Origin: Muribaculaceae bacterium
GTDB taxonomy: Bacteria > Bacteroidota > Bacteroidia > Bacteroidales > Muribaculaceae
Direction of reading: 5' to 3'
Assembly: GCA_017409345.1 (NCBI GenBank)
Contig: JAFQSX010000005.1
Span: 1-64,000 of the forward strand
Length of the DNA stretch: 64,000 nt
Both the position numbers and the translations under genes were made by a program. Of this stretch, positions 1 to 64,000 are shown piece after piece. The first letter of the stretch is position 1, and every line of letters begins with the position of its first letter. Under the pieces are notes generated by a model that saw only the letters and a program-made list of their open reading frames with translations, was not told the origin of the DNA and ran no database searches.

Positions 1-81
1 TCTTCCCATTCCGAACAGAGAAGTTAAACCTCACCGCGCCGATGGTACTGCGAAAGTGGGAGAGTAGGTCACCGCCCCCTA
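1..81 (+). rRNA. rrf: 5S ribosomal RNA, 3' part
   Basis: The first 80 bases match the 3' two thirds of bacterial 5S rRNA: the loop B/C region around CCGAACAGAGAAGTTAAA, the GATGGTACTGC segment, and the GTGGGAGAGTAGGTCACCGCC strand that closes the molecule. The 5' part and the rest of the rRNA operon lie upstream of the window. A terminator follows within ten bases, so this is the end of the operon. The exact 3' end is approximate. Confidence 0.93.
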
Positions 82-85
82 TCCG

Positions 86-120
86 AGCCCCGACTCAGAA
101 ATGAGCCGGGGCTTTTTGTT
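86..120 (+). terminator. Rho-independent terminator of the rRNA operon
   Basis: An 11-bp stem with one A-C mismatch (86-96 with 103-113, core AGCCCCG/CGGGGCT) closes a six-base loop and is followed by TTTTTGTTTT. It lies immediately downstream of the 5S rRNA. Confidence 0.88.
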
Positions 121-420
121 TTAATCAACTTCGGGGGAAGGTTGGGACAACTAGGACCACTGGGACCACTAAGACTACTATTCCACTATGTCCTCTGGGA
201 CTATTATGTTAGACTTATACCCTCTAATTTGAGATTTAAGTGTGTAAAAATGTTAATGCGGTGCCGTTTAATAGATGAAACGTTGCTATATGTCAAGATG
301 CGTGTGTTAAACAATGTCCAAGATATTAGCATGTTATGATATTTGTATATTTTTGTAAAATAATTTAATACCAATTTTAAAAATCTAAATCAACTAATAT
401 AAAACAAAATTTAAGTTATC
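121..420. other. Intergenic spacer with a degenerate short repeat
   Basis: I see no credible gene here. A 65-codon open frame at 142-339 has no family resemblance, and its start is made of degenerate repeats. From about 143 to 210 the unit GGGACNACT recurs imperfectly (GGGACAACT, AGGACCACT, GGGACCACT, AAGACTACT, GGGACTATT). A possible -7 element TATTTTTG at 348-355 may serve the gene starting at 421, but no good -33 element is visible. Confidence 0.5.
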
Positions 421-855
421 ATGAAAAAGGTATTTTCTTGTTTCCTTATTCTGTTACTTGCTTTACCGGTATTTGCCGCGGATATTATTTATGTGCGACA
501 AAATAGTGGAGATACACAGTTAAGTATAAGCAGTATTAAGGAAATTACTTTCCCATCGGGATCTGTAGTTGTTACAATGACAGATGGCTCAACAAAAACT
601 TATTCATCTTCAAATTTTGTATCTCTTCGTTTTGACGGAAAGATTAATGTGGGTATTGAAGGTGTAGAAGAAGGATTTGATGAAATTATTTATGATGGAG
701 AGATTGTGAAAGCACCTCAAGAAGGAATTTCAGTTTATTCAACTGATGGACGCTTGATCCTTGCTACAGAGGAATCAATACTTGAGGTATCGTCTCTTTC
801 AAATGGAGTTTACATTGTGAAATCGGGTAGTTTAACCACTAAAATTGTGAAATGA
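421..855 (+). CDS. Small secreted protein with T9SS-type C-terminal domain
   Basis: A 144-residue protein. Residues 1-19 form a Sec signal peptide ending at VFAA-D. Residues 20-72 form a beta-rich module (IYVRQNSGDTQLSISSIKEI, then a VTMTDGSTKTY strand) that resembles the N-terminal module of the next protein. The last 45 residues (VYSTDGRLIL, then LSNGVYIVKSGSLTTKIVK) look like a short type A T9SS sorting domain, although the usual PNP motif is missing. The stop overlaps the next start (ATGATG), so the two genes are translationally coupled. Likely exported and surface-linked; molecular function unknown. Confidence 0.8.
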   Translation: MKKVFSCFLILLLALPVFAADIIYVRQNSGDTQLSISSIKEITFPSGSVVVTMTDGSTKTYSSSNFVSLRFDGKINVGIEGVEEGFDEIIYDGEIVKAPQEGISVYSTDGRLILATEESILEVSSLSNGVYIVKSGSLTTKIVK

Positions 856-3800
856 TGAAAAAGAAAGTATTAACAGGCGCAGTATTGACATTGTCGGCAC
901 TTTCTTTGGCATGGGCTGCTGAAACAATGTGGATTCACAGAACCGACAATATAACTCTTGGATTGCCTATTACTATTGCTGATAGTGTGTCTTTGAGTGG
1001 AAATAATGTTGTGTTTACAGCAACAAATGGCGAGGTTAAAACAATGCCAAACACAGAAGTGTCGAAAGTTACACTTGGAGACCCCACAACAGTGGTAGAG
1101 GTAAAATATAATGGCACAGATGCCGAAATTATCAACCCATTTGCCTTTGAAGGAGTAACAGTAACCAAAACCGGGGCAGATGTGGTAGTGACTTCTACAT
1201 CATTATCAGAGATTACATATGAATTGACCGGTACAACTACAACCGGTTCGTTTAAGGTTTATTCTGATACTAAATTTAATCTTGACCTTAATAATGTGAG
1301 CATCACAAATGATAATGGTGCGGCAATCAATATTCAAACAGGTAAGAAATGTACGGTTAATTTGGTAGGCACCTCAACACTTGCCGATGCAGCCTCATAT
1401 ACAACAGTTACAGGCGAAGACCAAAAGGGCTGTTTCTTCAGTGAAGGTCAAATCGTATTTGGCGGTACCGGAGTATTGAATGTTATAGGAAACTACAAAC
1501 ATGGTGTTGTCAGCGATGATTATATCGAAATGACATCGGGTACAGTCAACATCGTTTCAGCATTTAATGATGGTGTTCATGCCAATGACTATTTCTTGAT
1601 GAATGGTGGTAAATTGACTACTAAGTCAACCGGTGGCGATGGTATTGATGGCGATGTAGGTTATATCGAAATCAATGATGGTACAATAGATATTAATCTT
1701 GCTACTGCCGACACTAAAGCGATTAAGAGTGATAGTATTATCACAGTTAATGGCGGAAATATCACCCTCACAGTGCCAGCAGCACAAGGCAAAGGGTTCA
1801 AAACCAAACAAACAATGACCGTAAATGGTGGTACAATCACAGCAAATATGACCGGAGATGTGGCTATCGTGTCAAACGATCCATCATATTGTTCGGCAAT
1901 CAAAACCGATGTTGATTTTGTGCAAACAAACGGTACTATCAATATTACTCACTCAGGTGCAGGTGGTAAAGGTATTTCAGCAGATAGAAATGTAAATCTC
2001 CAAGGGGGAACACTTTCAGTGACTGTTACCGGTGGAAATGGTACATATACTAATACATCGGGAGTAACCGATAACTATGCTCCTACATGTATTTCGGCCG
2101 ATAATAATGTAAATGTAAGTGGAGGAAATATCACTCTCAATGTTAAAGCAAACTCGGCAAAAGGTATCAAATCAGATGTTAATACTACAATCTCAGGCGG
2201 TACAATCACCGGTACATTGACAGGTAGCAGTGTCGTTGTGAATTATGACCCATCACATTGTTCATTGATTAAGTGTGATGGAAACTACACTCAAAATGGA
2301 GGTACAATCAATGCTACTCATTCGGGAGTAGGTGGTAAAGGTATCTCGGTTGATGGTGTTGCTACGTTCAATTCGGGAAATGTTACAATTACTACAACCG
2401 GAAGTGCAGCAACATATACAGCATCAACAGGAACAGACACTTATAGCCCAATATGTATCTCGGTAGATGGTAACTTAAATCTCCTTGGCGGTACATTTAA
2501 TGTTAAATCAACCGGAGCCGGTGGTAAATGTATCAAGAGTGACCAACAAATCATTATGGGTACAATCAATGGCGAATCTCCCGAGATAACCACTCCATCT
2601 GTAAGCTCAGGTAACATGTCACAAGAGTGGAACTTCTCGCAAAATGGAGGAAATAGCTCAAGTTGGGTTACAACAGGTTCTCAAGGAGTAGAAGATATAG
2701 CATTGGCTAATGGCAAACTATATGCAGTGTGTCGTGGTTCAAGCGCAACAGATCACACAATCAAGATTATCAACGCCTACACCGGTTCACAAAGTGGAAC
2801 ATTGAACACTACTTCGTGCACAGCAGGTACATATAATTTAAGTTCGGTAGAAACACTTGGAAGCACTATCCTTGCATGCAACTTGGCGGCAAATACATCA
2901 ACTAATTTAGTAATCTATAAGTGGGATAGCGATAGTTCAACACCAACAGTGTTGCTCAATGCGGCTCCTCCATGTACACGTGCCGGAGATGCAATGTCGG
3001 TTAGTGGAACAATGACAAATGGACGTATATGGTTTGCATATGGTAGCCAAGTATATTATTATACAATTTCAAATGGGGCTATCACATCAACTACTCCTAC
3101 TACAATTAATTTGACTAAGAATGGCTCGGCTTATGAAATAGCGTCGGGGGTTCCTTATTCAAATATTACAGTAGAAAGCGATGGCTCATTCTGGGTGTCA
3201 AGTTCATTAGCAAACTATGCTGCAACACATTTCAGTTCAACAGGTGCTTATATCGAAGAAATGCCAAGCGGATTGGTTAATAATCAAGGAACAGATGTTA
3301 AGTTCTTCACATATAACGGTGTGAAATATGCAGCAGCATCAACTTATCTAAACACTACAAATACTGCAATTTCAGAAGGTGCAGTTTCAGTTGTCAATAT
3401 GTCAACAAGTTCAGTAGAGGGAACGTATCCATCAAATGGTCTTGGTAGCGCACGTAACACATGTTTCCGCAATTCAGTATGCGTTGAAGCCGGGACAGAT
3501 TACTACTATGTGTGGGTAAATGTACCATTCCAAGGTGTCGCTTGTTACAAATATGCTGAAGCGACAACTGAAGAAGGTGGTACAACCGAGGAGGATACTC
3601 CAACCGGAGAAATCGCACCATTGATAGTAACAGCTCAAACAACCGGAGCTCAATTTGGTAGTTCTTCATCAGGCGGAGGTCCCGGAGGAAATCGTCCAGG
3701 AATGCCAGGTAGTTCAACATCAACAAACGGTTCAACAAGTCCAAAAGTAATCAAGGCAATGTCGGCAATGACTGTTTATAGTGGCAGCTTTACAATTAAA

Positions 3801-4412
3801 TCATCAAACGAAGGTGGTGAAGGGTTAGAATCAAAAACTACAATCACAATCAATGGAGGTAACTTTACATTTACAACTTATGATGACTGTATCAATGCTG
3901 CAAGTTCATTAACAATCAATGGAGGTAATCTTCGTTGTGTTGCTACCGGAAACGATGCAATAGACTCAAATGGCACAATGTCAATCACCGGAGGTCTTGT
4001 GTTGGCCAATGGGTCTCGTGACCCTGAAGAAGGTGTCGATGTGGATCAAGCAAGCAAATTGTCAATCACCGGTGGTACTGTAATCAACCAAAAAGGTAAT
4101 ATGTTGAACCTTACAACAACACAATGCAAAGTGCCGACAATTAAGTATTCATCTTCAATTTCGGCCGGAACATTGATTACTATTACAAATTCATCGGGCG
4201 CTCACATCTTGTCGTTCAAGGCTCCTCAAGCAATGAGTCAAGGTTGTTACATCACATTGCCCGAATTCAAATCAGGTAGTTCATATAAACTTTATACAGG
4301 TGGATCTGTCTCAGGTGGAACAGTATTTAATGAAGTGACAAAAGGTGGTTCATTCTCTGGAGGTACACAAGTGAAATCGTTTACAATTTCATCAAATTTG
4401 ACTTCACTCTAA
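852..4412 (+). CDS. Large secreted beta-helix-like carbohydrate-binding domain protein (Cthe_2159/DUF4353-like)
   Basis: An 1186-residue exported protein with a signal peptide (residues 1-22, ending SLAWAAE). Residues 23-75 form a beta module shared with the preceding small protein. From about 80 to 590 there are repeated short strands of the form N-G-G-x-I/L-x-V and DGIDGD or KGIKSD turns, typical of the Cthe_2159 right-handed beta-helix family, whose founding member binds polygalacturonic acid. Two related blocks of about 120 residues (around 340-460 and 460-580, each with NDPSYCS or YDPSHCS and GGKGIS) look like tandem duplications. About 610-900 is a different, propeller-like insertion. 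A Gly/Pro linker (GGGPGGNRPGMPG) then leads back to beta-helix repeats (about 970-1110). There is no clear T9SS domain at the C-terminus. The start can be either Met of the ATGATG; the first overlaps the previous stop. Ligand unknown. Confidence 0.82.
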   Translation: MMKKKVLTGAVLTLSALSLAWAAETMWIHRTDNITLGLPITIADSVSLSGNNVVFTATNGEVKTMPNTEVSKVTLGDPTTVVEVKYNGTDAEIINPFAFEGVTVTKTGADVVVTSTSLSEITYELTGTTTTGSFKVYSDTKFNLDLNNVSITNDNGAAINIQTGKKCTVNLVGTSTLADAASYTTVTGEDQKGCFFSEGQIVFGGTGVLNVIGNYKHGVVSDDYIEMTSGTVNIVSAFNDGVHANDYFLMNGGKLTTKSTGGDGIDGDVGYIEINDGTIDINLATADTKAIKSDSIITVNGGNITLTVPAAQGKGFKTKQTMTVNGGTITANMTGDVAIVSNDPSYCSAIKTDVDFVQTNGTINITHSGAGGKGISADRNVNLQGGTLSVTVTGGNGTYTNTSGVTDNYAPTCISADNNVNVSGGNITLNVKANSAKGIKSDVNTTISGGTITGTLTGSSVVVNYDPSHCSLIKCDGNYTQNGGTINATHSGVGGKGISVDGVATFNSGNVTITTTGSAATYTASTGTDTYSPICISVDGNLNLLGGTFNVKSTGAGGKCIKSDQQIIMGTINGESPEITTPSVSSGNMSQEWNFSQNGGNSSSWVTTGSQGVEDIALANGKLYAVCRGSSATDHTIKIINAYTGSQSGTLNTTSCTAGTYNLSSVETLGSTILACNLAANTSTNLVIYKWDSDSSTPTVLLNAAPPCTRAGDAMSVSGTMTNGRIWFAYGSQVYYYTISNGAITSTTPTTINLTKNGSAYEIASGVPYSNITVESDGSFWVSSSLANYAATHFSSTGAYIEEMPSGLVNNQGTDVKFFTYNGVKYAAASTYLNTTNTAISEGAVSVVNMSTSSVEGTYPSNGLGSARNTCFRNSVCVEAGTDYYYVWVNVPFQGVACYKYAEATTEEGGTTEEDTPTGEIAPLIVTAQTTGAQFGSSSSGGGPGGNRPGMPGSSTSTNGSTSPKVIKAMSAMTVYSGSFTIKSSNEGGEGLESKTTITINGGNFTFTTYDDCINAASSLTINGGNLRCVATGNDAIDSNGTMSITGGLVLANGSRDPEEGVDVDQASKLSITGGTVINQKGNMLNLTTTQCKVPTIKYSSSISAGTLITITNSSGAHILSFKAPQAMSQGCYITLPEFKSGSSYKLYTGGSVSGGTVFNEVTKGGSFSGGTQVKSFTISSNLTSL

Positions 4413-4447
4413 CGATTTGAATATTTCTAAATAAGAAAAACTTTTTA

Positions 4448-4490
4448 GTAACACACAATGGAGCTAGTTCCATTGTGTGTTACTTTTTTA
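4448..4490 (+). terminator. Rho-independent terminator
   Basis: A perfect 15-bp stem (4448-4462 with 4469-4483) with a six-base loop GCTAGT, followed by TTTTTTTA. It closes the two-gene unit starting at 421. Confidence 0.9.
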
Positions 4491-4716
4491 TATGGTATGA
4501 TTTTTCTTTTTGATTGTAGATATGTGTATTAAGGTGTTAAATGCGGGGATGGCTTTTATTGTAAATCGCAACAAAGTCTTTAATAATCCCTTTTATTTCA
4601 TTAATTTCTTCAATAAATAGGACAAGATACAATTAATGAAATAAGGATAGTCGATTGTTTCAAATGGGAAGAATATCTTTTTTCTCATTCTTATGACGAA
4701 ATTAAAAGATTTGTGC
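4491..4716. other. AT-rich intergenic spacer, no gene seen
   Basis: I find no open frame of note, no RNA fold and no repeat in this stretch between the terminator and the promoter of the next gene. Confidence 0.5.
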
Positions 4717-4724
4717 TATATTTG
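4717..4724 (+). promoter_or_regulatory. Bacteroidota -7 promoter element
   Basis: TATATTTG matches the TAnnTTTG -7 consensus and lies 29 bases upstream of the chosen ATG. No clear TTTG is visible at -33, so only the -7 half is supported. Confidence 0.5.
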
Positions 4725-4753
4725 TGCCTCATTAAATTAAATAGGTGTATTTT

Positions 4754-7648
4754 ATGAAAAAAATTTTACTATCAATTTTAGGTGGCATTATGTCGGTTTG
4801 TGCAATATCGGCTCAAACGACCATTTATGCTTATCGTAGTTTTCAAGCAAGTAATCCACAAACTGTAAAAAAAGGGCCAGTTAAGTTTTTAGCAACAGCC
4901 CCAAGTAACGTACAATTGATTGCTGATCAAACAAAAATGGGGTCGGTATATGCTGGAGAGTACTATAACTACAAGTGGTATGCACAAGTGACCCAATTGG
5001 GCACACAATCAACTCTTGAAGGATTATATACCATAGACTTAGTTGATGGAACGCGAACATTGATATCTACAGCAGGATCTCATCTGGTTGAGATGTGTTA
5101 TGACTACTCAACAAATACAATGTATGGAATCAAGAATGGAGCCGAAAACCTTGTGACTCTTAATATTGAAACCGGCGAAACCTCAAGTATAGGTTATTTT
5201 AAAACAACTACCGGCTCATATATTTACATCTTGGCATTAGCAATCGACCTAGATGGACAAATGTATGCAGTGGGTATGGATGATATTTTCTATAAGGTTG
5301 ATAAAACAAATGCCGTGTGTACAGCAATCGGTAGTACAGGTACGAATGCAGCATATACGCAAAGTATGACCTTCGACCACAATAATCATGTGCTATATTG
5401 GGCAAATAATGGCGATTATACATTGTATACAATAAATCTTGAAACAGGAGTTGCTACAGCAGTAGGAATAATTGGTGCAAATGGAGATGATAGTGTGTGT
5501 GCAATGATTATTCCATTTATTAATGTCGCTAAAGGCGCCCCTGATAGAGTTGTAGAACGTCGAGTAGAAGCACAAGGTAAAGATGTAGTTATTACATGGA
5601 AGAATCCTTCTATAGATGCACAAGGAGTAGCACTAACAGAGTTGACAGGAGTAAAAATTTATCGAAATGATGAGTTAGTAAAGACACTCTCAATGACTTC
5701 TGAAAATATAGGCAAAACATCAACATATACCGATGTGGCACTTGCCGATGGTAAATATTCTTATAAAATTGTAGCCGAAAACTCAAAGGGAGAAGGTGGT
5801 GTCGATAGTGAAAACGTAGATATATATATTGGCAAAAATGCTCCCGGACAAGTAAATAACTTAAAAGTATTGAGTGGAGATAATACGGCAATACTATCAT
5901 GGGAAGCTCCTACTGAGGGATTGTATGGAGGAGAATATGATGTTAATAGTGTAACCAAATATATCATTACACGTACCAAAGGTTCTTCTTCAACAGAAAT
6001 TGAAATATCAGATCCTGCAGTAACAACATATACAGATTCTCCCGGATTTGGTAAATATACTTATTCGGTTACTGCTGTAAATAATATGGGTAAAGGAGCA
6101 GAAACAACATATGGCGAAGTTGTTGTAAAACCAGCAGACTGGATTTTGATGATGACAGGTGAGGTTGTTGTAGAGAATGGTACTGAATATAAATTTTATG
6201 ATGTATCTGGGCCAAATTCATATTATCCCAATTCACAAAATGATACACTTGTAATTCGTCCTACAAATGCAAAGTCAAAAGTAGTGGCTAAATTTACAAA
6301 ATTCTCAATGGATACATATGCCGATTCATTGATTGTATATAACGGAATAGGAGTAGGTGGTAAGTTAGTTGGTCGCTATTCTGCAACGAGTGTGCCTTCT
6401 GACCTTGTAGAAGTGGAATCAACAAGTGAAGATGGAGCATTGACATTTGTATTCTTCTCTGATGTAATGAGCCGAGATGAAGGATGGGAAGCTACAATTG
6501 AAGCAAAAGAAAGTAAACAATATGATTTGGCCACAGTAGCATTGCAAGGAGATTTATATCCCGAAGAAAAGAAAACTTCGGAATATGTGTTAAAAATCCG
6601 CAATAAAGGTATGCAAAATGTAGGAGGAACTAGCTATAAGGTGAAATTGCTCGACGGAAACAATGTGGTTCTTGCAGAAGGTTCAGGTGTAGATGTAGCC
6701 TCAAATCAAGAATGTGAGATTAAATTGAGTTTTGAACCGACAACCGTAGGTGCTTTGACTATATATGCTGAAATCGAATATTCTGCCGATGAAGATGTTT
6801 CAAATAATAAGACTACAGCATTGTCATTGAATGTGCTCACTGCAGGAAGTAAGTTTATTGAAGTAGGTAATAGTGAAGACGAATTGTATGTTGTTCCTGC
6901 TTCATTTATGAGTGATGAAGGAGTGAGCCAAACAATATATTTTGCCGAAGAATTAGGAGATGGTGTAAAAGAAATGGAGTTAAAAATGATTTCATACCCA
7001 TATTATAACGTTACAAGTAATTATGCTAATGTTCCGGTTAAAGTGTGGGTTAGTGAAACCGACAAGACATCGTTGGAAGATCGCAATCTTTATGCATCGG
7101 AAATGACATTAGTATATGAAGGAAATTGTCCTATATCAACAGGTGATTCTGAATGGAGCATTCCATTGTCAATTCCATATAAATATACCGGAAAGAATTT
7201 GGTAATTATGGTTTATAAAAGTGGAGTAGGTACAAACTCTATGGGAGTTACATTTAAGGGTACATATGGAGACTATTCAGATGTAAACAAACGTACGCGC
7301 AATGCTACTAAATACTTTGAAGATGATGTTATAGATTTAGAAGGCGTGATTGGCTATAGCGCAGGGACAATGGTGCCTGATGTTAAATTATTATTTGCAT
7401 CATCGGCAGGAGTTGAAGAGGTGGAGATAAATAACAATGTGAAAGTATATCCTAACCCTACATCTTCTATGTTGTATTTTAATGAAGAAGTTTCAGAAGT
7501 ATCACTTATGTCAATTTCTGGTCAACTTGTCTATCAAGGTAAAAATGTATCATCAATCAATGTTGCCCCTTATTCAACAGGTGTATATGTGTTAAAAGCA
7601 ATTGCACACGATGGCTCATTGATTATTAAACGCATTGTAAAGAAATAA
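4754..7648 (+). CDS. Multidomain secreted protein with fibronectin type III and CUB-like domains and a T9SS type A sorting domain
   Basis: A 964-residue T9SS cargo. I start it at the ATG that opens MKKILLSILGG rather than at the GTG nine bases earlier, because the signal peptide begins there and ends near SAQTT. About 60-260 resembles a beta-propeller (TNTMYGIKNG, HNNHVLYWANN). Two fibronectin type III-like repeats follow (about 265-460: VVITWKNPS...YSYKIVAENSKG and AILSWEAP...YTYSVTAVNN). A CUB-like domain comes next (about 475-590, DTLVIRP and DEGWEATIEA), then a CARDB-like stretch (about 595-700). The C-terminal 70 residues are a classical type A sorting domain (VKVYPNPTSSMLYF...STGVYVLK...IIKRIVKK). 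It is probably anchored to the surface or released. Monocistronic, with terminators on both sides. Substrate unknown. Confidence 0.83.
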   Translation: MKKILLSILGGIMSVCAISAQTTIYAYRSFQASNPQTVKKGPVKFLATAPSNVQLIADQTKMGSVYAGEYYNYKWYAQVTQLGTQSTLEGLYTIDLVDGTRTLISTAGSHLVEMCYDYSTNTMYGIKNGAENLVTLNIETGETSSIGYFKTTTGSYIYILALAIDLDGQMYAVGMDDIFYKVDKTNAVCTAIGSTGTNAAYTQSMTFDHNNHVLYWANNGDYTLYTINLETGVATAVGIIGANGDDSVCAMIIPFINVAKGAPDRVVERRVEAQGKDVVITWKNPSIDAQGVALTELTGVKIYRNDELVKTLSMTSENIGKTSTYTDVALADGKYSYKIVAENSKGEGGVDSENVDIYIGKNAPGQVNNLKVLSGDNTAILSWEAPTEGLYGGEYDVNSVTKYIITRTKGSSSTEIEISDPAVTTYTDSPGFGKYTYSVTAVNNMGKGAETTYGEVVVKPADWILMMTGEVVVENGTEYKFYDVSGPNSYYPNSQNDTLVIRPTNAKSKVVAKFTKFSMDTYADSLIVYNGIGVGGKLVGRYSATSVPSDLVEVESTSEDGALTFVFFSDVMSRDEGWEATIEAKESKQYDLATVALQGDLYPEEKKTSEYVLKIRNKGMQNVGGTSYKVKLLDGNNVVLAEGSGVDVASNQECEIKLSFEPTTVGALTIYAEIEYSADEDVSNNKTTALSLNVLTAGSKFIEVGNSEDELYVVPASFMSDEGVSQTIYFAEELGDGVKEMELKMISYPYYNVTSNYANVPVKVWVSETDKTSLEDRNLYASEMTLVYEGNCPISTGDSEWSIPLSIPYKYTGKNLVIMVYKSGVGTNSMGVTFKGTYGDYSDVNKRTRNATKYFEDDVIDLEGVIGYSAGTMVPDVKLLFASSAGVEEVEINNNVKVYPNPTSSMLYFNEEVSEVSLMSISGQLVYQGKNVSSINVAPYSTGVYVLKAIAHDGSLIIKRIVKK

Positions 7649-7668
7649 AGAGGTGAAAATATAAAATT

Positions 7669-7701
7669 ATTGAAAGCCTCCCATGGCGGGAGGCTTTCAA
7701 T
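7669..7701 (+). terminator. Terminator hairpin
   Basis: A perfect 14-bp stem (7669-7682 with 7688-7701) with a five-base loop, 20 bases after the preceding stop codon. The following bases are ATATAA rather than a long T run, so termination is likely but not certain. Confidence 0.7.
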
Positions 7702-7823
7702 ATATAACTGGCAACAGAGGGGTACTTATTTTAGTTATAATTGTGCCGTTAACAACTTTTTTGGTAAAAGCGTTTGTTTTTAATATATAAGTTTATAATT
7801 TTACATTTTAATTTGTGAATCAA

Positions 7824-8315
7824 ATGTTGGATGAAATGAGAATTACTGAAGAAGACATAAGATTTATGAATATGGCAGCCGAGCTTGCTGAAAAGAATAT
7901 TGATGAGGGTGGAGGCCCATTTGGAGCGGTGATTGTGCGCAATGGTGAGGTAGTGGCAACAGGCGTGAATAGAGTCACAGCCGATAACGACCCCACGGCA
8001 CATGCCGAGGTTAATGCAATACGTAGTGCATGTAGTAAGGAGCATACGTTTAATCTTGCCGGTTGCATTGTTTATACATCGTGTGAACCTTGTCCTATGT
8101 GCTTGAGTGCATTATATTGGGCAGGAGTGAGTAGGATATATTATGGAAATACTCAAGAGGATGCCGCTTCAATCAATTTTAGTGATAAATTTATTTATAG
8201 TGAAATTGATAAACCTCAAAAAGAACGAATGATTCCGTGCATAAAGATGGATGGGACTCGTACAATAAAGGCATTTGAAAAGTGGAAAGCAAAAGAAGAT
8301 AAAGTAGAATATTAA
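7824..8315 (+). CDS. Zinc-dependent nucleoside/guanine deaminase (GuaD/TadA-like)
   Basis: A 163-residue cytidine-deaminase-fold enzyme with an intact active site: H60-A-E62 (HAEVNAI) and C90-P-M-C93 (EPCPMC). These bind zinc and supply the proton-shuttling glutamate. PFGAVIV at about 33-39 is the usual substrate-pocket strand. The length and C-terminal tail (AFEKWKAKEDKVEY) resemble GuaD-type guanine deaminases more than TadA, but the base specificity is not proven by the sequence. I prefer the ATG at 7824 to the GTG at 7815; another ATG at 7836 is possible. Just 23 bases downstream, in the same direction, lies a catalytically dead secreted relative. Confidence 0.88.
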   Translation: MLDEMRITEEDIRFMNMAAELAEKNIDEGGGPFGAVIVRNGEVVATGVNRVTADNDPTAHAEVNAIRSACSKEHTFNLAGCIVYTSCEPCPMCLSALYWAGVSRIYYGNTQEDAASINFSDKFIYSEIDKPQKERMIPCIKMDGTRTIKAFEKWKAKEDKVEY

Positions 8316-8338
8316 TAAAATAATTGCATAAAAAGATT

Positions 8339-8842
8339 ATGAAAAAAGTATTGTTTATAATTACATTAATAGTGGCATTAACAATAGGTGCGTTGAAAGC
8401 CGGAGTCCCCATTTCTAAAGATTATAAAGTTACAATACATGATGAATTGTGGATGGATATGGCAGTAACTGTCGCAAAGGATGGAATAAAATCGGAAGGA
8501 GTGCCTTGTGGAACTGTCATTGTGTTAAATGGCGCATTAAAATGTGTTGGCGAACCCACCGAAAAAGCCACTTCGGTAGAGACTGCAATCGCAATGTCAC
8601 GCATGCCATCATTGGAAAATGCTGTGATTTATACTATCAATGAGCCAACTATCGAGGCTTATAATATGATATGTAAATTTGGTGCCGAGGCTGTTTATTT
8701 TGTAAATCCTAAAGAAGATGTAATAGCAGCAGGAGTGAGACCGGCAGAAGCATATGATGAAAGTAAACTTGATTCAACTTTGGTACAAGTGCCAATGAAA
8801 CAAATAGAATTTGCTGACGCTGCAGCATTGTTGAAAAAATAA
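8339..8842 (+). CDS. Secreted deaminase-fold pseudoenzyme (zinc ligands lost)
   Basis: A 167-residue protein that I read as a diverged paralogue of the preceding deaminase. It has a Sec signal peptide (MKKVLFIITLIVALTIGALKA) and then aligns without gaps to the deaminase over 28 residues (WMDMAVTVAKDG...GTVIVLNG against FMNMAAELAEKN...GAVIVRNG, 13 identities). The segment YTINEPTIEAY aligns with YTSCEPCPMCL. The zinc histidine is replaced by S79 and the two zinc cysteines by T104 and A107, while the glutamate is kept (E81). It therefore cannot bind zinc in the usual way and is unlikely to deaminate. It is probably cotranscribed with the active enzyme. Possible roles are a periplasmic binding protein for a base or nucleoside; this is inference. 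The ATG at 8339 is chosen over an upstream TTG because the signal peptide starts there. Confidence 0.75.
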   Translation: MKKVLFIITLIVALTIGALKAGVPISKDYKVTIHDELWMDMAVTVAKDGIKSEGVPCGTVIVLNGALKCVGEPTEKATSVETAIAMSRMPSLENAVIYTINEPTIEAYNMICKFGAEAVYFVNPKEDVIAAGVRPAEAYDESKLDSTLVQVPMKQIEFADAAALLKK

Positions 8843-8863
8843 GAAAAGTAAAAAGGTATATGA

Positions 8864-9784
8864 TTAGGAGTTGAGCAATTCACCTTGCTTGACTCCTAGT
8901 TTTTTTATGGCATTGTTTAGGAGATTAGTGAATTCGTAATTTTTGAGTCCCCAACGAGGAGAGATAAGTAGATTATCGGGCGATTGAGAAACAAATCGCT
9001 CAATAGCAATAGAGGGAGAGGTGAGTTGAATTACTTTACAACAAAGAGAGATATATTCTTCAACCGAGAAATGAGTAACATTGTAAAGCCCATCTTCAAT
9101 ATCTTTTGCCATGCGAGTGCCACGTACAAGTTGTAGTTGATGAAGTTTTATTGTGTCAAGAGGCAGACGTGATACCTGTTTTATTGTGTCTAAAATCATT
9201 GATTCGTCTTCACCCGGTAGCCCTAAAATGAGGTGTAGGCCACAAGGTATTCCGGCATTGTGAGTGCGCATCACGGCATCGGTAGTGTCTTCCCAAGAAT
9301 GACAACGATTAATGAAGTCAAGAGTGTTGTTATGGGCCGTTTCGGCTCCATACTCAATCATTATCCAATGAGATTTATGAAGTTCGGCAAGTTGCGTCAA
9401 TAGTTCATCGGGCATGCAATCGGGACGAGTGCCAATGATGATCCCATCTACTTTGTCAACCGAGAGGGCTTCGCGATACATTTCCATGATGCGGTCAATA
9501 TCGCCGTGAGTGTTGGTGTAGGCTTGGTAGTAGGCAAGATAACGCATGTCGGGATATTTCTTTCCGAAGAAGCGTTTGCCCTCCTCAAGTTGGTCAGTTA
9601 TGGATTGGGATGGAGTACAATATGCGGGATTAAATGTCTGGTTATTACAATATGTGCAACCGCCACGCCCTTTTGAACCATCGCGATTGGGGCAAGTAAA
9701 ACCGGCATTGACTGCAATCTTCTGCATTTTACAGTCAAAGTGTTCGGATAAAAATTGTGCAAAATCGCGGTAGCCTTGAGCCAT
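8864..9784 (-). CDS. Radical SAM protein, YhcC/TIGR01212 family
   Basis: A 306-residue radical SAM protein. The cluster cysteines lie in the YhcC-type arrangement CPNRDGSKGRGGCTYC, with C-x12-C-x2-C instead of the usual CxxxCxxC. Further family signs are YYQAYTNTH, IIGTRPDC, WIMIEYGAET and LGLPGED. The family's substrate is not known; it is widely conserved and resembles Elp3-like enzymes. It is the last gene of the minus-strand run and follows aroC by nine bases. Confidence 0.88.
   Translation of the reverse strand: MAQGYRDFAQFLSEHFDCKMQKIAVNAGFTCPNRDGSKGRGGCTYCNNQTFNPAYCTPSQSITDQLEEGKRFFGKKYPDMRYLAYYQAYTNTHGDIDRIMEMYREALSVDKVDGIIIGTRPDCMPDELLTQLAELHKSHWIMIEYGAETAHNNTLDFINRCHSWEDTTDAVMRTHNAGIPCGLHLILGLPGEDESMILDTIKQVSRLPLDTIKLHQLQLVRGTRMAKDIEDGLYNVTHFSVEEYISLCCKVIQLTSPSIAIERFVSQSPDNLLISPRWGLKNYEFTNLLNNAIKKLGVKQGELLNS
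8865..8907 (+). terminator. Terminator between converging genes
   Basis: A 14-bp stem with two G-T pairs (8865-8878 with 8885-8898, TAGGAGT/ACTCCTA ends) followed by GTTTTTTTA. It ends the deaminase pair and overlaps the last codons of the opposing radical SAM gene. Confidence 0.75.
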
Positions 9785-9793
9785 TGTTGACGA

Positions 9794-10867
9794 TTAAATG
9801 TGAGTTGTTTTATTGAGCAGATATGCATCAAACATCACGATGGCAGCCATTGCCTCAACGATGGGGACTGCACGAGGTAACACACAAGGGTCATGACGAC
9901 CTTTGGCTTTGAGAATTGTGGGATTGCCATTGATGTCAATTGTTTCTACCTCTTTAAGGAGTGTTGCAATCGGTTTGAATGCAACACGGAAATATATGTC
10001 TTCGCCATTTGAGATGCCACCTTGAATGCCACCTGAATTGTTTGTCGTAGTTCGGATTGTTCCGTTATCATTAACGAATAGGTCAATCATTTCACTGCCA
10101 CGACAACCAACGCCTGCAAATCCCATTCCGTATTCAAATCCTTTAGCGGCATTTATACTCAACATTGCTTCGCCCAAACGTGCATGAAGTTTCCCAAAAG
10201 CAGGGTCTCCCAATCCTACGGGCGATCCTTTGATAACTCCGGTGATAACACCTCCTATGGTATCGCCATCGGCTTTAACCTCAGCGATGAGGTTGTGCAT
10301 CTTTGTGGCGATTTCGGGGTCAGGACAACGCACGTCGTTAGATTCTATCAATGAAGGATTATATTTGGTGTAGTCATTGTCTAGAGCAATGTTTCCAACT
10401 TGCGAAGTGTAGGCGTAGATTTTTACGCCTATTTGTTCAAGTGCTTGACGAGCAAAAGCGCCGGCAACCACGCGTGAAATTGTTTCGCGAGCCGATGAAC
10501 GCCCACCTCCCCGATGATCACGAATTCCATATTTTGAAGTATAGGTATAGTCGGCATGGGATGGACGGAAAGTGTTACGAATATTTTCGTAGTCAGATGA
10601 ATGTTGATTGGCATTTTCAACAATGAAGCCAATAGGCGTACCTGTGGTTTTTCCTTCAAATAATCCTGAAAGAATTTTAACCTGGTCTTTCTCGTCGCGA
10701 GTAGTAACAATATCAGATTGTCCCGGACGACGGCGATTTAGTTCATGTTGCACCCTATCAAGATCTATCTCAATCCCGGCAGGCATACCATCAATTACAC
10801 CACCCACAGCAGCCCCATGAGATTCGCCAAAAGTAGTTACTTTAAAAATTCTTCCAATTGTATTCAT
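9794..10867 (-). CDS. aroC: Chorismate synthase
   Basis: A 357-residue enzyme of the expected length that converts 5-enolpyruvylshikimate-3-phosphate to chorismate using reduced FMN, the last common step of aromatic amino-acid synthesis. Signature motifs are [14 protein letters not shown] near the N-terminus, [15 protein letters not shown] and the [16 protein letters not shown] block. Its start overlaps the end of the upstream ybaK-type gene by 26 bases, so the two are coupled. Confidence 0.96.
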
Positions 10868-11366
10868 CGTCGTTGTCGTTTTGTTTGGTTTGAATGAGGT
10901 CGGTTATAGACGCATTTACATAATCAATCAAATCTTGAGGTGCGATTTTTAGTTGCAAGCCACGCACACCGGCACTCACAAATATCACATCAAAGTCAAG
11001 TGCTGATTGATGAAAAAATGTAGGAAAAGGCTTTTTCATGCCGATAGGGGAACACCCACCACGAATATATCCGGTGAGAGGTAATAACTCTTTCATCGGA
11101 ATCATTTCGGCCTTTTTTGCACCGGCTGCCTTTGCCGCTTTTTTGAGATCGACCTCGGTGTTGCCAGGCACTACACACACAAAGTGACCACTTCGATCAC
11201 CATGAAGGATGAGAGTTTTGAATACTTGATTAATATCTTCGCCCAACTCCTCGGCTACATGATCGGCAGCGAGGTTGTTTTCATCAACGGTATATGGGAC
11301 CAGCTCATAAGGTATTTTAGCCTTATCGAGCAAGCGTGCTACATTTGTTTTTTGTATTCCAGCCAT
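10842..11366 (-). CDS. ybaK: Cys-tRNA(Pro)/Cys-tRNA(Cys) deacylase, YbaK/EbsC type
   Basis: A 174-residue YbaK-domain protein that in the studied family hydrolyses mischarged Cys-tRNA(Pro). Recognisable features are FKTLILHGD, the [16 protein letters not shown] stretch with the functional lysines, and [14 protein letters not shown]. Length is normal (about 160). The 3' end overlaps aroC. The C-terminal residues ([13 protein letters not shown]) are a short acidic extension of no evident function. Confidence 0.9.
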
Positions 11367-11483
11367 ATATGTGTAGGTTGATTAGACACTACAAAAGTAA
11401 TAAAATTATGGGGTAAATGGAAGACAAAGGCGTAAAAAGAGGTGTAATGAGAGAAAATATATTTGAAATATCGCATTCAAAAG

Positions 11484-12098
11484 TTATTTTCTGTATTTGG
11501 TAGAGGAGCGGAAGATGGTAGGTCTTTTGTGTTGTGGAAATGTTTTTTTGATGCGATTGATCATCCGTTGTGCTTCTTCGCGAGTTTGGAAATATCCGGC
11601 ATTTATTCTCCAATAAGGAGGTTCGTGCTCGAGGCGAGCACATAAATGTGGATGTTTGGTATTTATGTCGTTAATATAGTTGATACATTCATCTTTTGAG
11701 TTCCCACCATTGAGGACTGATGTTACTCTGATGAAAAAGTAAGCAAATGCTTTATTTGTGACTTTTTTAGGGGTAACGGAATCGGGTAGTTGAGCATTTA
11801 TGCGATCAATGTCAAATCGATCGGCCATGTAGAAATATTTTTGTGCTTCGCGTCGGTCTTTCTCAACTCCTTTCCCAAACCAATACATCAATCCCAAATA
11901 ACGAGCCGACTGGGTGTGATTGAGAATTAATGCTTCTTTAAACATGTCAATAGCCTCTTCGTCATTGGATTTATTATCATCGTTGATTAAATCGATTGCC
12001 GAAGCATGTAGTTGTGCTGCGTTTTGCGATTGGCCGAAGCATTTGCATGACGAAGATGCGATAATGGAGAGTATAATAAATATAATAATGTGTCTCAT
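11484..12098 (-). CDS. Exported protein with Sel1-like repeat and C-terminal SPOR-like region
   Basis: A 204-residue protein with a hydrophobic signal region (residues 1-22, ASSSCKCFG, where a cysteine could make it a lipoprotein). Residues about 48-95 form a Sel1-type helical repeat (AIDMFKEALILNHTQSARYL, WFGKGVEKDRREAQKY). The end (YWRINAGYFQTREEAQRMIN) resembles the core of a SPOR domain, the fold that binds denuded peptidoglycan glycans at division sites. The SPOR call is a weak match made by eye. The 117 bases upstream hold no gene. Confidence 0.6.
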   Translation of the reverse strand: MRHIIIFIILSIIASSSCKCFGQSQNAAQLHASAIDLINDDNKSNDEEAIDMFKEALILNHTQSARYLGLMYWFGKGVEKDRREAQKYFYMADRFDIDRINAQLPDSVTPKKVTNKAFAYFFIRVTSVLNGGNSKDECINYINDINTKHPHLCARLEHEPPYWRINAGYFQTREEAQRMINRIKKTFPQHKRPTIFRSSTKYRK

Positions 12099-12113
12099 CT
12101 GAACGGTTGTGGC

Positions 12114-12545
12114 TTAATGATTAAAGGTTATTAATCGATTATAAATGAAGTTGGCAATGGTGTAAACAATATTGCCAAAGAGAGTTGCCACGCCATAGCC
12201 CGACAAGGTAAATATCCCGAGCAAATCCCATTGGTAGTTTCCAAATGAAGTCGAATTGAGGAGATATACTACAAGAAGTTGAAGGCCATAGCAGAGACCA
12301 AATCCGATAGCGAATTTTAAAGCTTCGCGAGTATATCCTTTTTGAGATTTGAAAACCCAGTTTTTGTTCCAAATGAAAGAGTTAATCAGTCCGGCGATAT
12401 ATCCTATAGCGTTTGATATATAAGGGTTTATGCCAAGTAGTGATTTACACACAAGAATTACACCAAGTGTGATACCCGTATTAAGGCATCCTACCATTAT
12501 ATATTTAAGAAATTGAACAGAGGTGTTGTGTGTAGTAGCCGACAT
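12114..12545 (-). CDS. GtrA family membrane protein
   Basis: A 143-residue protein with four predicted membrane helices and the GtrA/DPMS family pattern (FLKYIMVGCLNTGITL, YIAGLINSFIWNKNWVFKS, FGLCYGLQLLVVYLLN, GNIVYTIANFIYNRLITF). Family members are thought to move lipid-linked sugars across the inner membrane or to assist a glycosyltransferase. No partner glycosyltransferase is adjacent here. It lies 15 bases from the Sel1/SPOR gene and 14 from the channel gene. Confidence 0.88.
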   Translation of the reverse strand: MSATTHNTSVQFLKYIMVGCLNTGITLGVILVCKSLLGINPYISNAIGYIAGLINSFIWNKNWVFKSQKGYTREALKFAIGFGLCYGLQLLVVYLLNSTSFGNYQWDLLGIFTLSGYGVATLFGNIVYTIANFIYNRLITFNH

Positions 12546-12559
12546 ATTAACAAATGAGT

Positions 12560-13177
12560 TTAGTCATTGTCATGTTTTAGAGTTGGGAGTTGCCAAGAAA
12601 ATTTCACGGCAAAAAGTCGGAGCAAAATTACAGTTGTAGCGCAAAGTGATTGCTGAAGAATTTCTGAACCACCACATATCAGGGTGAGCCAATATACACC
12701 TCCTCCGGCAAGACAAGCGGTGGCATATATATCTTTGCGGAAGAATAGTGGCTCTTCATTAATGAGGATGTCGCGTACTACGCCACCAAATGCACCGGTA
12801 ATCATACCCATTGCTATGGCTACCCACATAGGAAAATCAAATGCAAGAGATTTTTGTATCCCGATAACGACAAATAGCGCCAATCCGATGGTGTCAAAAA
12901 GAAGTAAAGCACCAAGATGTTTTATTAATGATTTGCGGAAGATGATGACAAATGCCAATGCTAATCCTGTGACAGCAAGATACCACCATGTCTGCATCCA
13001 AAACACAGGAGCATCAAGTAATACATCGCGAAGGGTACCACCACCTATCGCAGTTACCAATCCCACAACATATGCACCAAACCAATCAAATCGTTTAGCT
13101 GCAGCCATTCTTATGCCACTAATAGCAAATGCTACAGTTCCGATGACTTCAATGATAAATAGAAACATGTTGTCCAT
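12560..13177 (-). CDS. TRIC-type (UPF0126) cation channel family membrane protein
   Basis: A 205-residue protein built of two related halves of three helices plus one (FAISGIRMAAAKRFDWFGAY with GGGTLRDVLL; then FDTIGLALFVVIGIQKSLAF with GAFGGVVRDIL), the signature of bacterial TRIC/YicG channels, which conduct potassium in studied members. The open frame reaches back to 13261, but the family begins at MDNMFLFIIEVIGT. That ATG (13175-13177) also avoids a 49-base overlap with nth, so I start it there. Confidence 0.88.
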   Translation of the reverse strand: MDNMFLFIIEVIGTVAFAISGIRMAAAKRFDWFGAYVVGLVTAIGGGTLRDVLLDAPVFWMQTWWYLAVTGLALAFVIIFRKSLIKHLGALLLFDTIGLALFVVIGIQKSLAFDFPMWVAIAMGMITGAFGGVVRDILINEEPLFFRKDIYATACLAGGGVYWLTLICGGSEILQQSLCATTVILLRLFAVKFSWQLPTLKHDND

Positions 13178-13212
13178 ATAATGCGTTTTTTTGTGGGGGG
13201 TTATAGAGTCGG

Positions 13213-13854
13213 TTATTTGTTTTCTTGTTGGAATAGACGGCACACATTGGTCAACCCACAATTAAGACAATCGGGGCGACGTGCTTTGCACACATATCGT
13301 CCATGAAGTATGAGCCAATGATGAGCCAACGGAATAATTTCGTCGGGTATGTTTTTACACAATGTTTTTTCTGTTTCAAGTGGCGATTTGCTGTTGGTTG
13401 TTAGACCTATGCGCTCGCTCACACGAAACACATGTGTGTCAACAGCCATAGCGGCTTTGTTGAATACTACTGCAAGCATTACATTTGCCGTTTTGCGTCC
13501 AACTCCCGGAAGTTTAGTGAGATTGTCAATGTCAGATGGCAATTCACCATTAAACTCTTCAACGAGCATTTTGGCGGCACCAACAAGGTGTCGTGCTTTA
13601 TTGTTGGGATATGAACATGATTTTATATACTCAAAAACTTCATCTACCGAGGCGTTGGCTAATGATTCGGGAGATGGGAAACGGTCAAATAATGCCGGAG
13701 TAATAAGGTTTACACGTTTGTCGGTGCATTGAGCCGACAAAATGACAGCAAGCAACAGATGAAACGGAGAGTCGTAATGCAACTCGGTTTCGGCAACAGG
13801 CATAGCAGTCTTAAACCACTCAATAACCTGTGAATATCGTTGCTTGGTAGTCAT
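13213..13854 (-). CDS. nth: Endonuclease III (DNA glycosylase/AP lyase)
   Basis: A 213-residue base-excision repair enzyme that removes oxidised pyrimidines and nicks the abasic site. It has the helix-hairpin-helix LPGVGRKTANVML with the catalytic lysine, the catalytic aspartate in VDTHVFRVSERIGL, and the C-terminal iron-sulfur loop C-x6-C-x2-C-x5-C (CKARRPDCLNCGLTNVC). Length matches the E. coli enzyme (211). It lies between pheS and the channel gene on the same strand. Confidence 0.96.
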   Translation of the reverse strand: MTTKQRYSQVIEWFKTAMPVAETELHYDSPFHLLLAVILSAQCTDKRVNLITPALFDRFPSPESLANASVDEVFEYIKSCSYPNNKARHLVGAAKMLVEEFNGELPSDIDNLTKLPGVGRKTANVMLAVVFNKAAMAVDTHVFRVSERIGLTTNSKSPLETEKTLCKNIPDEIIPLAHHWLILHGRYVCKARRPDCLNCGLTNVCRLFQQENK

Positions 13855-13881
13855 TGTCTATTATGTGGAGAGTGCTAATGA

Positions 13882-14904
13882 TTAGTGTGCACTTTGGAAT
13901 TCTTCGAGGAAACGGACATCGTTTTCGGAGAACATGCGAAGGTCTTTGACTTGGAATTTGAGATTGGTAATTCGTTCAATACCCATGCCTAATGCATATC
14001 CACTATATTCTTTGCTGTCTATACCACATGCTTCAAGTACATTTGGGTCAACCATGCCACAACCAAGGATTTCCACCCAGCCTGTGTGCTTACAGAATGA
14101 GCATCCTTTACCACCGCAAAGGTTACAAGAAATGTCCATTTCGGCCGATGGCTCGGTGAATGGGAAATAACTTGGGCGTAAACGTATTTGAGTTGCAGGA
14201 CCAAACATTTCTTGAGCAAAGTAGAGCAATGTTTGTTTTAAATCAACAAACGAAACATTCTTGTCAACATATAAAGCCTCAACTTGGTGGAAGAAACAGT
14301 GAGCACGAGCCGAGATCGCTTCGTTTCGATAAACTCGTCCGGGACAAATAATGCGAATAGGTGGTTGAGCCTTTTCCATAACGCGACTTTGGACCGAAGA
14401 GGTGTGGGTGCGCAACAAAACATCTGCCGGATTGCGTTGAATGAAGAACGTATCTTGCATATCGCGAGCAGGATGGTCGGCAGGGAAATTCATTGAAGAG
14501 AATACGTGCCAGTCGTCTTCAATTTCTGGTCCATCGGCAATAGAGAACCCGAGACGCGAGAAAATAGACACGATTTCGTTTCTTACCAAAGACAATGGGT
14601 GGCGAGTGCCGAGTTTCATAGGTGATGCAGTGCGCGAAAGATCAATGCCATCGGCAATGGTCTCAACCGATTCAACAGCATCGCGAAGTGCGTTGATTTT
14701 GTCATTAGCAAGATTTTTTAACTCATTGAGTGCTTGTCCCATCGCTTTCTTTTGATCGGCAGGGACATTGCGGAAGTCATTAAATAATAAAGAAACTTCA
14801 CCTTTTTTACTCAAATATTTGATGCGCAATGCTTCAACATCGGCAGCATTGCTTGCTGTAAGCCCTTCAATTTGGGCTTTAAGTGTATTTATTTTTTCTA
14901 ACAT
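13882..14904 (-). CDS. pheS: Phenylalanine-tRNA ligase alpha subunit
   Basis: A 340-residue class II aminoacyl-tRNA synthetase subunit. The N-terminal coiled coil (residues 1-90) binds tRNA. The catalytic core carries FSRLGFSIADGPEIEDDWHV, the motif 2 region GRVYRNEAISARAH, and the motif 3 end GYALGMGIERI. A CGGKGCSFCKHTGW insertion with cysteines is typical of this subunit in many phyla. The pheT partner is not in this window. First gene of the minus-strand run, with its own -7 element upstream. Confidence 0.96.
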   Translation of the reverse strand: MLEKINTLKAQIEGLTASNAADVEALRIKYLSKKGEVSLLFNDFRNVPADQKKAMGQALNELKNLANDKINALRDAVESVETIADGIDLSRTASPMKLGTRHPLSLVRNEIVSIFSRLGFSIADGPEIEDDWHVFSSMNFPADHPARDMQDTFFIQRNPADVLLRTHTSSVQSRVMEKAQPPIRIICPGRVYRNEAISARAHCFFHQVEALYVDKNVSFVDLKQTLLYFAQEMFGPATQIRLRPSYFPFTEPSAEMDISCNLCGGKGCSFCKHTGWVEILGCGMVDPNVLEACGIDSKEYSGYALGMGIERITNLKFQVKDLRMFSENDVRFLEEFQSAH

Positions 14905-14931
14905 TGCAATGATTAGTTATTTTTCTTTGTG

Positions 14932-14939
14932 CAAATTTA
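14932..14939 (-). promoter_or_regulatory. -7 promoter element of pheS
   Basis: On the minus strand this reads TAAATTTG, a full match to TAnnTTTG, 27 bases upstream of the pheS ATG. I see no good -33 element at the right distance. Confidence 0.55.
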
Positions 14940-14983
14940 CAAAAAAAAGTGGGTAATAACTGATATTTGGAATTAAATCATTG

Positions 14984-14991
14984 TATCTTTG
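14984..14991 (+). promoter_or_regulatory. -7 promoter element of the DUF456-tilS unit
   Basis: TATCTTTG lies 18 bases before the ATG at 15010. With the pheS element it makes a divergent promoter region of about 100 bases. A TTTG at 14966-14969 is closer than the usual spacing, so the -33 element is uncertain. Confidence 0.55.
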
Positions 14992-15009
14992 TAAAATAAT
15001 ATTGAATTT

Positions 15010-15498
15010 ATGACAATAATAGCATTAATATTAGGAATAACATGTATGATTTTGGGCTTGCTTGGGTGTATAATTCCGGCATTGCCCGGTCCTCCATTGT
15101 CGTATGTGGGACTATTGGTTATTCATTTTACCGATAGATATGAATTTACAACTCCGATGTTGTTAATATTACTCGGCTTGGTCGTGTTGGTGACAGTTCT
15201 TGATTATTTGATACCCATGTGGGGTAGTAAGTATATGGGAGCAAGTAAACGGGGCACACGAGGTAGTTTGATTGGGACTATATTGGGGCTCTTTTTCTTG
15301 CCATGGGGATTAATTATTGGTCCATTCCTTGGAGCGTTTGTCGGTGAAAAGATGGGTAAGCGTGATACAGGGCAAGCCGTGAAGTCGGGTCTCGGTTCGG
15401 TAATTGGATTTCTATTAGGCACAGCATTTAAATGTGTGTTGTGTGGATATATGACATATCTATTTTTTAAAGAGGTAGTAGGCCAATTATTTTGTTAA
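15010..15498 (+). CDS. DUF456 family membrane protein
   Basis: A 162-residue membrane protein with the DUF456 pattern: GLLGCIIPALPGPPLSYVGL in the first helix pair, DYLIPMWGSKYMGASKRGTRG, and the glycine-rich GTILGLFFLPWGLIIGPFLG and FVGEKMGKR segments, which resemble glycine-zipper helices. Function unknown. It lies 11 bases upstream of tilS, probably in one transcript. Confidence 0.88.
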   Translation: MTIIALILGITCMILGLLGCIIPALPGPPLSYVGLLVIHFTDRYEFTTPMLLILLGLVVLVTVLDYLIPMWGSKYMGASKRGTRGSLIGTILGLFFLPWGLIIGPFLGAFVGEKMGKRDTGQAVKSGLGSVIGFLLGTAFKCVLCGYMTYLFFKEVVGQLFC

Positions 15499-15509
15499 AA
15501 TAGGTTGAA

Positions 15510-16847
15510 ATGTGCCAATTGGAAGAAAAAGTTCTAAACAATATATCACAACACGGATTGCTGGATAAAAACCATTGTGCCATAGTCGCATTGAGTGGAG
15601 GTGCCGATTCGGTTGCGTTGTTAGCAGTGTTGAAAACATTCGGGTTTCATTGCCTTGCGGCACATTGCAATTTTCATTTGCGCGGAGAGGAGTCGGATCG
15701 AGATGAACAACATGCAACTAATATAGCCCGACAATTAGGGGTTGAGTGTGTTGTTGCTCATTTTGATGTTACTTCATATGAAAAAGAACATGGCATATCA
15801 ACCGAAATGGCTTGCCGAGAGTTGCGATATGAATGGTTTGAACAATTGCGACAAAAGTATAATGCTCAGGCTATTGCGGTGGCGCATCATAGAGATGATG
15901 ATATAGAAACAATGTTCTTGAATCTATTACGTGGAAGTGGCATTGCAGGTGTTGCGGCCATGCGATGGCGAAATGGTTATATTGTGCGCCCTATGTTGAA
16001 TGTGTCGCGAACTGATATTGAGGACTATTTGGCGCAAAAATCAATCGCATTTGTGGTTGATAGTACAAATCTTGAAAATGAATTTAAACGCAATAAATTG
16101 CGAAATGAGGTACTCCCTGTTTTGCGAGCAGCATTTCCCGGTTCCGATGAAATGTTGATGAAATCGTTGCAGTACATGAAAGAAAATCGTGAGATATATC
16201 AAGAAGCGATTATTGATGCAACAAAAAAATATAAACAAGGAAATGTAATTTGTTTGTCAGGGATTATTGAAAATTATGTATCGCCATCAACTTTGCTTTT
16301 TGAGATGTTAAATCCATTGGGATTTAATGCCAATCAAGTGCAATGGATGATTGATTCAGTGAATGAATCGGGCAGAGTGTTTTATTCACAACAATGGGTT
16401 GCAGTAGTAAATAGAGGAGATATTGAACTATGCAAGGCAGAAAAATATAATCATTCTAATGAGGAATATGAAATAGATTTGAATCATAATGTTGAATACC
16501 CTTTGACCTTGCAAGTTTCTGTCATAGAAAAAACTGATTTTGCGCCACAAAAAAATAAAAATGAGGTTTATCTAGATATAGCGGTATTGGAGAATAATCC
16601 TCGTGTTGTGTTGCGAAGATGGCGCGAAGGAGATAGATTGGCTCCCTATGGGATGTCGGGCACTAAAAAATTGAGTGATATATTTAGTGATGCTAAAATG
16701 TCGTTAGTGGAGAAGTCCCAAGCATGGATTTTGGAACGAAATGGGATAATATTATGGGTTGTGGGAGTCAGAGCATCAAGACATTTCAAAGTGAATGAAA
16801 AAACTACACATATTTTGTGTATAAAAAACTTGCAAAGCGAAATTTAA
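15510..16847 (+). CDS. tilS: tRNA(Ile)-lysidine synthase
   Basis: A 445-residue ATP-dependent enzyme that converts the wobble cytidine of the CAU-anticodon tRNA-Ile to lysidine, making it read AUA. The PP-loop SGGADSVALL (about residues 29-38), the HCNFHLRGEESDRDE strand and the AVAHHRDDDIETMFLNLLRGSG motif mark the catalytic N-domain. The C-terminal domain is complete (RRWREGDRLAPYGMSGTKKL). Length is typical. Confidence 0.95.
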   Translation: MCQLEEKVLNNISQHGLLDKNHCAIVALSGGADSVALLAVLKTFGFHCLAAHCNFHLRGEESDRDEQHATNIARQLGVECVVAHFDVTSYEKEHGISTEMACRELRYEWFEQLRQKYNAQAIAVAHHRDDDIETMFLNLLRGSGIAGVAAMRWRNGYIVRPMLNVSRTDIEDYLAQKSIAFVVDSTNLENEFKRNKLRNEVLPVLRAAFPGSDEMLMKSLQYMKENREIYQEAIIDATKKYKQGNVICLSGIIENYVSPSTLLFEMLNPLGFNANQVQWMIDSVNESGRVFYSQQWVAVVNRGDIELCKAEKYNHSNEEYEIDLNHNVEYPLTLQVSVIEKTDFAPQKNKNEVYLDIAVLENNPRVVLRRWREGDRLAPYGMSGTKKLSDIFSDAKMSLVEKSQAWILERNGIILWVVGVRASRHFKVNEKTTHILCIKNLQSEI

Positions 16848-16860
16848 TATCCTATATTTG
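16829..16860 (+). promoter_or_regulatory. Bacteroidota promoter of the Sel1-repeat gene
   Basis: CTTG at 16829-16832, a 20-base spacer and TATATTTG at 16853-16860 match the -33/-7 pair well. The -33 half lies inside the last codons of tilS. The predicted leader of about 115 bases contains a six-bp hairpin (16881-16886 with 16897-16902). Confidence 0.7.
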
Positions 16861-16981
16861 CAATTAGTCGATAGATGCTAATCCTCATATAAATACGAGG
16901 ATAAAATGATTTTGTAGAAAACATTTAAAGCCTATTAATTGTAATAAATTAAAGAACTTAACCTTAAAACGCGATATTGAT

Positions 16982-18595
16982 ATGAAAAAGGGTGGTTTAT
17001 TATTGTTATGGGTGCTTATGTTTGCCCCGATATTGCGAGCCGATATGGTCTTTAATCCCAAAGGTAGTTTTGATTTGCAATATGAAGATGCTGTTGGGGT
17101 ATTATATGATGTTTATCAATCAAACGATGACGCAGCCTTGGCAGTAATTGACTCATTGGCATCTAAAGATTATGCGCGTGCTGTGTTTATGATGGGTACG
17201 CTTTATTGTAATGGAATAGGAGTAGAACAGGACTTTGATAAAGCAAAATCGTATTATCATAGAGCCGAGAAGTTGGGTTGTCCCGGAGTAGCTTCTGCAT
17301 TGGCTGAATGTAAAAAGTTTCAAAGTTACGCAAGCCGTATAGAGGCAATAAAGGAAGCCGCCGAGCAAGGTAATGCAAGAGCAATGGCCGAATTGGGGTG
17401 GTGTTATAGTAATGGAGTCGGTGTTGAGTATGATAATGAACAAGCCGTGAATTATCTTAAAATGGCATCGGAATTGGAAGACCCAATGGGAATGTATGAA
17501 CTTGGAATAAAATTATTTATGGGATATGGTGTGAAACAAAATTTCACTGAGGCTACAAAAATGTTTGAACGCTCGGCCAAGCGTGGGAACAAAAATGCTC
17601 AGTATCAAATGGCATTGATGTATGCTGAATCAACACCTTTTGCTAAAGATAATAAGAAAGCAACCGAATGGTATGATAAAGCTGTATTGCAAAATCATGC
17701 CGATGCAATATATAATACGGCATTGCATTATTTTACCGGTTCAATACGTGAGAAAAATATGGAAAAGGCGATGCTGTGTCTCAAAAAAGCATCACAGTTG
17801 GGTAATGCCAATGCTTCATTTCTGCTTGGAGTGAGTTATGATCAAGGCAAGAAGGTGGATGAAGACAAGAAAAAGGCAATCAAATATTATAACCTTGCTT
17901 ATCAAAATGGCAAGGCCGAGGCAATGGTGAATTTGGGTAAATTGTATATATGTGACATGAAAGATTATGCTAAAGCCTCTGAATGTTTCAAGAAAGCAAT
18001 AAATTGTGGGTTGCCTGAGGGTTCCTATTACCAAGGATTGTTGAGAAATGTTCCAAAGATTAAAGAATTGGAACAAAAGTCAAAACGAGGTGACATTGGC
18101 GCAACAATGATTCTTGCCGAATGTTATTTTGACGGAATAGGAGTAGATAAAAATGAGAAGAAAGCATTTAATCTGCTCAAAAAGGCCTCAAAAGGAAATA
18201 GCGATGCGTTATATCGTATGGCGCAATGTTATGCAATGGGGGTGGGTGTGAAAAAAGATTATCGGAAAGCAGTAGATTTATTCAAACAATATGACCAATT
18301 GTGTACCGAAGTGTCAATATATAGCAATGCTCACATTCATGAAAAACAAATAGGTGCTTATCGACAGGCTGCGACAACCGGTAATGCCGAGGCTTACTTT
18401 ATGTTGCATTTGTGTTATGAACATGGCTTCGGTGTAGAGGCCAATCAACACATGGCCTATGAAATGCTTGTTCGCTCGGCTTCCGGAGGATATAAATCGG
18501 CACAACGTGAACTGTCAATTTTCTGGACTAATATGGGTGATGATTTTTCGGCAGTGAAAAGCGATTATTGGAAATCAAAATATAATTCGCGATAA
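16982..18595 (+). CDS. Exported Sel1-repeat protein
   Basis: A 537-residue protein with a signal peptide (MKKGGLLLLWVLMFAPILRA). The rest is about ten Sel1-like repeats of 36 residues (for example ARAVFMMGTLYCNGIGVEQD, MAELGWCYSNGVGVEYDNEQ, ALYRMAQCYAMGVGVKKDYR). Such solenoids bind other proteins, often in envelope signalling or stress responses. The partner is unknown. One repeat near 365 carries an EQKSKRGDIGATMILAECYF linker that splits the array into two blocks. Transcribed alone, between its own promoter and a terminator. Confidence 0.85.
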   Translation: MKKGGLLLLWVLMFAPILRADMVFNPKGSFDLQYEDAVGVLYDVYQSNDDAALAVIDSLASKDYARAVFMMGTLYCNGIGVEQDFDKAKSYYHRAEKLGCPGVASALAECKKFQSYASRIEAIKEAAEQGNARAMAELGWCYSNGVGVEYDNEQAVNYLKMASELEDPMGMYELGIKLFMGYGVKQNFTEATKMFERSAKRGNKNAQYQMALMYAESTPFAKDNKKATEWYDKAVLQNHADAIYNTALHYFTGSIREKNMEKAMLCLKKASQLGNANASFLLGVSYDQGKKVDEDKKKAIKYYNLAYQNGKAEAMVNLGKLYICDMKDYAKASECFKKAINCGLPEGSYYQGLLRNVPKIKELEQKSKRGDIGATMILAECYFDGIGVDKNEKKAFNLLKKASKGNSDALYRMAQCYAMGVGVKKDYRKAVDLFKQYDQLCTEVSIYSNAHIHEKQIGAYRQAATTGNAEAYFMLHLCYEHGFGVEANQHMAYEMLVRSASGGYKSAQRELSIFWTNMGDDFSAVKSDYWKSKYNSR

Positions 18596-18614
18596 CGAAA
18601 ACTTATATATGGGA

Positions 18615-18647
18615 ATGGGTATTGGCTTGTCAATGCCCATTTTTTTA
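18615..18647 (+). terminator. Rho-independent terminator
   Basis: A 10-bp stem with one G-T pair (18615-18624 with 18631-18640) and a TTTTTTT run, 20 bases after the Sel1-repeat gene. Confidence 0.88.
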
Positions 18648-18717
18648 TGAAAAAATCTTAGATAGGGCATAAATAAACGCCATTTGGTCGAAATGAGAGA
18701 ACATTTTTAACTCAAAA

Positions 18718-18749
18718 TTTGTTTATTTGGTAAATGCAATCTATCTTTG
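18718..18749 (+). promoter_or_regulatory. Promoter and long leader of rho
   Basis: TTTG at 18718-18721, a 20-base spacer and TATCTTTG at 18742-18749 match the Bacteroidota consensus. Transcription would start near 18755, giving a rho leader of about 170 bases, long enough for autoregulation by attenuation as known for rho in other bacteria. No clear hairpin-terminator is visible in the leader. Confidence 0.75.
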
Positions 18750-18926
18750 TACTGATTTCAATGCGAAATTGTTTTTGAGTTGTGTAATCGACAACAATTT
18801 ATAGATAAAACAATTTTATCCCTATTTGTAATAAAAATTCAGTAAAGCAATGTGAACACAGAGAGTTGTTGGTGTGTCACAATTTTCTAAAATTGATTAT
18901 ATCGTTATAATCCACTTATAATATTT

Positions 18927-20945
18927 ATGTATAATATTTCCGACCTAAACGCAATGAGTGATCAAGAACTCAAAACGATTGCGGAATCTATGGGATTGAA
19001 AAAAGTAGATCCCTCAAAAAAAGATGAATTAATTTATCGCATTCTCGACGAACAGGCAATTTCTATGGCTACGGCTACTGCTGCCGAAAAGAAAACTCGT
19101 GCAACAAAAGAAACAAAAGCCAAGAAGGAAAAGAAATCGACCGAAAATAAAAAAGAAACCAAAACCAAGAAAAAAGACGAATCTACACCATCAGGTTCTA
19201 AGATTGAGTTAGTGGGTATTGATGACCAACCAATAGATGCGTCTATTGCAAGTGATGAACCGATTAAAGAGGAACCAAAGGTGGAAAAAACGGCTCGTCG
19301 CACTAAAAAAACATCGGCAAAGAAAGATGCTCCTGCCGAAAAGATCGAAGAGAAACAAGAGGAACAACAATCGTTGCCCCTTGACACTTATGATGAAAAA
19401 GATGAAATGACAATGCTTCCACCATTGGCCAAAGATGAAGAGCCGATGATGGCGAAAGTAGAAGTCCCGTCCGAAAAGCAACAAGAGGGAGCCGCTCCGG
19501 TAAGTGAGGTCGTGGAGCCTAATCAGCAAGAGGAAAAACCACGAATGGACTTCCGCCCCAAGGAAAATTCTTCATTTGGTTCGTTTTTCCCTCGTGGAGA
19601 AGGTCGTCGATTTGTGCCACGTAGTCAACGCGAAAAAGAGGAGGCTGCAACAGCCGCTGCAATTGCCGCAGCCACATCTCCGATTATCATTGGTGAACCC
19701 GGACGCGAGCAACAAGAAAAACCTCAACAGCAACATCAAGGAAAACAAAATAAGAAACAAAAAAATCGCAATAATAAGCAACAACAATATCAACAACCAC
19801 AACAACCGGCCGAACCATTATATAATTTTGACGGATTTATAAATGCTTGTGGTGTGCTAGAAGTGATGCCCGATGGGTATGGTTTTCTTCGTTCAAGCGA
19901 TTATAACTACCTTTCATCGCCCGATGATGTGTATGTAACTCAATCACAAATCAAAAATTATGCACTTAAGACCGGTGATGTAGTGGAATGTACAATCCGT
20001 CCGCCTCGTGAAGGAGAAAAATATTTCCCTATGAGTACTGTGACAAGTGTCAATGGTCGTCAACCCGGATTTATTCGCGATCGCGTGGCATTTGAACATT
20101 TGACGCCTTTGTTCCCCGATGAAAAATTTGATTTGACAAGTGGTAAGACTTGTAATCTTTCAACTCGTGTAGTTGATATGTTCTCGCCGATAGGTAAAGG
20201 ACAACGCGGACTCATTGTGGCTCCTCCTAAAACCGGTAAGACAATCCTATTGAAGGATATAGCCAATGCCATTGCAGAAAATCATCCCGAAACATATATC
20301 ATGATTCTCCTTATAGATGAACGTCCTGAGGAGGTTACCGATATGAGTCGCAGTGTAAATGCCGAGGTTATTGCTTCAACATTTGACGAACCAGCTGACC
20401 GACATGTGAAAATCGCAAGCATCGTGCTCGAAAAGGCTAAACGCATGGTCGAATGTGGTCACGATGTAGTGATATTGCTCGACTCAATAACTCGTCTTGC
20501 GAGAGCATATAATACTGTCTCTCCGGCATCGGGTAAGATTCTTTCAGGTGGTGTAGATGCCAATGCGCTTCAAAAACCCAAGAGATTCTTCGGTGCTGCT
20601 CGTAATATTGAAAATGGTGGCTCTCTCACTATCATTGCAACAGCGTTGACCGAAACAAGTTCAAAGATGGACGAAGTAATCTTTGAAGAATTCAAAGGTA
20701 CAGGTAATATGGAGTTGCAACTTGATCGCAAATTGTCAAACAAACGTATCTTCCCTGCAGTTGATATTATGGCATCAAGTACTCGTCGCGATGACCTCTT
20801 GATTCATCCCGAAATGCGTAACCGTATGTGGATTCTTCGTCGATACCTATCGGATTATAACTCAATAGAAGCAATGGAATTTATAAAAGACCGTATGGAA
20901 CGCACATCCTCAAACGAAGAACTCCTCTTCACGATGGGAGACTAA
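18927..20945 (+). CDS. rho: Transcription termination factor Rho with large disordered insertion
   Basis: A 672-residue hexameric RNA helicase that ends transcription; the E. coli protein has 419. Residues 1-48 are the Rho-N helical domain ([20 protein letters not shown]). About 50-300 is an insertion of low complexity: Lys/Glu-rich, then Gln/Asn-rich ([10 protein letters not shown]). The RNA-binding OB domain follows ([20 protein letters not shown]). The ATPase core has Walker [12 protein letters not shown], Walker [17 protein letters not shown], the Q-loop [16 protein letters not shown] and the EEFKGTGN motif. Disordered Rho insertions are usual in Bacteroidales, and one has been reported to drive phase separation in Bacteroides thetaiotaomicron. 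Confidence 0.96.
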
Positions 20946-20969
20946 CAAAAAATAATATATACGAAAAAA

Positions 20970-21002
20970 ACGCACCTAAAACTAAATTTAGGTGCGTTTT
21001 TA
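20970..21002 (+). terminator. Rho-independent terminator after rho
   Basis: A perfect 11-bp stem (20970-20980 with 20987-20997, ACGCACCTAAA) followed by TTTTATTG, 25 bases after the rho stop codon. Confidence 0.9.
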
Positions 21003-21005
21003 TTG

Positions 21006-21013
21006 TATCTTTG
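21006..21013 (+). promoter_or_regulatory. -7 element abutting the start codon of the hydrolase gene
   Basis: TATCTTTG ends only six bases before the ATG at 21020. Transcripts from it would start at or next to the start codon. The -33 position falls inside the rho terminator stem and has no TTG, so the promoter may be weak. Confidence 0.5.
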
Positions 21014-21019
21014 TGGATA

Positions 21020-21778
21020 ATGAATAACCATTGTCCTATATATAACCCGGTTGAAGGATCTTCTACGATAGCAATATTTATTCATGGCATCGTGGAAAGC
21101 CCGAATCAGTTTCTCCCATTGATGAATGAGGTGAGAGGTCTTGGTGTGGCAGTGGCATCATTGTTGTTGCCCGGTCATGGTGGCAGTGGAGAGGATTTTG
21201 CGCGAAGTAACAAACGTGTATGGATGGAATGGGTAAAGAATGAGGTTGATAGATATAGGTCAATATACAGCAAAATAATATTAGTAGGCCATTCGATGGG
21301 AGGGTTGTTGTCGATACTCAACTATGCAAATTGTGCTGATAAAATTGAGGGCATTATTGCCATTGATACTCCGTTGAGAGTGAGGGTGAAATTACAAGCA
21401 ATAAAAAACTATTTGAAGATAGGATTGAAATTGAGGTTGGCAGAAAATGATTCGGCACAAGCTTTATTACAATCAAAAGGGGTAGATGATTGTTCGATAT
21501 TCACATATATGCGATGGTTGCCACGAATGATTGATTTATATCACTTGATGCGAGAAACAAAGCGTAAACTTCGACAAGTAGCAGTGCCGATTCTCGCGAT
21601 TCAAGCCCGTCGCGATGAGGTTGTTAGCCTTAAAAGTGTGAAGATTTTTGAACAATCTATTTCGCCTGAATATCTTGAAGTGTTGTGGCTTAACGATTCT
21701 ACCCACTTCGCCGTCTCAAAAAACGATACCGAGAAATATTATTCAAGAATAAAAGCATTTTGTTCCAAAATAGGTTAA
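21020..21778 (+). CDS. Alpha/beta hydrolase (carboxylesterase/lysophospholipase-like)
   Basis: A 252-residue serine hydrolase. The oxyanion strand is IAIFIHGIVESPNQF, the nucleophile elbow is GHSMGG, and the probable acid and histidine are in IQARRDEVV and NDSTHFAV. The layout resembles Est30-type carboxylesterases and monoacylglycerol lipases. Substrate unknown. I use the ATG at 21020; the TTG at 21011 lies inside the -7 promoter element. Confidence 0.82.
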   Translation: MNNHCPIYNPVEGSSTIAIFIHGIVESPNQFLPLMNEVRGLGVAVASLLLPGHGGSGEDFARSNKRVWMEWVKNEVDRYRSIYSKIILVGHSMGGLLSILNYANCADKIEGIIAIDTPLRVRVKLQAIKNYLKIGLKLRLAENDSAQALLQSKGVDDCSIFTYMRWLPRMIDLYHLMRETKRKLRQVAVPILAIQARRDEVVSLKSVKIFEQSISPEYLEVLWLNDSTHFAVSKNDTEKYYSRIKAFCSKIG

Positions 21779-21893
21779 AAGGGTAGAAAAAACTATTGAT
21801 GGATTTAAGTAACCACTTATAGATGTTGAATTATTTCTTATTAAAGAATATTTGCTAAATTTGTGAATCGTAAAACATAAATAAGATAATATC

Positions 21894-22172
21894 ATGAGCG
21901 ATGATGCTATGGGAGTATTAAATCCTCCCAATAGGAAAAAACAAGAAAATGAAGACCCTATAGAAGCCTACGATAAAGGGTATGATGATGGTTATGATGA
22001 CGGATATGAAGATGGGTCAACCGGCAAAAAGCACGGAAAAAGTTTTGATGATATGAGCGAATACGATGGCGATAACGAAATCGACTATCAAGAAGGCTAT
22101 GAAGAAGGCTACGAAGACGGCTATGAAGACGGCCGAGATGACTATCTCGATGATGAAGATTGGGTCGAGTAA
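21894..22172 (+). CDS. Small acidic GX3-repeat protein
   Basis: A 92-residue, very acidic protein without signal peptide. It has two blocks of glycine every fourth residue: YDKGYDDGYDDGYEDG (about 23-38) and YQEGYEEGYEDGYEDG (about 65-80), ending in DDEDWVE. The GX3 spacing is that of the deca-GX3 motif of eukaryotic Yae1/Lto1 and related helical adaptors, but homology cannot be claimed from such simple sequence. A -7-like TAAATTTG lies at 21856-21863. Function unknown. Confidence 0.7.
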   Translation: MSDDAMGVLNPPNRKKQENEDPIEAYDKGYDDGYDDGYEDGSTGKKHGKSFDDMSEYDGDNEIDYQEGYEEGYEDGYEDGRDDYLDDEDWVE

Positions 22173-22289
22173 GAGCGTAAAATATATGGGATTATTATAG
22201 ATTATTTGTTGTTAGGGTTGGTGAGGCTAAATGTGTTGTTGTCAGTGATTCGTGTTTTTTTGTTGGGTGAGATATATAAAAAATGTAAT

Positions 22290-22318
22290 AAAAAAGGAGA
22301 GTCGAATGACTCTCCTTT
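22290..22318 (-). terminator. Terminator of the tRNA-Arg gene
   Basis: An 11-bp perfect stem (AAAGGAGAGTC with GACTCTCCTTT, loop GAAT on the plus strand) lies directly beyond the tRNA 3' end. On the minus strand it is followed by a T-rich run. Confidence 0.8.
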
Positions 22319-22319
22319 G

Positions 22320-22393
22320 TGATCCAGGCGGGATTCGAACCCACGACCCACAGCTTAGAAGGCTGTTGCTCTATCCAGCTGAGCTACTGGACC
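22320..22393 (-). tRNA. tRNA-Arg (anticodon TCT)
   Basis: On the minus strand the sequence folds as a cloverleaf: acceptor GGTCCAG paired with CTGGATC plus discriminator A, D-arm GCTC/GAGC, anticodon arm with loop CTTCTAA (anticodon TCT, reading AGA/AGG), and T-arm with GGTTCGAATC. The terminal CCA is not encoded. It lies between dapA and its own terminator. Confidence 0.96.
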
Positions 22394-22443
22394 TACCTCG
22401 TTTTTTGAGCCTTTGTGGCTCGTGCAATATTGTTTTGCGAGTG

Positions 22444-22475
22444 CAAAGTTAATGATTTCTTTTTATTCTGCCAAG
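22444..22475 (-). promoter_or_regulatory. Promoter of tRNA-Arg
   Basis: On the minus strand: CTTG at 22472-22475, a 20-base spacer and TAACTTTG at 22444-22451. The -33 half touches the stop region of dapA. Predicted leader about 45 bases. Confidence 0.75.
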
Positions 22476-22476
22476 T

Positions 22477-23361
22477 TTAATTTAGACTATCAAGCACTTG
22501 ACGAATTTTTTCGTATGTGGTGATGCGTGTAGGCACTAATGGTAATCGAAGTTCGTTTTCAATAAATCCCATTGCATTGAGCAAGCATTTCACTCCGGCA
22601 GGGTTTCCGTCAACGAAAAGCAAACTGAACAGTTCGGTGAATCGGTGGTGAATCAATAATGCTTTTTCGAAGTCACCATTGAGGGCAAGCCGCACCATCT
22701 TTGAGAATTCTTTGGGGAATGCGTTGCCGATAACCGAAATAACTCCAACTGCACCAAGTGTGATGAGTGGGAATGTGATGCCATCATCACCCGAAATTAC
22801 CATAAAGTCTTCGTGTTTGTTTTTGATGATGTCGTCCATTTGAGTGATGTTGCCCGATGCTTCTTTCACTCCGATGATGTTTTCGTGGTCGCGAGCAAGA
22901 CGAAGGGTTGTTTCGGCTGTCATGTTAACACCTGTGCGACCGGGAACATTGTAGAGTATAACGGGGATTGGTGATGCTTTAGCAATGGCGCTATAGTGTT
23001 GGTAGATCCCTTCTTGTGAAGGCTTGTTGTAGTAGGGCACTACCGAGAGCACTGCGCTGAAAGGAGTGAGGTCGGAAGTTTTGAGTTCTTCAACGAGAGC
23101 CATCGTGTTGTTTCCACCGATACCAATCACGAGAGGAACGCGTTCGGCTACACGTTCTACAATGAAATCGCGCACTTGGCGTTTTTCGTCGGCCGAAAGT
23201 GTTGCTGTTTCGGCTGTTGTGCCGAGAACCACGAGGTAATCAACCCCGTTTTTTATTTGATATTCGAGCAATCGCGCTAGGGCGTCAAAGTCGATTGATT
23301 TGTCTTGTTTAAAAGGGGTTATTAGCGCTACCCCCATGCCTTTTAGATTTATACGCGCCAT
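22477..23361 (-). CDS. dapA: 4-hydroxy-tetrahydrodipicolinate synthase
   Basis: A 294-residue aldolase that condenses pyruvate with aspartate semialdehyde in the lysine and meso-diaminopimelate pathway. It has the GTTAETATLSADEK segment, the pyruvate-pocket tyrosine in PYYNKPSQEG, YNVPGRTGVN, and the Schiff-base lysine in IIGVKEASGN. Length is typical. Single gene with a strong promoter upstream. Confidence 0.96.
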   Translation of the reverse strand: MARINLKGMGVALITPFKQDKSIDFDALARLLEYQIKNGVDYLVVLGTTAETATLSADEKRQVRDFIVERVAERVPLVIGIGGNNTMALVEELKTSDLTPFSAVLSVVPYYNKPSQEGIYQHYSAIAKASPIPVILYNVPGRTGVNMTAETTLRLARDHENIIGVKEASGNITQMDDIIKNKHEDFMVISGDDGITFPLITLGAVGVISVIGNAFPKEFSKMVRLALNGDFEKALLIHHRFTELFSLLFVDGNPAGVKCLLNAMGFIENELRLPLVPTRITTYEKIRQVLDSLN

Positions 23362-23383
23362 AAAAAACTATGTGTTTAGACTG

Positions 23384-23415
23384 CAAAGTTAGTCATAATA
23401 AGTTACCTCTACAAA
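23384..23415 (-). promoter_or_regulatory. Promoter of dapA
   Basis: On the minus strand: TTTG at 23412-23415, exactly 20 bases, then TAACTTTG at 23384-23391, 22 bases before the ATG. Confidence 0.8.
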
Positions 23416-23514
23416 TAATCAAGGCAAAAGGTGATGATGAAAATACTTATTTTGAACTACTAATGCACGAATATTGTTAATATTGTGAGATAACCGACTA
23501 AATATTTAATAAGT

Positions 23515-23817
23515 ATGAAAAATTTTGAAGAAATAATCAGTGAATCACGCCCAACTGTAGTGGATTTCTATGCTACATGGTGTGGCCCATGTCGTCGTCA
23601 AATTCCTATTATTGATAATTTTAAGGAAAAGATGGGCGATGTAGTAAATGTTATAAAGGTAGATATTGATCAAGAACGTGAATTGGCCGACAAGTATCGT
23701 ATACAATCGGTGCCCACAATCATGATTTTTAAAAATGGAGAGGTTATGTGGCGAGGTAGTGGATTGCAATCACATACCGACCTAATGGTGGCGCTCAATG
23801 GTGTAGAATGGCGATAG
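23515..23817 (+). CDS. Thioredoxin
   Basis: A 100-residue thioredoxin fold with the active site WCGPC (residues 20-24) in VVDFYATWCGPCRRQIP, the conserved aspartate in VDIDQE and the cis-proline in SVPTIMIFKNGE. No signal peptide, so cytoplasmic; it would reduce disulfides using thioredoxin reductase. It ends eight bases from the converging transporter gene. Other thioredoxin genes may exist, so I give no symbol. Confidence 0.93.
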   Translation: MKNFEEIISESRPTVVDFYATWCGPCRRQIPIIDNFKEKMGDVVNVIKVDIDQERELADKYRIQSVPTIMIFKNGEVMWRGSGLQSHTDLMVALNGVEWR

Positions 23818-23824
23818 CACAATT

Positions 23825-25474
23825 CTACATAAAGCATAGCACGAGTGCTTGTGCTGCTACTACTCGCAAGAACATTGTTAGAGGATAGACCGTAGAGTAG
23901 GCTACGGCTGGAGCGTCATTGCCGGTTGAATTGTTGGCATAGGCTAGGGCGGGGGGATCGGTGCATCCACCCGACATAAGTCCCATGATGGTGAGGAAGT
24001 TGATTTTATAATAACCTCGAGCAATAGAGCCTACGATAATCAATGGTATGAGTGTAATCATAAAGCCCCATATTACCCACCACATACCGGTAGTGTTGAA
24101 TACCGTTTCGGCAAACCCTTGTCCTGACGAAATCCCTACCGAGGCCAAGAATAGGCAGATGCCAAGTTCTCGCATTAACAATGATGACGATGATGATGTG
24201 TAGGTAATGAGTTTAAACTTGTATCCAAATTGGCTTAATAGGATTGCTACTACAAGTGGCCCACCTGCAAGGCCGAGTTTCATGCCCCAACCAACATCAA
24301 TAGAACCAAGAATGATACCAAACATGATGCCGATGAATATTGTGATGAGGTTTGGCTCGTTGAGGCGTTTCATTGAGTTGCCAAGTTTGCTCGCAAGACG
24401 TTCGATATCTTCAAGGTTCCCTACTACTGTTAGACGGTCACCTATTTGAAGGCGAAGGTTGGGCGCTGCGAGAAGATCAACACCGGCACGATTCACGCGA
24501 GTGGCATTGAGTTTATATCCCATGCGAAGACGAAGCGACCCGAGAGCCACTCCGTTATAGTTGCCTTTTGTGATGAGTATGCGACGTGACACAACTTGTG
24601 ATGGTGTTGCATTCCAGTCCATTTCCACTTCGGGGCCTATAACAGCTTTCATGCGGTCTTCATCTTGAGCCGACATAACAATATAAAGTTTGTCGCCGGT
24701 ATGTATTTCGGTTGTGGCCTTTGGGATAATAACCGTATCATCGGGACGCATTAATCGTGATACGACAAAATTGCATTGAATGATGTCGTGAAGTTCAACG
24801 AGATTTTTGCCGTCAATTAGACTGTTTGCGACCTCAAAAGTTCGGATATGAGGCTTTAATTGGCTATTTTCTTGCTCATCCTCAATCTCTTTTACTTCAT
24901 CTTTTACATTGATGCGGAAGATTGCTTTAATGATAAACATGGCAAGGATGATACCCACCACGCCGAGAGGGTAGGCAGCAGCATATCCCATTGCCATAGT
25001 GTCGGCTTGAGCCGAGGTAACCGATTGTTGGGCAGCGGCAAGCCCGGGTGTATTGGTGACGGCTCCCGACATGACTCCCACGAGGGCTTCTATTGACGTT
25101 TTGCCATCTTCAAAGAAATATATGCCCAATACTATTGCTACATTGAGAATGATTCCTAACACGGCGAGACCGTTGAGTTTCATCCCTCCTTTCTTAAAAG
25201 AAGAGAAGAACCCGGGACCAACTTGTAAACCAATAGAGAAGATAAAAAGGATAAGACCAAATTCGCGAATAAAATGTAACACTTCGTGATCAACAATATA
25301 ACCGAAGTGTCCCATGATGATGCCGACAAATAATACGAATGTCACACCGAGAGAAACACCACAAATTTTAAGCTTACCCAAGTAAACCCCCAATGCAATT
25401 ACAAAGGAGTATAGCACAATAGTGCTTGGTAATGTTTCATTTCCTGGAAATAGCAAATTCTGAATCCAATCCAT
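23825..25474 (-). CDS. AspT/YidE/YbjL-type transporter with two TrkA-C domains
   Basis: A 549-residue membrane protein with two blocks of about five helices that share the AspT/YidE duplication (GLILFIFSIGLQVGPGFFSS in the first, ELGICLFLASVGISSGQGF in the second; each half has a PGLAAA or DPPALAYA turn). Between them, about 205-370, are two TrkA-C (RCK_C) regulatory domains. The best-known member exchanges aspartate for alanine, but most are uncharacterised, so substrate is unknown. It has its own promoter and a palindrome in its leader. Confidence 0.88.
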   Translation of the reverse strand: MDWIQNLLFPGNETLPSTIVLYSFVIALGVYLGKLKICGVSLGVTFVLFVGIIMGHFGYIVDHEVLHFIREFGLILFIFSIGLQVGPGFFSSFKKGGMKLNGLAVLGIILNVAIVLGIYFFEDGKTSIEALVGVMSGAVTNTPGLAAAQQSVTSAQADTMAMGYAAAYPLGVVGIILAMFIIKAIFRINVKDEVKEIEDEQENSQLKPHIRTFEVANSLIDGKNLVELHDIIQCNFVVSRLMRPDDTVIIPKATTEIHTGDKLYIVMSAQDEDRMKAVIGPEVEMDWNATPSQVVSRRILITKGNYNGVALGSLRLRMGYKLNATRVNRAGVDLLAAPNLRLQIGDRLTVVGNLEDIERLASKLGNSMKRLNEPNLITIFIGIMFGIILGSIDVGWGMKLGLAGGPLVVAILLSQFGYKFKLITYTSSSSSLLMRELGICLFLASVGISSGQGFAETVFNTTGMWWVIWGFMITLIPLIIVGSIARGYYKINFLTIMGLMSGGCTDPPALAYANNSTGNDAPAVAYSTVYPLTMFLRVVAAQALVLCFM

Positions 25475-25510
25475 TGGTATAGTTGTAAAAAAGTGTAGTC
25501 ATAAAAATAT

Positions 25511-25526
25511 TGTAACCTCGGTTACA
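25511..25526. promoter_or_regulatory. Palindrome in the transporter leader, possible operator
   Basis: TGTAACC-TC-GGTTACA is a perfect 7-bp inverted repeat with a two-base centre. It lies between the -7 element and the ATG of the AspT-type gene, a position suited to a repressor site. Confidence 0.5.
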
Positions 25527-25535
25527 ATTTCACCA

Positions 25536-25543
25536 CAAAGTTA
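25536..25543 (-). promoter_or_regulatory. -7 element of the AspT-type transporter gene
   Basis: TAACTTTG on the minus strand, about 60 bases before the ATG. No clear -33 TTTG is visible. Confidence 0.5.
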
Positions 25544-25622
25544 CTGCTTTTTATTGAGAAAGGAGATAAATTCTTGCCTTATTTTTACTAAAGTTATCAA
25601 ATGATAGGTTGGTTGAAAAAAA

Positions 25623-25675
25623 TGTCCGTTTATTTAAGATTATAAACGGACAACTGTTCATAATCGAACAGTTGT
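25623..25675 (+). promoter_or_regulatory. Two tandem inverted repeats upstream of the efflux operon
   Basis: The first repeat pairs TGTCCGTTTAT (25623-25633) with ATAAACGGACA (25642-25652). The second pairs ACAACTGTTC (25650-25659) with GAACAGTTGT (25666-25675). Both are perfect and their centres are 25 bases apart. They end about 40 bases before a sigma-54-like promoter, the usual place for the enhancer sites of an NtrC-type activator; such a gene ends this operon. Confidence 0.65.
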
Positions 25676-25713
25676 AAAAATATTAAATATTTGATATGTA
25701 ATGGGTTGGCTTT

Positions 25714-25729
25714 TTGGCATAGGCTTTGA
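25714..25729 (+). promoter_or_regulatory. Sigma-54-like promoter of the efflux operon
   Basis: TTGGCATAGGCTTTGA fits the TTGGCA-N5-TTGC pattern with the GG at 25716-25717 and, twelve bases on, GA instead of the usual GC. Transcription would begin near 25740, 24 bases before the ATG at 25764. The match has one defect in a key position, so it is a suggestion supported mainly by the sigma-54 activator encoded in the same locus. Confidence 0.45.
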
Positions 25730-25763
25730 TTATAATTGTAGTGTAATTTTATTGGTAATAATT

Positions 25764-27008
25764 ATGGACAGAGTAATATCAAAGAAAGAAAGATTGCGAG
25801 AGAGAAGGAAGAATATATTGACATATTCGAGTGTGCTTGTTTGTATAACTATATTTATCATAGTAGTTATTTCATTGATGAAAGATGACATTGCTCTCGA
25901 TAGTTTGGAATTTTGTACAGTAGATAATGGAAATGTTGATGTTAGCATAAGTGCCTCGGGAGAGTTGTCTCCGGTTTATGAGCAGATAATAACCGCTCCG
26001 ATAAATACTAAAATTATAGAGGTCTATGCAAAAACCGGAGATTTGATAAAGGAGGGCGCACCATTATTGATGCTTGATTTGCAATCGGCACAAACCGATT
26101 ATAATAATATGGTTGACAAGGTAAAAATGAAAGGTTATGAATTAGAACAATTGAGATTAAGTAACAATACTTTTTTGTCGGATCTTAAAATAAAAATTAA
26201 AGTCGCCGATATGGAATATAATCGCATGTTGGTAGAGACCGGAAATGAAAAGTTTTTAGATAGTATAGGTAGTGGCACAACAGATAAAGTAAAAGAAGTG
26301 CAATTTATGTGCAAATCTAAGGAACTAGGATTACAACAATTGCGAGTCCAATATGAAAACGAGAGGAAAGAACGAAATGCAGGATATAAAATAAAGGAAT
26401 TAGAATTGTCGATATTGAAGAAGGAATTGGCCGAGATGAAACGAACACTTGAAGATGCTCAAATAAAATCACCACATGCAGCATCAATAACTTATATAAA
26501 TAATCAGATAGGAGCACAGGTGCAACAGGGAAGCCAAGTTGCGATAATTGCCGATTTGAACCACTTTAAGGTAAATGGTGAGGTGGCAGAAACTTATGCC
26601 AATCGTGTAAAAGTGGGTAATAAAGTAAGGGCGCGAATAAATGGGACGGACTATGATGGGGTGGTTAGTAATATTGAGCCAACATCCAAAAATGGTGTTA
26701 GTGGTTTTTCGGTACAACTTAATAATGACTCATTGACACAATTTCGTCCCGGATTGAAAACCGATGTGTATATTTATGATGGAGTGAAAGAAAATGTAAA
26801 AAGAATAAAAAATGGTTCATTCTACAAGGAGCCTGGAACATATATGCTTTATGTGCGAAATGGTGACGAATTAATTTTGAAAGCCGTGGAACTTGGTGTT
26901 TGTAACTATGATTATATAGAAGTAGTAAGGGGATTGGAGTTGGGCGATGAAGTTGTTGTGAATGATATGAGCCGATATAATGATGTTAAACTAAAAATCA
27001 ATAAATAA
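25764..27008 (+). CDS. HlyD/MFP-type periplasmic adaptor of an efflux system
   Basis: A 414-residue membrane-fusion protein: a short basic N-terminus (MDRVISKKERLRERRKN), one membrane helix, a lipoyl half (ASGELSPVYEQIITAPINT with KTGDLIKEGAPLL), a coiled coil (about 115-230), the second lipoyl half (DAQIKSPHAASITYI) and beta-barrel domains. The frame is open back to 25701, but the family starts at MDR, and the upstream ATG would lie before the predicted transcription start. First gene of an operon adaptor-permease-permease-ATPase-TolC. Substrate unknown. Confidence 0.88.
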   Translation: MDRVISKKERLRERRKNILTYSSVLVCITIFIIVVISLMKDDIALDSLEFCTVDNGNVDVSISASGELSPVYEQIITAPINTKIIEVYAKTGDLIKEGAPLLMLDLQSAQTDYNNMVDKVKMKGYELEQLRLSNNTFLSDLKIKIKVADMEYNRMLVETGNEKFLDSIGSGTTDKVKEVQFMCKSKELGLQQLRVQYENERKERNAGYKIKELELSILKKELAEMKRTLEDAQIKSPHAASITYINNQIGAQVQQGSQVAIIADLNHFKVNGEVAETYANRVKVGNKVRARINGTDYDGVVSNIEPTSKNGVSGFSVQLNNDSLTQFRPGLKTDVYIYDGVKENVKRIKNGSFYKEPGTYMLYVRNGDELILKAVELGVCNYDYIEVVRGLELGDEVVVNDMSRYNDVKLKINK

Positions 27009-27024
27009 TAAAACAAAATTTGTT

Positions 27025-28329
27025 ATGCTTAAAATTTATTTTAAACAGGCTATTGAGCTGTTGAAGCAACACAAGTTGTTCTCGGGGATATATATCTTTG
27101 GAACAGCACTTGCGATTGCTTCGACAACAATCATGGTAGTGGTGGCGTATTTGGATATCGCACCACTTTATCCCGATGTAAATCGAGAGAATGTGTATTA
27201 TGTAAAACATTTGTGTGTTAAAAGAACTAATGAAAGAGGAATGAGTGTGTCAAACTATTCTTACAAGGCTGTTGAAGAATGGTTTTATAAATTAAAAAAC
27301 AAGAAAGAAGTTTCGGCCGAATATGGTTTTATTGGTCTTACTCCTGTGAAAACGGCAAAAACAAAGACTGAGTTATATGGTAGATATACCGACCCTGCGT
27401 TTTTTCGTATTTATCAATTTAATTTTATCATGGGACGACCTTTCTCCCAATCTGAATTTGAGGGGAAAGTGAAACGAGCAGTGATTTCAGATGAAGCAGC
27501 AAAAGCACTATTTGGCTCAGTAGATGGTGCAATGGAGAAGCCAATTACAGTAAGAAATAAAGAGTATATTGTTTGTGGCGTTTATGAAGAACCAAGTATG
27601 ATTATGTCAGAATCATTTGCCGGAGTGATATTGCCATATACAACAGCCGATGGATATAATGAATGTGATGCTATTTATCAATATTTGGGCAGATATAGTT
27701 TCCGAATCTTGGTTGAAAGTGTGATTCAGGCAGATGCGTTGAGACGTGAGATAGCAGAACTTATGCGTCAATATAATTCAGTTAATACGGAGTTTGAAAT
27801 AGGTCTGGAATATACTGATTTAGTGTCGGTCGTGAGAGAGTCAAATGGTTTTAAAGGTTGGTCCTCGTTTTATAGTTCAACCGGTTATAAAATTTTATTT
27901 GCTGTGATTTTTATATTGTTGTTGGTCCCTGCATTGAATTTAAGTGGAATGATATCGGGGCGTATGAGTATGCGAAGTCTCGAACTTGGAGTGCGTAAAT
28001 CATTTGGAGCAACTCGAGGTAAATTGTTGAGGCAGGTAATGTGGGAAAACTTGTTTCTAACGCTAATGGGAGGTGTTGTTGGCTTTATCTTATCGTGGGT
28101 GTTCATATATTGTTGTAAAGACTGGTTGTTTATGGTGATTAGACCCGAATTGGGAGAGATGTCGGGAACCTCAAATGTTAAACTTACAATTGAAATGATA
28201 TTTTCTCCGATTGTTTTTCTTTTTTCATTTCTCGCTTGTGTGGTTTTGAATGTGATGAGTGCTTATATTCCGGCTCGCAATGCATTGAAACGCCCTATTG
28301 TAGAATCATTAAACGCTAAAAATAATTGA
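27025..28329 (+). CDS. MacB/FtsX-type ABC transporter permease (first)
   Basis: A 434-residue permease: one N-terminal helix (SGIYIFGTALAIASTTIMVV), a large periplasmic MacB-type core (about 45-280) and three C-terminal helices of the FtsX domain (LFAVIFILLLVPALNLSGMI, RSLELGVRKSFGATRGKLLR, VFLFSFLACVVLNVMSAYIPA). The SFGATR coupling helix is typical. It pairs with the next gene as a heterodimer. Confidence 0.9.
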   Translation: MLKIYFKQAIELLKQHKLFSGIYIFGTALAIASTTIMVVVAYLDIAPLYPDVNRENVYYVKHLCVKRTNERGMSVSNYSYKAVEEWFYKLKNKKEVSAEYGFIGLTPVKTAKTKTELYGRYTDPAFFRIYQFNFIMGRPFSQSEFEGKVKRAVISDEAAKALFGSVDGAMEKPITVRNKEYIVCGVYEEPSMIMSESFAGVILPYTTADGYNECDAIYQYLGRYSFRILVESVIQADALRREIAELMRQYNSVNTEFEIGLEYTDLVSVVRESNGFKGWSSFYSSTGYKILFAVIFILLLVPALNLSGMISGRMSMRSLELGVRKSFGATRGKLLRQVMWENLFLTLMGGVVGFILSWVFIYCCKDWLFMVIRPELGEMSGTSNVKLTIEMIFSPIVFLFSFLACVVLNVMSAYIPARNALKRPIVESLNAKNN

Positions 28330-28332
28330 TTT

Positions 28333-29643
28333 ATGTTGAAAATGATAGTAAAAAACTTGTGGAGTCATCGCAAGGATAATGGATGGATTTTTATAGAATT
28401 AATTATAGTTTCAATAATATTATGGGTGCTACTTGATGTGTCGGCAGTGTATTTATATAATGATACAATGTCGTTGGGGTATGATAACAATCAACTTTGT
28501 AAAATAGACTTAGTATCATATATGCCTGCCGATGTTAAGTATAATTCTGATTATGACAGCCTTGATTTACGAAAGGAACATGTGGATAGAATTATGCGAA
28601 AACTAAAAGCGCAAAAAGGAGTGGAAAATGTAACATATCAGTTTACATCATGGAATTACATTAATTCAGAATCAAACATGACTTATCATTATATATCGGG
28701 AAATCAGTCGATTGATTCACTTGTAAAGCAAGTTGATGTGATTAGATTTATTCCTGGTAATAATTTCTTTGAAACTTATGGAATGGAGAGCGTGGCAGGA
28801 AGCCCATCGGCTGAAGAATTATCAAAGATGGATTATGGTTATAGTGATATTATAGTAACAGAGGATTATGCCCGTAGATTTTTTGGGGATGAAAATGCAG
28901 TAGGAAAGAAGTTGTATTTTATTAATTCTAACAATGATACAATATGGAGCCCAATAAAAGGGGTGCTTAAAGATGTTCGACATCAACAATTCCGTCCGGT
29001 CAATAGCTTGGCTTTTCGTCCTCAATATGACTCAAAAGAACCTGAAGTTACAATGACTGTGAGATTGTTGCCCAATGTCGATGTTGAGGAGTTTGTGAAA
29101 ATGCTTGAGAGTTCCGAAGATGATTTCTCGTCGGGAAATTATTATGTCTTTGATGTGTGCTCGTATAATGATTTAATTCGTAAAGTAGGTGGAGAATATG
29201 AGATATTTAACCGCTTGGTGTTTGTTCTTATGATATTCTTTATGATTAATGTTGGACTAGGAATTATGGGTACATTTTGGTTGCAAACACGCAATCGTAC
29301 ACGCGATGCCGGAGTTATGCGTTCATTTGGTGCTACACGATGGAATATACGAAAAATGTTACTTGGAGAAGGTGTAGTATTGTCAACGATAGCAGTAGCA
29401 ATAGGTTGTTTCATTTATTACCATGTCGCATTAGAATTCCCGTTTTTGAGTAAAGCTTTTGCAATAAGATATGATGAAGGTTTTAATATTATAGATTATT
29501 GGGTAACAAACTTTGGCGAGCATTTTATGATAATATCATTATTGTGCTATGTTGTGGTGGTATTAACTGTGTCAATAGGAATATATATCCCTGCTCGAAA
29601 AATAAGCAACGTTAATCCAATTGATGCATTGCGTGAAGAATAA
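28333..29643 (+). CDS. MacB/FtsX-type ABC transporter permease (second)
   Basis: A 436-residue partner permease with the same layout: N-terminal helix (IFIELIIVSIILWVLLDVSA), periplasmic core, then three helices with RDAGVMRSFGATRWNIRKML and IGIYIPARKISNVNPIDALR. It starts three bases after the first permease, so they are coupled. Two unlike permeases with one ATPase is the usual arrangement of this Bacteroidota efflux type. Confidence 0.9.
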   Translation: MLKMIVKNLWSHRKDNGWIFIELIIVSIILWVLLDVSAVYLYNDTMSLGYDNNQLCKIDLVSYMPADVKYNSDYDSLDLRKEHVDRIMRKLKAQKGVENVTYQFTSWNYINSESNMTYHYISGNQSIDSLVKQVDVIRFIPGNNFFETYGMESVAGSPSAEELSKMDYGYSDIIVTEDYARRFFGDENAVGKKLYFINSNNDTIWSPIKGVLKDVRHQQFRPVNSLAFRPQYDSKEPEVTMTVRLLPNVDVEEFVKMLESSEDDFSSGNYYVFDVCSYNDLIRKVGGEYEIFNRLVFVLMIFFMINVGLGIMGTFWLQTRNRTRDAGVMRSFGATRWNIRKMLLGEGVVLSTIAVAIGCFIYYHVALEFPFLSKAFAIRYDEGFNIIDYWVTNFGEHFMIISLLCYVVVVLTVSIGIYIPARKISNVNPIDALREE

Positions 29644-29679
29644 AATATGAAACATTATAAATTAAATATGAAGAAAATT

Positions 29680-30354
29680 ATGGAAACAATAATAAAACTA
29701 ACAGAAGTAAACAAAATTTATCGCACAAAAGAAATAGAAACACAAGCATTGGATAATGTTAATGTTGAAATTGAAAAAGGTAGTTTTGTGAGTATAATGG
29801 GGCCTTCGGGTTGTGGAAAATCAACATTGCTTAATATAATGGGACTATTGGATAATCCTACAAGTGGTCAAGTTGAAATCGCCGGAGTTGTGGCAAATAA
29901 TATGAATGAAAAAGCACTCGCATCGTTCCGAAATTCAACACTTGGTTTTGTGTTTCAAAGTTTTCATTTGATAAATTCACTATCGGTAACCGATAACGTG
30001 ATGTTGCCATTGCTTTATCGTAATATGAACGGAAAAGAACGCAATAGGTTAGTGGCAGAGGCATTGGAAAAAGTGGGGTTGAGTCATCGTATCAATCATC
30101 GACCATCGCAACTATCGGGAGGACAATGTCAACGAGTTGCAATTGCACGAGCAATAGTGGGTAGTCCTAAAATAATTCTTGCCGATGAACCATGCGGTAA
30201 TCTTGATTCTAAAATGAGTGCCGATATAATGGATTTGTTACAACGATTGAATAGAGAACATGGTAAAACGGTTGTTATGGTTACTCATAATGAGGACCAA
30301 GCACGACAAACCGATCGTATAATAAGATTTTTTGACGGACGTCAAGTCGTTTGA
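29680..30354 (+). CDS. ABC transporter ATP-binding protein (LolD/MacB type)
   Basis: A 224-residue ATPase with Walker A GPSGCGKST, Q-loop FVFQSFHL, signature LSGGQCQRVAIARA, Walker B IILADEPCGNLD and H-loop VTHN. It drives the two permeases encoded upstream. The frame is open from 29647, three bases after the permease stop, but METIIKLTEVNKIY is the normal family start; the upstream ATGs at 29647 and 29668 cannot be excluded. Confidence 0.93.
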   Translation: METIIKLTEVNKIYRTKEIETQALDNVNVEIEKGSFVSIMGPSGCGKSTLLNIMGLLDNPTSGQVEIAGVVANNMNEKALASFRNSTLGFVFQSFHLINSLSVTDNVMLPLLYRNMNGKERNRLVAEALEKVGLSHRINHRPSQLSGGQCQRVAIARAIVGSPKIILADEPCGNLDSKMSADIMDLLQRLNREHGKTVVMVTHNEDQARQTDRIIRFFDGRQVV

Positions 30355-30375
30355 TAAATCAATAAAAAGAACAAA

Positions 30376-31842
30376 ATGAGAAAAGCAGTATTATTGTTAC
30401 AGGTATTTTGTTTTCAGTTGAGTGTTGCTACGACATGCAACCTCACATTGGAAGAAACAATATTGCGAGCACGGACTCATAGTGTGGAGGCTGCTGTGGC
30501 ATTAAATGAATTGCGTGTGGCATATTGGGAATATCGCACATATCAAGCCAATTTGTTACCTGAAATAAATTTTAATGCTACATTGCCAAGTTATAATAAA
30601 ACTTATAGTGCGTATCAACAAGAAGATGGAAGTTATACATTTGTGCGAAATAATAATTTGTGCATGATGGGAAATGTGTCGATAGATCAAAATATATGGC
30701 TTACCGGTGGTAAAATTTCATTATCGACATCGCTTGATTATATGCAACAATTAAATGGTGATAAAACAAAACGGTTTATGAGTGTGCCAATTGCATTGAC
30801 TTTAACACAACCGATATTTGGAGTGAATAATGTAAAATGGAGCCGAAAAATCGACCCGTTGCGTTATCAAGAGGCTAAAGCTTCATTTATTTCTGAGACA
30901 GAAAATGTTGCTATTGTTGCGATTAACTACTTCTTTAATTTGTTGCTCGCTCGGGAGAATGTGAATATCTCGAAGCAAAATATTAATAATGCCGAGCGAC
31001 TATATGAGGTTGCGAAAGCAAAGAGGGAAATGGGAAAAATCAGTGAGAATGATTTATTGCAACTTAAATTGAATTTGCTAAATGCACAAGCCGATTTGAC
31101 AAATAATGAAAGCGCGATGAAAAGTGCAATGTTTAAGTTGTGTTCATTTATTGACTTGAATGGGGTTGATGAGGTTATTCCTATTGTCCCGGATTCGGTT
31201 CCAAATGTTGAATTACAATATCAAGAGATATTAGATAAGGCATTGTCAAATAATCCGTTTGCGTTAAATATATCACGCCGTCGTCTTGAAGCAGATTATG
31301 AGGTGGCAAAGGCGAAAGGTAATATGAGAGAAATATCATTGTATGCACAAGTTGGCTTTACTGGTACAGGAAACACTTTTTCCAGAGTTTATGACCCTCT
31401 AAAAGACAATCAAGTGGTTGAGGTAGGAGTTAAAATTCCTATACTGGATTGGGGAAAACGCAAAGGAAAAGTGAAGGTCGCTCAAAGTAATAAAGATGTT
31501 GTTGAGAATAAATTGCGGAAAGAAGAAATGGATTTTAATCAAAATTTGTTTATCCTAACAGAGCAGTTTAATAATCAACGGCAACAATTGAAAATAGCAC
31601 AAGAGGCTGATGAAATAGCGCAACGTCGTTATCATACAAATGTAGAAACTTTTATGTTAGGGAAGTTAAGCACCCTAGATTTGAATGATGCACAATCAAG
31701 TAAAGACCAGGCACGACAAAAGTGTATAAACGAATTGTACTATTATTGGAATTACTATTATCAGTTAAGGAGCATTACATTATGGGATTTTGAGCGGAAT
31801 TGCAGTATCGATGCTGATTTTGATAAAATAATAGATATTTAA
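30376..31842 (+). CDS. TolC family outer-membrane efflux protein
   Basis: A 488-residue outer-membrane channel subunit with a signal peptide (about 1-19) and the two OEP repeats: long alpha-helical stretches (ENVNISKQNINNAERLYEVA, KREMGKISENDLLQLKLNLL; later ADEIAQRRYHTNVETFMLGK) with the beta-strand segments between. It completes the tripartite pump. The gene lies 21 bases after the ATPase gene. Confidence 0.92.
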   Translation: MRKAVLLLQVFCFQLSVATTCNLTLEETILRARTHSVEAAVALNELRVAYWEYRTYQANLLPEINFNATLPSYNKTYSAYQQEDGSYTFVRNNNLCMMGNVSIDQNIWLTGGKISLSTSLDYMQQLNGDKTKRFMSVPIALTLTQPIFGVNNVKWSRKIDPLRYQEAKASFISETENVAIVAINYFFNLLLARENVNISKQNINNAERLYEVAKAKREMGKISENDLLQLKLNLLNAQADLTNNESAMKSAMFKLCSFIDLNGVDEVIPIVPDSVPNVELQYQEILDKALSNNPFALNISRRRLEADYEVAKAKGNMREISLYAQVGFTGTGNTFSRVYDPLKDNQVVEVGVKIPILDWGKRKGKVKVAQSNKDVVENKLRKEEMDFNQNLFILTEQFNNQRQQLKIAQEADEIAQRRYHTNVETFMLGKLSTLDLNDAQSSKDQARQKCINELYYYWNYYYQLRSITLWDFERNCSIDADFDKIIDI

Positions 31843-31887
31843 ATCACAAGAAAATTATTAAATTTGTCATCATATAGAAAGAATGAG

Positions 31888-33228
31888 ATGATACTTGTAA
31901 TAGATGATGATTTAGGAATTCGCACTTCGCTTACTTTAGTGTTGAAACGAAGTGGTTATGATGTTAAAACTGTTGCATCACCTACGGAGGCAATGTCGGT
32001 TGTTAGGGTTGAGGCTCCACAACTCATTTTGATGGATATGAACTTTTCATTATCGACTGATGGCATAGAGGGTTTGACATTATTAAAACAAGTTAAGATA
32101 TTTCAGCCTCAAGTTCCTGTTATTTTAATGACAGCATGGGGGAGTATTCAACTCGCCGTAGAAGGGATAAAAGCCGGAGCATTTGATTTTATAACAAAAC
32201 CTTGGGATAATTTTTCGTTGTTGCAACGAATTGAAACTGCTATAAAACTAACAGAATCATCGCAGCCGAATGAAACAAACGTTTTTGACCGATGTGGAAT
32301 AATTGGAGAAAGTCAACAACTAACGGATGTGTTAAATACGGTAATGCGTATATCAACAACCGATGCATCAGTGCTGATAACCGGTGAGAGTGGTACTGGA
32401 AAAGAATTAATTGCAGAGGCAATTCATCGCAATAGTCAACGCCGTGAAAATGCGTTTGTAAAGGTTAATTTAGGCGGAATATCTCAAAGTCTATTCGAAA
32501 GTGAGATGTTTGGTCATCGGAAAGGCGCATTTACCGGGGCTGTTGGAGATAGGCAAGGCCGATTTGAGATTGCCAATAAGGGAACGATTTTTCTTGATGA
32601 AATAGGCGACTTGGATAAAAGTTGTCAAGTTAAATTGTTGAGAGTATTGCAAGATCATACATACGAGGTGTTGGGCGATAGTCGCAGTCGTCGTTGTGAT
32701 GTAAGGGTAATTAGTGCGACAAATGCAGATTTGCGATCAATGGTTGATGAGGGCTCATTTCGAGAGGATTTGTTTTATCGAATCAATCTAATTACATTGC
32801 GTTTGCCCCCATTAAGGGAACGTCCTGAAGATATTCCGTTGTTGGTTAACTATTTTGTGCAGCGTGTTTGTGCGCAAAATGGATTAAAATCGGTGTCGGT
32901 TGATGAGTCGGCGATAAATTATCTGAAAGGATTACACTATTCGGGAAATATTCGTGAATTAAAAAATTTGGTTGAACGTACATTGTTGGTGTGTGATAAA
33001 CCAAAACTTACTGCTGACGATTTTAGAACACATTATGGCTTAGATGTGATTACAAAGTCAAATTCGCAACAGTTGCAGTCGGGATTGACGCTTGATGATA
33101 TGGAACGACAAACAATAATACAAGCCATTTCTCAATATGGTGGCAATATGACGCATGTCGCATCGGCATTGGGTATTAGTAGGGCAGCGTTATACCGACG
33201 TATGGAAAAGTATGGGATAGCGAAATAG
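31888..33228 (+). CDS. NtrC-family sigma-54-dependent response regulator
   Basis: A 446-residue activator. Receiver domain at 1-125 (MILVIDDD; phospho-acceptor aspartate in LILMDMNF; KPW). AAA+ domain at about 140-370 with Walker A GESGTGKE, the sigma-54 contact loop GAFTGA, Walker B TIFLDEIGD and the arginine finger region REDLFYRINL. C-terminal Fis-type helix-turn-helix (HVASALGISRAALYRRMEKY). It follows the tolC-type gene by 45 bases, so it probably controls the efflux operon. The frame runs back to a TTG at 31864, but the ATG fits the receiver start. Confidence 0.94.
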   Translation: MILVIDDDLGIRTSLTLVLKRSGYDVKTVASPTEAMSVVRVEAPQLILMDMNFSLSTDGIEGLTLLKQVKIFQPQVPVILMTAWGSIQLAVEGIKAGAFDFITKPWDNFSLLQRIETAIKLTESSQPNETNVFDRCGIIGESQQLTDVLNTVMRISTTDASVLITGESGTGKELIAEAIHRNSQRRENAFVKVNLGGISQSLFESEMFGHRKGAFTGAVGDRQGRFEIANKGTIFLDEIGDLDKSCQVKLLRVLQDHTYEVLGDSRSRRCDVRVISATNADLRSMVDEGSFREDLFYRINLITLRLPPLRERPEDIPLLVNYFVQRVCAQNGLKSVSVDESAINYLKGLHYSGNIRELKNLVERTLLVCDKPKLTADDFRTHYGLDVITKSNSQQLQSGLTLDDMERQTIIQAISQYGGNMTHVASALGISRAALYRRMEKYGIAK

Positions 33229-33238
33229 AATTATAATC

Positions 33239-34534
33239 CTAAAACGAGATGGTGAAGCGAGTTATGCCATCATCGTAGGTGTAGAGAGAGAAGTTGCAGT
33301 TGTGTTTTAGTAATACTTCTCGAATGAAAATAAGACCAAGCCCCTCTCCATTTGGTTTTGTAGAGAAAAATGGTGTAAATAGTTTGTCGGCAGTGTCAGA
33401 TGGAATCCCTTTGCCATTATCTGCGATAATTAGACTAGGAGGATTTGAATTTGTTGAAATTGAAATTTCTCCGTCATTGACAATGCTTTCGGCTGAATTT
33501 TTTATGATGTTAACAAGCACTTGTTCAAAAAGAGTTGTGTCGATATTAACCATTATATCCTCATTGCAGAGGTTGAGCGAAAGAGTTATATCTCGATTCA
33601 AACAGATACTTTCCATAAATGCCTTGCTCTTGCTTATACAGTCGTTGAGGTTGATATATTCAGTTATGGGTGTCGGAATTTTTACAACATTAGCAAATCG
33701 AGTAATAAATTTGCTTAATCCGTAACATCGTTCGATACATATAGTCATAACTTCAGATATATCAATCGAGGAATCATTGGTTAAGTTTATTTCATTAATT
33801 GAATCAAGAATAGATGTAACACCGGTAACACTATTGTTTACTTCATGTGCAATCATTCTAATAACTCTTTCGTAGGCTTTTTTCTCGGCAGTCATAACCT
33901 CTTCGGTGAGACTTTCAATGAGAATAAAAGGTCGTAGAAATCCTTGATCAATGAAAGATAGCCGAGAACAACGAAATATTTTTGCATTGCCAATTCGGAT
34001 TGTTTCAGTTGAGCCTTGAGATAATGTATTAATGCGTTTGGCAAGAGGAGTGCTTATTGTGTTGATGTTTTTATTGATAACATCTTGATCGGATTTAAGC
34101 TCAAGAAGTGTTATTGCTGATTTATTAATCAATGTAATTTCATTATCAAAATTAAGAATGATTACTCCCATCGGAGAATTGCTGATTATTAAATCGAGAA
34201 AGTGGTTTTGTTCTCGCACTTTTAATCGCTCGTTTTTTAATTGATTAATCATTTTATTGAATATTTCAACAATATGATCAGTATCTTTTTGCCCGGTAAG
34301 AGATAGCCGATTGCTAAAATCCTGAGTGCGAAGTAACTCAAGACCTGTGTTGAGCGCGTTAAGGGGCTTCATTATTTTGAAGTAGAAGTAACAAGAAAAA
34401 ACTATGCATAAAGTCAAAAATCCTTCAGCAATATAAAATGCGGTATTGCTAATTTGAGAGGATATGACAATAAGTCCTATCGCGGTGACGACGAGTAATG
34501 TTGTGAGCAGAGTGAATAAAATGCGAAGTCTCAT
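33239..34534 (-). CDS. Sensor histidine kinase (NtrB-like), likely partner of the sigma-54 regulator
   Basis: A 431-residue kinase: two N-terminal helices with almost no periplasmic loop (about 4-55), a HAMP-like linker, a PAS domain (about 120-215), HisKA with the phosphorylated histidine in MIAHEVNNSVTG, and a HATPase domain (NIIKNSAESI, IADNGKGIPSD, FSTKPNGEGLGL). The gene converges on the regulator gene with ten bases between the stops. The frame extends to 34624 inside the HAD gene; MRLRILFTLL at 34534 gives the membrane helix and a two-base gap, so I start there. Confidence 0.9.
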   Translation of the reverse strand: MRLRILFTLLTTLLVVTAIGLIVISSQISNTAFYIAEGFLTLCIVFSCYFYFKIMKPLNALNTGLELLRTQDFSNRLSLTGQKDTDHIVEIFNKMINQLKNERLKVREQNHFLDLIISNSPMGVIILNFDNEITLINKSAITLLELKSDQDVINKNINTISTPLAKRINTLSQGSTETIRIGNAKIFRCSRLSFIDQGFLRPFILIESLTEEVMTAEKKAYERVIRMIAHEVNNSVTGVTSILDSINEINLTNDSSIDISEVMTICIERCYGLSKFITRFANVVKIPTPITEYINLNDCISKSKAFMESICLNRDITLSLNLCNEDIMVNIDTTLFEQVLVNIIKNSAESIVNDGEISISTNSNPPSLIIADNGKGIPSDTADKLFTPFFSTKPNGEGLGLIFIREVLLKHNCNFSLYTYDDGITRFTISF

Positions 34535-34536
34535 TG

Positions 34537-35184
34537 CTATATGAGGTTTAAGATTTCGCCGGGGTGGTTTATGATGTGATTGGCGTAATGAGCACGAAGT
34601 TCGCCAACCGAACGGAATCCCCATGTAACTCCCACTGAATCAATGCAAGCGCGTCGTGCGGTTTCCATATCTACTCCTGAATCTCCTACATATAAAATCT
34701 CACTTTTGGGAGTTGGTGATTTGAGCAGTATGTCAAAAACGATCGATGGGTCAGGTTTAACCGGATAACCGTTTTTGTGCCCTTCAATAGCAACCCAATT
34801 TTCATTAGGGAAATAATGTTTGATTAGTCGTTCAACGGCTTCGTGATATTTGTTAGATGCAACGGCAAGTTTTATGCCTCGTTGACTTAATACATTGAGA
34901 ACTTCCGGAATCCCTTGATAGGGAGTGGTGTTAACGGAGTCGTGTTGATTATAATATTCAATAAAGTGTTTTCGCAAGGATTCTATGTTTTCAGATGTTC
35001 GTGCTTCTTTAGGAAGTACGCGTTCGAGAAGTTTGGTCACTCCATTGCCCACATAAAGAGGGTATGATGAAATGCTATGTATAGGATAGCCACATTGAGA
35101 AAGTGCATAGTTGGCAGCCTCCCCGAGGTCGTCGATAGTGTTGAGGAGTGTGCCGTCAAGATCAAATATTACCAATGACTTCAT
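34537..35184 (-). CDS. HAD hydrolase, phosphoglycolate phosphatase-like
   Basis: A 215-residue haloacid-dehalogenase phosphatase with motif I FDLDGTLLNT, motif II VASNK, motif III lysine in GYPVKPDP and motif IV GDSGVDMETARRA. The helical cap is of the Gph/PGP type. It probably removes phosphate from 2-phosphoglycolate or a similar small metabolite. It stops two bases before the kinase start, so the two are cotranscribed, an unusual pairing. Confidence 0.88.
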   Translation of the reverse strand: MKSLVIFDLDGTLLNTIDDLGEAANYALSQCGYPIHSISSYPLYVGNGVTKLLERVLPKEARTSENIESLRKHFIEYYNQHDSVNTTPYQGIPEVLNVLSQRGIKLAVASNKYHEAVERLIKHYFPNENWVAIEGHKNGYPVKPDPSIVFDILLKSPTPKSEILYVGDSGVDMETARRACIDSVGVTWGFRSVGELRAHYANHIINHPGEILNLI

Positions 35185-35190
35185 GTAGAG

Positions 35191-35227
35191 TTGAAAATTA
35201 AAAGTTGAAATTATGCATTATGAATTA
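35191..35227. repeat. Short AT-rich intergenic repeat (TTGAAAATTAAAAGTTGAA type)
   Basis: The gap between the HAD gene and tamL holds TTGAAAATTAAAAGTTGAAA followed by ATTATGCATTATGAATTA, made of variants of AATTCATAATTC on the other strand. The same kind of unit is found in tandem inside the polyvalent gene at 54013-54045. Confidence 0.5.
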
Positions 35228-37549
35228 GAATGGGTATCCCACAGAGAAATGGAATGACGCGTCGCGTTTCCAATTGGGGTGGAGTAGAGGCCATTTTTGT
35301 TGGTTTTGAGCCGGATTATAGGCTTTCATCCCCAAGTCGAAACGAAGGAGGAAGTATGTAAAGTCAAGACGAATGCCGGCACCATAGGCCATAGCAATCT
35401 GCTTGTAAAATTCGTTGAACTTAAATGCTCCGCCCGGTTGGTTTTCATAATGACGAATGGTCCAGATGTTTCCGGCATCAATAAATAGACCACCTTCAAT
35501 GAGCCAAAAGAGTTTGGCTCGATATTCAAGATTGATGTCAAGACGGATGTCACCACATTGGTTGATGAAGTTATCTACAGTGTTGCGCGAGTCATAACTA
35601 CCGGGTCCGAGTGTTCTTACTCCCCAACCTCTCACGCCATTGGCTCCACCGGCATAGAATCGTTTTTCAAATGGAAGAACTTTGGAGTTGCCATAAGGGA
35701 CCCCAACTCCGGCACCAATATGAAATGCGAGTGAATGACGGGGGTTGAAGTTGCGAGCATACATGTAGTCAAAATCGCATTTGAAGTATTGTGAATATTG
35801 TATGCCAAAGAGTTTATATACTCCATCTTCGCGTTTCTGATTGGATAGAGACGAAATCGCATATAATAGGTTGCCGGCAAATTCGCCTGCAGCACGGAAA
35901 CTATAAATTGAAGGTTGCCATACTTGTCGTTGCATTGTGGCTGAAGGGGTGCGCTTGTTTGTACGATAATAGGTATAGCCGGTTCTCATGATGAAGTGGT
36001 CTTCATAACTATATCGTAACAATGGGTTTTCAATATCTTCAATAAAACTCAATGTGCTTTTTGGTAGATATACATAGTTGATGTCTATGAAGTCAAATGT
36101 GCTACGCTCGGTATTGCTTCTATTAACCCAATTATATTTCCATGCACCACCGGCAATTATTCGAGTGTATTCGGGGCGTTCTTGGTAGTTGAATGATAGA
36201 GTGAACTCGGTAGATGCTTTCACTCGTTGTTTGAAGTCGGAAGAAAGGAATGGACTCATGAATTTAGGAAATCGGATGCCTACTTCTCCGGCGAATTCGG
36301 TGTATCTATCGTTAATGAGTCCATCAAGGTCGCCCGACAAACTTTCGTAGGCCATACGGAATTTAGTAGTTAATACTTCAGAGCCCTTCGCCAAGTTGTG
36401 GTGCTGATATGTCGCACCAATACCAAATCCTAAATCACCTTCAGAGTTAGTCCCTTCAACCTCAAGACTTAAACTTTGTTTTTTGTTGCGAGATAACAAT
36501 ATGTATGCATCAACCCATTGTTGGTCTTCAATTTGACCAACGAGTTGCATTTCGATATTGACAAATTTGAGTATAGTCAATCGCGCGAGTGATTCGTAAG
36601 TGCGGTCAACGGCGCGAGCATTATATGGCTGAAATGGTTTTATGAAACATTTTTCTTCAAGTGCTTGGGGCTTGAGATACCTATCGTTACCATAAATGAT
36701 ATTAATCCCTTTGTAGTTAATCGTGTCACCATGCGCATTTGAAATGTTATTATTAGTCGCATCGTAGTCGGTAATAAAATATACGTTGCGAATGAAATAT
36801 TGTTCATGTTTACCAATGACGATAGATGTGTCGCGTTTTGTTTTTGGTGGATTTATAGTCATTGTCAAATCCACATTTTTTGAGCCGGAAATGGTGTCGG
36901 CTACGTAAGTAATGTATTCTTTAGAAAAGGCATAGTAGCCTCTGTTTCTCAACCGTTGAGATATTAGAGTGCGATTTGCGTCAAGATTGTCGCGATTTAG
37001 TAGGTCGCCGGGTTTTATTTCGAAATTGGCAGTGTCGCGCATCACGATGTTGCGAATTGTAGAGTCGGCAATGTCATATGATACTGACGATACTTTGTGA
37101 GGTTGTCCGGCATGGATTATATAGTTGACATTGATTTTCTTTTTAGAAGGGCGCATTACGGTATCAACCGAAACTGTTGCGTCAAGATAACCTTTATTGA
37201 CCATTGCAAGGGTTAATTGCTTGGTTGAAATGTCAGTGAGTTGTTGGTCATAAATCACTGGTGCTTGTCCGAGTTTTTGGAACCAACGATTGTGCCATTT
37301 TGAAGTGTCTCGTCCTGATATGTTGTATGTGGCAAGTTGGAGTTTGAAAAATCCAAGGACTTTGTGGTTGGGGATTTGTCGTAGATAATTATGTAATTCC
37401 GACGACGAAATGTCTTTGGAGTCTTCGATCTTTATTGATACTTTGTCCACGAGATATTTCCCTTCGGGTACATGTTTAGTAGAACTACAACTCCAAAAGA
37501 GAATTATAGTAATGCACATTAAAAAAAATCTAAAAGAGAATAATCTCAT
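35225..37549 (-). CDS. TamA-like Omp85 outer-membrane lipoprotein (TamL type)
   Basis: A 774-residue Omp85 protein. A lipoprotein signal (LMCITIILFWSCSSTKHVPE, lipidated Cys at about 20) is followed by POTRA-like domains (about 30-330) and a C-terminal 16-strand barrel, with the conserved RxxFYAGGANGVRGWGVRTLG segment and a terminal strand ending SFHFSVGYPF. Lipid-anchored TamA relatives, called TamL, are specific to Bacteroidota and act with TamB in outer-membrane assembly. No tamB gene lies next to it here. The ATG at 37549 is preferred to an upstream TTG. Confidence 0.87.
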   Translation of the reverse strand: MRLFSFRFFLMCITIILFWSCSSTKHVPEGKYLVDKVSIKIEDSKDISSSELHNYLRQIPNHKVLGFFKLQLATYNISGRDTSKWHNRWFQKLGQAPVIYDQQLTDISTKQLTLAMVNKGYLDATVSVDTVMRPSKKKINVNYIIHAGQPHKVSSVSYDIADSTIRNIVMRDTANFEIKPGDLLNRDNLDANRTLISQRLRNRGYYAFSKEYITYVADTISGSKNVDLTMTINPPKTKRDTSIVIGKHEQYFIRNVYFITDYDATNNNISNAHGDTINYKGINIIYGNDRYLKPQALEEKCFIKPFQPYNARAVDRTYESLARLTILKFVNIEMQLVGQIEDQQWVDAYILLSRNKKQSLSLEVEGTNSEGDLGFGIGATYQHHNLAKGSEVLTTKFRMAYESLSGDLDGLINDRYTEFAGEVGIRFPKFMSPFLSSDFKQRVKASTEFTLSFNYQERPEYTRIIAGGAWKYNWVNRSNTERSTFDFIDINYVYLPKSTLSFIEDIENPLLRYSYEDHFIMRTGYTYYRTNKRTPSATMQRQVWQPSIYSFRAAGEFAGNLLYAISSLSNQKREDGVYKLFGIQYSQYFKCDFDYMYARNFNPRHSLAFHIGAGVGVPYGNSKVLPFEKRFYAGGANGVRGWGVRTLGPGSYDSRNTVDNFINQCGDIRLDINLEYRAKLFWLIEGGLFIDAGNIWTIRHYENQPGGAFKFNEFYKQIAMAYGAGIRLDFTYFLLRFDLGMKAYNPAQNQQKWPLLHPNWKRDASFHFSVGYPF

Positions 37550-37570
37550 CAAATACCCATTTTTCGCCTA

Positions 37571-37578
37571 CAAAGGTA
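37571..37578 (-). promoter_or_regulatory. -7 element of tamL
   Basis: TACCTTTG on the minus strand, 21 bases before the tamL start. It faces the promoter of the glycosyltransferase gene. Confidence 0.5.
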
Positions 37579-37621
37579 GTGTAATTTTGTTGATTGCGAA
37601 AAATCATTGAGATATATTTAT

Positions 37622-37629
37622 TATTTTTG
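37622..37629 (+). promoter_or_regulatory. -7 element of the glycosyltransferase gene
   Basis: TATTTTTG ends two bases before an ATG (37631) that continues in frame. Since transcription should begin near 37635, the ATG at 37652 is the better start. The frame reaching back to 37607 covers this promoter. Confidence 0.5.
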
Positions 37630-37651
37630 CATGGTTAAACCATATGATAGT

Positions 37652-38794
37652 ATGCAAAAAAAGAAAAAAATAATCCGAGCCACAACTGTGCCTACTTCTC
37701 TTGAAACATTTTGTGAGAAAGTGTTGAGTGAATTAAATGAACGATATGAGGTCGTGGCATTGTCATCTCCGTTGCCTGAATTGAAAGTAGTGGAGCAACG
37801 TGAGGGAGTGAGGACTATTGCTGTTAAGATGGAACGCAAGATTTCACTTTGGGCCGATTTAAAAGCATTGATAAAACTATGTGGAGTGTTTCGCAAAGAG
37901 CGCCCATGGATGGTGCATAGCATGACGCCAAAAGCAGGATTGTTGTGTATGATGGCTGCGTGGATTACACGGGTGCCCAAGCGTGTTCATACATTTACCG
38001 GATTAGTGTGGCCCACTTCAACCGGATTGTCGCGTGTGATACTTAAAACAACCGACCGCATATTGTGTGCTTGTGCTACTCATGTTATTCCCGAAGGAAA
38101 TGGGGTAAAAAATGACTTGATAAATGGGAAAATTACTCGTAAGCCTATGGGAATTTTGGCTAATGGGAATGTGAGAGGGATTGATTTGGAACATTATGCT
38201 CGTACGCCCGAAGTGGAGATAGAGGCAGAAAAGTTGAGGAAAAAAGATGTGACTACATTTATATTTATCGGCCGAATAGTACGAGATAAAGGTATTCATG
38301 AACTAATTGATGCATTTGTGAAGTTGAATGAACAGCGCCCTGATACACGATTGATTCTAGTCGGTCGCTCCGAGCCTCAACTTGATCCATTGTCGCCACG
38401 GACACAAGAAATTATAGATGTACATAAGTCTATTGAGGCCGTTGGCTCTCAAAAAGATGTGCGACCATGGCTAGCCGCATCGGATGTGCTCGTGTTTCCA
38501 AGTTATCGTGAAGGGTTTCCTAATGTTGTTATTGAGGCAGGTGCAATGGATTTGCCATCGATAGTGAGTGATATAAATGGATGTAATGAGATTATTGTTG
38601 ATGGGGAGAATGGTATAATAGTCCCATCAAAAAATGCCGAAGCATTATATGATGCAATGGTTAAGATGTGTGATGATGAACAAATACGTACTGAAATGGC
38701 TGGCAAGGCGCGCACAATGGCGGCAGAGCGTTTTGATTGTCATATAGTTCGTAAGGCATTGTATGATTTTTATTCTTCGCTTGAAGTAAAATAA
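37652..38794 (+). CDS. Glycosyltransferase family 4
   Basis: A 380-residue GT-B retaining glycosyltransferase. The N-domain has the acceptor-side HSMTPKAGLLCMMAAW segment and VHTFTGLVWP. The C-domain carries TFIFIGRIVRDKGIHELIDA and the E-x7-E donor motif in EGFPNVVIEAGAMDLPSI, with NGIIVPS. Similar enzymes of the CapM/WcaL group build surface polysaccharides. The sugar is not known. Start chosen from the promoter position. Confidence 0.87.
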   Translation: MQKKKKIIRATTVPTSLETFCEKVLSELNERYEVVALSSPLPELKVVEQREGVRTIAVKMERKISLWADLKALIKLCGVFRKERPWMVHSMTPKAGLLCMMAAWITRVPKRVHTFTGLVWPTSTGLSRVILKTTDRILCACATHVIPEGNGVKNDLINGKITRKPMGILANGNVRGIDLEHYARTPEVEIEAEKLRKKDVTTFIFIGRIVRDKGIHELIDAFVKLNEQRPDTRLILVGRSEPQLDPLSPRTQEIIDVHKSIEAVGSQKDVRPWLAASDVLVFPSYREGFPNVVIEAGAMDLPSIVSDINGCNEIIVDGENGIIVPSKNAEALYDAMVKMCDDEQIRTEMAGKARTMAAERFDCHIVRKALYDFYSSLEVK

Positions 38795-38801
38795 TCAAAA
38801 T

Positions 38802-38833
38802 ATTGTCTATCATCGGCGAAATAGTTATCTTTG
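38802..38833 (+). promoter_or_regulatory. Promoter of ruvX-def, probably giving a leaderless mRNA
   Basis: ATTG at 38802-38805, a 20-base spacer and TATCTTTG at 38826-38833. The GTG start codon of ruvX is at 38838, only four bases beyond the -7 element, where transcription itself should begin. Confidence 0.7.
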
Positions 38834-38837
38834 CATT

Positions 38838-39260
38838 GTGGGACGATTGTTATCAATAGACTACGGACGAAAACGTTGCGGCATTGCTGTGACCGATACG
38901 TTGTGTATTGTGGCAAATGGTTTGACAACAGTCCCCACTCACACTTTGGTCGATTTTATAAAAAAATATGTGGCTACCGAACCGGTAGATAAAATTATAG
39001 TAGGGCATCCCACGACTATGCGAGGCGAGGAGTCTGAGTCAATGAAATATATCACTCCCGGAGTTAACCGATTGCGTAAAGAATTGCCTAATATTTCAAT
39101 TGAGTTTTGGGACGAACGATTTACCTCGGTAATAGCGCATAGGTCAATGATTGATGGGGGAATGAAGAAAATGGCACGACGCGACAAGGCTGTTGTGGAT
39201 GAAATTTCGGCCACGATTATATTAAATGATTATTTGCAAAGTAAAACATATAATACATGA
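38838..39260 (+). CDS. ruvX: YqgF/RuvX family RNase H-fold nuclease (putative Holliday junction resolvase)
   Basis: A 140-residue RNase H-like nuclease, implicated in 16S rRNA 5' processing and in junction resolution in other bacteria. It has the family start [19 protein letters not shown] with the first catalytic Asp, the second acidic motif in [26 protein letters not shown] and the terminal [13 protein letters not shown]. The GTG at 38838 is fixed by the family N-terminus. Its stop overlaps the def start (ATGA). Confidence 0.92.
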
Positions 39261-39823
39261 AGTTACCAGTATATTTATATGGACACCCTGTGCTCCGTAA
39301 AGTTTCGGAAGATATAACACCCGATTATCCCGATTTGAAAACTCTTCTTGATAATATGTATGAAACTATGTATGCTTCGGAAGGGGTAGGGCTGGCTGCA
39401 CCTCAAATAGGTCGCAATGACCGAATTGTGGTAATCGATGCCGATCCTGTTGCTGAAAATTTTCCCGAGTGTGCAGGACGAAAACTTACATTGATAAATC
39501 CTGAGGTAGAAGTGCTTGATGGTGAGTATATAACTCGAGGTGAAGGTTGTTTGAGTTTGCCCGGGTTGTCCGAGAATGTAAATCGTGTAGAACATATCCG
39601 CCTCCGTTGGGTAGATGAAAATTTTGAACCACATGAGGAAGAAATGAGTGGATTTCTTGCTCGTATAGTTCAACATGAATGTGATCACCTTGAAGGTAAA
39701 TTATATATAGACCATGTGTCATTGATTCGCAAGCAACTTATACGAGGAAAACTCAATAATATAATAGAGGGTAAGATTCGCTGTGATTATCAAGTGCGTT
39801 ATGCTCCAAAGAAAAGAAAATAA
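39257..39823 (+). CDS. def: Peptide deformylase
   Basis: A 188-residue metalloenzyme that removes the formyl group from new polypeptides. All three motifs are present: [18 protein letters not shown] (metal Cys) and QHECDHLEG (HExxH). It is coupled to ruvX by a four-base overlap. Confidence 0.96.
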
Positions 39824-39860
39824 TAAACAATAAATAAAAATATCATCTACCATAACGATT

Positions 39861-41546
39861 ATGGCCGACGACAAAAAAGTAATATTCTCGATGGTGGGAG
39901 TGAACAAAATTTATCCTCCCCAAAAACAAGTGTTGAAAAATATTTACCTCTCGTTTTTCTATGGTGCCAAGATTGGTATCATCGGTTTGAACGGGTCGGG
40001 TAAATCTTCATTATTGAAAATTATTGCAGGTATTGATAAAAGTTATCAAGGCGAGGTTGTGTTTTCACCCGGATATTCAGTAGGATATCTAGAACAAGAA
40101 CCACAACTTGATGCCGATAAAACCGTAATTGAAGTAGTGCGTGAAGGTGTGCAGCCGATTATGGACCTTCTTGCCGAATTTGATGAGGTAAATGCTGCAT
40201 TTGGAGATCCTGACGTGCTTGATGATCCAGATAAAATGGATGCTTTGATTGCTCGTCAAGCCGAGTTGCAAGATAAACTTGATGCTGCCGATGCTTGGAA
40301 TATAGATAGCAAATTGGAGCGTGCAATGGATGCTCTTCAATGTCCTCCTGATGATCAAACAATAGGAACTCTCTCTGGTGGTGAACGTCGTCGTGTTGCA
40401 CTATGTCGATTGTTGTTACAACAACCCGATGTGTTACTTCTTGATGAACCTACCAACCACCTTGATGCAGAGTCAATTGATTGGCTTGAACAACACCTTC
40501 AACAATATCCCGGTACGGTAATCGCAATTACTCACGACCGTTACTTTCTTGACCATGTGGCAGGTTGGATTCTTGAGCTAGACCGAGGTGAGGGTATTCC
40601 TTGGAAAGGGAACTATTCATCATGGCTTGAGCAAAAAACTAAACGTATGGCTCAAGAAGAAAAACAAGCGAGCAAGCGTCGCAAAACTCTTGAACGAGAA
40701 TTGGAATGGGTGCGCATGGCTCCGAAGGCTCGTCAAGCAAAGGGTAAAGCCCGTCTTTCATCTTATGACCGCTTATTGAATGAGGATCAAAAAGAACGTG
40801 AAGAACGTCTTGAAATATTTATCCCTAATGGACCTCGTCTTGGGAATAAGGTAATAGAGGCTTCTTCGTTGGCTAAATCATTTGGAAAAAAACAATTGTT
40901 TAAGGATTTGAACTTCTCGTTGCCTCCCAATGGTATTGTTGGTGTAATAGGTCCTAATGGTGCGGGTAAAACAACTCTTTTCCGTTTGATTATGGGGCAA
41001 GAAACTCCCGATGCCGGAACTTTTGATGTGGGCGAAACTGTTAAAATCGCATATGTGGACCAAACTCACCATGACCTATTGCCCGAAAAAACTGTTTATG
41101 AGGTTATTTCTCAAGGGGTAGAGTCTTTCAGAATGGGAGGCCGTGATGTAAATGCTCGTGCATATCTTTCTAAATTTAACTTCTCGGGAGCCGATCAAGA
41201 AAAGAAAATAGGCGTACTTTCGGGTGGAGAACGCAATCGTTTACATTTGGCAATGGCATTGAAGGAGGAAGGAAATGTATTGCTCCTTGACGAACCTACC
41301 AATGATATTGATGTTAATACGCTACGTGCATTGGAAGAGGGTCTTGACGATTTTGCCGGATGTGCAGTTGTCGTTAGTCACGATCGTTGGTTCTTGGATA
41401 GAATTTGTACACACATTCTTTCGTTTGAAGGAGAAGGGGAAGTGGTGTATTATGAAGGATCTTATTCGGATTATGAAGAATTTAAAAAGGCTCATAATGG
41501 AGGAAAAGAACCAACACGCCGTCGTTATCGTAAGTTGATGGAATAA
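39861..41546 (+). CDS. ettA: Energy-dependent translational throttle ABC-F protein
   Basis: A 561-residue soluble ABC-F ATPase with two nucleotide-binding domains: Walker A GLNGSGKSS and GPNGAGKTT, signatures LSGGERRRVAL and LSGGERNRLHL, Walker B LLLDEPTNHLD and LLLDEPTNDID. Between them is the EttA-type arm and linker (EWVRMAPKARQAKGKARLSS). EttA binds the ribosomal E site and gates the first elongation step according to ATP/ADP. Length matches E. coli EttA (555). Confidence 0.95.
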   Translation: MADDKKVIFSMVGVNKIYPPQKQVLKNIYLSFFYGAKIGIIGLNGSGKSSLLKIIAGIDKSYQGEVVFSPGYSVGYLEQEPQLDADKTVIEVVREGVQPIMDLLAEFDEVNAAFGDPDVLDDPDKMDALIARQAELQDKLDAADAWNIDSKLERAMDALQCPPDDQTIGTLSGGERRRVALCRLLLQQPDVLLLDEPTNHLDAESIDWLEQHLQQYPGTVIAITHDRYFLDHVAGWILELDRGEGIPWKGNYSSWLEQKTKRMAQEEKQASKRRKTLERELEWVRMAPKARQAKGKARLSSYDRLLNEDQKEREERLEIFIPNGPRLGNKVIEASSLAKSFGKKQLFKDLNFSLPPNGIVGVIGPNGAGKTTLFRLIMGQETPDAGTFDVGETVKIAYVDQTHHDLLPEKTVYEVISQGVESFRMGGRDVNARAYLSKFNFSGADQEKKIGVLSGGERNRLHLAMALKEEGNVLLLDEPTNDIDVNTLRALEEGLDDFAGCAVVVSHDRWFLDRICTHILSFEGEGEVVYYEGSYSDYEEFKKAHNGGKEPTRRRYRKLME

Positions 41547-41569
41547 TGTAATTTGTATAAATATAGAAG

Positions 41570-41600
41570 AAAGTCGTCCGATTAATCGGACGACTTTTTA
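41570..41600 (+). terminator. Rho-independent terminator after ettA
   Basis: A perfect 11-bp stem (41570-41580 with 41587-41597, AAAGTCGTCCG) followed by TTTTTA. From here to 41744 I see nothing but AT-rich spacer. Confidence 0.9.
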
Positions 41601-41744
41601 TTTATAGAGAGTTTGAGTATTCGAGAATTTAATTATTAAGTAGGGAAAATATGTAGCAAATAGATTAAAAAGTGTTTTTGATTATTAAAAAGTGGTAATT
41701 TGTGGCTTTTAAAACTTTCTTTTGTGAAATTAGGTAAATAAATG

Positions 41745-41776
41745 CTTGTGTATTAAAAAATAAAAGCCTACATTTG
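41745..41776 (+). promoter_or_regulatory. Promoter of the structured RNA candidate
   Basis: CTTG at 41745-41748, a 20-base spacer and TACATTTG at 41769-41776. No protein-coding frame follows; a structured region does. Confidence 0.7.
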
Positions 41777-41780
41777 TACT

Positions 41781-42036
41781 CATAAAGTAGAAACACCTAT
41801 CGCATAACCCTAGAACTAATTAATTATTTTACGCATAAAAGGACTAGGAAAAGGCAGATTCATTAGAGGCGTTGTGAAACGCGATAATTTGAATTTTAGG
41901 TGTAGCAAATGTAAGTATGATATAATCTCTACACTTAAAATGCTATAAGACAGCTATCTTTAGAATCACAAATCATGCCTTTTGGCTTTAGTCCAGCAGC
42001 TCCCTGATAGAAGGGAGCTTCCGGACAATTTTTTTT
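41781..42036 (+). ncRNA. Free-standing structured small RNA candidate
   Basis: About 255 bases with a good promoter at the 5' end and a strong terminator at the 3' end, and no open frame of note. Helices seen by eye: ACACCTA (41793-41799) with TAGGTGT (41897-41903) closing a domain; CCTAG (41809-41813) with CTAGG (41844-41848); GCGTT (41869-41873) with AACGC (41878-41882). The end is a nested terminator: GTCC (41991-41994) with GGAC (42023-42026) enclosing AGCTCCCT/AGGGAGCT, then eight T. The adjacent genes are on other transcripts. It does not look like tmRNA, RNase P RNA or SRP RNA; a 6S-type or lineage-specific RNA is possible but unproven. Confidence 0.6.
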
Positions 42037-42128
42037 ATATGCATTCATTATTGAATCCCAATTATATTTAGCAAAGAAAAAGGACAACATTAATTAATGT
42101 TGCCCAAAATATCTATAATAAAGAGTTA

Positions 42129-42860
42129 TTAATTGAGATGATAATTTAGTATAGCCTCAACTTCTTTTTTTAAGTATGGTAGATCGATGAGGTAATATCT
42201 ATGGTTGTTTGGGTGGAATACGGCAAGTCGGTTGTTGCTGACAATAATGTCATATTTTTTTTCAAGAATAAATCGATACATGCTCACTTGTAGAGCATAG
42301 TGATAATATGTCGTGTCGGCAAGATGAGATACCGGTTCAAGTGCAGTTTTGTGCCAAGGATTTTCTTTTTCTACGATCCCATTTCTTATTAATTTTTCAC
42401 TGCGTTTCCAATCATATATTGTGAATACCCCATTTTGGTATTCAAGGAAATCCAATGTTCCGGCTATGCCATATTCCTCATAAAATATGCGCCATTCGGT
42501 ACGATAGGGGTGAAGTGTGTGCTCTTTCGTAAATTGAAGAAAAAGATCAAATGTGTCATCGCGTTCACTTGAGATCCCCATATAATATTTCTCAATTTTA
42601 TCATGCATGGCAGTCCCAAGGTCTCGGGCGCATTGAGCGTTGGCTTCCCATTTGGCTTTAAGTTGCTCGGGAGTAATGCCGAGTTGAGGTGCTTTGCGTA
42701 CAGCCCAATAGTCGGCATCAAATTTAGGAAAACACCCTTCAATAAGGGTGGTAACAGATATTAATTCTTTCCCATTTACAGTGTATTTGTGCTCTGCTTC
42801 GTCAAAATGAATTAATTGGTCGCGAAGGTGAGAGTTGATTTTGTTGTATTCTTGTGTCAT
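42129..42860 (-). CDS. PD-(D/E)XK nuclease superfamily protein
   Basis: A 243-residue protein. ELISVTTLIEGCFPKFDADY and GTAMHDKIEKYY near the N-terminus, a glutamate strand (YRTEWRIFYEE), then AGTLDFLEYQNGVFTIYDWK with the D...D-x-K catalytic pattern, and ALQVSMYRFILEKKY, the Q-x3-Y helix, all fit RecB/Cas4-like PD-(D/E)XK nucleases. It is single, not near CRISPR or recombination genes. I start at the ATG at 42860, where the protein begins MTQEYNK; the longer open frame runs through its promoter. Confidence 0.75.
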   Translation of the reverse strand: MTQEYNKINSHLRDQLIHFDEAEHKYTVNGKELISVTTLIEGCFPKFDADYWAVRKAPQLGITPEQLKAKWEANAQCARDLGTAMHDKIEKYYMGISSERDDTFDLFLQFTKEHTLHPYRTEWRIFYEEYGIAGTLDFLEYQNGVFTIYDWKRSEKLIRNGIVEKENPWHKTALEPVSHLADTTYYHYALQVSMYRFILEKKYDIIVSNNRLAVFHPNNHRYYLIDLPYLKKEVEAILNYHLN

Positions 42861-42875
42861 TATTAGATGTTTTTG

Positions 42876-42883
42876 CAAAGATA
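42876..42883 (-). promoter_or_regulatory. -7 element of the PD-(D/E)XK gene
   Basis: TATCTTTG on the minus strand, 15 bases before the ATG at 42860. This decides against the longer reading frame to 42968. Confidence 0.6.
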
Positions 42884-42911
42884 GTGAAAAGAGATTATTT
42901 GAGATTGTTGT

Positions 42912-42942
42912 TTTGTTTAAAAATGTGGAATTGTTATCTTTG
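42912..42942 (+). promoter_or_regulatory. Promoter of the unknown secreted protein gene
   Basis: TTTG at 42912-42915, a 19-base spacer and TATCTTTG at 42935-42942, 24 bases before the ATG. It is divergent from the nuclease promoter. Confidence 0.7.
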
Positions 42943-42966
42943 TGAAAAACATTAATCAAGAAATTC

Positions 42967-43941
42967 ATGAAAAAGATTTTGTTTTACGTGTGTTTTAGTG
43001 TGATAAGTCTATGTTTATCGGCTCAGTCGCAATTGATGATTGAGATTGATGGGAATTCGCATGATGAGAATTTGCAGGCCTTACAACCGGACCGATTTGT
43101 GGTGGGATGTGAGTGCTGGGGAGGTAGTCATGGTGGAGATGCTGTATATTTAGTAGATGAATATGACTCGTATGTGCTGATATATAATGAGTTTGAAAAA
43201 GAAAAATGTGTACAGCGTAAATTGGTAATCCCGCAAAATGTTGCTATGTTGATTAACTCAATAATAACATCCTCGGTGGAGACTGCTATGCCTCAAAAGG
43301 AAGGGCTAGATTGTTCTAATTCTGAACAAGTAAACTATTCTTTCTATAAAGATAAAGAAACAAAGGCATTGATGAAAAATCCAATTGAAAATACTACATG
43401 TGAAAGGTTGAAGATGTTTTATGTTGCTCTTTGTAATACAGTGAAGAGCGAAGAAATGGGTAAATTGTCAGATTCAATGCAACATCTTCAAATGTTAGAT
43501 AGAGACCTTAAAAGTCTATATCTAATAGATTCCTATAAGCCATCTTGTGGAATAATGACCCAAATGAGTCGTGACTTTATTGTAAATACAATGACAATGG
43601 GGCGTGCTACAATAAATCTGGCGATAGAGGCTCCTCGTGAGTTGAGTGATAATCGTGAAGTGTTAATGGAATATAGTGAAAAGAATATGCAAAAATATCA
43701 ATCTTTGTTGATTGATTGTTGTCAATGGCAGTTGTTTAATCAGCCAAAAGATTTGTATATAGAATTAATTTTCACCGATGAAGAAGTTAAACACAATTTG
43801 ATTATAGAAGCTTCTGGTTTTTATGGTGGTGCATATATAGTTATTTTGCCTAAAGATAAATTTAGTTTAGAGGGGATAAAGGAATCGTTAACTAAAGTAT
43901 TTTCTTATTCGGAGATAGGGGAGTATCATGTGGAGTTCTGA
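42967..43941 (+). CDS. Secreted protein of unknown function
   Basis: A 324-residue protein with a signal peptide (MKKILFYVCFSVISLCLSAQ-S). I do not recognise a family. Visible features are a cysteine/glycine cluster (VVGCECWGGSHGGDAVY), an aromatic, acidic strand region after it (YLVDEYDSYVLIYNEFE), a mostly helical middle with many Met, and a conserved-looking TDEEVKHNLIIEASGFYGGAY near the end. It is followed after seven bases by an HD-domain gene and may share its transcript. Confidence 0.75.
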   Translation: MKKILFYVCFSVISLCLSAQSQLMIEIDGNSHDENLQALQPDRFVVGCECWGGSHGGDAVYLVDEYDSYVLIYNEFEKEKCVQRKLVIPQNVAMLINSIITSSVETAMPQKEGLDCSNSEQVNYSFYKDKETKALMKNPIENTTCERLKMFYVALCNTVKSEEMGKLSDSMQHLQMLDRDLKSLYLIDSYKPSCGIMTQMSRDFIVNTMTMGRATINLAIEAPRELSDNREVLMEYSEKNMQKYQSLLIDCCQWQLFNQPKDLYIELIFTDEEVKHNLIIEASGFYGGAYIVILPKDKFSLEGIKESLTKVFSYSEIGEYHVEF

Positions 43942-43948
43942 TTTAGTC

Positions 43949-44584
43949 ATGGATCGCGTATGTGCTACATTGCGAGAGTATGTTGAACGAGAGATAATTC
44001 CCCGTTATGATGGTTTTGATGCGGGGCATCGTAGAGATCATGTAATGACAGTGATAACTCAAAGTGTGGAACTTGCGCAATATTATGATGTGGATATAAA
44101 TATGGTATATGCTATTGCGGCATATCACGATACCGGATTGATTGCCGGACGAGAGCGTCATCATGTTGTGTCGGGTGAGATTTTGTCGGGTGATGTACAT
44201 TTGCGAAGTTGGTTTGATGAACGACAGATTGATATTATGGCAGAAGCAGTGGTTGATCACCGAGCATCAAATAGTCAAGAGCCACGAACTATATATGGAA
44301 AAATAGTCGCTGAAGCCGATAGAATAATTGATTCAGAAGTAATAGTGCAACGCACGATTCAATATGGGTTGGCTCATTATCCACATCTTGACAAAGAGGG
44401 GCATTATCGTAGATTTATGGAGCATATGAAAGAAAAGTATGCCGAAGGTGGGTATCTAAAATTATGGATTCCACAATCGTCAAATGCTCAACGTTTAAAA
44501 GATTTTCAGCAGAAAATAAAGAATCCTAAAGAATTGCGATTGCTTTTTGAAAAAGAATGGCAGTCATTGACTGCCATATCCTAA
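43949..44584 (+). CDS. HD-domain phosphohydrolase
   Basis: A 211-residue HD superfamily protein. HRRDHVMTV supplies the first His, AAYHDTGL the HD pair, and AEADRIIDSEVIVQRT the distal Asp. A second HD-like VVDHRASN is present between. Substrate unknown; relatives hydrolyse nucleotides or phosphate esters. An in-frame ATG at 43928 would overlap the previous gene by 14 bases; I prefer MDRVCATLREYVE at 43949. Confidence 0.82.
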   Translation: MDRVCATLREYVEREIIPRYDGFDAGHRRDHVMTVITQSVELAQYYDVDINMVYAIAAYHDTGLIAGRERHHVVSGEILSGDVHLRSWFDERQIDIMAEAVVDHRASNSQEPRTIYGKIVAEADRIIDSEVIVQRTIQYGLAHYPHLDKEGHYRRFMEHMKEKYAEGGYLKLWIPQSSNAQRLKDFQQKIKNPKELRLLFEKEWQSLTAIS

Positions 44585-44590
44585 ATTTGG

Positions 44591-44950
44591 TTACCATTCA
44601 TAAGTTACTGCCACTGATTCTAATTGGGAATTGGCGATAGGAGGCGATAGCTTTTCTATTGAAATGACTCCACCTTCAATGAGTGGGAATCGATTAAGTA
44701 TAGCGATGCGTATGCGCTCAATCACATTCTCGATTAGATGAGAAGGTGTTTTCATTGTGCTTTTTATAATGTCAATAACTTCGGCATAATTAATTGTGCC
44801 GGAGAGGCTGTCGTTTATCATTGCACGAGAGATGGGATAGTATAACTTTATGCTAACATTGAAGTCGTTGCCAATGCGATTTTCTTGGTCAAGGACGCCA
44901 TGATAGGCATATACTTTTAACTTATTTATTTCAATACTTCCTTTTGACAT
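44591..44950 (-). CDS. folB: Dihydroneopterin aldolase
   Basis: A 119-residue enzyme of folate synthesis that cleaves dihydroneopterin to 6-hydroxymethyl-dihydropterin and glycolaldehyde. It has YAYHGVLDQENRIGNDFNVS (catalytic Glu and the FxVd strand), TINYAEV, and the C-terminal catalytic lysine in SIEKLSPP. Length is typical. It lies 22 bases after rnr. Confidence 0.93.
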   Translation of the reverse strand: MSKGSIEINKLKVYAYHGVLDQENRIGNDFNVSIKLYYPISRAMINDSLSGTINYAEVIDIIKSTMKTPSHLIENVIERIRIAILNRFPLIEGGVISIEKLSPPIANSQLESVAVTYEW

Positions 44951-44972
44951 GATAGACGTATTTTAGGATTTA

Positions 44973-47210
44973 TTATCTGCTTTTATTCTTTTTGCCTCTA
45001 CCTTTGGGCGTTGGCTTATTGATGGCTTGTGATACAGAAACATTTTTGCCCAACATATCTTCGTCGCGACGAGGATGGCGATCATCAATAATGGCAAAAT
45101 CAATCTGTTTGCGGTCGAGATTGGCTCGTGCTACTTGAATAGTGATTTTATCGCCAAGGCGATAACGGGTATTGGTGTGTCGTCCTACGATGCTATAATT
45201 CTTCTCGTCGAATTCGTAATAGTCGTCGGTTAAATCTCGAATAGGAACCATCCCTTCGCATTTGTTGCTGTCAAGTTCTACGTATAGGCCCCATTCGGTA
45301 ACGCCTGAAATGACTCCATCATACACCTCGCCAAGGTGGTCGGCAAGAAATTCAACTTGTTTGTATTTGATTGATGCTCTTTCGGCATTGGCTGCAAGTT
45401 GTTCCATGCTTGATGAGTGCTTGCATTGGTCTTCGAGTTTGTCGATATTCACACTGCGACCTCCATTGAGGTATTTGTCAAGTAGTCTATGAACCATCAT
45501 GTCGGGATAGCGACGAATGGGAGAGGTAAAGTGGGTGTAATATTCAAATCCCAATCCATAGTGTCCTACATTGACTGTGGTGTATATTGCTTTTGCCATA
45601 GAGCGAATGGCAATGGTCGATAGGAAATTTTCTTCTCCTTTGCCCTTTAGTTCGCTTAACATGCGATTGATTGAGCGATTGATATCTCGCGCCGAGCCTG
45701 AGTCTTTGACTTTGTAGCCAAAAGTGCGTGAAAGTTTTGCGAGTTCCGATAGCTTCTCGGGGTCGGGTTCGTCGTGAACACGATACACAAAAGCTTTCGC
45801 TTTCTTTTTGCCACTGACGCATCCTATCTCGCGAGCCACTATCTTGTTTGCAAGCAACATGAACTCTTCAATGAGTTTGTTGGCATCTTTTGACTCTTTG
45901 AAGAATACACCTATAGGGTGTCCTGTCTCATCAATATCGAAACGCACTTCGCAACGATTGAATTCAACTGATCCATTTTCATAACGCTCTTTGCGTAAAA
46001 TTTTTGCAAGTCGATCAAGAGTGAGGATTTCTTGTGAATATTCACCATATCCTGATTCTATGATTTCTTGTGCTTCTTCATAAGTAAAACGACGATTGCT
46101 TTTGATTACGGTGCGAGTGATTTTGTGATTTATTACACGTGCATTTTCATCCATTTCAAATATACATGAAAATGCTAGTTTTTCTTCATTGGGGCGAAGT
46201 GAACAGATGCCATTGCAAAGATGTTCGGGGAGCATGGGGACAACTCTGTCGACAAGATATACCGATGTGGCACGTGATTCGGCTTCGCGATCAATGATGG
46301 AGCCGGGCTTAACATAATGAGTGACATCGGCAATGTGTACACCTATTTCATAATTGCCATTGGGTAATTTTGTGAGAGAAAGAGCATCGTCAAAGTCTTT
46401 TGCATCGCGAGGGTCGATTGTGAAAGTTGTAGAACCACGCATATCAAGGCGTGAAGCGATGACTTCAGGCGTTATGCCGGCATCAATTTTGTCGGCTGCT
46501 CGTTCTACGGCTTCGGGGTATTTGTAAGGCAAACCATATTCAGCAAGAATTGCATGGATTTCGGCGTTGTTCTCTCCATGTCGTCCAAGAATATCTATGA
46601 TTTCGCCCTTTGGATTTTTGTCTTCCTCTGGCCATTCGGTGATTCGAGCAATTGCTTTGTCTCCGGTTTTGCCGTTTTTGAGTTTTGCTTTAGGAATGAA
46701 TATATCAACGGCAAGGAATTTAGAGTCGGTGAGCAGATAGCCATAATGCTTTTCAACCTTTAGTTGGCCAATGAAAATTTGTTCTTTTTTCTCAATTATT
46801 TCAATAACTTCGGCTTCTGGCTCAGTCCCACGACGATGTGCCGCAATATTAACTTTTACTTTATCACCATTGAGAGCGTGCATAGAGTTGCGCTCTGCAA
46901 CAAAAATGGCTTCTCCGTCATCGTCGGTAATGACACTGTTTTTTCCGTTGCTACGGCGAACAAATGTGCCAATGGCGAAGTTTGTTCGCATGGGGGCTTT
47001 GTATTTGCCCGGAGAAGTTTCGATTAGATCACCATCAAAGGCCAATTCGGCAAGAGTAAGTGCAACGCTGCGTTGCTGTTTGGGTGTTGATGCGCCAATG
47101 GCATGTGATACTTGTTTGTAGTTAAAAGTATTATTTTTTTGTTGATTAATGAACTCTTTTACGAGTTGAGCTAATTTAACTACGCTGTTTTTCTTTGATG
47201 AACGTGCCAT
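44973..47210 (-). CDS. rnr: Ribonuclease R
   Basis: A 745-residue 3'-5' exoribonuclease of the RNB family. N-terminal cold-shock domains (about 60-235), the RNB core with TIDPRDAKDFDDALSL (catalytic aspartates) and YTHFTSPIRRYPDMMVHRLL, and a C-terminal S1 domain (YDGVISGVTEWGLYVELDSN) with a basic tail (PKGRGKKNKSR). I use the ATG at 47210; an upstream TTG gives two more residues. Single large gene ahead of folB. Confidence 0.95.
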   Translation of the reverse strand: MARSSKKNSVVKLAQLVKEFINQQKNNTFNYKQVSHAIGASTPKQQRSVALTLAELAFDGDLIETSPGKYKAPMRTNFAIGTFVRRSNGKNSVITDDDGEAIFVAERNSMHALNGDKVKVNIAAHRRGTEPEAEVIEIIEKKEQIFIGQLKVEKHYGYLLTDSKFLAVDIFIPKAKLKNGKTGDKAIARITEWPEEDKNPKGEIIDILGRHGENNAEIHAILAEYGLPYKYPEAVERAADKIDAGITPEVIASRLDMRGSTTFTIDPRDAKDFDDALSLTKLPNGNYEIGVHIADVTHYVKPGSIIDREAESRATSVYLVDRVVPMLPEHLCNGICSLRPNEEKLAFSCIFEMDENARVINHKITRTVIKSNRRFTYEEAQEIIESGYGEYSQEILTLDRLAKILRKERYENGSVEFNRCEVRFDIDETGHPIGVFFKESKDANKLIEEFMLLANKIVAREIGCVSGKKKAKAFVYRVHDEPDPEKLSELAKLSRTFGYKVKDSGSARDINRSINRMLSELKGKGEENFLSTIAIRSMAKAIYTTVNVGHYGLGFEYYTHFTSPIRRYPDMMVHRLLDKYLNGGRSVNIDKLEDQCKHSSSMEQLAANAERASIKYKQVEFLADHLGEVYDGVISGVTEWGLYVELDSNKCEGMVPIRDLTDDYYEFDEKNYSIVGRHTNTRYRLGDKITIQVARANLDRKQIDFAIIDDRHPRRDEDMLGKNVSVSQAINKPTPKGRGKKNKSR

Positions 47211-47237
47211 AATCAAATTGTTGTTTAGTGGTTAACA

Positions 47238-47268
47238 AAAAACGCGCCGTAAAGTTGCGGCGCGTTTT
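47238..47268 (-). terminator. Rho-independent terminator of gyrB
   Basis: An 11-bp perfect stem (47239-47249 with 47258-47268, AAAACGCGCCG) with an eight-base loop. On the minus strand it ends in CGCGTTTTTTG. Confidence 0.88.
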
Positions 47269-47278
47269 ATATTGTGAA

Positions 47279-49210
47279 TTACGCGTCGATGTTAGCGTAA
47301 TTAGCGTTAGCTTCGATGAAGTCGCGTCGCGGAGCCACATCTTCGCCCATAAGCATCGAGAAGATGCGGTCGGCTTCGGCGGCGTCACTGATGTTGACTT
47401 GCTTCAACATTCGCTGTTCGGGGTCCATGGTGGTGTCGCGAAGTTCTTCGGCGCTCATTTCACCAAGACCTTTATAGCGTTGAACCTTAGTTTTGTCGCC
47501 ATGGCGAGCAATGAATTGTTGCACTTGGAGGTCGGTCCAGCAGTATTCCTCAACTTTGCCACGGCTACATTTATACAACGGGGGAGTGGCTAGATAGAGG
47601 TATCCGTTTTCGATAATCGGACGCATGCGACGGAAGAAGAATGTCATCAACAATGTTGCAATGTGGCTACCATCGACATCGGCATCGGTCATAATGATAA
47701 TCTTATGATAAGCGAGGCGAGATAGATTTACTTGAGTTTTATCTTCTTCGGTGCCAATCGTTACACGCATAGCGCGGAAAAGGTTGGCGATTTCTTCGTT
47801 GTCAAATATTTTGTGTTCCATAGCCTTTTCCACATTGAGGATTTTACCACGCAATGGAAGGATAGCTTGGAATGTGCGATCACGACCTTGTTTTGCTGTG
47901 CCGCCTGCAGAGTCCCCTTCGACAATGAATAATTCGCAATCTTCGGCGGTGCGTGATGAGCAGTCGGCAAGTTTGCCTGGTAGACCACCGCCGCTAAGAG
48001 GTGATTTGCGGAGGATTTTTGCGCGGGCATTATATGCTGCATGGCGTGCTTGTGCGGCAACGATAACTTTTTCAACGATAGTTTTCGCTTGCTTTGGATG
48101 CTCTTCAAGGTAATTGCGAAGGGCTTCGCTCACGGCTTGTTGTACGGCTCCGATAACTTCGTTGTTCCCAAGTTTTGTTTTTGTTTGACCTTCAAATTGA
48201 GGTTCCATTACTTTTACCGAAATAACGGCTGTTACGCCTTGACGGAAGTCGTCGCTCGCAATCTCAATCTTGATTTTGTCGAGCATTTTGTTGTCTTCGG
48301 CATATTTCTTCAATGTTGCAGTCAAACCGCGACGGAAACCGGTTAAGTGAGTACCACCTTCAATGGTGTTGATGTTGTTTACATAAGAGTAAACATTTTC
48401 GTTGAAGGTGTTGTTGTAGGTCAATGCCACTTCAACAGGAATACCTTGACGCTCGGTGTTGAGGTGGATTACATCGTCGATAAGTGATTCTTTGTTGCCA
48501 TCAATATATTCAACAAATTCGCGAAGGCCATCTTGAGAGTAGAATGTTTCGTTTTTAGCTACCCCGTTTTCGTCAACTACACGTTTGTCGGTCAATTTCA
48601 AAGTTATGCCGGCGTTAAGGAATGCTAAATCGCGAAGACGATTTGCAAGGGTGTTGTAGTCATAGACGGTTTCGGTGAAAATTGAGCTATCGGGCAAGAA
48701 TGTGACACTTGTTCCTGTGTGGTCGGTGTCGCCTACAACGCGAAGCTCGGTTGTGGGTTTACCATAGGCATATTCTTGAACGTGAATTTTGCCACCTCGA
48801 TGCACTTCGGCTTTTAGGTATGATGAAAGCGCATTTACACACGACACACCCACACCATGGAGACCACCCGACACTTTGTAAGAGCCTTTGTCGAATTTAC
48901 CTCCGGCGTGAAGCACTGTCAATACTACTTCAAGCGCGCTTTTGTTTTCTTTTTCGTGCATGTCGACGGGAATACCGCGACCATTGTCGATAACTGTAAT
49001 TGAGTTGTTTTCATTGATTGTGACATCAATATTGTTGGCGTGACCGGCAAGGGCTTCGTCGATTGAGTTATCGACTACTTCATATACCAAGTGGTGTAGC
49101 CCTTTGACGCTAATGTCGCCAATGTACATTGCAGGACGTTTGCGCACTGCTTCCAAACCTTCAAGGACCTGGATATTACTGGCGCTATATTCCTCTTCTA
49201 ATTCTGCCAT
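47279..49210 (-). CDS. gyrB: DNA gyrase subunit B
   Basis: A 643-residue type IIA topoisomerase subunit supplying ATP hydrolysis. The GHKL ATPase domain has VYEVVDNSIDEALAGH, VIDNGRGIPVD and GGLHGVGVSCVNALS. The transducer and TOPRIM domains carry LIVEGDSAGGTAKQGRD and IIMTDADVDGSHI. The C-terminus has RYKGLGEMSAEELRDTTMDP. The parE paralogue usually begins differently, so gyrB is favoured. gyrA is not adjacent. Confidence 0.95.
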   Translation of the reverse strand: MAELEEEYSASNIQVLEGLEAVRKRPAMYIGDISVKGLHHLVYEVVDNSIDEALAGHANNIDVTINENNSITVIDNGRGIPVDMHEKENKSALEVVLTVLHAGGKFDKGSYKVSGGLHGVGVSCVNALSSYLKAEVHRGGKIHVQEYAYGKPTTELRVVGDTDHTGTSVTFLPDSSIFTETVYDYNTLANRLRDLAFLNAGITLKLTDKRVVDENGVAKNETFYSQDGLREFVEYIDGNKESLIDDVIHLNTERQGIPVEVALTYNNTFNENVYSYVNNINTIEGGTHLTGFRRGLTATLKKYAEDNKMLDKIKIEIASDDFRQGVTAVISVKVMEPQFEGQTKTKLGNNEVIGAVQQAVSEALRNYLEEHPKQAKTIVEKVIVAAQARHAAYNARAKILRKSPLSGGGLPGKLADCSSRTAEDCELFIVEGDSAGGTAKQGRDRTFQAILPLRGKILNVEKAMEHKIFDNEEIANLFRAMRVTIGTEEDKTQVNLSRLAYHKIIIMTDADVDGSHIATLLMTFFFRRMRPIIENGYLYLATPPLYKCSRGKVEEYCWTDLQVQQFIARHGDKTKVQRYKGLGEMSAEELRDTTMDPEQRMLKQVNISDAAEADRIFSMLMGEDVAPRRDFIEANANYANIDA

Positions 49211-49290
49211 AAATTTGGAGTATTATTTTATTGTTTTTTCTTTTAAATCTTGTGTTGTGAGGACTGATGAAATTCCTACTTTTCAGGTAA

Positions 49291-49321
49291 CAAAGATACT
49301 AAAAAAATGCTTTTTGACAAA
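49291..49321 (-). promoter_or_regulatory. Promoter of gyrB
   Basis: On the minus strand: TTTG at 49318-49321, a 19-base spacer and TATCTTTG at 49291-49298. The predicted leader is about 75 bases. Confidence 0.72.
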
Positions 49322-49407
49322 ATTTTTTTCACATAGAATGGACTCCTTTTTTAGATATTGCAAAATATAACTTAATAGTGAAAAAATGTAAAATAACATA
49401 AGGCTCT

Positions 49408-49439
49408 ATTGCACGATTAAAAAATAGTGTCTACCTTTG
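49408..49439 (+). promoter_or_regulatory. Promoter of tRNA-Pro
   Basis: ATTG at 49408-49411, a 20-base spacer and TACCTTTG at 49432-49439, about 20 bases before the tRNA. Confidence 0.78.
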
Positions 49440-49458
49440 CACCGCTTTTGAAGCAAAC

Positions 49459-49533
49459 CGGGGTGTAGCTCAGCCAGGTTAGAGTACGCGTCTGGGGGGC
49501 GTGTGGTCGGAAGTTCGAATCTTCTCACCCCGA
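49459..49533 (+). tRNA. tRNA-Pro (anticodon GGG)
   Basis: Acceptor CGGGGTG pairs with CACCCCG plus discriminator A. D-arm GCTC/GAGT, an anticodon arm with loop CTGGGGG (anticodon GGG at 49494-49496), and a T-arm with AGTTCGAATCT follow. CCA is not encoded. An accessory gene starts 83 bases beyond its 3' end. Confidence 0.93.
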
Positions 49534-49540
49534 CTGGCTA

Positions 49541-49575
49541 AATAGGCTCAACGATTTCGTTGAGCCTATTTTTGT
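49541..49575 (+). terminator. Rho-independent terminator of tRNA-Pro
   Basis: A perfect 14-bp stem (49541-49554 with 49557-49570, AATAGGCTCAACGA) and a TTTTTG tail. It is intact between the tRNA and the polyvalent gene. Confidence 0.88.
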
Positions 49576-49615
49576 ATATGTAAGACGTTATAGGAAAGGC
49601 GAGGGACGAGAGGCG

Positions 49616-52600
49616 ATGGCGAGAGAGTCTGCAAGTGCTCAAGTGATTGAGCAAGTGCCAAGCACTCAAGTGACCGAGGTGGCAGAGGAGTCAACCGAGC
49701 GACCGATGGAGATTGCTCCGGGAGTGGCAGTGCGTGTGGGAGGTGTTGCCGGTGTTGCAACGTCATTCCCTGAAGATGGGAAGGTGATAGTTGAAACCGA
49801 AGATGGGAAAATTCTTCCATACGATGAAAGTGAGGTGGAAGTTGTTGGAGAGACGACTGAGACCACTGGTACAACTGAGACAACTATGTCGGATGGGTCT
49901 AATGAGTCTGCTGAGGTTGATGATAATGGTCGTCCATTTATTGTTTCTTCGAATGGGACAACTACCTTTGGCGAGATTACAGAAGATACCGGATTGCCAT
50001 CAGCTCCGATAAAGTTAAGCGAGGGCTATCAAGATGAAAATGGCAAAGGTTATGGCTTGGCACATATTGAGGCGAACTACGGAAAGCAAATTAGGGGTGC
50101 GGGATTTAAATCTGTTGAAGAATTTGTGAGATTTGTTGCCGAGAATTATGATGGGAACGACATAAGGGTAGGCAATCCAAGAGGAGACGGTAATATTACT
50201 TATTTAATACAAGTAAAGGATAAGTATGATAACACTTTGTTTATTGAATTGTCTAGAGATGGGTCTTATTGGAATGTGAATAGTGGAGGTGTGTTCCGAA
50301 AAGGATATTCTGATAAAAAGGAAACGGTTGTCAAGACCGAACCCCAACAACCGAATAATGCCGTTTCGCCAGACTCTTCGCTTTCTGAAGTTGGTAACGA
50401 AGGCATTTCAACAACAGAACCCAACGGCGAGTCTCCCGTTTCACAAGGCGAAGATAGTGAAAATAAATCGGATATGCAAGAGGGTGGTGTCAATTCACAG
50501 GCTATTCCGGTAGATGCGAAAGGGGAGCCGATGTATGAGAGTGCACCGGTGGAGGCTACTATTGCGGATATATATAATGACCCTGACCTCGATGAGGAGG
50601 AGGCTGATGCTTTTGTGCAGGCTAAAATAGATGGGGCAACAAAGCGCATTGCTCAACTTGAGAAGAAAAAACCGAAGATGGGTGAGAGCAAGGTTGCTTT
50701 CAAGGAGGCAAAAGCGAAATGGCGTGAGCAGTTGGAAGCAGAACAAGCGTCGTTGGCATATTGGCAAGGAGTGCAAGAGGCGCGAGCGAAGGAATCTACC
50801 GCCTCCCCCTTAACCCCTCAGTCCTACGGACAGCCCCCCTATCAAAGCAGGGGGGCAATAACTCCTCCTATTGCTGCGCAACCGGGAGGAGAGTTAGACA
50901 CCAATGGAGAAATGGGAGAGATAGGAGAAATGTCTGCTGAGGCTGAAGGTGATGATGTGAGTGAACGAGACTCTAAGGTCGATAAGGGTACTAATGTCGC
51001 TGAGGAGGGCAGTGTCACAGAAGGGACAGTTGAGGAGGAAACTCCTATTGTAGAGGAACAAACACAAGAGGAGACAGGGGAACTGACCACCTCTCCCTTA
51101 CAGGATTCTGCTCAGTCGCAAGCGAGTGGAGGGTTAAGCGAGGATTTAGCTGAAGTTGTCGGGGAGACTGATAGGTTGCTTGCTGAGAAAGGGCGAGCGA
51201 TGGAGGCATATCTCCGAGCCGAGGAGGAATCTGATAGAAAAGCGAAGTTTGCCGATAATTTACAAGCCGTTATCGCATTGGAGACTTATGCGATGGGGTT
51301 GAGTGATGAGCAGTTGGCGGCATTGCAAACGCATTATGGCAAAGGAGAAGTGAGGGAAATAGACGATGAGATTAGTCGTCGAGAAGCAAACAAAGGGAAG
51401 AGTACTCAATATGACGAGTTGTTGTCGAAACAATATCCGATAGAGCGTAAGGCGAGAAAGGGGACAGGGAAACTCGAAGATGCGTTGAGCAAAGATGTGA
51501 CACGACCGGTGATGACGGGAGTGTATCATGATGAAGATGGTTATGCTGTGGCTACTGATGCGAAGGTGTTGGTGGCAGACAAAAGGGAGTATAACGGACG
51601 CAAGAAGGGCAAGATAATCGGCAAAGATGGAAAGGAGATACCGGGCAATTATCCAAAATGGAAACTTGCGATACCGGCAGAAACGGAAGCGTTGCCAATA
51701 GATTTGCAAGATTTGTCGGGCTTTATCGGAGGAGTAAAGGCTAAACTGAAAGAGAACGGCATCAAGCCAAAGGACTATGGCAAGGCAGTGGTAATGATAA
51801 AGACCGGAAGCGGAACGATAGTCTATTATCCTGTTGATGCATTAGAAACATGGCTCAATGGCGCTATGCGATTGGGTGCAACCGGAAGTGATGTCGGAGT
51901 ATCTGAAAGGAATGGATTTATTGTAGCCAAGACCAAGAATGGTGTTGCCATGTTGGCATCGAAAGGGGGATTGGCATATAATGATACCGGCATTGTCTAT
52001 GAGGTAAATCCTTCACCATCGACCCCTCAGTCGCAAGGCGACAGCTCCCCTGCCCTTAGGGGAGCACTTGAGATGCAAGTGGGAGATGGCGTAATGGAAA
52101 ATGCGACCGATGCACAACGATTGGCTACTGAAGCGGTGATAACTTCTCTTGAGGCGAGTGGCATTGAGGTTGTAGAAGCGAGTGATGCTATGGCGGAGGC
52201 TGTGATGGGAATGGGAGGTTCTACACATGAGATTGAACTTCAAGCCGTCAATGACAAATTTAATGCAGAACTTCAGCAGCAAATAGACGGGACATTACCC
52301 AAGGGTCATGTTTATAGTTTAGGTTATCCAAGTGCGATATTGCGAAGTGCAGGATTACCCAATCTACCAATAGAGCTTGCATCAAGCCGATTGTCGGATA
52401 AGAGTATGCAAGAGAATCACCCATTTGAATTAAGCGAGATAGAGGGACTTGTTAACGCTATACAAAACCCATTAGCGGTGTTCCGAAGTGCAACACATAT
52501 CGGTAGTTATGTTGTGTTGACCGAGATTGAGCATAAAGGGAAGAACTTTGTCGTAGCCATTGAGGCTAACCGTAAGCAAGGACGGTTAGAGGTTAATAGT

Positions 52601-55600
52601 GTTCGTAGCATACACTATCGCAGTTCAAATACCCACATAGCAAATTGGATAAAAGATGACTTGATGGAGTATGCCGATAAAAAAAGAATGTCTGAATGGA
52701 TTTCCAAACAGCGGTACAATTCCGCTGACGTTAGAAACTTATTCAGACACGTTGCAAAGGTAGTACAAAATTTTGAAAATCCCAAAATCGAGGCACAAAT
52801 AGTTTACCATGGCAGTGGTGCGAAGTTTGATGCGTTTGACCACAGCCACATGGGCCAGGGCGAAGGAGCGCAAGCCTATGGCTGGGGAACTTATGTGACC
52901 GAGGTAGAAGGTATAGGTAAACAGTATGCAAACACAATGCGAGATAAAGCAATAACGGATAAGCACAGAGAAAATGCAATTATAAATAATCTTGCTCGGC
53001 AAGTATTAGCTTCAAATAATGGCAATAAGGCAGAAATTCTTGAATATCTTCGAGGTTTGCTTAACGAATCCTGGAGTGATAAAAAACGTGTTAGAGCACA
53101 AATAAAGATAATCGAAATAGGAAAATTCTTGCCCGAAACAAAAATTAAGGCACAGCTTTACACAGTAGAAATCCCTGAGGATAATGGGAGCAATTATTTG
53201 TATCATGATAAGGTGATGGCAAATAATGTCATTGCCGACGTGAAACGACGATTGTATGATATACTTTCACAAGGTCAATACAAGGGTGCAGAACGAGAGT
53301 TGCGCGAAGAACTCGATGAAGTGTTTGTTTCAGGATTAGAGGGAGATGTGTTGTATAACAATGTATCGGCTTATCTTGGTGGTGATAAGCAAGCGAGTCA
53401 GCTCTTTAACGAAATGGGCTTTGTGGGAATAAAATACCCGGCACAATATACAACCGGAGGCAGAACCGATGGCAAGAGCAATTATGTAATCTTCAATGAG
53501 GCTGATGCCAAGATTACCAGCCGGGTGGAATTTTTGAAGACTCCGCAGGGAGTGGTTTATGGATGGACTGACGGGAAGAAGGTTTATCTCACTAAGGAGG
53601 GTATGAATCCTGAGACACCTATCCATGAATATACTCACCTATGGGCGAGAGCGATGATGCAGGGTAATGCCGAGGGTTGGCAGAGCGTTAAGGATTTGCT
53701 TCGTGGCACACCTATATGGAATGAGGTGATGAGCGATGCCAACTATGCGGATATTCATGGTGATGAAGATGCGGTTGCGAGTGAGTGTTTGGCTCGCTTG
53801 AGTGGCAAGGAGAATGCCAAGCGCATGGAGGCAGAGGCTCGCAAGATGATTGATGAGGCAAAAGGAGTGTTTGCCAAGGCTGATGCCGTGACGCTTGTGG
53901 AGCGCATGAAAAAGGCGTTGCAAGAGTTTTGGAATTGGGTAGGGAAGAACCTATTTGACATCAAGAGCTTCGGCAGTATCGAGGAGGTGACCGACCGAGT
54001 GCTCTATGATTTAATTCATAATTCACAATTCATAATTCATAATTCGGAGTTGCCGGGGATTGAAAAGCAGATTATCGGAGAGAGGGGAGCGAGTGCTCTT
54101 GATAAAGCAGATGAGGCGACTCATAGAATGGATAATCTTGGGGTGGCACGAGAAATGGAGGCCGATGGTAAAGATGCGAAGGCTATCCGTATGGCCACCG
54201 GTTGGGAGCGAGGCGCTGACGGCAAGTGGCGATATGAGATAGAGGATTATTCTATAAAAGAAGAAAAAATCGACTTTATTACAAACCAATTAGACTATAA
54301 AAATACGGCGACAATAATATTGAAAGACTTACTTGAAGATGCACAAGGCTTGTTTGCAGCTTATCCAGAATTGCGAAATATGCGAGTCGTCATAAAAAAA
54401 GACAGCAGTGTAATAGGTCAAGGAGAATTACAATGGTATGATGCAGTTTATGACAGACAAATTGTATTAAATGAAACTGCTATAATAAGTCATTTTGCGA
54501 AATCGGCTCTTGAACGTTATGGTAAAGCTGACGTAGGAATAATTCGGATCAAACAAGGATATGATCCAACGACAAAAGAAAAATTTACTAATGAAGCCGA
54601 TAAACAAGAGGCCTTGAAGACATATATTGAGATGATGAACGAGGCACTGCTTGATTATCACCGCTTTAAGAGCAAAAATAAGGATATAGCAACGAGTATT
54701 TTAACTCACGAGATACAGCATGCAATACAGTTCATTGAGGGTTTTGCCCGAGGGTCGTCACCAAAGGAGTTTGCCGATGTAAGGGGTGCGGTTATAGATA
54801 GTATAGATTTTATGACCAATGGAGATTTATTAAAAGGTAATTCAATTAGTAATTCTCAGAGTCTGCGAGATGCATTGAATAAGAAAATTCCGTACACAAA
54901 TATTTCCCTTAAAGAGGGCTATATTGATAATTTGCAAAAAGTAGCTCGCAAATATGGCTATGACAATATAGATGCTCTTGTTGATGATTTTGAAAAAATG
55001 CCGTCAGCCTTTGAGCAATATCACCGTACCGCAGGTGAAGTAGAGGCGCGAAATGCGTCGGCACGCATGGGCATGAGTGCCGACGAGCGCAGAGCGACGC
55101 TGTTGAGTGAGACAGAGGACGTGGCACGAGAAGACCAAATATTCTTGATGGAGAATAGTGGCGTGAGTGCGATGGCTGAAGGCGAAATAAATGATTTGAT
55201 TTCTCAAATGAAAGCAAATGCTTCAGTTGAACCTATTGTTGAAATTTCCGAAGAGAATTGGGTAGATAAGATTGTAACACCCATTGGCGAGGTTAAGATG
55301 GGGGAACATCAAAAGTCAAAACTATTCAACAAGGGACGAGAAAAACAATACGGAATGTTGCTTGAGACATTAAGTAACCCCGATATTGTATTAGAGGAAC
55401 AAAGCAAAGAAGATACAACGCATGAAAGGGATTCGGTATATCTTTTCATTAAGACATTCCAAAAAGAAGATGGCTCAAAATATGTTCATTTTGAGAGTGT
55501 AACGGTCAAACAAGATGGATTGGAAGTTTCGATTAGTTCTCATATTATAAGAGAGAACCAGTTGAGAAATAAAATGAAGAGTGATAGATTGCTTTATAAA

Positions 55601-57562
55601 GCGACTGCACTCGACCAATCTACCAATTCGTCCGCAGAGCAATCTATCAAAGGTGGTAGCCTCTCTTCTACCGACAAAGGTAGTGATAATATTGGAGATG
55701 TGCAAGGGTTAGAGGATTATAGTGCCGAAGAAATAAAGGAAATTGCCCGGGGCTATATTGAAGATGTGATTGCCGAGAATGGATTTGATGCAGAGGTTGT
55801 AGATTTGGCTATCTATGGATCTCGACGCAGAGGTGATGCCCGGGATGATTCGGATTTGGATATAGTGGTTGAATACTCGGGCAATGCTCGTGAAGATGAC
55901 TTATTTAATGCTCTTAATGATGCAGAAACTCAACTTGAGATAGATGGAGTGAAGGTTGACATCAATCCTATTACAAAGAGTAAATCGGGGACTTTGGGTG
56001 AGTTCATGGAGCGAGTAAGGGAGTATGATGAGGGGAATGGGTCTAATGGGTCAACTAAGAAGTCTCAACCCCTCACGAACCCCTCCGCCTTCGGCACCTC
56101 TCCTAAAACAGGGGAGGAATCGGGGGGCAGTTTGGAGGACGATGGCTTGTTGTTTAGAGAGGGTGATGGGGAGATGAATGATGCTGAGGTGAGTATGGCT
56201 AATGACCCAATTGCAAAGATTATGGGCAAGAGTCAACGCAGCAAGAAGCAACAGGCGAAGTTTGCCGAGCGAGAACGCAAGTATATGCGAAACACCAATG
56301 AGTTAGGCGAAAAAATTGCAGAAGCCGAGTCGGAGGTAAACACCAACCCGACAGATAAACAAAAGGAGGCAGGCAACTACAAGAAAGGACACGTTAAGGT
56401 AGGGCCGTTCAATATAACGATAGAGCAGCCGAAAGGGAGTGTGCGCAGAGGTGTAGATGCAGACGGCAACAAGTGGGAGACCGAGATGCAGAACACCTAC
56501 GGCTACATTCGTGGCACAGAGGGTGTCGATGGCGACCATATAGACGTGTTCCTGTCTGATGATATTGACGGTTGGGACGGGCACAAAGTGTTCGTAGTGG
56601 ACCAACGTAATGCTGACGGCAGCTTCGATGAACATAAGGTTATGCTTGGCTTCAATGACATCAACGATGCCGAGGCAGCCTATATGAGCAACTATGAAGA
56701 GGGTTGGCAGGGACTTGGAGCCATTACAGGTGTTGCCATAGAGGAGTTCGGGAAGTGGATAGCTTCCTCACATCGCAAGACCAAAGCGTTTGCGGAGTAC
56801 AAGAGTGTCAAAACCACCGAGGGACAAAGTACCGACGAGGGAATTTTGTTCCGCGATGGGGAGAGTGATGGGACGAGAGAGGAGTATGATAGGAGAGTGC
56901 GTCGTCCTAATCGCAGTGGCAGTGTAGGTAAGTGGGATAACCTTGGATGGCGCATGAAGGAGGCTTATCAAGACTCTATGCTATCGTTGAAGGAGTTGCA
57001 GGAAGTTATCGCCAAGAAGTATGGGTTGCAGGAGATACCATCGTGGATGAATGCTTATCTGCAAGAGAACTTAATGAGCAGTCGCAACAAGGCGGCAAGC
57101 GATGTGTATATGCGTGACTTCTACAATCCGATGATGAAAGAGGTGCAAGCCTTAATCAAGAAAGGGGTGAAGTATGAGGACTTGGTGAACTATATGATAG
57201 CGAAGCATGGGCTTGAACGCAACGTGGTGATGGCTGAGCGAGACGCCAAAAGGGCTGCTGACGAAGCGAAGGAAAAGGGAGAGGATTGGCAAAAGGCATA
57301 CGATGAGGCGTTGAAGGAGAACCGAAAACGAGACTATTCGGGTTTAACCGCGTTGACCGGTGAGGAGAGTGTGGTGGACGCCGAGAAGGTGGCAGAAAAG
57401 ATGGCGTTGGCAAAGTGCGACTATGACACAACTTTTAGCCCGATGATAGAAGCGAAGAGTGTGAAGATGAAAAATAAGCGAAGAAAGTTTGTGGGCTCTT
57501 TAAAAACGAAGATGCCTATTAGGGCAGTTCCGAGTGCGCCAATGCCCGTCCAAATGGCATAG
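49616..57562 (+). CDS. Giant polyvalent protein of a phage/conjugative element, probably truncated at both ends
   Basis: A 2648-residue frame with the architecture of 'polyvalent proteins' that phages and conjugative elements deliver with their DNA. Domains by eye: low-complexity acidic N-region (1-590); clamp-like module (about 600-790, GVYHDEDGYAVATDAKVLVA); MuF-C-like (about 905-1045, ENHPFELSEIEGLVNAIQNP); ADP-ribosyltransferase-like (about 1063-1300, YHGSGAKFDAFD and GEGAQAYGWGTYVTE); zincin with HEYTH at 1337-1341; a second metallopeptidase-like module with HEIQH at 1698-1702 and GEVEARN; PBECR-like nuclease (about 1881-1997); nucleotidyltransferase GSRRRGDARDDSDLDIVVEY (2068-2087); inorganic-pyrophosphatase-like (about 2259-2395, GVDGDHIDVFLSDD); then a helical region. 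The frame stays open upstream into the tRNA-Pro gene, so the ATG at 49616 may not be a true start. From residue about 2602 it is antisense to the sugE-type gene, so the true C-terminus is lost. No other mobile-element genes are near. Expression is uncertain. Confidence 0.72.
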   Translation: MARESASAQVIEQVPSTQVTEVAEESTERPMEIAPGVAVRVGGVAGVATSFPEDGKVIVETEDGKILPYDESEVEVVGETTETTGTTETTMSDGSNESAEVDDNGRPFIVSSNGTTTFGEITEDTGLPSAPIKLSEGYQDENGKGYGLAHIEANYGKQIRGAGFKSVEEFVRFVAENYDGNDIRVGNPRGDGNITYLIQVKDKYDNTLFIELSRDGSYWNVNSGGVFRKGYSDKKETVVKTEPQQPNNAVSPDSSLSEVGNEGISTTEPNGESPVSQGEDSENKSDMQEGGVNSQAIPVDAKGEPMYESAPVEATIADIYNDPDLDEEEADAFVQAKIDGATKRIAQLEKKKPKMGESKVAFKEAKAKWREQLEAEQASLAYWQGVQEARAKESTASPLTPQSYGQPPYQSRGAITPPIAAQPGGELDTNGEMGEIGEMSAEAEGDDVSERDSKVDKGTNVAEEGSVTEGTVEEETPIVEEQTQEETGELTTSPLQDSAQSQASGGLSEDLAEVVGETDRLLAEKGRAMEAYLRAEEESDRKAKFADNLQAVIALETYAMGLSDEQLAALQTHYGKGEVREIDDEISRREANKGKSTQYDELLSKQYPIERKARKGTGKLEDALSKDVTRPVMTGVYHDEDGYAVATDAKVLVADKREYNGRKKGKIIGKDGKEIPGNYPKWKLAIPAETEALPIDLQDLSGFIGGVKAKLKENGIKPKDYGKAVVMIKTGSGTIVYYPVDALETWLNGAMRLGATGSDVGVSERNGFIVAKTKNGVAMLASKGGLAYNDTGIVYEVNPSPSTPQSQGDSSPALRGALEMQVGDGVMENATDAQRLATEAVITSLEASGIEVVEASDAMAEAVMGMGGSTHEIELQAVNDKFNAELQQQIDGTLPKGHVYSLGYPSAILRSAGLPNLPIELASSRLSDKSMQENHPFELSEIEGLVNAIQNPLAVFRSATHIGSYVVLTEIEHKGKNFVVAIEANRKQGRLEVNSVRSIHYRSSNTHIANWIKDDLMEYADKKRMSEWISKQRYNSADVRNLFRHVAKVVQNFENPKIEAQIVYHGSGAKFDAFDHSHMGQGEGAQAYGWGTYVTEVEGIGKQYANTMRDKAITDKHRENAIINNLARQVLASNNGNKAEILEYLRGLLNESWSDKKRVRAQIKIIEIGKFLPETKIKAQLYTVEIPEDNGSNYLYHDKVMANNVIADVKRRLYDILSQGQYKGAERELREELDEVFVSGLEGDVLYNNVSAYLGGDKQASQLFNEMGFVGIKYPAQYTTGGRTDGKSNYVIFNEADAKITSRVEFLKTPQGVVYGWTDGKKVYLTKEGMNPETPIHEYTHLWARAMMQGNAEGWQSVKDLLRGTPIWNEVMSDANYADIHGDEDAVASECLARLSGKENAKRMEAEARKMIDEAKGVFAKADAVTLVERMKKALQEFWNWVGKNLFDIKSFGSIEEVTDRVLYDLIHNSQFIIHNSELPGIEKQIIGERGASALDKADEATHRMDNLGVAREMEADGKDAKAIRMATGWERGADGKWRYEIEDYSIKEEKIDFITNQLDYKNTATIILKDLLEDAQGLFAAYPELRNMRVVIKKDSSVIGQGELQWYDAVYDRQIVLNETAIISHFAKSALERYGKADVGIIRIKQGYDPTTKEKFTNEADKQEALKTYIEMMNEALLDYHRFKSKNKDIATSILTHEIQHAIQFIEGFARGSSPKEFADVRGAVIDSIDFMTNGDLLKGNSISNSQSLRDALNKKIPYTNISLKEGYIDNLQKVARKYGYDNIDALVDDFEKMPSAFEQYHRTAGEVEARNASARMGMSADERRATLLSETEDVAREDQIFLMENSGVSAMAEGEINDLISQMKANASVEPIVEISEENWVDKIVTPIGEVKMGEHQKSKLFNKGREKQYGMLLETLSNPDIVLEEQSKEDTTHERDSVYLFIKTFQKEDGSKYVHFESVTVKQDGLEVSISSHIIRENQLRNKMKSDRLLYKATALDQSTNSSAEQSIKGGSLSSTDKGSDNIGDVQGLEDYSAEEIKEIARGYIEDVIAENGFDAEVVDLAIYGSRRRGDARDDSDLDIVVEYSGNAREDDLFNALNDAETQLEIDGVKVDINPITKSKSGTLGEFMERVREYDEGNGSNGSTKKSQPLTNPSAFGTSPKTGEESGGSLEDDGLLFREGDGEMNDAEVSMANDPIAKIMGKSQRSKKQQAKFAERERKYMRNTNELGEKIAEAESEVNTNPTDKQKEAGNYKKGHVKVGPFNITIEQPKGSVRRGVDADGNKWETEMQNTYGYIRGTEGVDGDHIDVFLSDDIDGWDGHKVFVVDQRNADGSFDEHKVMLGFNDINDAEAAYMSNYEEGWQGLGAITGVAIEEFGKWIASSHRKTKAFAEYKSVKTTEGQSTDEGILFRDGESDGTREEYDRRVRRPNRSGSVGKWDNLGWRMKEAYQDSMLSLKELQEVIAKKYGLQEIPSWMNAYLQENLMSSRNKAASDVYMRDFYNPMMKEVQALIKKGVKYEDLVNYMIAKHGLERNVVMAERDAKRAADEAKEKGEDWQKAYDEALKENRKRDYSGLTALTGEESVVDAEKVAEKMALAKCDYDTTFSPMIEAKSVKMKNKRRKFVGSLKTKMPIRAVPSAPMPVQMA
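50802..50870. repeat. Palindromic REP-like element, in frame in the polyvalent gene (copy 1)
   Basis: CCTCCCCCTTAACCCCTCAG is followed by a GTCC-TAC-GGAC hairpin (50821-50831) and a second hairpin GCCCCCCT/AGGGGGGC (50833-50840 with 50849-50856). It encodes a proline-rich stretch (SPLTPQSYGQPPYQSRG) unlike its surroundings. Confidence 0.75.
51090..51135. repeat. Degenerate REP-like element in the polyvalent gene (copy 2)
   Basis: CCTCTCCCTTACAGGATTCT and CTCAGTCGCAAGCGAGTGGA echo the other copies (CCCCTCAGTC followed by a short palindrome), but the second hairpin is worn. Confidence 0.4.
52020..52070. repeat. Palindromic REP-like element, in frame in the polyvalent gene (copy 3)
   Basis: CGACCCCTCAG is followed by GTCGC/GCGAC (52030-52034 with 52038-52042) and GCTCCCCT/AGGGGAGC (52044-52051 with 52058-52065). 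The layout is the same as copy 1. It encodes TPQSQGDSSPALRGAL. Confidence 0.75.
54013..54045. repeat. Tandem AATTCATAATTC repeat in frame in the polyvalent gene
   Basis: Four near-identical AATTCA(T/C)A units stand in tandem and encode LIHNSQFIIHNSELP. The composition is much more AT-rich than the gene around it. A related sequence lies between the HAD gene and tamL. Confidence 0.7.
56067..56130. repeat. Palindromic REP-like element, in frame in the polyvalent gene (copy 4)
   Basis: AACCCCTCACGAACCCCTCC, a GCC-TTC-GGC hairpin, then CCTCTCCT facing AGGGGAGG and a G-run. It encodes a PLTNPSAFGTSPKTGEES stretch between the nucleotidyltransferase and pyrophosphatase domains. Confidence 0.65.
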
Positions 57563-57744
57563 GCTGTGCCGATGGGTAGTGTCTGGATGGCCTTGGCTAA
57601 TAGTCCCATGCTCAATATTGTAGATATTATGAAACCTACTATCCACAAGTATAATTCTATTCCTTCAGTATTTTTAGTCTTGCCAAGACAAAATGTCATG
57701 GAAACTTCAAATAATCCGGCAATAAAAAGTATTATCCAATTCAT
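57421..57744 (-). CDS. SMR family multidrug/guanidinium exporter subunit, SugE-like
   Basis: A 107-residue four-helix membrane protein of the small multidrug resistance family: WIILFIAGLFEVSMTFCLGK with the essential Glu in helix 1, GTAYAIWTGIGALGTALIG in helix 3 and the terminal IIGLKVVS. SugE/Gdx members export guanidinium by proton exchange, which the LPIGTAYAIWTGIG sequence favours over EmrE types. I use the ATG at 57744, giving a 17-base gap after the upstream glycosyltransferase. Its whole 3' part is covered on the other strand by the end of the polyvalent frame. Confidence 0.87.
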   Translation of the reverse strand: MNWIILFIAGLFEVSMTFCLGKTKNTEGIELYLWIVGFIISTILSMGLLAKAIQTLPIGTAYAIWTGIGALGTALIGIFVFKEPTNFLRLFFIFTLFASIIGLKVVS

Positions 57745-57761
57745 TGATGAGATTGTTGGTT

Positions 57762-59003
57762 TTATTTTTTTATCCAAGTGTGGTTGCGACGATAGTTGCG
57801 CTTGCTGTTGAGTTTATATATTGCGTTGTAGAATGGACGAGTCATTATAAACCATGGGATAGTGAGTCGTAAAAGTCGCGATTTTAATGCTTGTGCAGCT
57901 CCTCGCCAAGTATAGATGATGGGAAGCCATAAAATAAGTCCTAAAATGGCAACAATGGTTGCTGGAAATAGGTTTGGTAATGATATGAAGATTGTAGAGA
58001 TGGATAGTAATAACCAAATCCAAAGAAGAATAGAGTAGAATGCAAATAATGTGCGATAACCTTTTCGTAGGTATTTTGAGGTGTAACTATATCTGCGTTT
58101 GAGTATTTTATGTGATTCAATCGGATCATAAAAATGACATTCAACGATTGAATCATTTGAGAGTTCTACTTTAGTGTTTTTTTGAGTGGTTATTTCATTA
58201 ATAAATACATCATCTTCGCCAAAATGTAGATTTAGTGATCGAGAAAAACCTTTGTTGTCAAAGAAGCATTGGCGACGATAAGCAAGGTTGTAACTAAACC
58301 CTCGATAGGGAGAGTGGTTGATTGCTGCAGAAAGGTAAACTGTGGCTTCGGCAATGCGGTCAAATGCGCGACGACGATATCCTTTGATGGTGTCAGAATC
58401 GGGGCTAGGGGTTGCGTATCCTATGACAACATCGGTTTGCTCGTCAAAGTTGCGAGTGATGAGTGATAGCCATTGAGGTGAATTGATGCGAGAATTGGCA
58501 TTAACTGTAACGATGACTTCGTGTCGTGCGGCTTTAATGCCTAGTGTGAGCGCAAGTTTCTTGCGTGAAAGGCTGCGTGAGCGATCGGGGGTGTATGTGA
58601 GATATAGGTTGTGATAAGTCATTTCTAGTTGATTGACAACATCGCTTGTTGACTCTACTGAACCATCATTAACTACGATAACTTCAAATGGGGCGGGATA
58701 ATCTTGTTCAAGAATTTGTGGGAGTAATTGAGCGAGATTGGTGGCGTCATCGTTGCAATATACAATGACGGAAGCTGAAGGAAGTGTTGAGGGTGAAAGA
58801 TCAAATCCGCTATCAGAATGATAAAAATCATCGGACGAATAGCCGGTTGGGAGATTTTCTGCATTATTGCACTGCTTTTGGTGTTTGGCTACGCAAGAAA
58901 TGCTCTTGCGATAGAAAATCAGCAAGAACAAAATGCATATTGCCAAAGTTGAGAGCAATATAATCGTAGTTAAGGATATGTCGAAATTGAAAAATTGGGT
59001 CAT
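57762..59003 (-). CDS. Membrane-bound glycosyltransferase family 2
   Basis: A 413-residue GT-A enzyme. An N-terminal helix (about 12-32) is followed by the catalytic domain with VIVYCNDDATNLAQLLPQIL, DYPAPFEVIVVNDGS, VIVTVNANSRI, the GEDDVFINEI acid motif and the KILKRRYSYTSKYLRKGYRT (R/Q-x-RW-like) region, then two or three C-terminal helices. It probably builds or extends a surface polysaccharide. It lies next to, but opposite, an exopolysaccharide operon. Confidence 0.87.
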   Translation of the reverse strand: MTQFFNFDISLTTIILLSTLAICILFLLIFYRKSISCVAKHQKQCNNAENLPTGYSSDDFYHSDSGFDLSPSTLPSASVIVYCNDDATNLAQLLPQILEQDYPAPFEVIVVNDGSVESTSDVVNQLEMTYHNLYLTYTPDRSRSLSRKKLALTLGIKAARHEVIVTVNANSRINSPQWLSLITRNFDEQTDVVIGYATPSPDSDTIKGYRRRAFDRIAEATVYLSAAINHSPYRGFSYNLAYRRQCFFDNKGFSRSLNLHFGEDDVFINEITTQKNTKVELSNDSIVECHFYDPIESHKILKRRYSYTSKYLRKGYRTLFAFYSILLWIWLLLSISTIFISLPNLFPATIVAILGLILWLPIIYTWRGAAQALKSRLLRLTIPWFIMTRPFYNAIYKLNSKRNYRRNHTWIKK

Positions 59004-59030
59004 TTTATCGGATGAGATTTTTTAGGACTG

Positions 59031-59060
59031 CAAAGTTACAAACATATCCTTAAAATCAAA
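59031..59060 (-). promoter_or_regulatory. Promoter of the family 2 glycosyltransferase gene
   Basis: On the minus strand: TTTG at 59057-59060, an 18-base spacer and TAACTTTG at 59031-59038, 27 bases before the ATG. Confidence 0.65.
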
Positions 59061-59133
59061 ATAGAAAAATGTCGAGAATGTGATTTTTACTAATATTAAG
59101 GTGGAAAACGTTTTTTTTTGCAAAGGAAATGCC

Positions 59134-59141
59134 TATCTTTG
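59134..59141 (+). promoter_or_regulatory. -7 element of the exopolysaccharide operon
   Basis: TATCTTTG followed by CA, 88 bases before the wza ATG. A T-run ending in TTTTG (59111-59120) lies upstream, but closer than the usual -33 spacing. Confidence 0.6.
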
Positions 59142-59156
59142 CACCCGAAAAAATGT

Positions 59157-59192
59157 TAACGAGGATATAATATAAATCAAGTATACTCGTTA
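59157..59192 (+). promoter_or_regulatory. Inverted repeat in the leader of the exopolysaccharide operon
   Basis: TAACGAGGATA (59157-59167) pairs with TATACTCGTTA (59182-59192) with one mismatch and a 14-base loop, in the untranslated leader just downstream of the expected transcription start. It could be a regulator site or an RNA hairpin. Bacteroidales capsule operons are often controlled by leader antitermination, but no UpxY-type gene is seen here. Confidence 0.5.
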
Positions 59193-59229
59193 TAAAAATA
59201 ATAATGAATATAAATTTGAAAAAGTGAAT

Positions 59230-60033
59230 ATGAAAAAATGTTTGCTATATGTGGTGGCTATTATGGCTATTGCATTTTCTTCGTGTACGACATATAATAC
59301 TTCATTGCCTTATTTTAGTGATATTAGTGATTCGCAATCGGGAGAATTTACGCAAGGCGATTATGGAATAAAGATTATACCCGATGATGAGTTGTTGATT
59401 ACTGTAACGTCTATGGTGCCATCTGCAACAGCGATGTATAATCTCTCATTGAGTAACCCTGCGATGAGAGAGGAACTTTTGTCAGTTTCGCAACCACAAC
59501 AACAAACATATATCGTAGATGCAAATGGGGATATTCAATTTCCGGTATTGGGAAAATTACATGTGGCTGGATTGTCAACTCAAGAATTGAGAAAAGAACT
59601 TGAAAATCGGATTAGTAAAGATGTTCAAGATCCGATTGTGAGAGTTCAATTGGTTAATTTTAGAATAAATGTGCTTGGCGAGGTGAAGAATCCCGGAGCG
59701 ATATCAGTGAAAAAAGAAAGATATTCGTTGCTTGATGCTCTTGCCGACGCAGGCGATTTGACCGAATATGGTGAACGAAGTAATGTGATGTTGATTCGTG
59801 AGGTTGATGGAAAACGGATTTATCACCGATTGAATTTAAATAATTCAGAGGTATTGTCCTCTCCATATTTCTACTTGCAACAAAATGATGTTGTGTATGT
59901 GGAACCAAACGAAATCCGTCGAGAAAACGCAAAATATAATCAAAATAACTCATATAAAATTTCAGTAGTGTCAACAATCGTAAGTGCATGTTCGGTAATC
60001 GCATCACTTATAATCGCCTTGACAGTTAAATAA
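59230..60033 (+). CDS. Polysaccharide export outer-membrane lipoprotein, Wza family
   Basis: A 267-residue lipoprotein: signal with lipobox (IAFSSCTTY, Cys about 20), the Poly_export domain (about 75-160: YGIKIIPDDELLITVTS, YIVDANGDIQFPVLGKLHVA), and a SLBB domain (about 165-235: VLGEVKNPGAISVKKERYSL), then a C-terminal helix (VVSTIVSACSVIASLIIAL). It forms the outer-membrane part of the export channel. I use the ATG at 59230, six bases inside a GTG. It is followed after 17 bases by the wzc-type gene. Confidence 0.92.
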   Translation: MKKCLLYVVAIMAIAFSSCTTYNTSLPYFSDISDSQSGEFTQGDYGIKIIPDDELLITVTSMVPSATAMYNLSLSNPAMREELLSVSQPQQQTYIVDANGDIQFPVLGKLHVAGLSTQELRKELENRISKDVQDPIVRVQLVNFRINVLGEVKNPGAISVKKERYSLLDALADAGDLTEYGERSNVMLIREVDGKRIYHRLNLNNSEVLSSPYFYLQQNDVVYVEPNEIRRENAKYNQNNSYKISVVSTIVSACSVIASLIIALTVK

Positions 60034-60050
60034 CTTTTTGAATTCTTGCA

Positions 60051-62372
60051 ATGGAAAATAAAATAAAATCCAATGATCAAATAGATTTGGCGCAAATCGT
60101 AGATGTGTTGCGTCGCAATTGGTGGATGTTTGCTGTTTCAGTAGTTTTATGTGGCGCATTGGGCGTTGCGTATTTGTATGTGAAACATTCGGTATATGTT
60201 GTTCATGCAAAGGTGCTGGTGGCATATGATGAGGGTACTAGTTCAATGGGATCATCAATCATGCAGAGCCTATCATTGGGTGGAGTAGGAGGAAGTAATG
60301 TTGAGGATGAGGTGCTTGTGATGGGAGCACATTCTATAAAAGAACAAGCAATAAAGGAACTAAAACTCAATCGCTCATATTACAGTCCTGATGGCTTTTT
60401 GAAGAAAAAATATTATTATAATAATAGCCCAATCGAAATTTCGGCCCCCGAAGAGGTGTTTGATACACTTTCAGTGGGGATGAAATTTAACATTAAAGCC
60501 AATAAAGATTTAAGCAAGATTGAAGTAGAAGTAAAGAAGGGCCGATTTACAACATTGGCCGAAGTTACTGGAGATAAATTGCCAATGGTGGTGAATACTC
60601 CTTATGGAATCTATTCAATTGATAAGACAAAATTTTATGTTCCGGGAGAAGAAGTTGAGGTAGTGGCAAATGTTACCGGTAATTCAATATATGCCGAGGC
60701 CATAACAAATGATTTGACTGTCCAAAAATCGGAGAAGAAAGCAAATGGTATCTCATTATATTATGAAGATATAAATATAAAGAGGGGTAAAGATTTGCTT
60801 AATAAAATGGTAGAGTTGTATAATCGTCGAGGTCAAAAAGAAAAAGATGAAATGGCAGTAAATACAGGTCGTTTCATTGATGAACGCCTTGATACATTAT
60901 ATATTTCTCTTGCAGATGCTGAACGAAAAATTCAAAATTATAAGCAAAATAAAAATATAGTAGATGTATCAAGCGAAGCTCGTTATTTAATGCAGAAGAA
61001 AGGGACGCTTGAAAACGCATTGTTGTCGGCTGAAACACAATATGAAGTGTTGAAAATGGCTGATGATTTCTTTAGTAATCCAAAGAACAATTACGCGATG
61101 ATGCCTTTTGCACCAGAACTATCCGGAGTTGAAGATGCGATTACTTTGTATAATGAGATGATTGCCAAACGCATGGAGATAGAAACAAACGCAAAAGGTG
61201 ACAACCCGGCATTATTGGCAATTAATGAACAGATTGATGCAATGCGCGAAAATGTAAAGAAATCAATCAATCGCGCAGTGTCAAGCGCATCTGTACGCCT
61301 TAAAGAGTTAAAAGCCGAGTCAAGTGCATCTGAAAATAAATTGAGCTCAATTCCGGCGCAAGAACGTGAATATCTTGAATTGCAGCGCGATCAAACGATT
61401 AAAAATCAGTTATATAGTTTCTTGTTGCAAAAAAGAGAAGAAAATCAACTAGTTCTTGCTGCAACTACACCAAAAGGTAAGATAATAGATAAGGCTTTTG
61501 CTTATAATGAGCCGGTTGCACCTAAAAAAATGATGATAATAGTTGTAGCATTGTTCTTCGGCTTGATTATACCTGCTCTTTGGTTATATGTAAAAAATCT
61601 GATGAGCAACAAGTTTGATTCAGTTGAATCATTGACTCGCCTCACCACTCTACCTATTATCGGTGAAATATGTCATTCTCGTAGAGCAAAAGAAAATCCT
61701 ATCGTAGTGAGTGAGACATCAACGCGTCCTATTGCGGAGTTGTTCCGATTGTTGCGTAGTAATTTGCAATTTATGTTCCCTATAAAAGGTGTAGAAAACG
61801 GACAAGTTGCAATGATTACCTCAAGTTGTAGCGGTGAGGGTAAAACATTTGTTTCGATGAATGTGGCAGAATCATTGGCGTTGTTGGATAAGAAGGTCGT
61901 ATTGGTGGGATTGGATATTCGCTTGCCTATGTTGGCTCAAAATCTATGCTTGCCAAGTTCGCCAGGTGTAACAAATTATTTGTCGGGAGCAATAGATGAT
62001 GTTGATTCATTAATAAATCATCATAGTAATTGTGATATAATCGTTGCCGGACCGGTGCCACCTAATCCATCTGAATTGCTATTGTCAGATAGAACCGAGT
62101 TACTTATAAAAGAGTTGAAGCAGCGATATGATTTTGTGATTATCGACTCTGCTCCAATAGGACTTGTTTCTGATTCATTTTCATTGACTAAATTTAGTGA
62201 CGTTACACTTTATGTGTCGCGTGCTAATTATACGAAAAAGAGTTTCATAAAATATCTCAATTCTGTAGTTGAGAGAGGACAACTTAAAAATGTTGCAGTT
62301 GTTGTAAACGACACAAATCCAAAACTTTCTCATGGCTATGGTTATGGCTATGGCTCAAAAGAGGATAATTAA
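60051..62372 (+). CDS. Polysaccharide co-polymerase/tyrosine autokinase, Wzc family
   Basis: A 773-residue inner-membrane protein. The Wzz domain spans about 1-500 with two helices (WWMFAVSVVLCGALGVAYLY; MMIIVVALFFGLIIPALWLY) and a coiled coil between. The BY-kinase domain (about 550-770) has Walker A TSSCSGEGKTF, A' VVLVGLDIRLP and Walker B FVIIDSAP. The C-terminal tail GYGYGYGSKEDN holds the tyrosines that are phosphorylated to control chain length. Acts with the Wza-type protein. Confidence 0.94.
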   Translation: MENKIKSNDQIDLAQIVDVLRRNWWMFAVSVVLCGALGVAYLYVKHSVYVVHAKVLVAYDEGTSSMGSSIMQSLSLGGVGGSNVEDEVLVMGAHSIKEQAIKELKLNRSYYSPDGFLKKKYYYNNSPIEISAPEEVFDTLSVGMKFNIKANKDLSKIEVEVKKGRFTTLAEVTGDKLPMVVNTPYGIYSIDKTKFYVPGEEVEVVANVTGNSIYAEAITNDLTVQKSEKKANGISLYYEDINIKRGKDLLNKMVELYNRRGQKEKDEMAVNTGRFIDERLDTLYISLADAERKIQNYKQNKNIVDVSSEARYLMQKKGTLENALLSAETQYEVLKMADDFFSNPKNNYAMMPFAPELSGVEDAITLYNEMIAKRMEIETNAKGDNPALLAINEQIDAMRENVKKSINRAVSSASVRLKELKAESSASENKLSSIPAQEREYLELQRDQTIKNQLYSFLLQKREENQLVLAATTPKGKIIDKAFAYNEPVAPKKMMIIVVALFFGLIIPALWLYVKNLMSNKFDSVESLTRLTTLPIIGEICHSRRAKENPIVVSETSTRPIAELFRLLRSNLQFMFPIKGVENGQVAMITSSCSGEGKTFVSMNVAESLALLDKKVVLVGLDIRLPMLAQNLCLPSSPGVTNYLSGAIDDVDSLINHHSNCDIIVAGPVPPNPSELLLSDRTELLIKELKQRYDFVIIDSAPIGLVSDSFSLTKFSDVTLYVSRANYTKKSFIKYLNSVVERGQLKNVAVVVNDTNPKLSHGYGYGYGSKEDN

Positions 62373-62385
62373 TGCTTGAATATAA

Positions 62386-62422
62386 TGCATAGAGATAATC
62401 ATGATTTGATTGTCTCTATGCA
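62386..62422 (+). terminator. Strong hairpin between wzc and the polymerase gene
   Basis: A 16-bp stem with one G-T pair (62386-62401 with 62407-62422) and a five-base loop TGATT. It is followed by ATTTAATATA, not a clean T run, so it may attenuate rather than stop transcription, or protect the upstream mRNA. Confidence 0.6.
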
Positions 62423-62434
62423 ATTTAATATATA

Positions 62435-63742
62435 ATGCTATTAAGTAAAGCAAAAATAGTAATGAATGTGGTGCTCGCACTCTTTTGGGTGTGGTGCACT
62501 TTTGGTTTTATAAGTGAAGAGATTGCACCTTTCTTGTTGAGCCTGAAATCAGGAATTTTTTTCTTGGTGGATGTGGTTTTAATGGTTACAGGGGTATTAG
62601 TGTTAAAGAATAAGTGGGATAAAATTTTTATTGGATCATTTTTGGCATTGAGCTTTTGGGTAACATGTATTTATAATGGTTATAGCATAATCTTTTATCT
62701 CAATGGTTTGCGAGAATTCATTTATCTATTGTGGCTTGTTCCATTGTTGCGGTTCATTTACAATAGTGATTATGGTGATGAGTTTGTAAAAAGATTTGAC
62801 AAGCATTTGTTTGTATTCTTAATTGTACAAGCAATATGTATTACGTTCCAATTTGTCAAATATGGGGCAAATGACCATGGTGGAGGCTCAATGGGTAATG
62901 GGTTCTCTGGTATAGTTTCTATATTGATTTATCTAATTTCATTTTATTTAATGAAAAAAAAGATGAATCCTGAAAGTTATTGGAAGACAATACTAAACAA
63001 TAAATGGTTAATTATATTGTTATATCCAACACTTTTAAATGAAACAAAAATTAGTTTTATTTTATTGGCACTTTATTTCGTGTTATTGTTGCCATTGACG
63101 AAAAAAACTACAATGAAACTGGTATTTTTATTTCCGGTAATTTGTGTGTTAATGTACTTTGTCTTTAATGTATATATGACGACTACCGATAGCCAATTTG
63201 ATATAACAAGTCGGGATTTCTTAGAGGCATATTTTTATGCTGAAGAAGATGACGATATTATAGAATGGGTGTCAGTATTGCAAGAGAGAGGAGAAGATTT
63301 TGTCGCAGATGGTACTTTGGATATCCCCCGTTTTACAAAATACATTATGATTCCGGAATTAAATGAGTATTATCCAGGACATACAATAACGGGGTATGGA
63401 TTGGGTCACTTTAAAGGGGGGACAATGATTGAAAATTCCAAATTTTATATTGAAAATGAGTGGCTGCTTCGAGGGTCAATCCCATATGGATACCATGCTT
63501 ATATTCAATTTGGTTTTTTTTCAATATTTTATTTTATATGGTTATGGTTCAGGTTTGTTAGTCTTAAATTAGATGTCAAAGCAAACAAGGAGATAATAAT
63601 ATATATAATATTAATTACATTTATAATAATGTTATATAACGATTTCTTTAGGTGCGGAATATTATGTATTGCGTTTTTCTATATATTTACGCAAGCATTG
63701 CGATGGAATTCAGAAGAAAATAAAACGATTGAAACAACATAA
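62435..63742 (+). CDS. O-antigen ligase/polymerase-like membrane protein
   Basis: A 435-residue protein with about ten membrane helices and one large extracytoplasmic loop (about 245-345, with DITSRDFLEAYFYAEEDDDI and GYGLGHFKGGTMIENS), the layout of Wzy and O-antigen ligase families. Sequence is not strongly conserved, as usual. It probably polymerises the repeat unit exported by the Wza/Wzc system. It ends five bases before the epimerase gene. Confidence 0.75.
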   Translation: MLLSKAKIVMNVVLALFWVWCTFGFISEEIAPFLLSLKSGIFFLVDVVLMVTGVLVLKNKWDKIFIGSFLALSFWVTCIYNGYSIIFYLNGLREFIYLLWLVPLLRFIYNSDYGDEFVKRFDKHLFVFLIVQAICITFQFVKYGANDHGGGSMGNGFSGIVSILIYLISFYLMKKKMNPESYWKTILNNKWLIILLYPTLLNETKISFILLALYFVLLLPLTKKTTMKLVFLFPVICVLMYFVFNVYMTTTDSQFDITSRDFLEAYFYAEEDDDIIEWVSVLQERGEDFVADGTLDIPRFTKYIMIPELNEYYPGHTITGYGLGHFKGGTMIENSKFYIENEWLLRGSIPYGYHAYIQFGFFSIFYFIWLWFRFVSLKLDVKANKEIIIYIILITFIIMLYNDFFRCGILCIAFFYIFTQALRWNSEENKTIETT

Positions 63743-63747
63743 TAATT

Positions 63748-64000
63748 ATGCGCAAGATATTAGTAACCGGAGGAGCCGGATTTATTGGTTCAAATTTATG
63801 TGAATACCTTTTGGCAAAAGGTGATTATGTGGTGTGTCTTGATAATTTTGCAACAGGACATATCGAAAATTTGTTGCCACTTATTGAGCAATATCCCGAT
63901 ACGTTTAAATTAATCGTAGGGGATATTCGCAATCTTGAAGATTGTCGCAAGTCTGTTGAAGGAATGGAATATGTGCTTCACGAAGCGGCTTTAGGTTCAG
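63748..64000 (+). CDS. NAD-dependent nucleotide-sugar epimerase/dehydratase, 5' part
   Basis: 84 codons are present before the window ends. They read MRKILVTGGAGFIGSNLCEY, the NAD-binding GxxGxxG of extended short-chain dehydrogenases, then LDNFATGHIENL, VGDIRNLEDC and VLHEAALGS. HEAALGS resembles the WbpP/TviC type UDP-GlcNAc(A) 4-epimerases. It would supply an activated sugar to the polysaccharide operon. The 3' end is outside. Confidence 0.88.
   Translation, partial: MRKILVTGGAGFIGSNLCEYLLAKGDYVVCLDNFATGHIENLLPLIEQYPDTFKLIVGDIRNLEDCRKSVEGMEYVLHEAALGS

What the first reader, a model, noticed from the sequence alone, without database searches (positions are those of the whole stretch)
49616..57562. 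Solitary giant polyvalent protein without its mobile element
A single frame carries at least eight modules known from proteins injected by phages and conjugative elements (clamp-like, MuF-C-like, ADP-ribosyltransferase-like, two HExxH modules, PBECR-like, nucleotidyltransferase, pyrophosphatase-like). No integrase, mobilisation, portal or tail gene lies nearby. It sits just after a tRNA-Pro gene, a common integration point. It is either a fossil of an element or a retained effector/defence cassette. The open frame of almost 8 kb without a stop suggests recent arrival or continued selection.
Basis: partly seen in the sequence, partly recalled or inferred. Interest (0 to 1): 0.8.

Follow-up and report, generated by a model that had tools for sequence, protein, structure and literature searches.

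The report
Orphan fragment of giant phage gene
A bacterium carries, just behind a tRNA gene, an 8-kb piece of a giant many-tool gene from a temperate phage; both ends are cut off and the rest of the phage is gone, so it is most likely a recent prophage leftover of an already described kind.

Summary
One frame at 49616-57562 (+, 2648 codons) carries polyvalent-protein modules, starts 82 bp behind tRNA-Pro, and has no integrase, portal or tail gene near it. Correction: the last 47 codons read backwards through sugE, so the phage-like part ends at about 57420. A same-genus genome (G006) has tRNA-Pro, terminator, 164 bp and sugE: an empty site.

The gene is an inner piece of the giant gene that a temperate phage family of this bacterial family encodes between integrase and portal. 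The N-terminal region, LPD38 and portal are missing. A second solitary copy (G003) lies behind tRNA-Arg, where eight relatives read show none; its shared blocks are 84-96% identical in DNA while other modules are swapped. A left-arm remnant at tRNA-Gly (G148: tRNA, integrase, two small genes, giant gene cut near the same point) shows how tRNA-adjacent fragments can arise.

Best reading: a recent prophage fossil without a visible promoter of its own. Host capture of such genes was described by Iyer et al. 2017. Retention for defence is not excluded. Unexpected: six fragments at different loci end within about 200 codons of one another, upstream of LPD38.

The parts
49459..49534 (+). tRNA-Pro (ggg)
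   Evidence: ARAGORN; Rfam
49540..49571 (+). terminator hairpin of tRNA-Pro, host-type (similar in G005, G006)
49574..49615 (.). left junction zone, host DNA to phage-like DNA; in frame with the ATG and free of stops
   Evidence: alignment to G006 ends at 49573
49616..57562 (+). polyvalent gene fragment, 2648 codons
49712..49846 (+). short N-terminal block shared with the solitary G003 copy
51482..51742 (+). clamp-like part (weak)
   Evidence: PHROG
52397..52696 (+). MuF_C
   Evidence: Pfam
52799..52936 (+). ART-PolyVal, partial and below cut-off
   Evidence: Pfam
53624..53638 (+). first HExxH motif
54116..54250 (+). LPD23
54707..54721 (+). second HExxH motif (HExQH invariant in 8 aligned relatives)
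55304..55600 (+). PBECR2 nuclease-like
   Evidence: Pfam
55787..55984 (+). nucleotidyltransferase
   Evidence: Pfam
56357..56761 (+). inorganic pyrophosphatase
   Evidence: Pfam
56834..57403 (+). start of the conserved region that precedes LPD38 in intact phage proteins
57421..57562 (+). end of the frame, antisense through sugE, not phage-derived
57421..57777 (-). sugE-like small multidrug resistance gene

Best explanation
It is an inner fragment of the giant polyvalent gene of a temperate tailed phage, left in the chromosome after the rest of the prophage was lost. In this phage family the gene lies between the integrase end and the portal gene, and prophages can sit at a tRNA gene with that end next to it (shown for G342 and G148). 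In the window the integrase, the small genes, the N-terminal region and everything from before LPD38 through portal are missing, so the remaining 7.8 kb joins the tRNA-Pro terminator to the stop codon of sugE (junctions shown; deletion steps inferred). The open frame reflects recent arrival from a phage population in which the protein is under purifying selection. It probably does little now: no visible promoter, no virion to be packed into, a truncated C-terminus. At most, read-through from tRNA-Pro could make a protein whose pyrophosphatase, NTase, PBECR2 or metallopeptidase modules still act (inferred).
For: Empty site in G006 and no such gene behind tRNA-Pro in ten same-genus relatives read for up to about 400 bases. 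3' fusion to antisense sugE. Relatives with frames of 4,000-7,002 aa in 23 of 41 matching genomes (my count). g2 and portal flank the giant gene in G013, G078, G158, G199, G231 and G254; integrase similarity in G013, G078, G199, G342 and G148 (Pfam and PHROG integrase for G342). G148: tRNA-Gly, integrase, g2, g3, giant gene in three frames cut at about residue 4968 of the G254 protein, no portal in the 60 kb held. Independent solitary copy in G003 at another tRNA. LPD38 is 666-861 of the last 1007 residues of G254, the window match stops at about 133-160. Decayed remnants in G002, G130 and G350.
Against: The tRNA terminator looks host-type and there is no tRNA repeat at the right end, so simple loss from a prophage inserted inside the tRNA 3' end does not explain the left junction. 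No intact prophage of this kind was seen at tRNA-Pro. The two closest solitary copies (window, G003) start at nearly the same place, which random deletion does not predict. Several solitary copies are not beside a tRNA (G373, G388, G117). No close (over 80%) donor phage was found: best IMG/VR segment 72%, phage records at most 60-80%.
Confidence: 0.8

Rival explanations
1. A captured polyvalent gene kept by the host because its modules act against incoming phages or plasmids, as Iyer et al. proposed for polyvalent genes outside elements.
For: Frame intact over 2601 phage-like codons; dN/dS 0.15 (0.10-0.21) in blocks shared with G003, though that mostly reflects the phage donors. At another site G388:C52 keeps at least 2833 open codons where G130 has a remnant; flanks 90.6% identical, dS of three flanking genes 0.58, about 98 nonsense changes expected if neutral (about 17 if only 5% per-lineage divergence). 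Iyer et al. section 32.
Against: No promoter seen, truncated C-terminus, no ortholog in any of the other genomes of the genus at this site. PADLOC matches are weak and only in the NTase part (best 8.7e-7). The G388/G130 insertion may not be shared: phage-side ends differ.
Confidence: 0.14
2. The solitary pieces are a distinct unit with preferred ends: either a mobile module or the scar of phage DNA cut by its packaging terminase upstream of LPD38 and sealed into the chromosome.
For: Six fragments in different genomes end at 133/160-334 of the last 1007 residues (G198, window, G148, G003, G373, G388); range p about 0.002 if uniform. Window and G003 also share the 5' start, and G001 holds the complementary part with LPD38 and portal.
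Against: Post hoc test on six ends; solitary copies that stop earlier (G117, G043, G388:C82) are outside it. No repeats, target duplication or own recombinase seen. Packaging of this family is unknown.
Confidence: 0.08
3. The join of phage and host DNA is an assembly chimera.
For: The genome is a 75%-complete assembly in 38 contigs.
Against: No long repeat at the junctions (one search lists only the largest families). Other assemblies (G003, G373, G388 and more) show the same kind of arrangement at other sites.
Confidence: 0.04

Closest known systems
Polyvalent genes outside elements (third context of Iyer et al. 2017, PMC5512222; abstract, passages, sections 32 and 34 seen)
   Same: Multidomain protein with domains of phage-type polyvalent proteins and no element genes nearby; interpreted there as acquired from element remnants.
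   Different: Here both breakpoints, an empty site and a left-arm intermediate are mapped; a pol-beta-type NTase occurs together with InPase and PBECR2, although the paper lists pol-beta NTase only for conjugative-element proteins (passage).
Giant polyvalent gene of intact relatives (G254, G199, G013, G231, G158, G078; IMG/VR L050)
   Same: Shared modules in shuffled order and the conserved region before LPD38.
   Different: Frames of 4,945-6,536 aa followed by LPD38 (Pfam tested for G254 only) and portal; the window has only 2601 phage-like codons.
   Same: Behind a tRNA and hairpin, same orientation, same 5' start, blocks 84-96% DNA identity, cut before LPD38.
   Different: tRNA-Arg instead of tRNA-Pro; MuF_C and ART absent, PBECR1 added; ends about 120 residues later.

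Membership tests
Polyvalent protein (Iyer et al.) | 2 to 15 domains of disparate activity in one polypeptide | tested here: met
   Pfam, motifs
Phage-type polyvalent protein | domains listed as phage-only (InPase, PBECR2) | tested here: met
   Pfam; list in passage of PMC5512222
Phage-type polyvalent protein | LPD38, as in intact relatives | tested here: not met
   absent from the window protein; LPD38 lies beyond the cut in G254
Phage-type polyvalent protein | neighbourhood of virion genes | tested here: not met
Phage-type polyvalent protein | packed in the virion and injected | not testable with these tools
   needs proteomics of particles
Host-captured polyvalent gene (third context) | homologous domains without element genes nearby | tested here: met
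Host-captured polyvalent gene (third context) | use in host defence (proposed in the paper) | not testable with these tools
   PADLOC gives only weak NTase matches
Prophage integrated at a tRNA | integrase gene at the site | tested here: not met
Prophage integrated at a tRNA | repeat of the tRNA 3' end at the far end | tested here: not met
   longest exact match 9 bases

The most novel reading that the evidence does not exclude
Fragments of this phage family at different loci share a cut zone upstream of LPD38 because the packaging terminase cuts there: solitary polyvalent genes would be scars of prophages that began to package in place and were sealed by end joining.
Probability: 0.08. Interest if true: 0.65.

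Novelty: new member of a known kind. Interest (0 to 1): 0.35.

Why it matters
It is a well-resolved example of how giant phage conflict genes end up alone in chromosomes: an empty site, a second site, an intermediate with the integrase still in place, and module swaps between near-identical blocks. If the shared cut zone holds in a larger sample it would point to a special place in the phage genome, perhaps its packaging end. If frames such as that of G388 prove to be under selection, reuse of these proteins by hosts becomes testable.

Tried and rejected
A single-gene mobile element that targets tRNA terminators was considered when window, G003 and G043 all proved to lie behind a tRNA plus hairpin; rejected as the main reading because other solitary copies lie elsewhere (G373 beside a glgA-like gene, G117 between dnaA-like and nrd-like genes, G388 before a methylmalonyl-CoA-epimerase-like gene; these gene names were read by eye from translations) and because tRNA-integrase-polyvalent arms exist (G342, G148). 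A link to the portal-like ORF found in all 12 genus genomes was considered; the window gene is not next to it. Searches that led nowhere: alignments of the two ends of the gene against IMG/VR; solved structures; three of four literature searches. Structure prediction was never accepted by the queue. 'LPD38' was at first my label for the region of the cuts; Pfam showed that the domain itself lies further on, and the report uses the corrected wording; notes written before still carry the old label.

Full report
What is there. The window (contig C38 of a 75%-complete, 38-contig genome) carries one open frame at 49616-57562, 2648 codons. From base composition an open run of that length has probability about 1e-77, so it is coding in origin. 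Pfam finds InPase, MuF_C, LPD23, NTP_transf_2 and PBECR2 at their cut-offs and ART-PolyVal below it. Two HExxH motifs lie at residues 1337 and 1698; the second is invariant in an 8-sequence alignment. The clamp-like part rests on PHROG matches of 6.6e-5 and 0.1. The match to phrog_14770 stops 760 positions before that profile's end, a first sign of truncation.

Ends. On the right, the last 47 codons are antisense of sugE: five relatives match residues 2597-2648, and alignment with G006 host DNA resumes at 57422, at the sugE stop codon. On the left, alignment with G006 runs through tRNA-Pro and its terminator to 49573, by eye a few bases further. In G006 only 164 bp separate the flanks: the empty site. 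Behind tRNA-Pro in ten same-genus relatives I read up to about 400 bases (less in one short locus; downstream genes differ in some) and saw no polyvalent sequence. The bases between terminator and ATG show no site in either promoter scan. No exact match longer than 9 bases to the tRNA and its flank lies in the insert or in 57200-58200.

A second copy. Shared blocks are 84-96% identical in DNA (96% over 2107 bp, 94% over 616 bp, 84% over the 145-bp N-terminal block), while MuF_C and ART of the window are absent there and a block with PBECR1 is added. Host DNA at that tRNA is 78% identical between the two genomes; in eight relatives read for about 330 bases the site has no such gene. In the conserved blocks dN/dS is 0.15 (bootstrap 0.10-0.21; columns chosen for at least 75% local identity), which mostly reflects selection in the phage donors.

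The parent element. In 297 family genomes 41 match the window protein at 1e-10; in 23 of the 41, by my count, the longest matched frame has 4,000-7,002 aa, with modules in shuffled order. G013 shows integrase-like gene, small genes, giant gene, portal. tblastn places g2 and portal around the giant gene in G013, G078, G158, G199, G231 and G254, and finds integrase similarity in G013, G078, G199, G342 and G148. G238 is an exception: its portal (52709-54670) lies upstream of g2. A portal search at E 1e-100 hits 62 of 397 genomes, a count that includes a shorter, more distant portal group. In G342 the order is tRNA-Gly, integrase, g2, giant gene up to near the contig end; in G148 it is tRNA-Gly, integrase, g2, g3 and the giant gene in three frames, cut at about residue 4968 of the G254 protein, no portal in the 60 kb held. 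Both have the giant gene on the tRNA's strand, as in the window and G003.

How general. LPD23 occurs in 9 of 397 family genomes, 11 places, 8 genomes over the cut-off. One place (G126) is in a phage; two (G302, G156:C6) are small ORFs beside another kind of large ORF; eight places in six genomes show no phage genes by eye, and tblastn with integrase, portal and g2/g3 was negative for window, G003, G373, G388:C52 and G043 (G340, which runs to a contig end and is below the cut-off, and G388:C82 were not in that test). G117, found and without LPD23, is also negative. A tRNA lies directly beside three of these (window, G003, G043), not beside G373, G388, G340 or G117.

Cut zone. With residues 4801-5807 of the G254 protein as query, 18 of 397 genomes match: seven reach the end (G254, G231:C75, G199, G078, G156:C27, G158, G238:C47); two are cut by contig ends (G054, G088); six are cut inside contigs at 145 (G198), 133 by this search or about 160 by BLASTP (window), 168 (G148), 282 (G003), 321 (G373) and 334 (G388); G130 and G350 are decayed; G001 holds the complementary part with LPD38 and portal. 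For six ends a range this narrow has p about 0.002 if uniform, but the test is post hoc, and fragments that stop earlier (G117, G043, G388:C82) are not in it. LPD38 lies at 666-861 of the query, beyond all six cuts.

Fossil or kept. The window has no ortholog to test. At another site G388:C52 (at least 2833 open codons, contig start) and G130:C11 (a small remnant) share flanks at 90.6% identity; three flanking genes give dS 0.58, so about 98 nonsense changes would be expected in a neutral frame, or about 17 at 5% per-lineage divergence. This favours selection there only if the insertion is shared; the phage-side ends differ, so it is not proven. Codon usage of the window frame is not unusual (distance 0.124; 17 other ORFs 0.100-0.214), GC3 is 0.44 against 0.24-0.40 in 16 of those 17 and 0.46 in gyrB.

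Known or new. Iyer et al. 2017 (PMC5512222; abstract, passages, sections 32 and 34 seen) describe polyvalent genes outside elements as acquired from element remnants and possibly used against invaders. The window is a member of that kind. In four literature searches (listings) I saw nothing on a shared cut zone; [quoted passage not shown]

Verdict. Observation confirmed with one correction; interpretation partly supported; most likely a recent prophage fossil, with defence use open.

Noticed in passing
L103 (G000:C36) 2129-5810; portal-like ORF in all 12 genomes of the genus: A ~480-aa P22-type portal ORF (31-41% identical to phage portals) occurs in 12 of 12 genus genomes, one stop in G003, G004 and G007; in G000 it sits with an SU10-type capsid gene and a small ORF, similar by eye in G008 and G009. 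Perhaps a domesticated phage cluster.
   Followed up: partly
family genomes, many of genus g46: Besides the ~660-aa portals of the parent phage family there is a second group of ~500-600-aa portal ORFs at 45-58% identity in many genomes.
   Followed up: no
L129 7701-15148 (G043:C23): Two divergent polyvalent frames behind tRNA-Arg share inverted segments (190 nt at 94%, 165 nt at 86%), an inverted pair of related pieces.
   Followed up: partly
L193/L194 (G198:C13), 15219 and 20363-20743: A truncated polyvalent frame fused to an antisense host ORF lies about 5 kb from a sugE-like gene, as the window's lies beside sugE; possibly chance.
   Followed up: no
L048 661-1170 (G002:C44), L047 1438-2067 (G005:C39): Small stand-alone ORFs resembling the ART module of the window protein.
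   Followed up: no
G238:C47, portal 52709-54670, giant gene ending near 92460: Order of portal and giant gene is permuted compared with other prophages of the family.
   Followed up: no
window 55787-55984 and 56357-56761: A pol-beta-type NTase and phage-only InPase occur in one polyvalent protein, against the split given in PMC5512222.
   Followed up: no
window 1-80: The window starts inside a 5S rRNA match.
   Followed up: no
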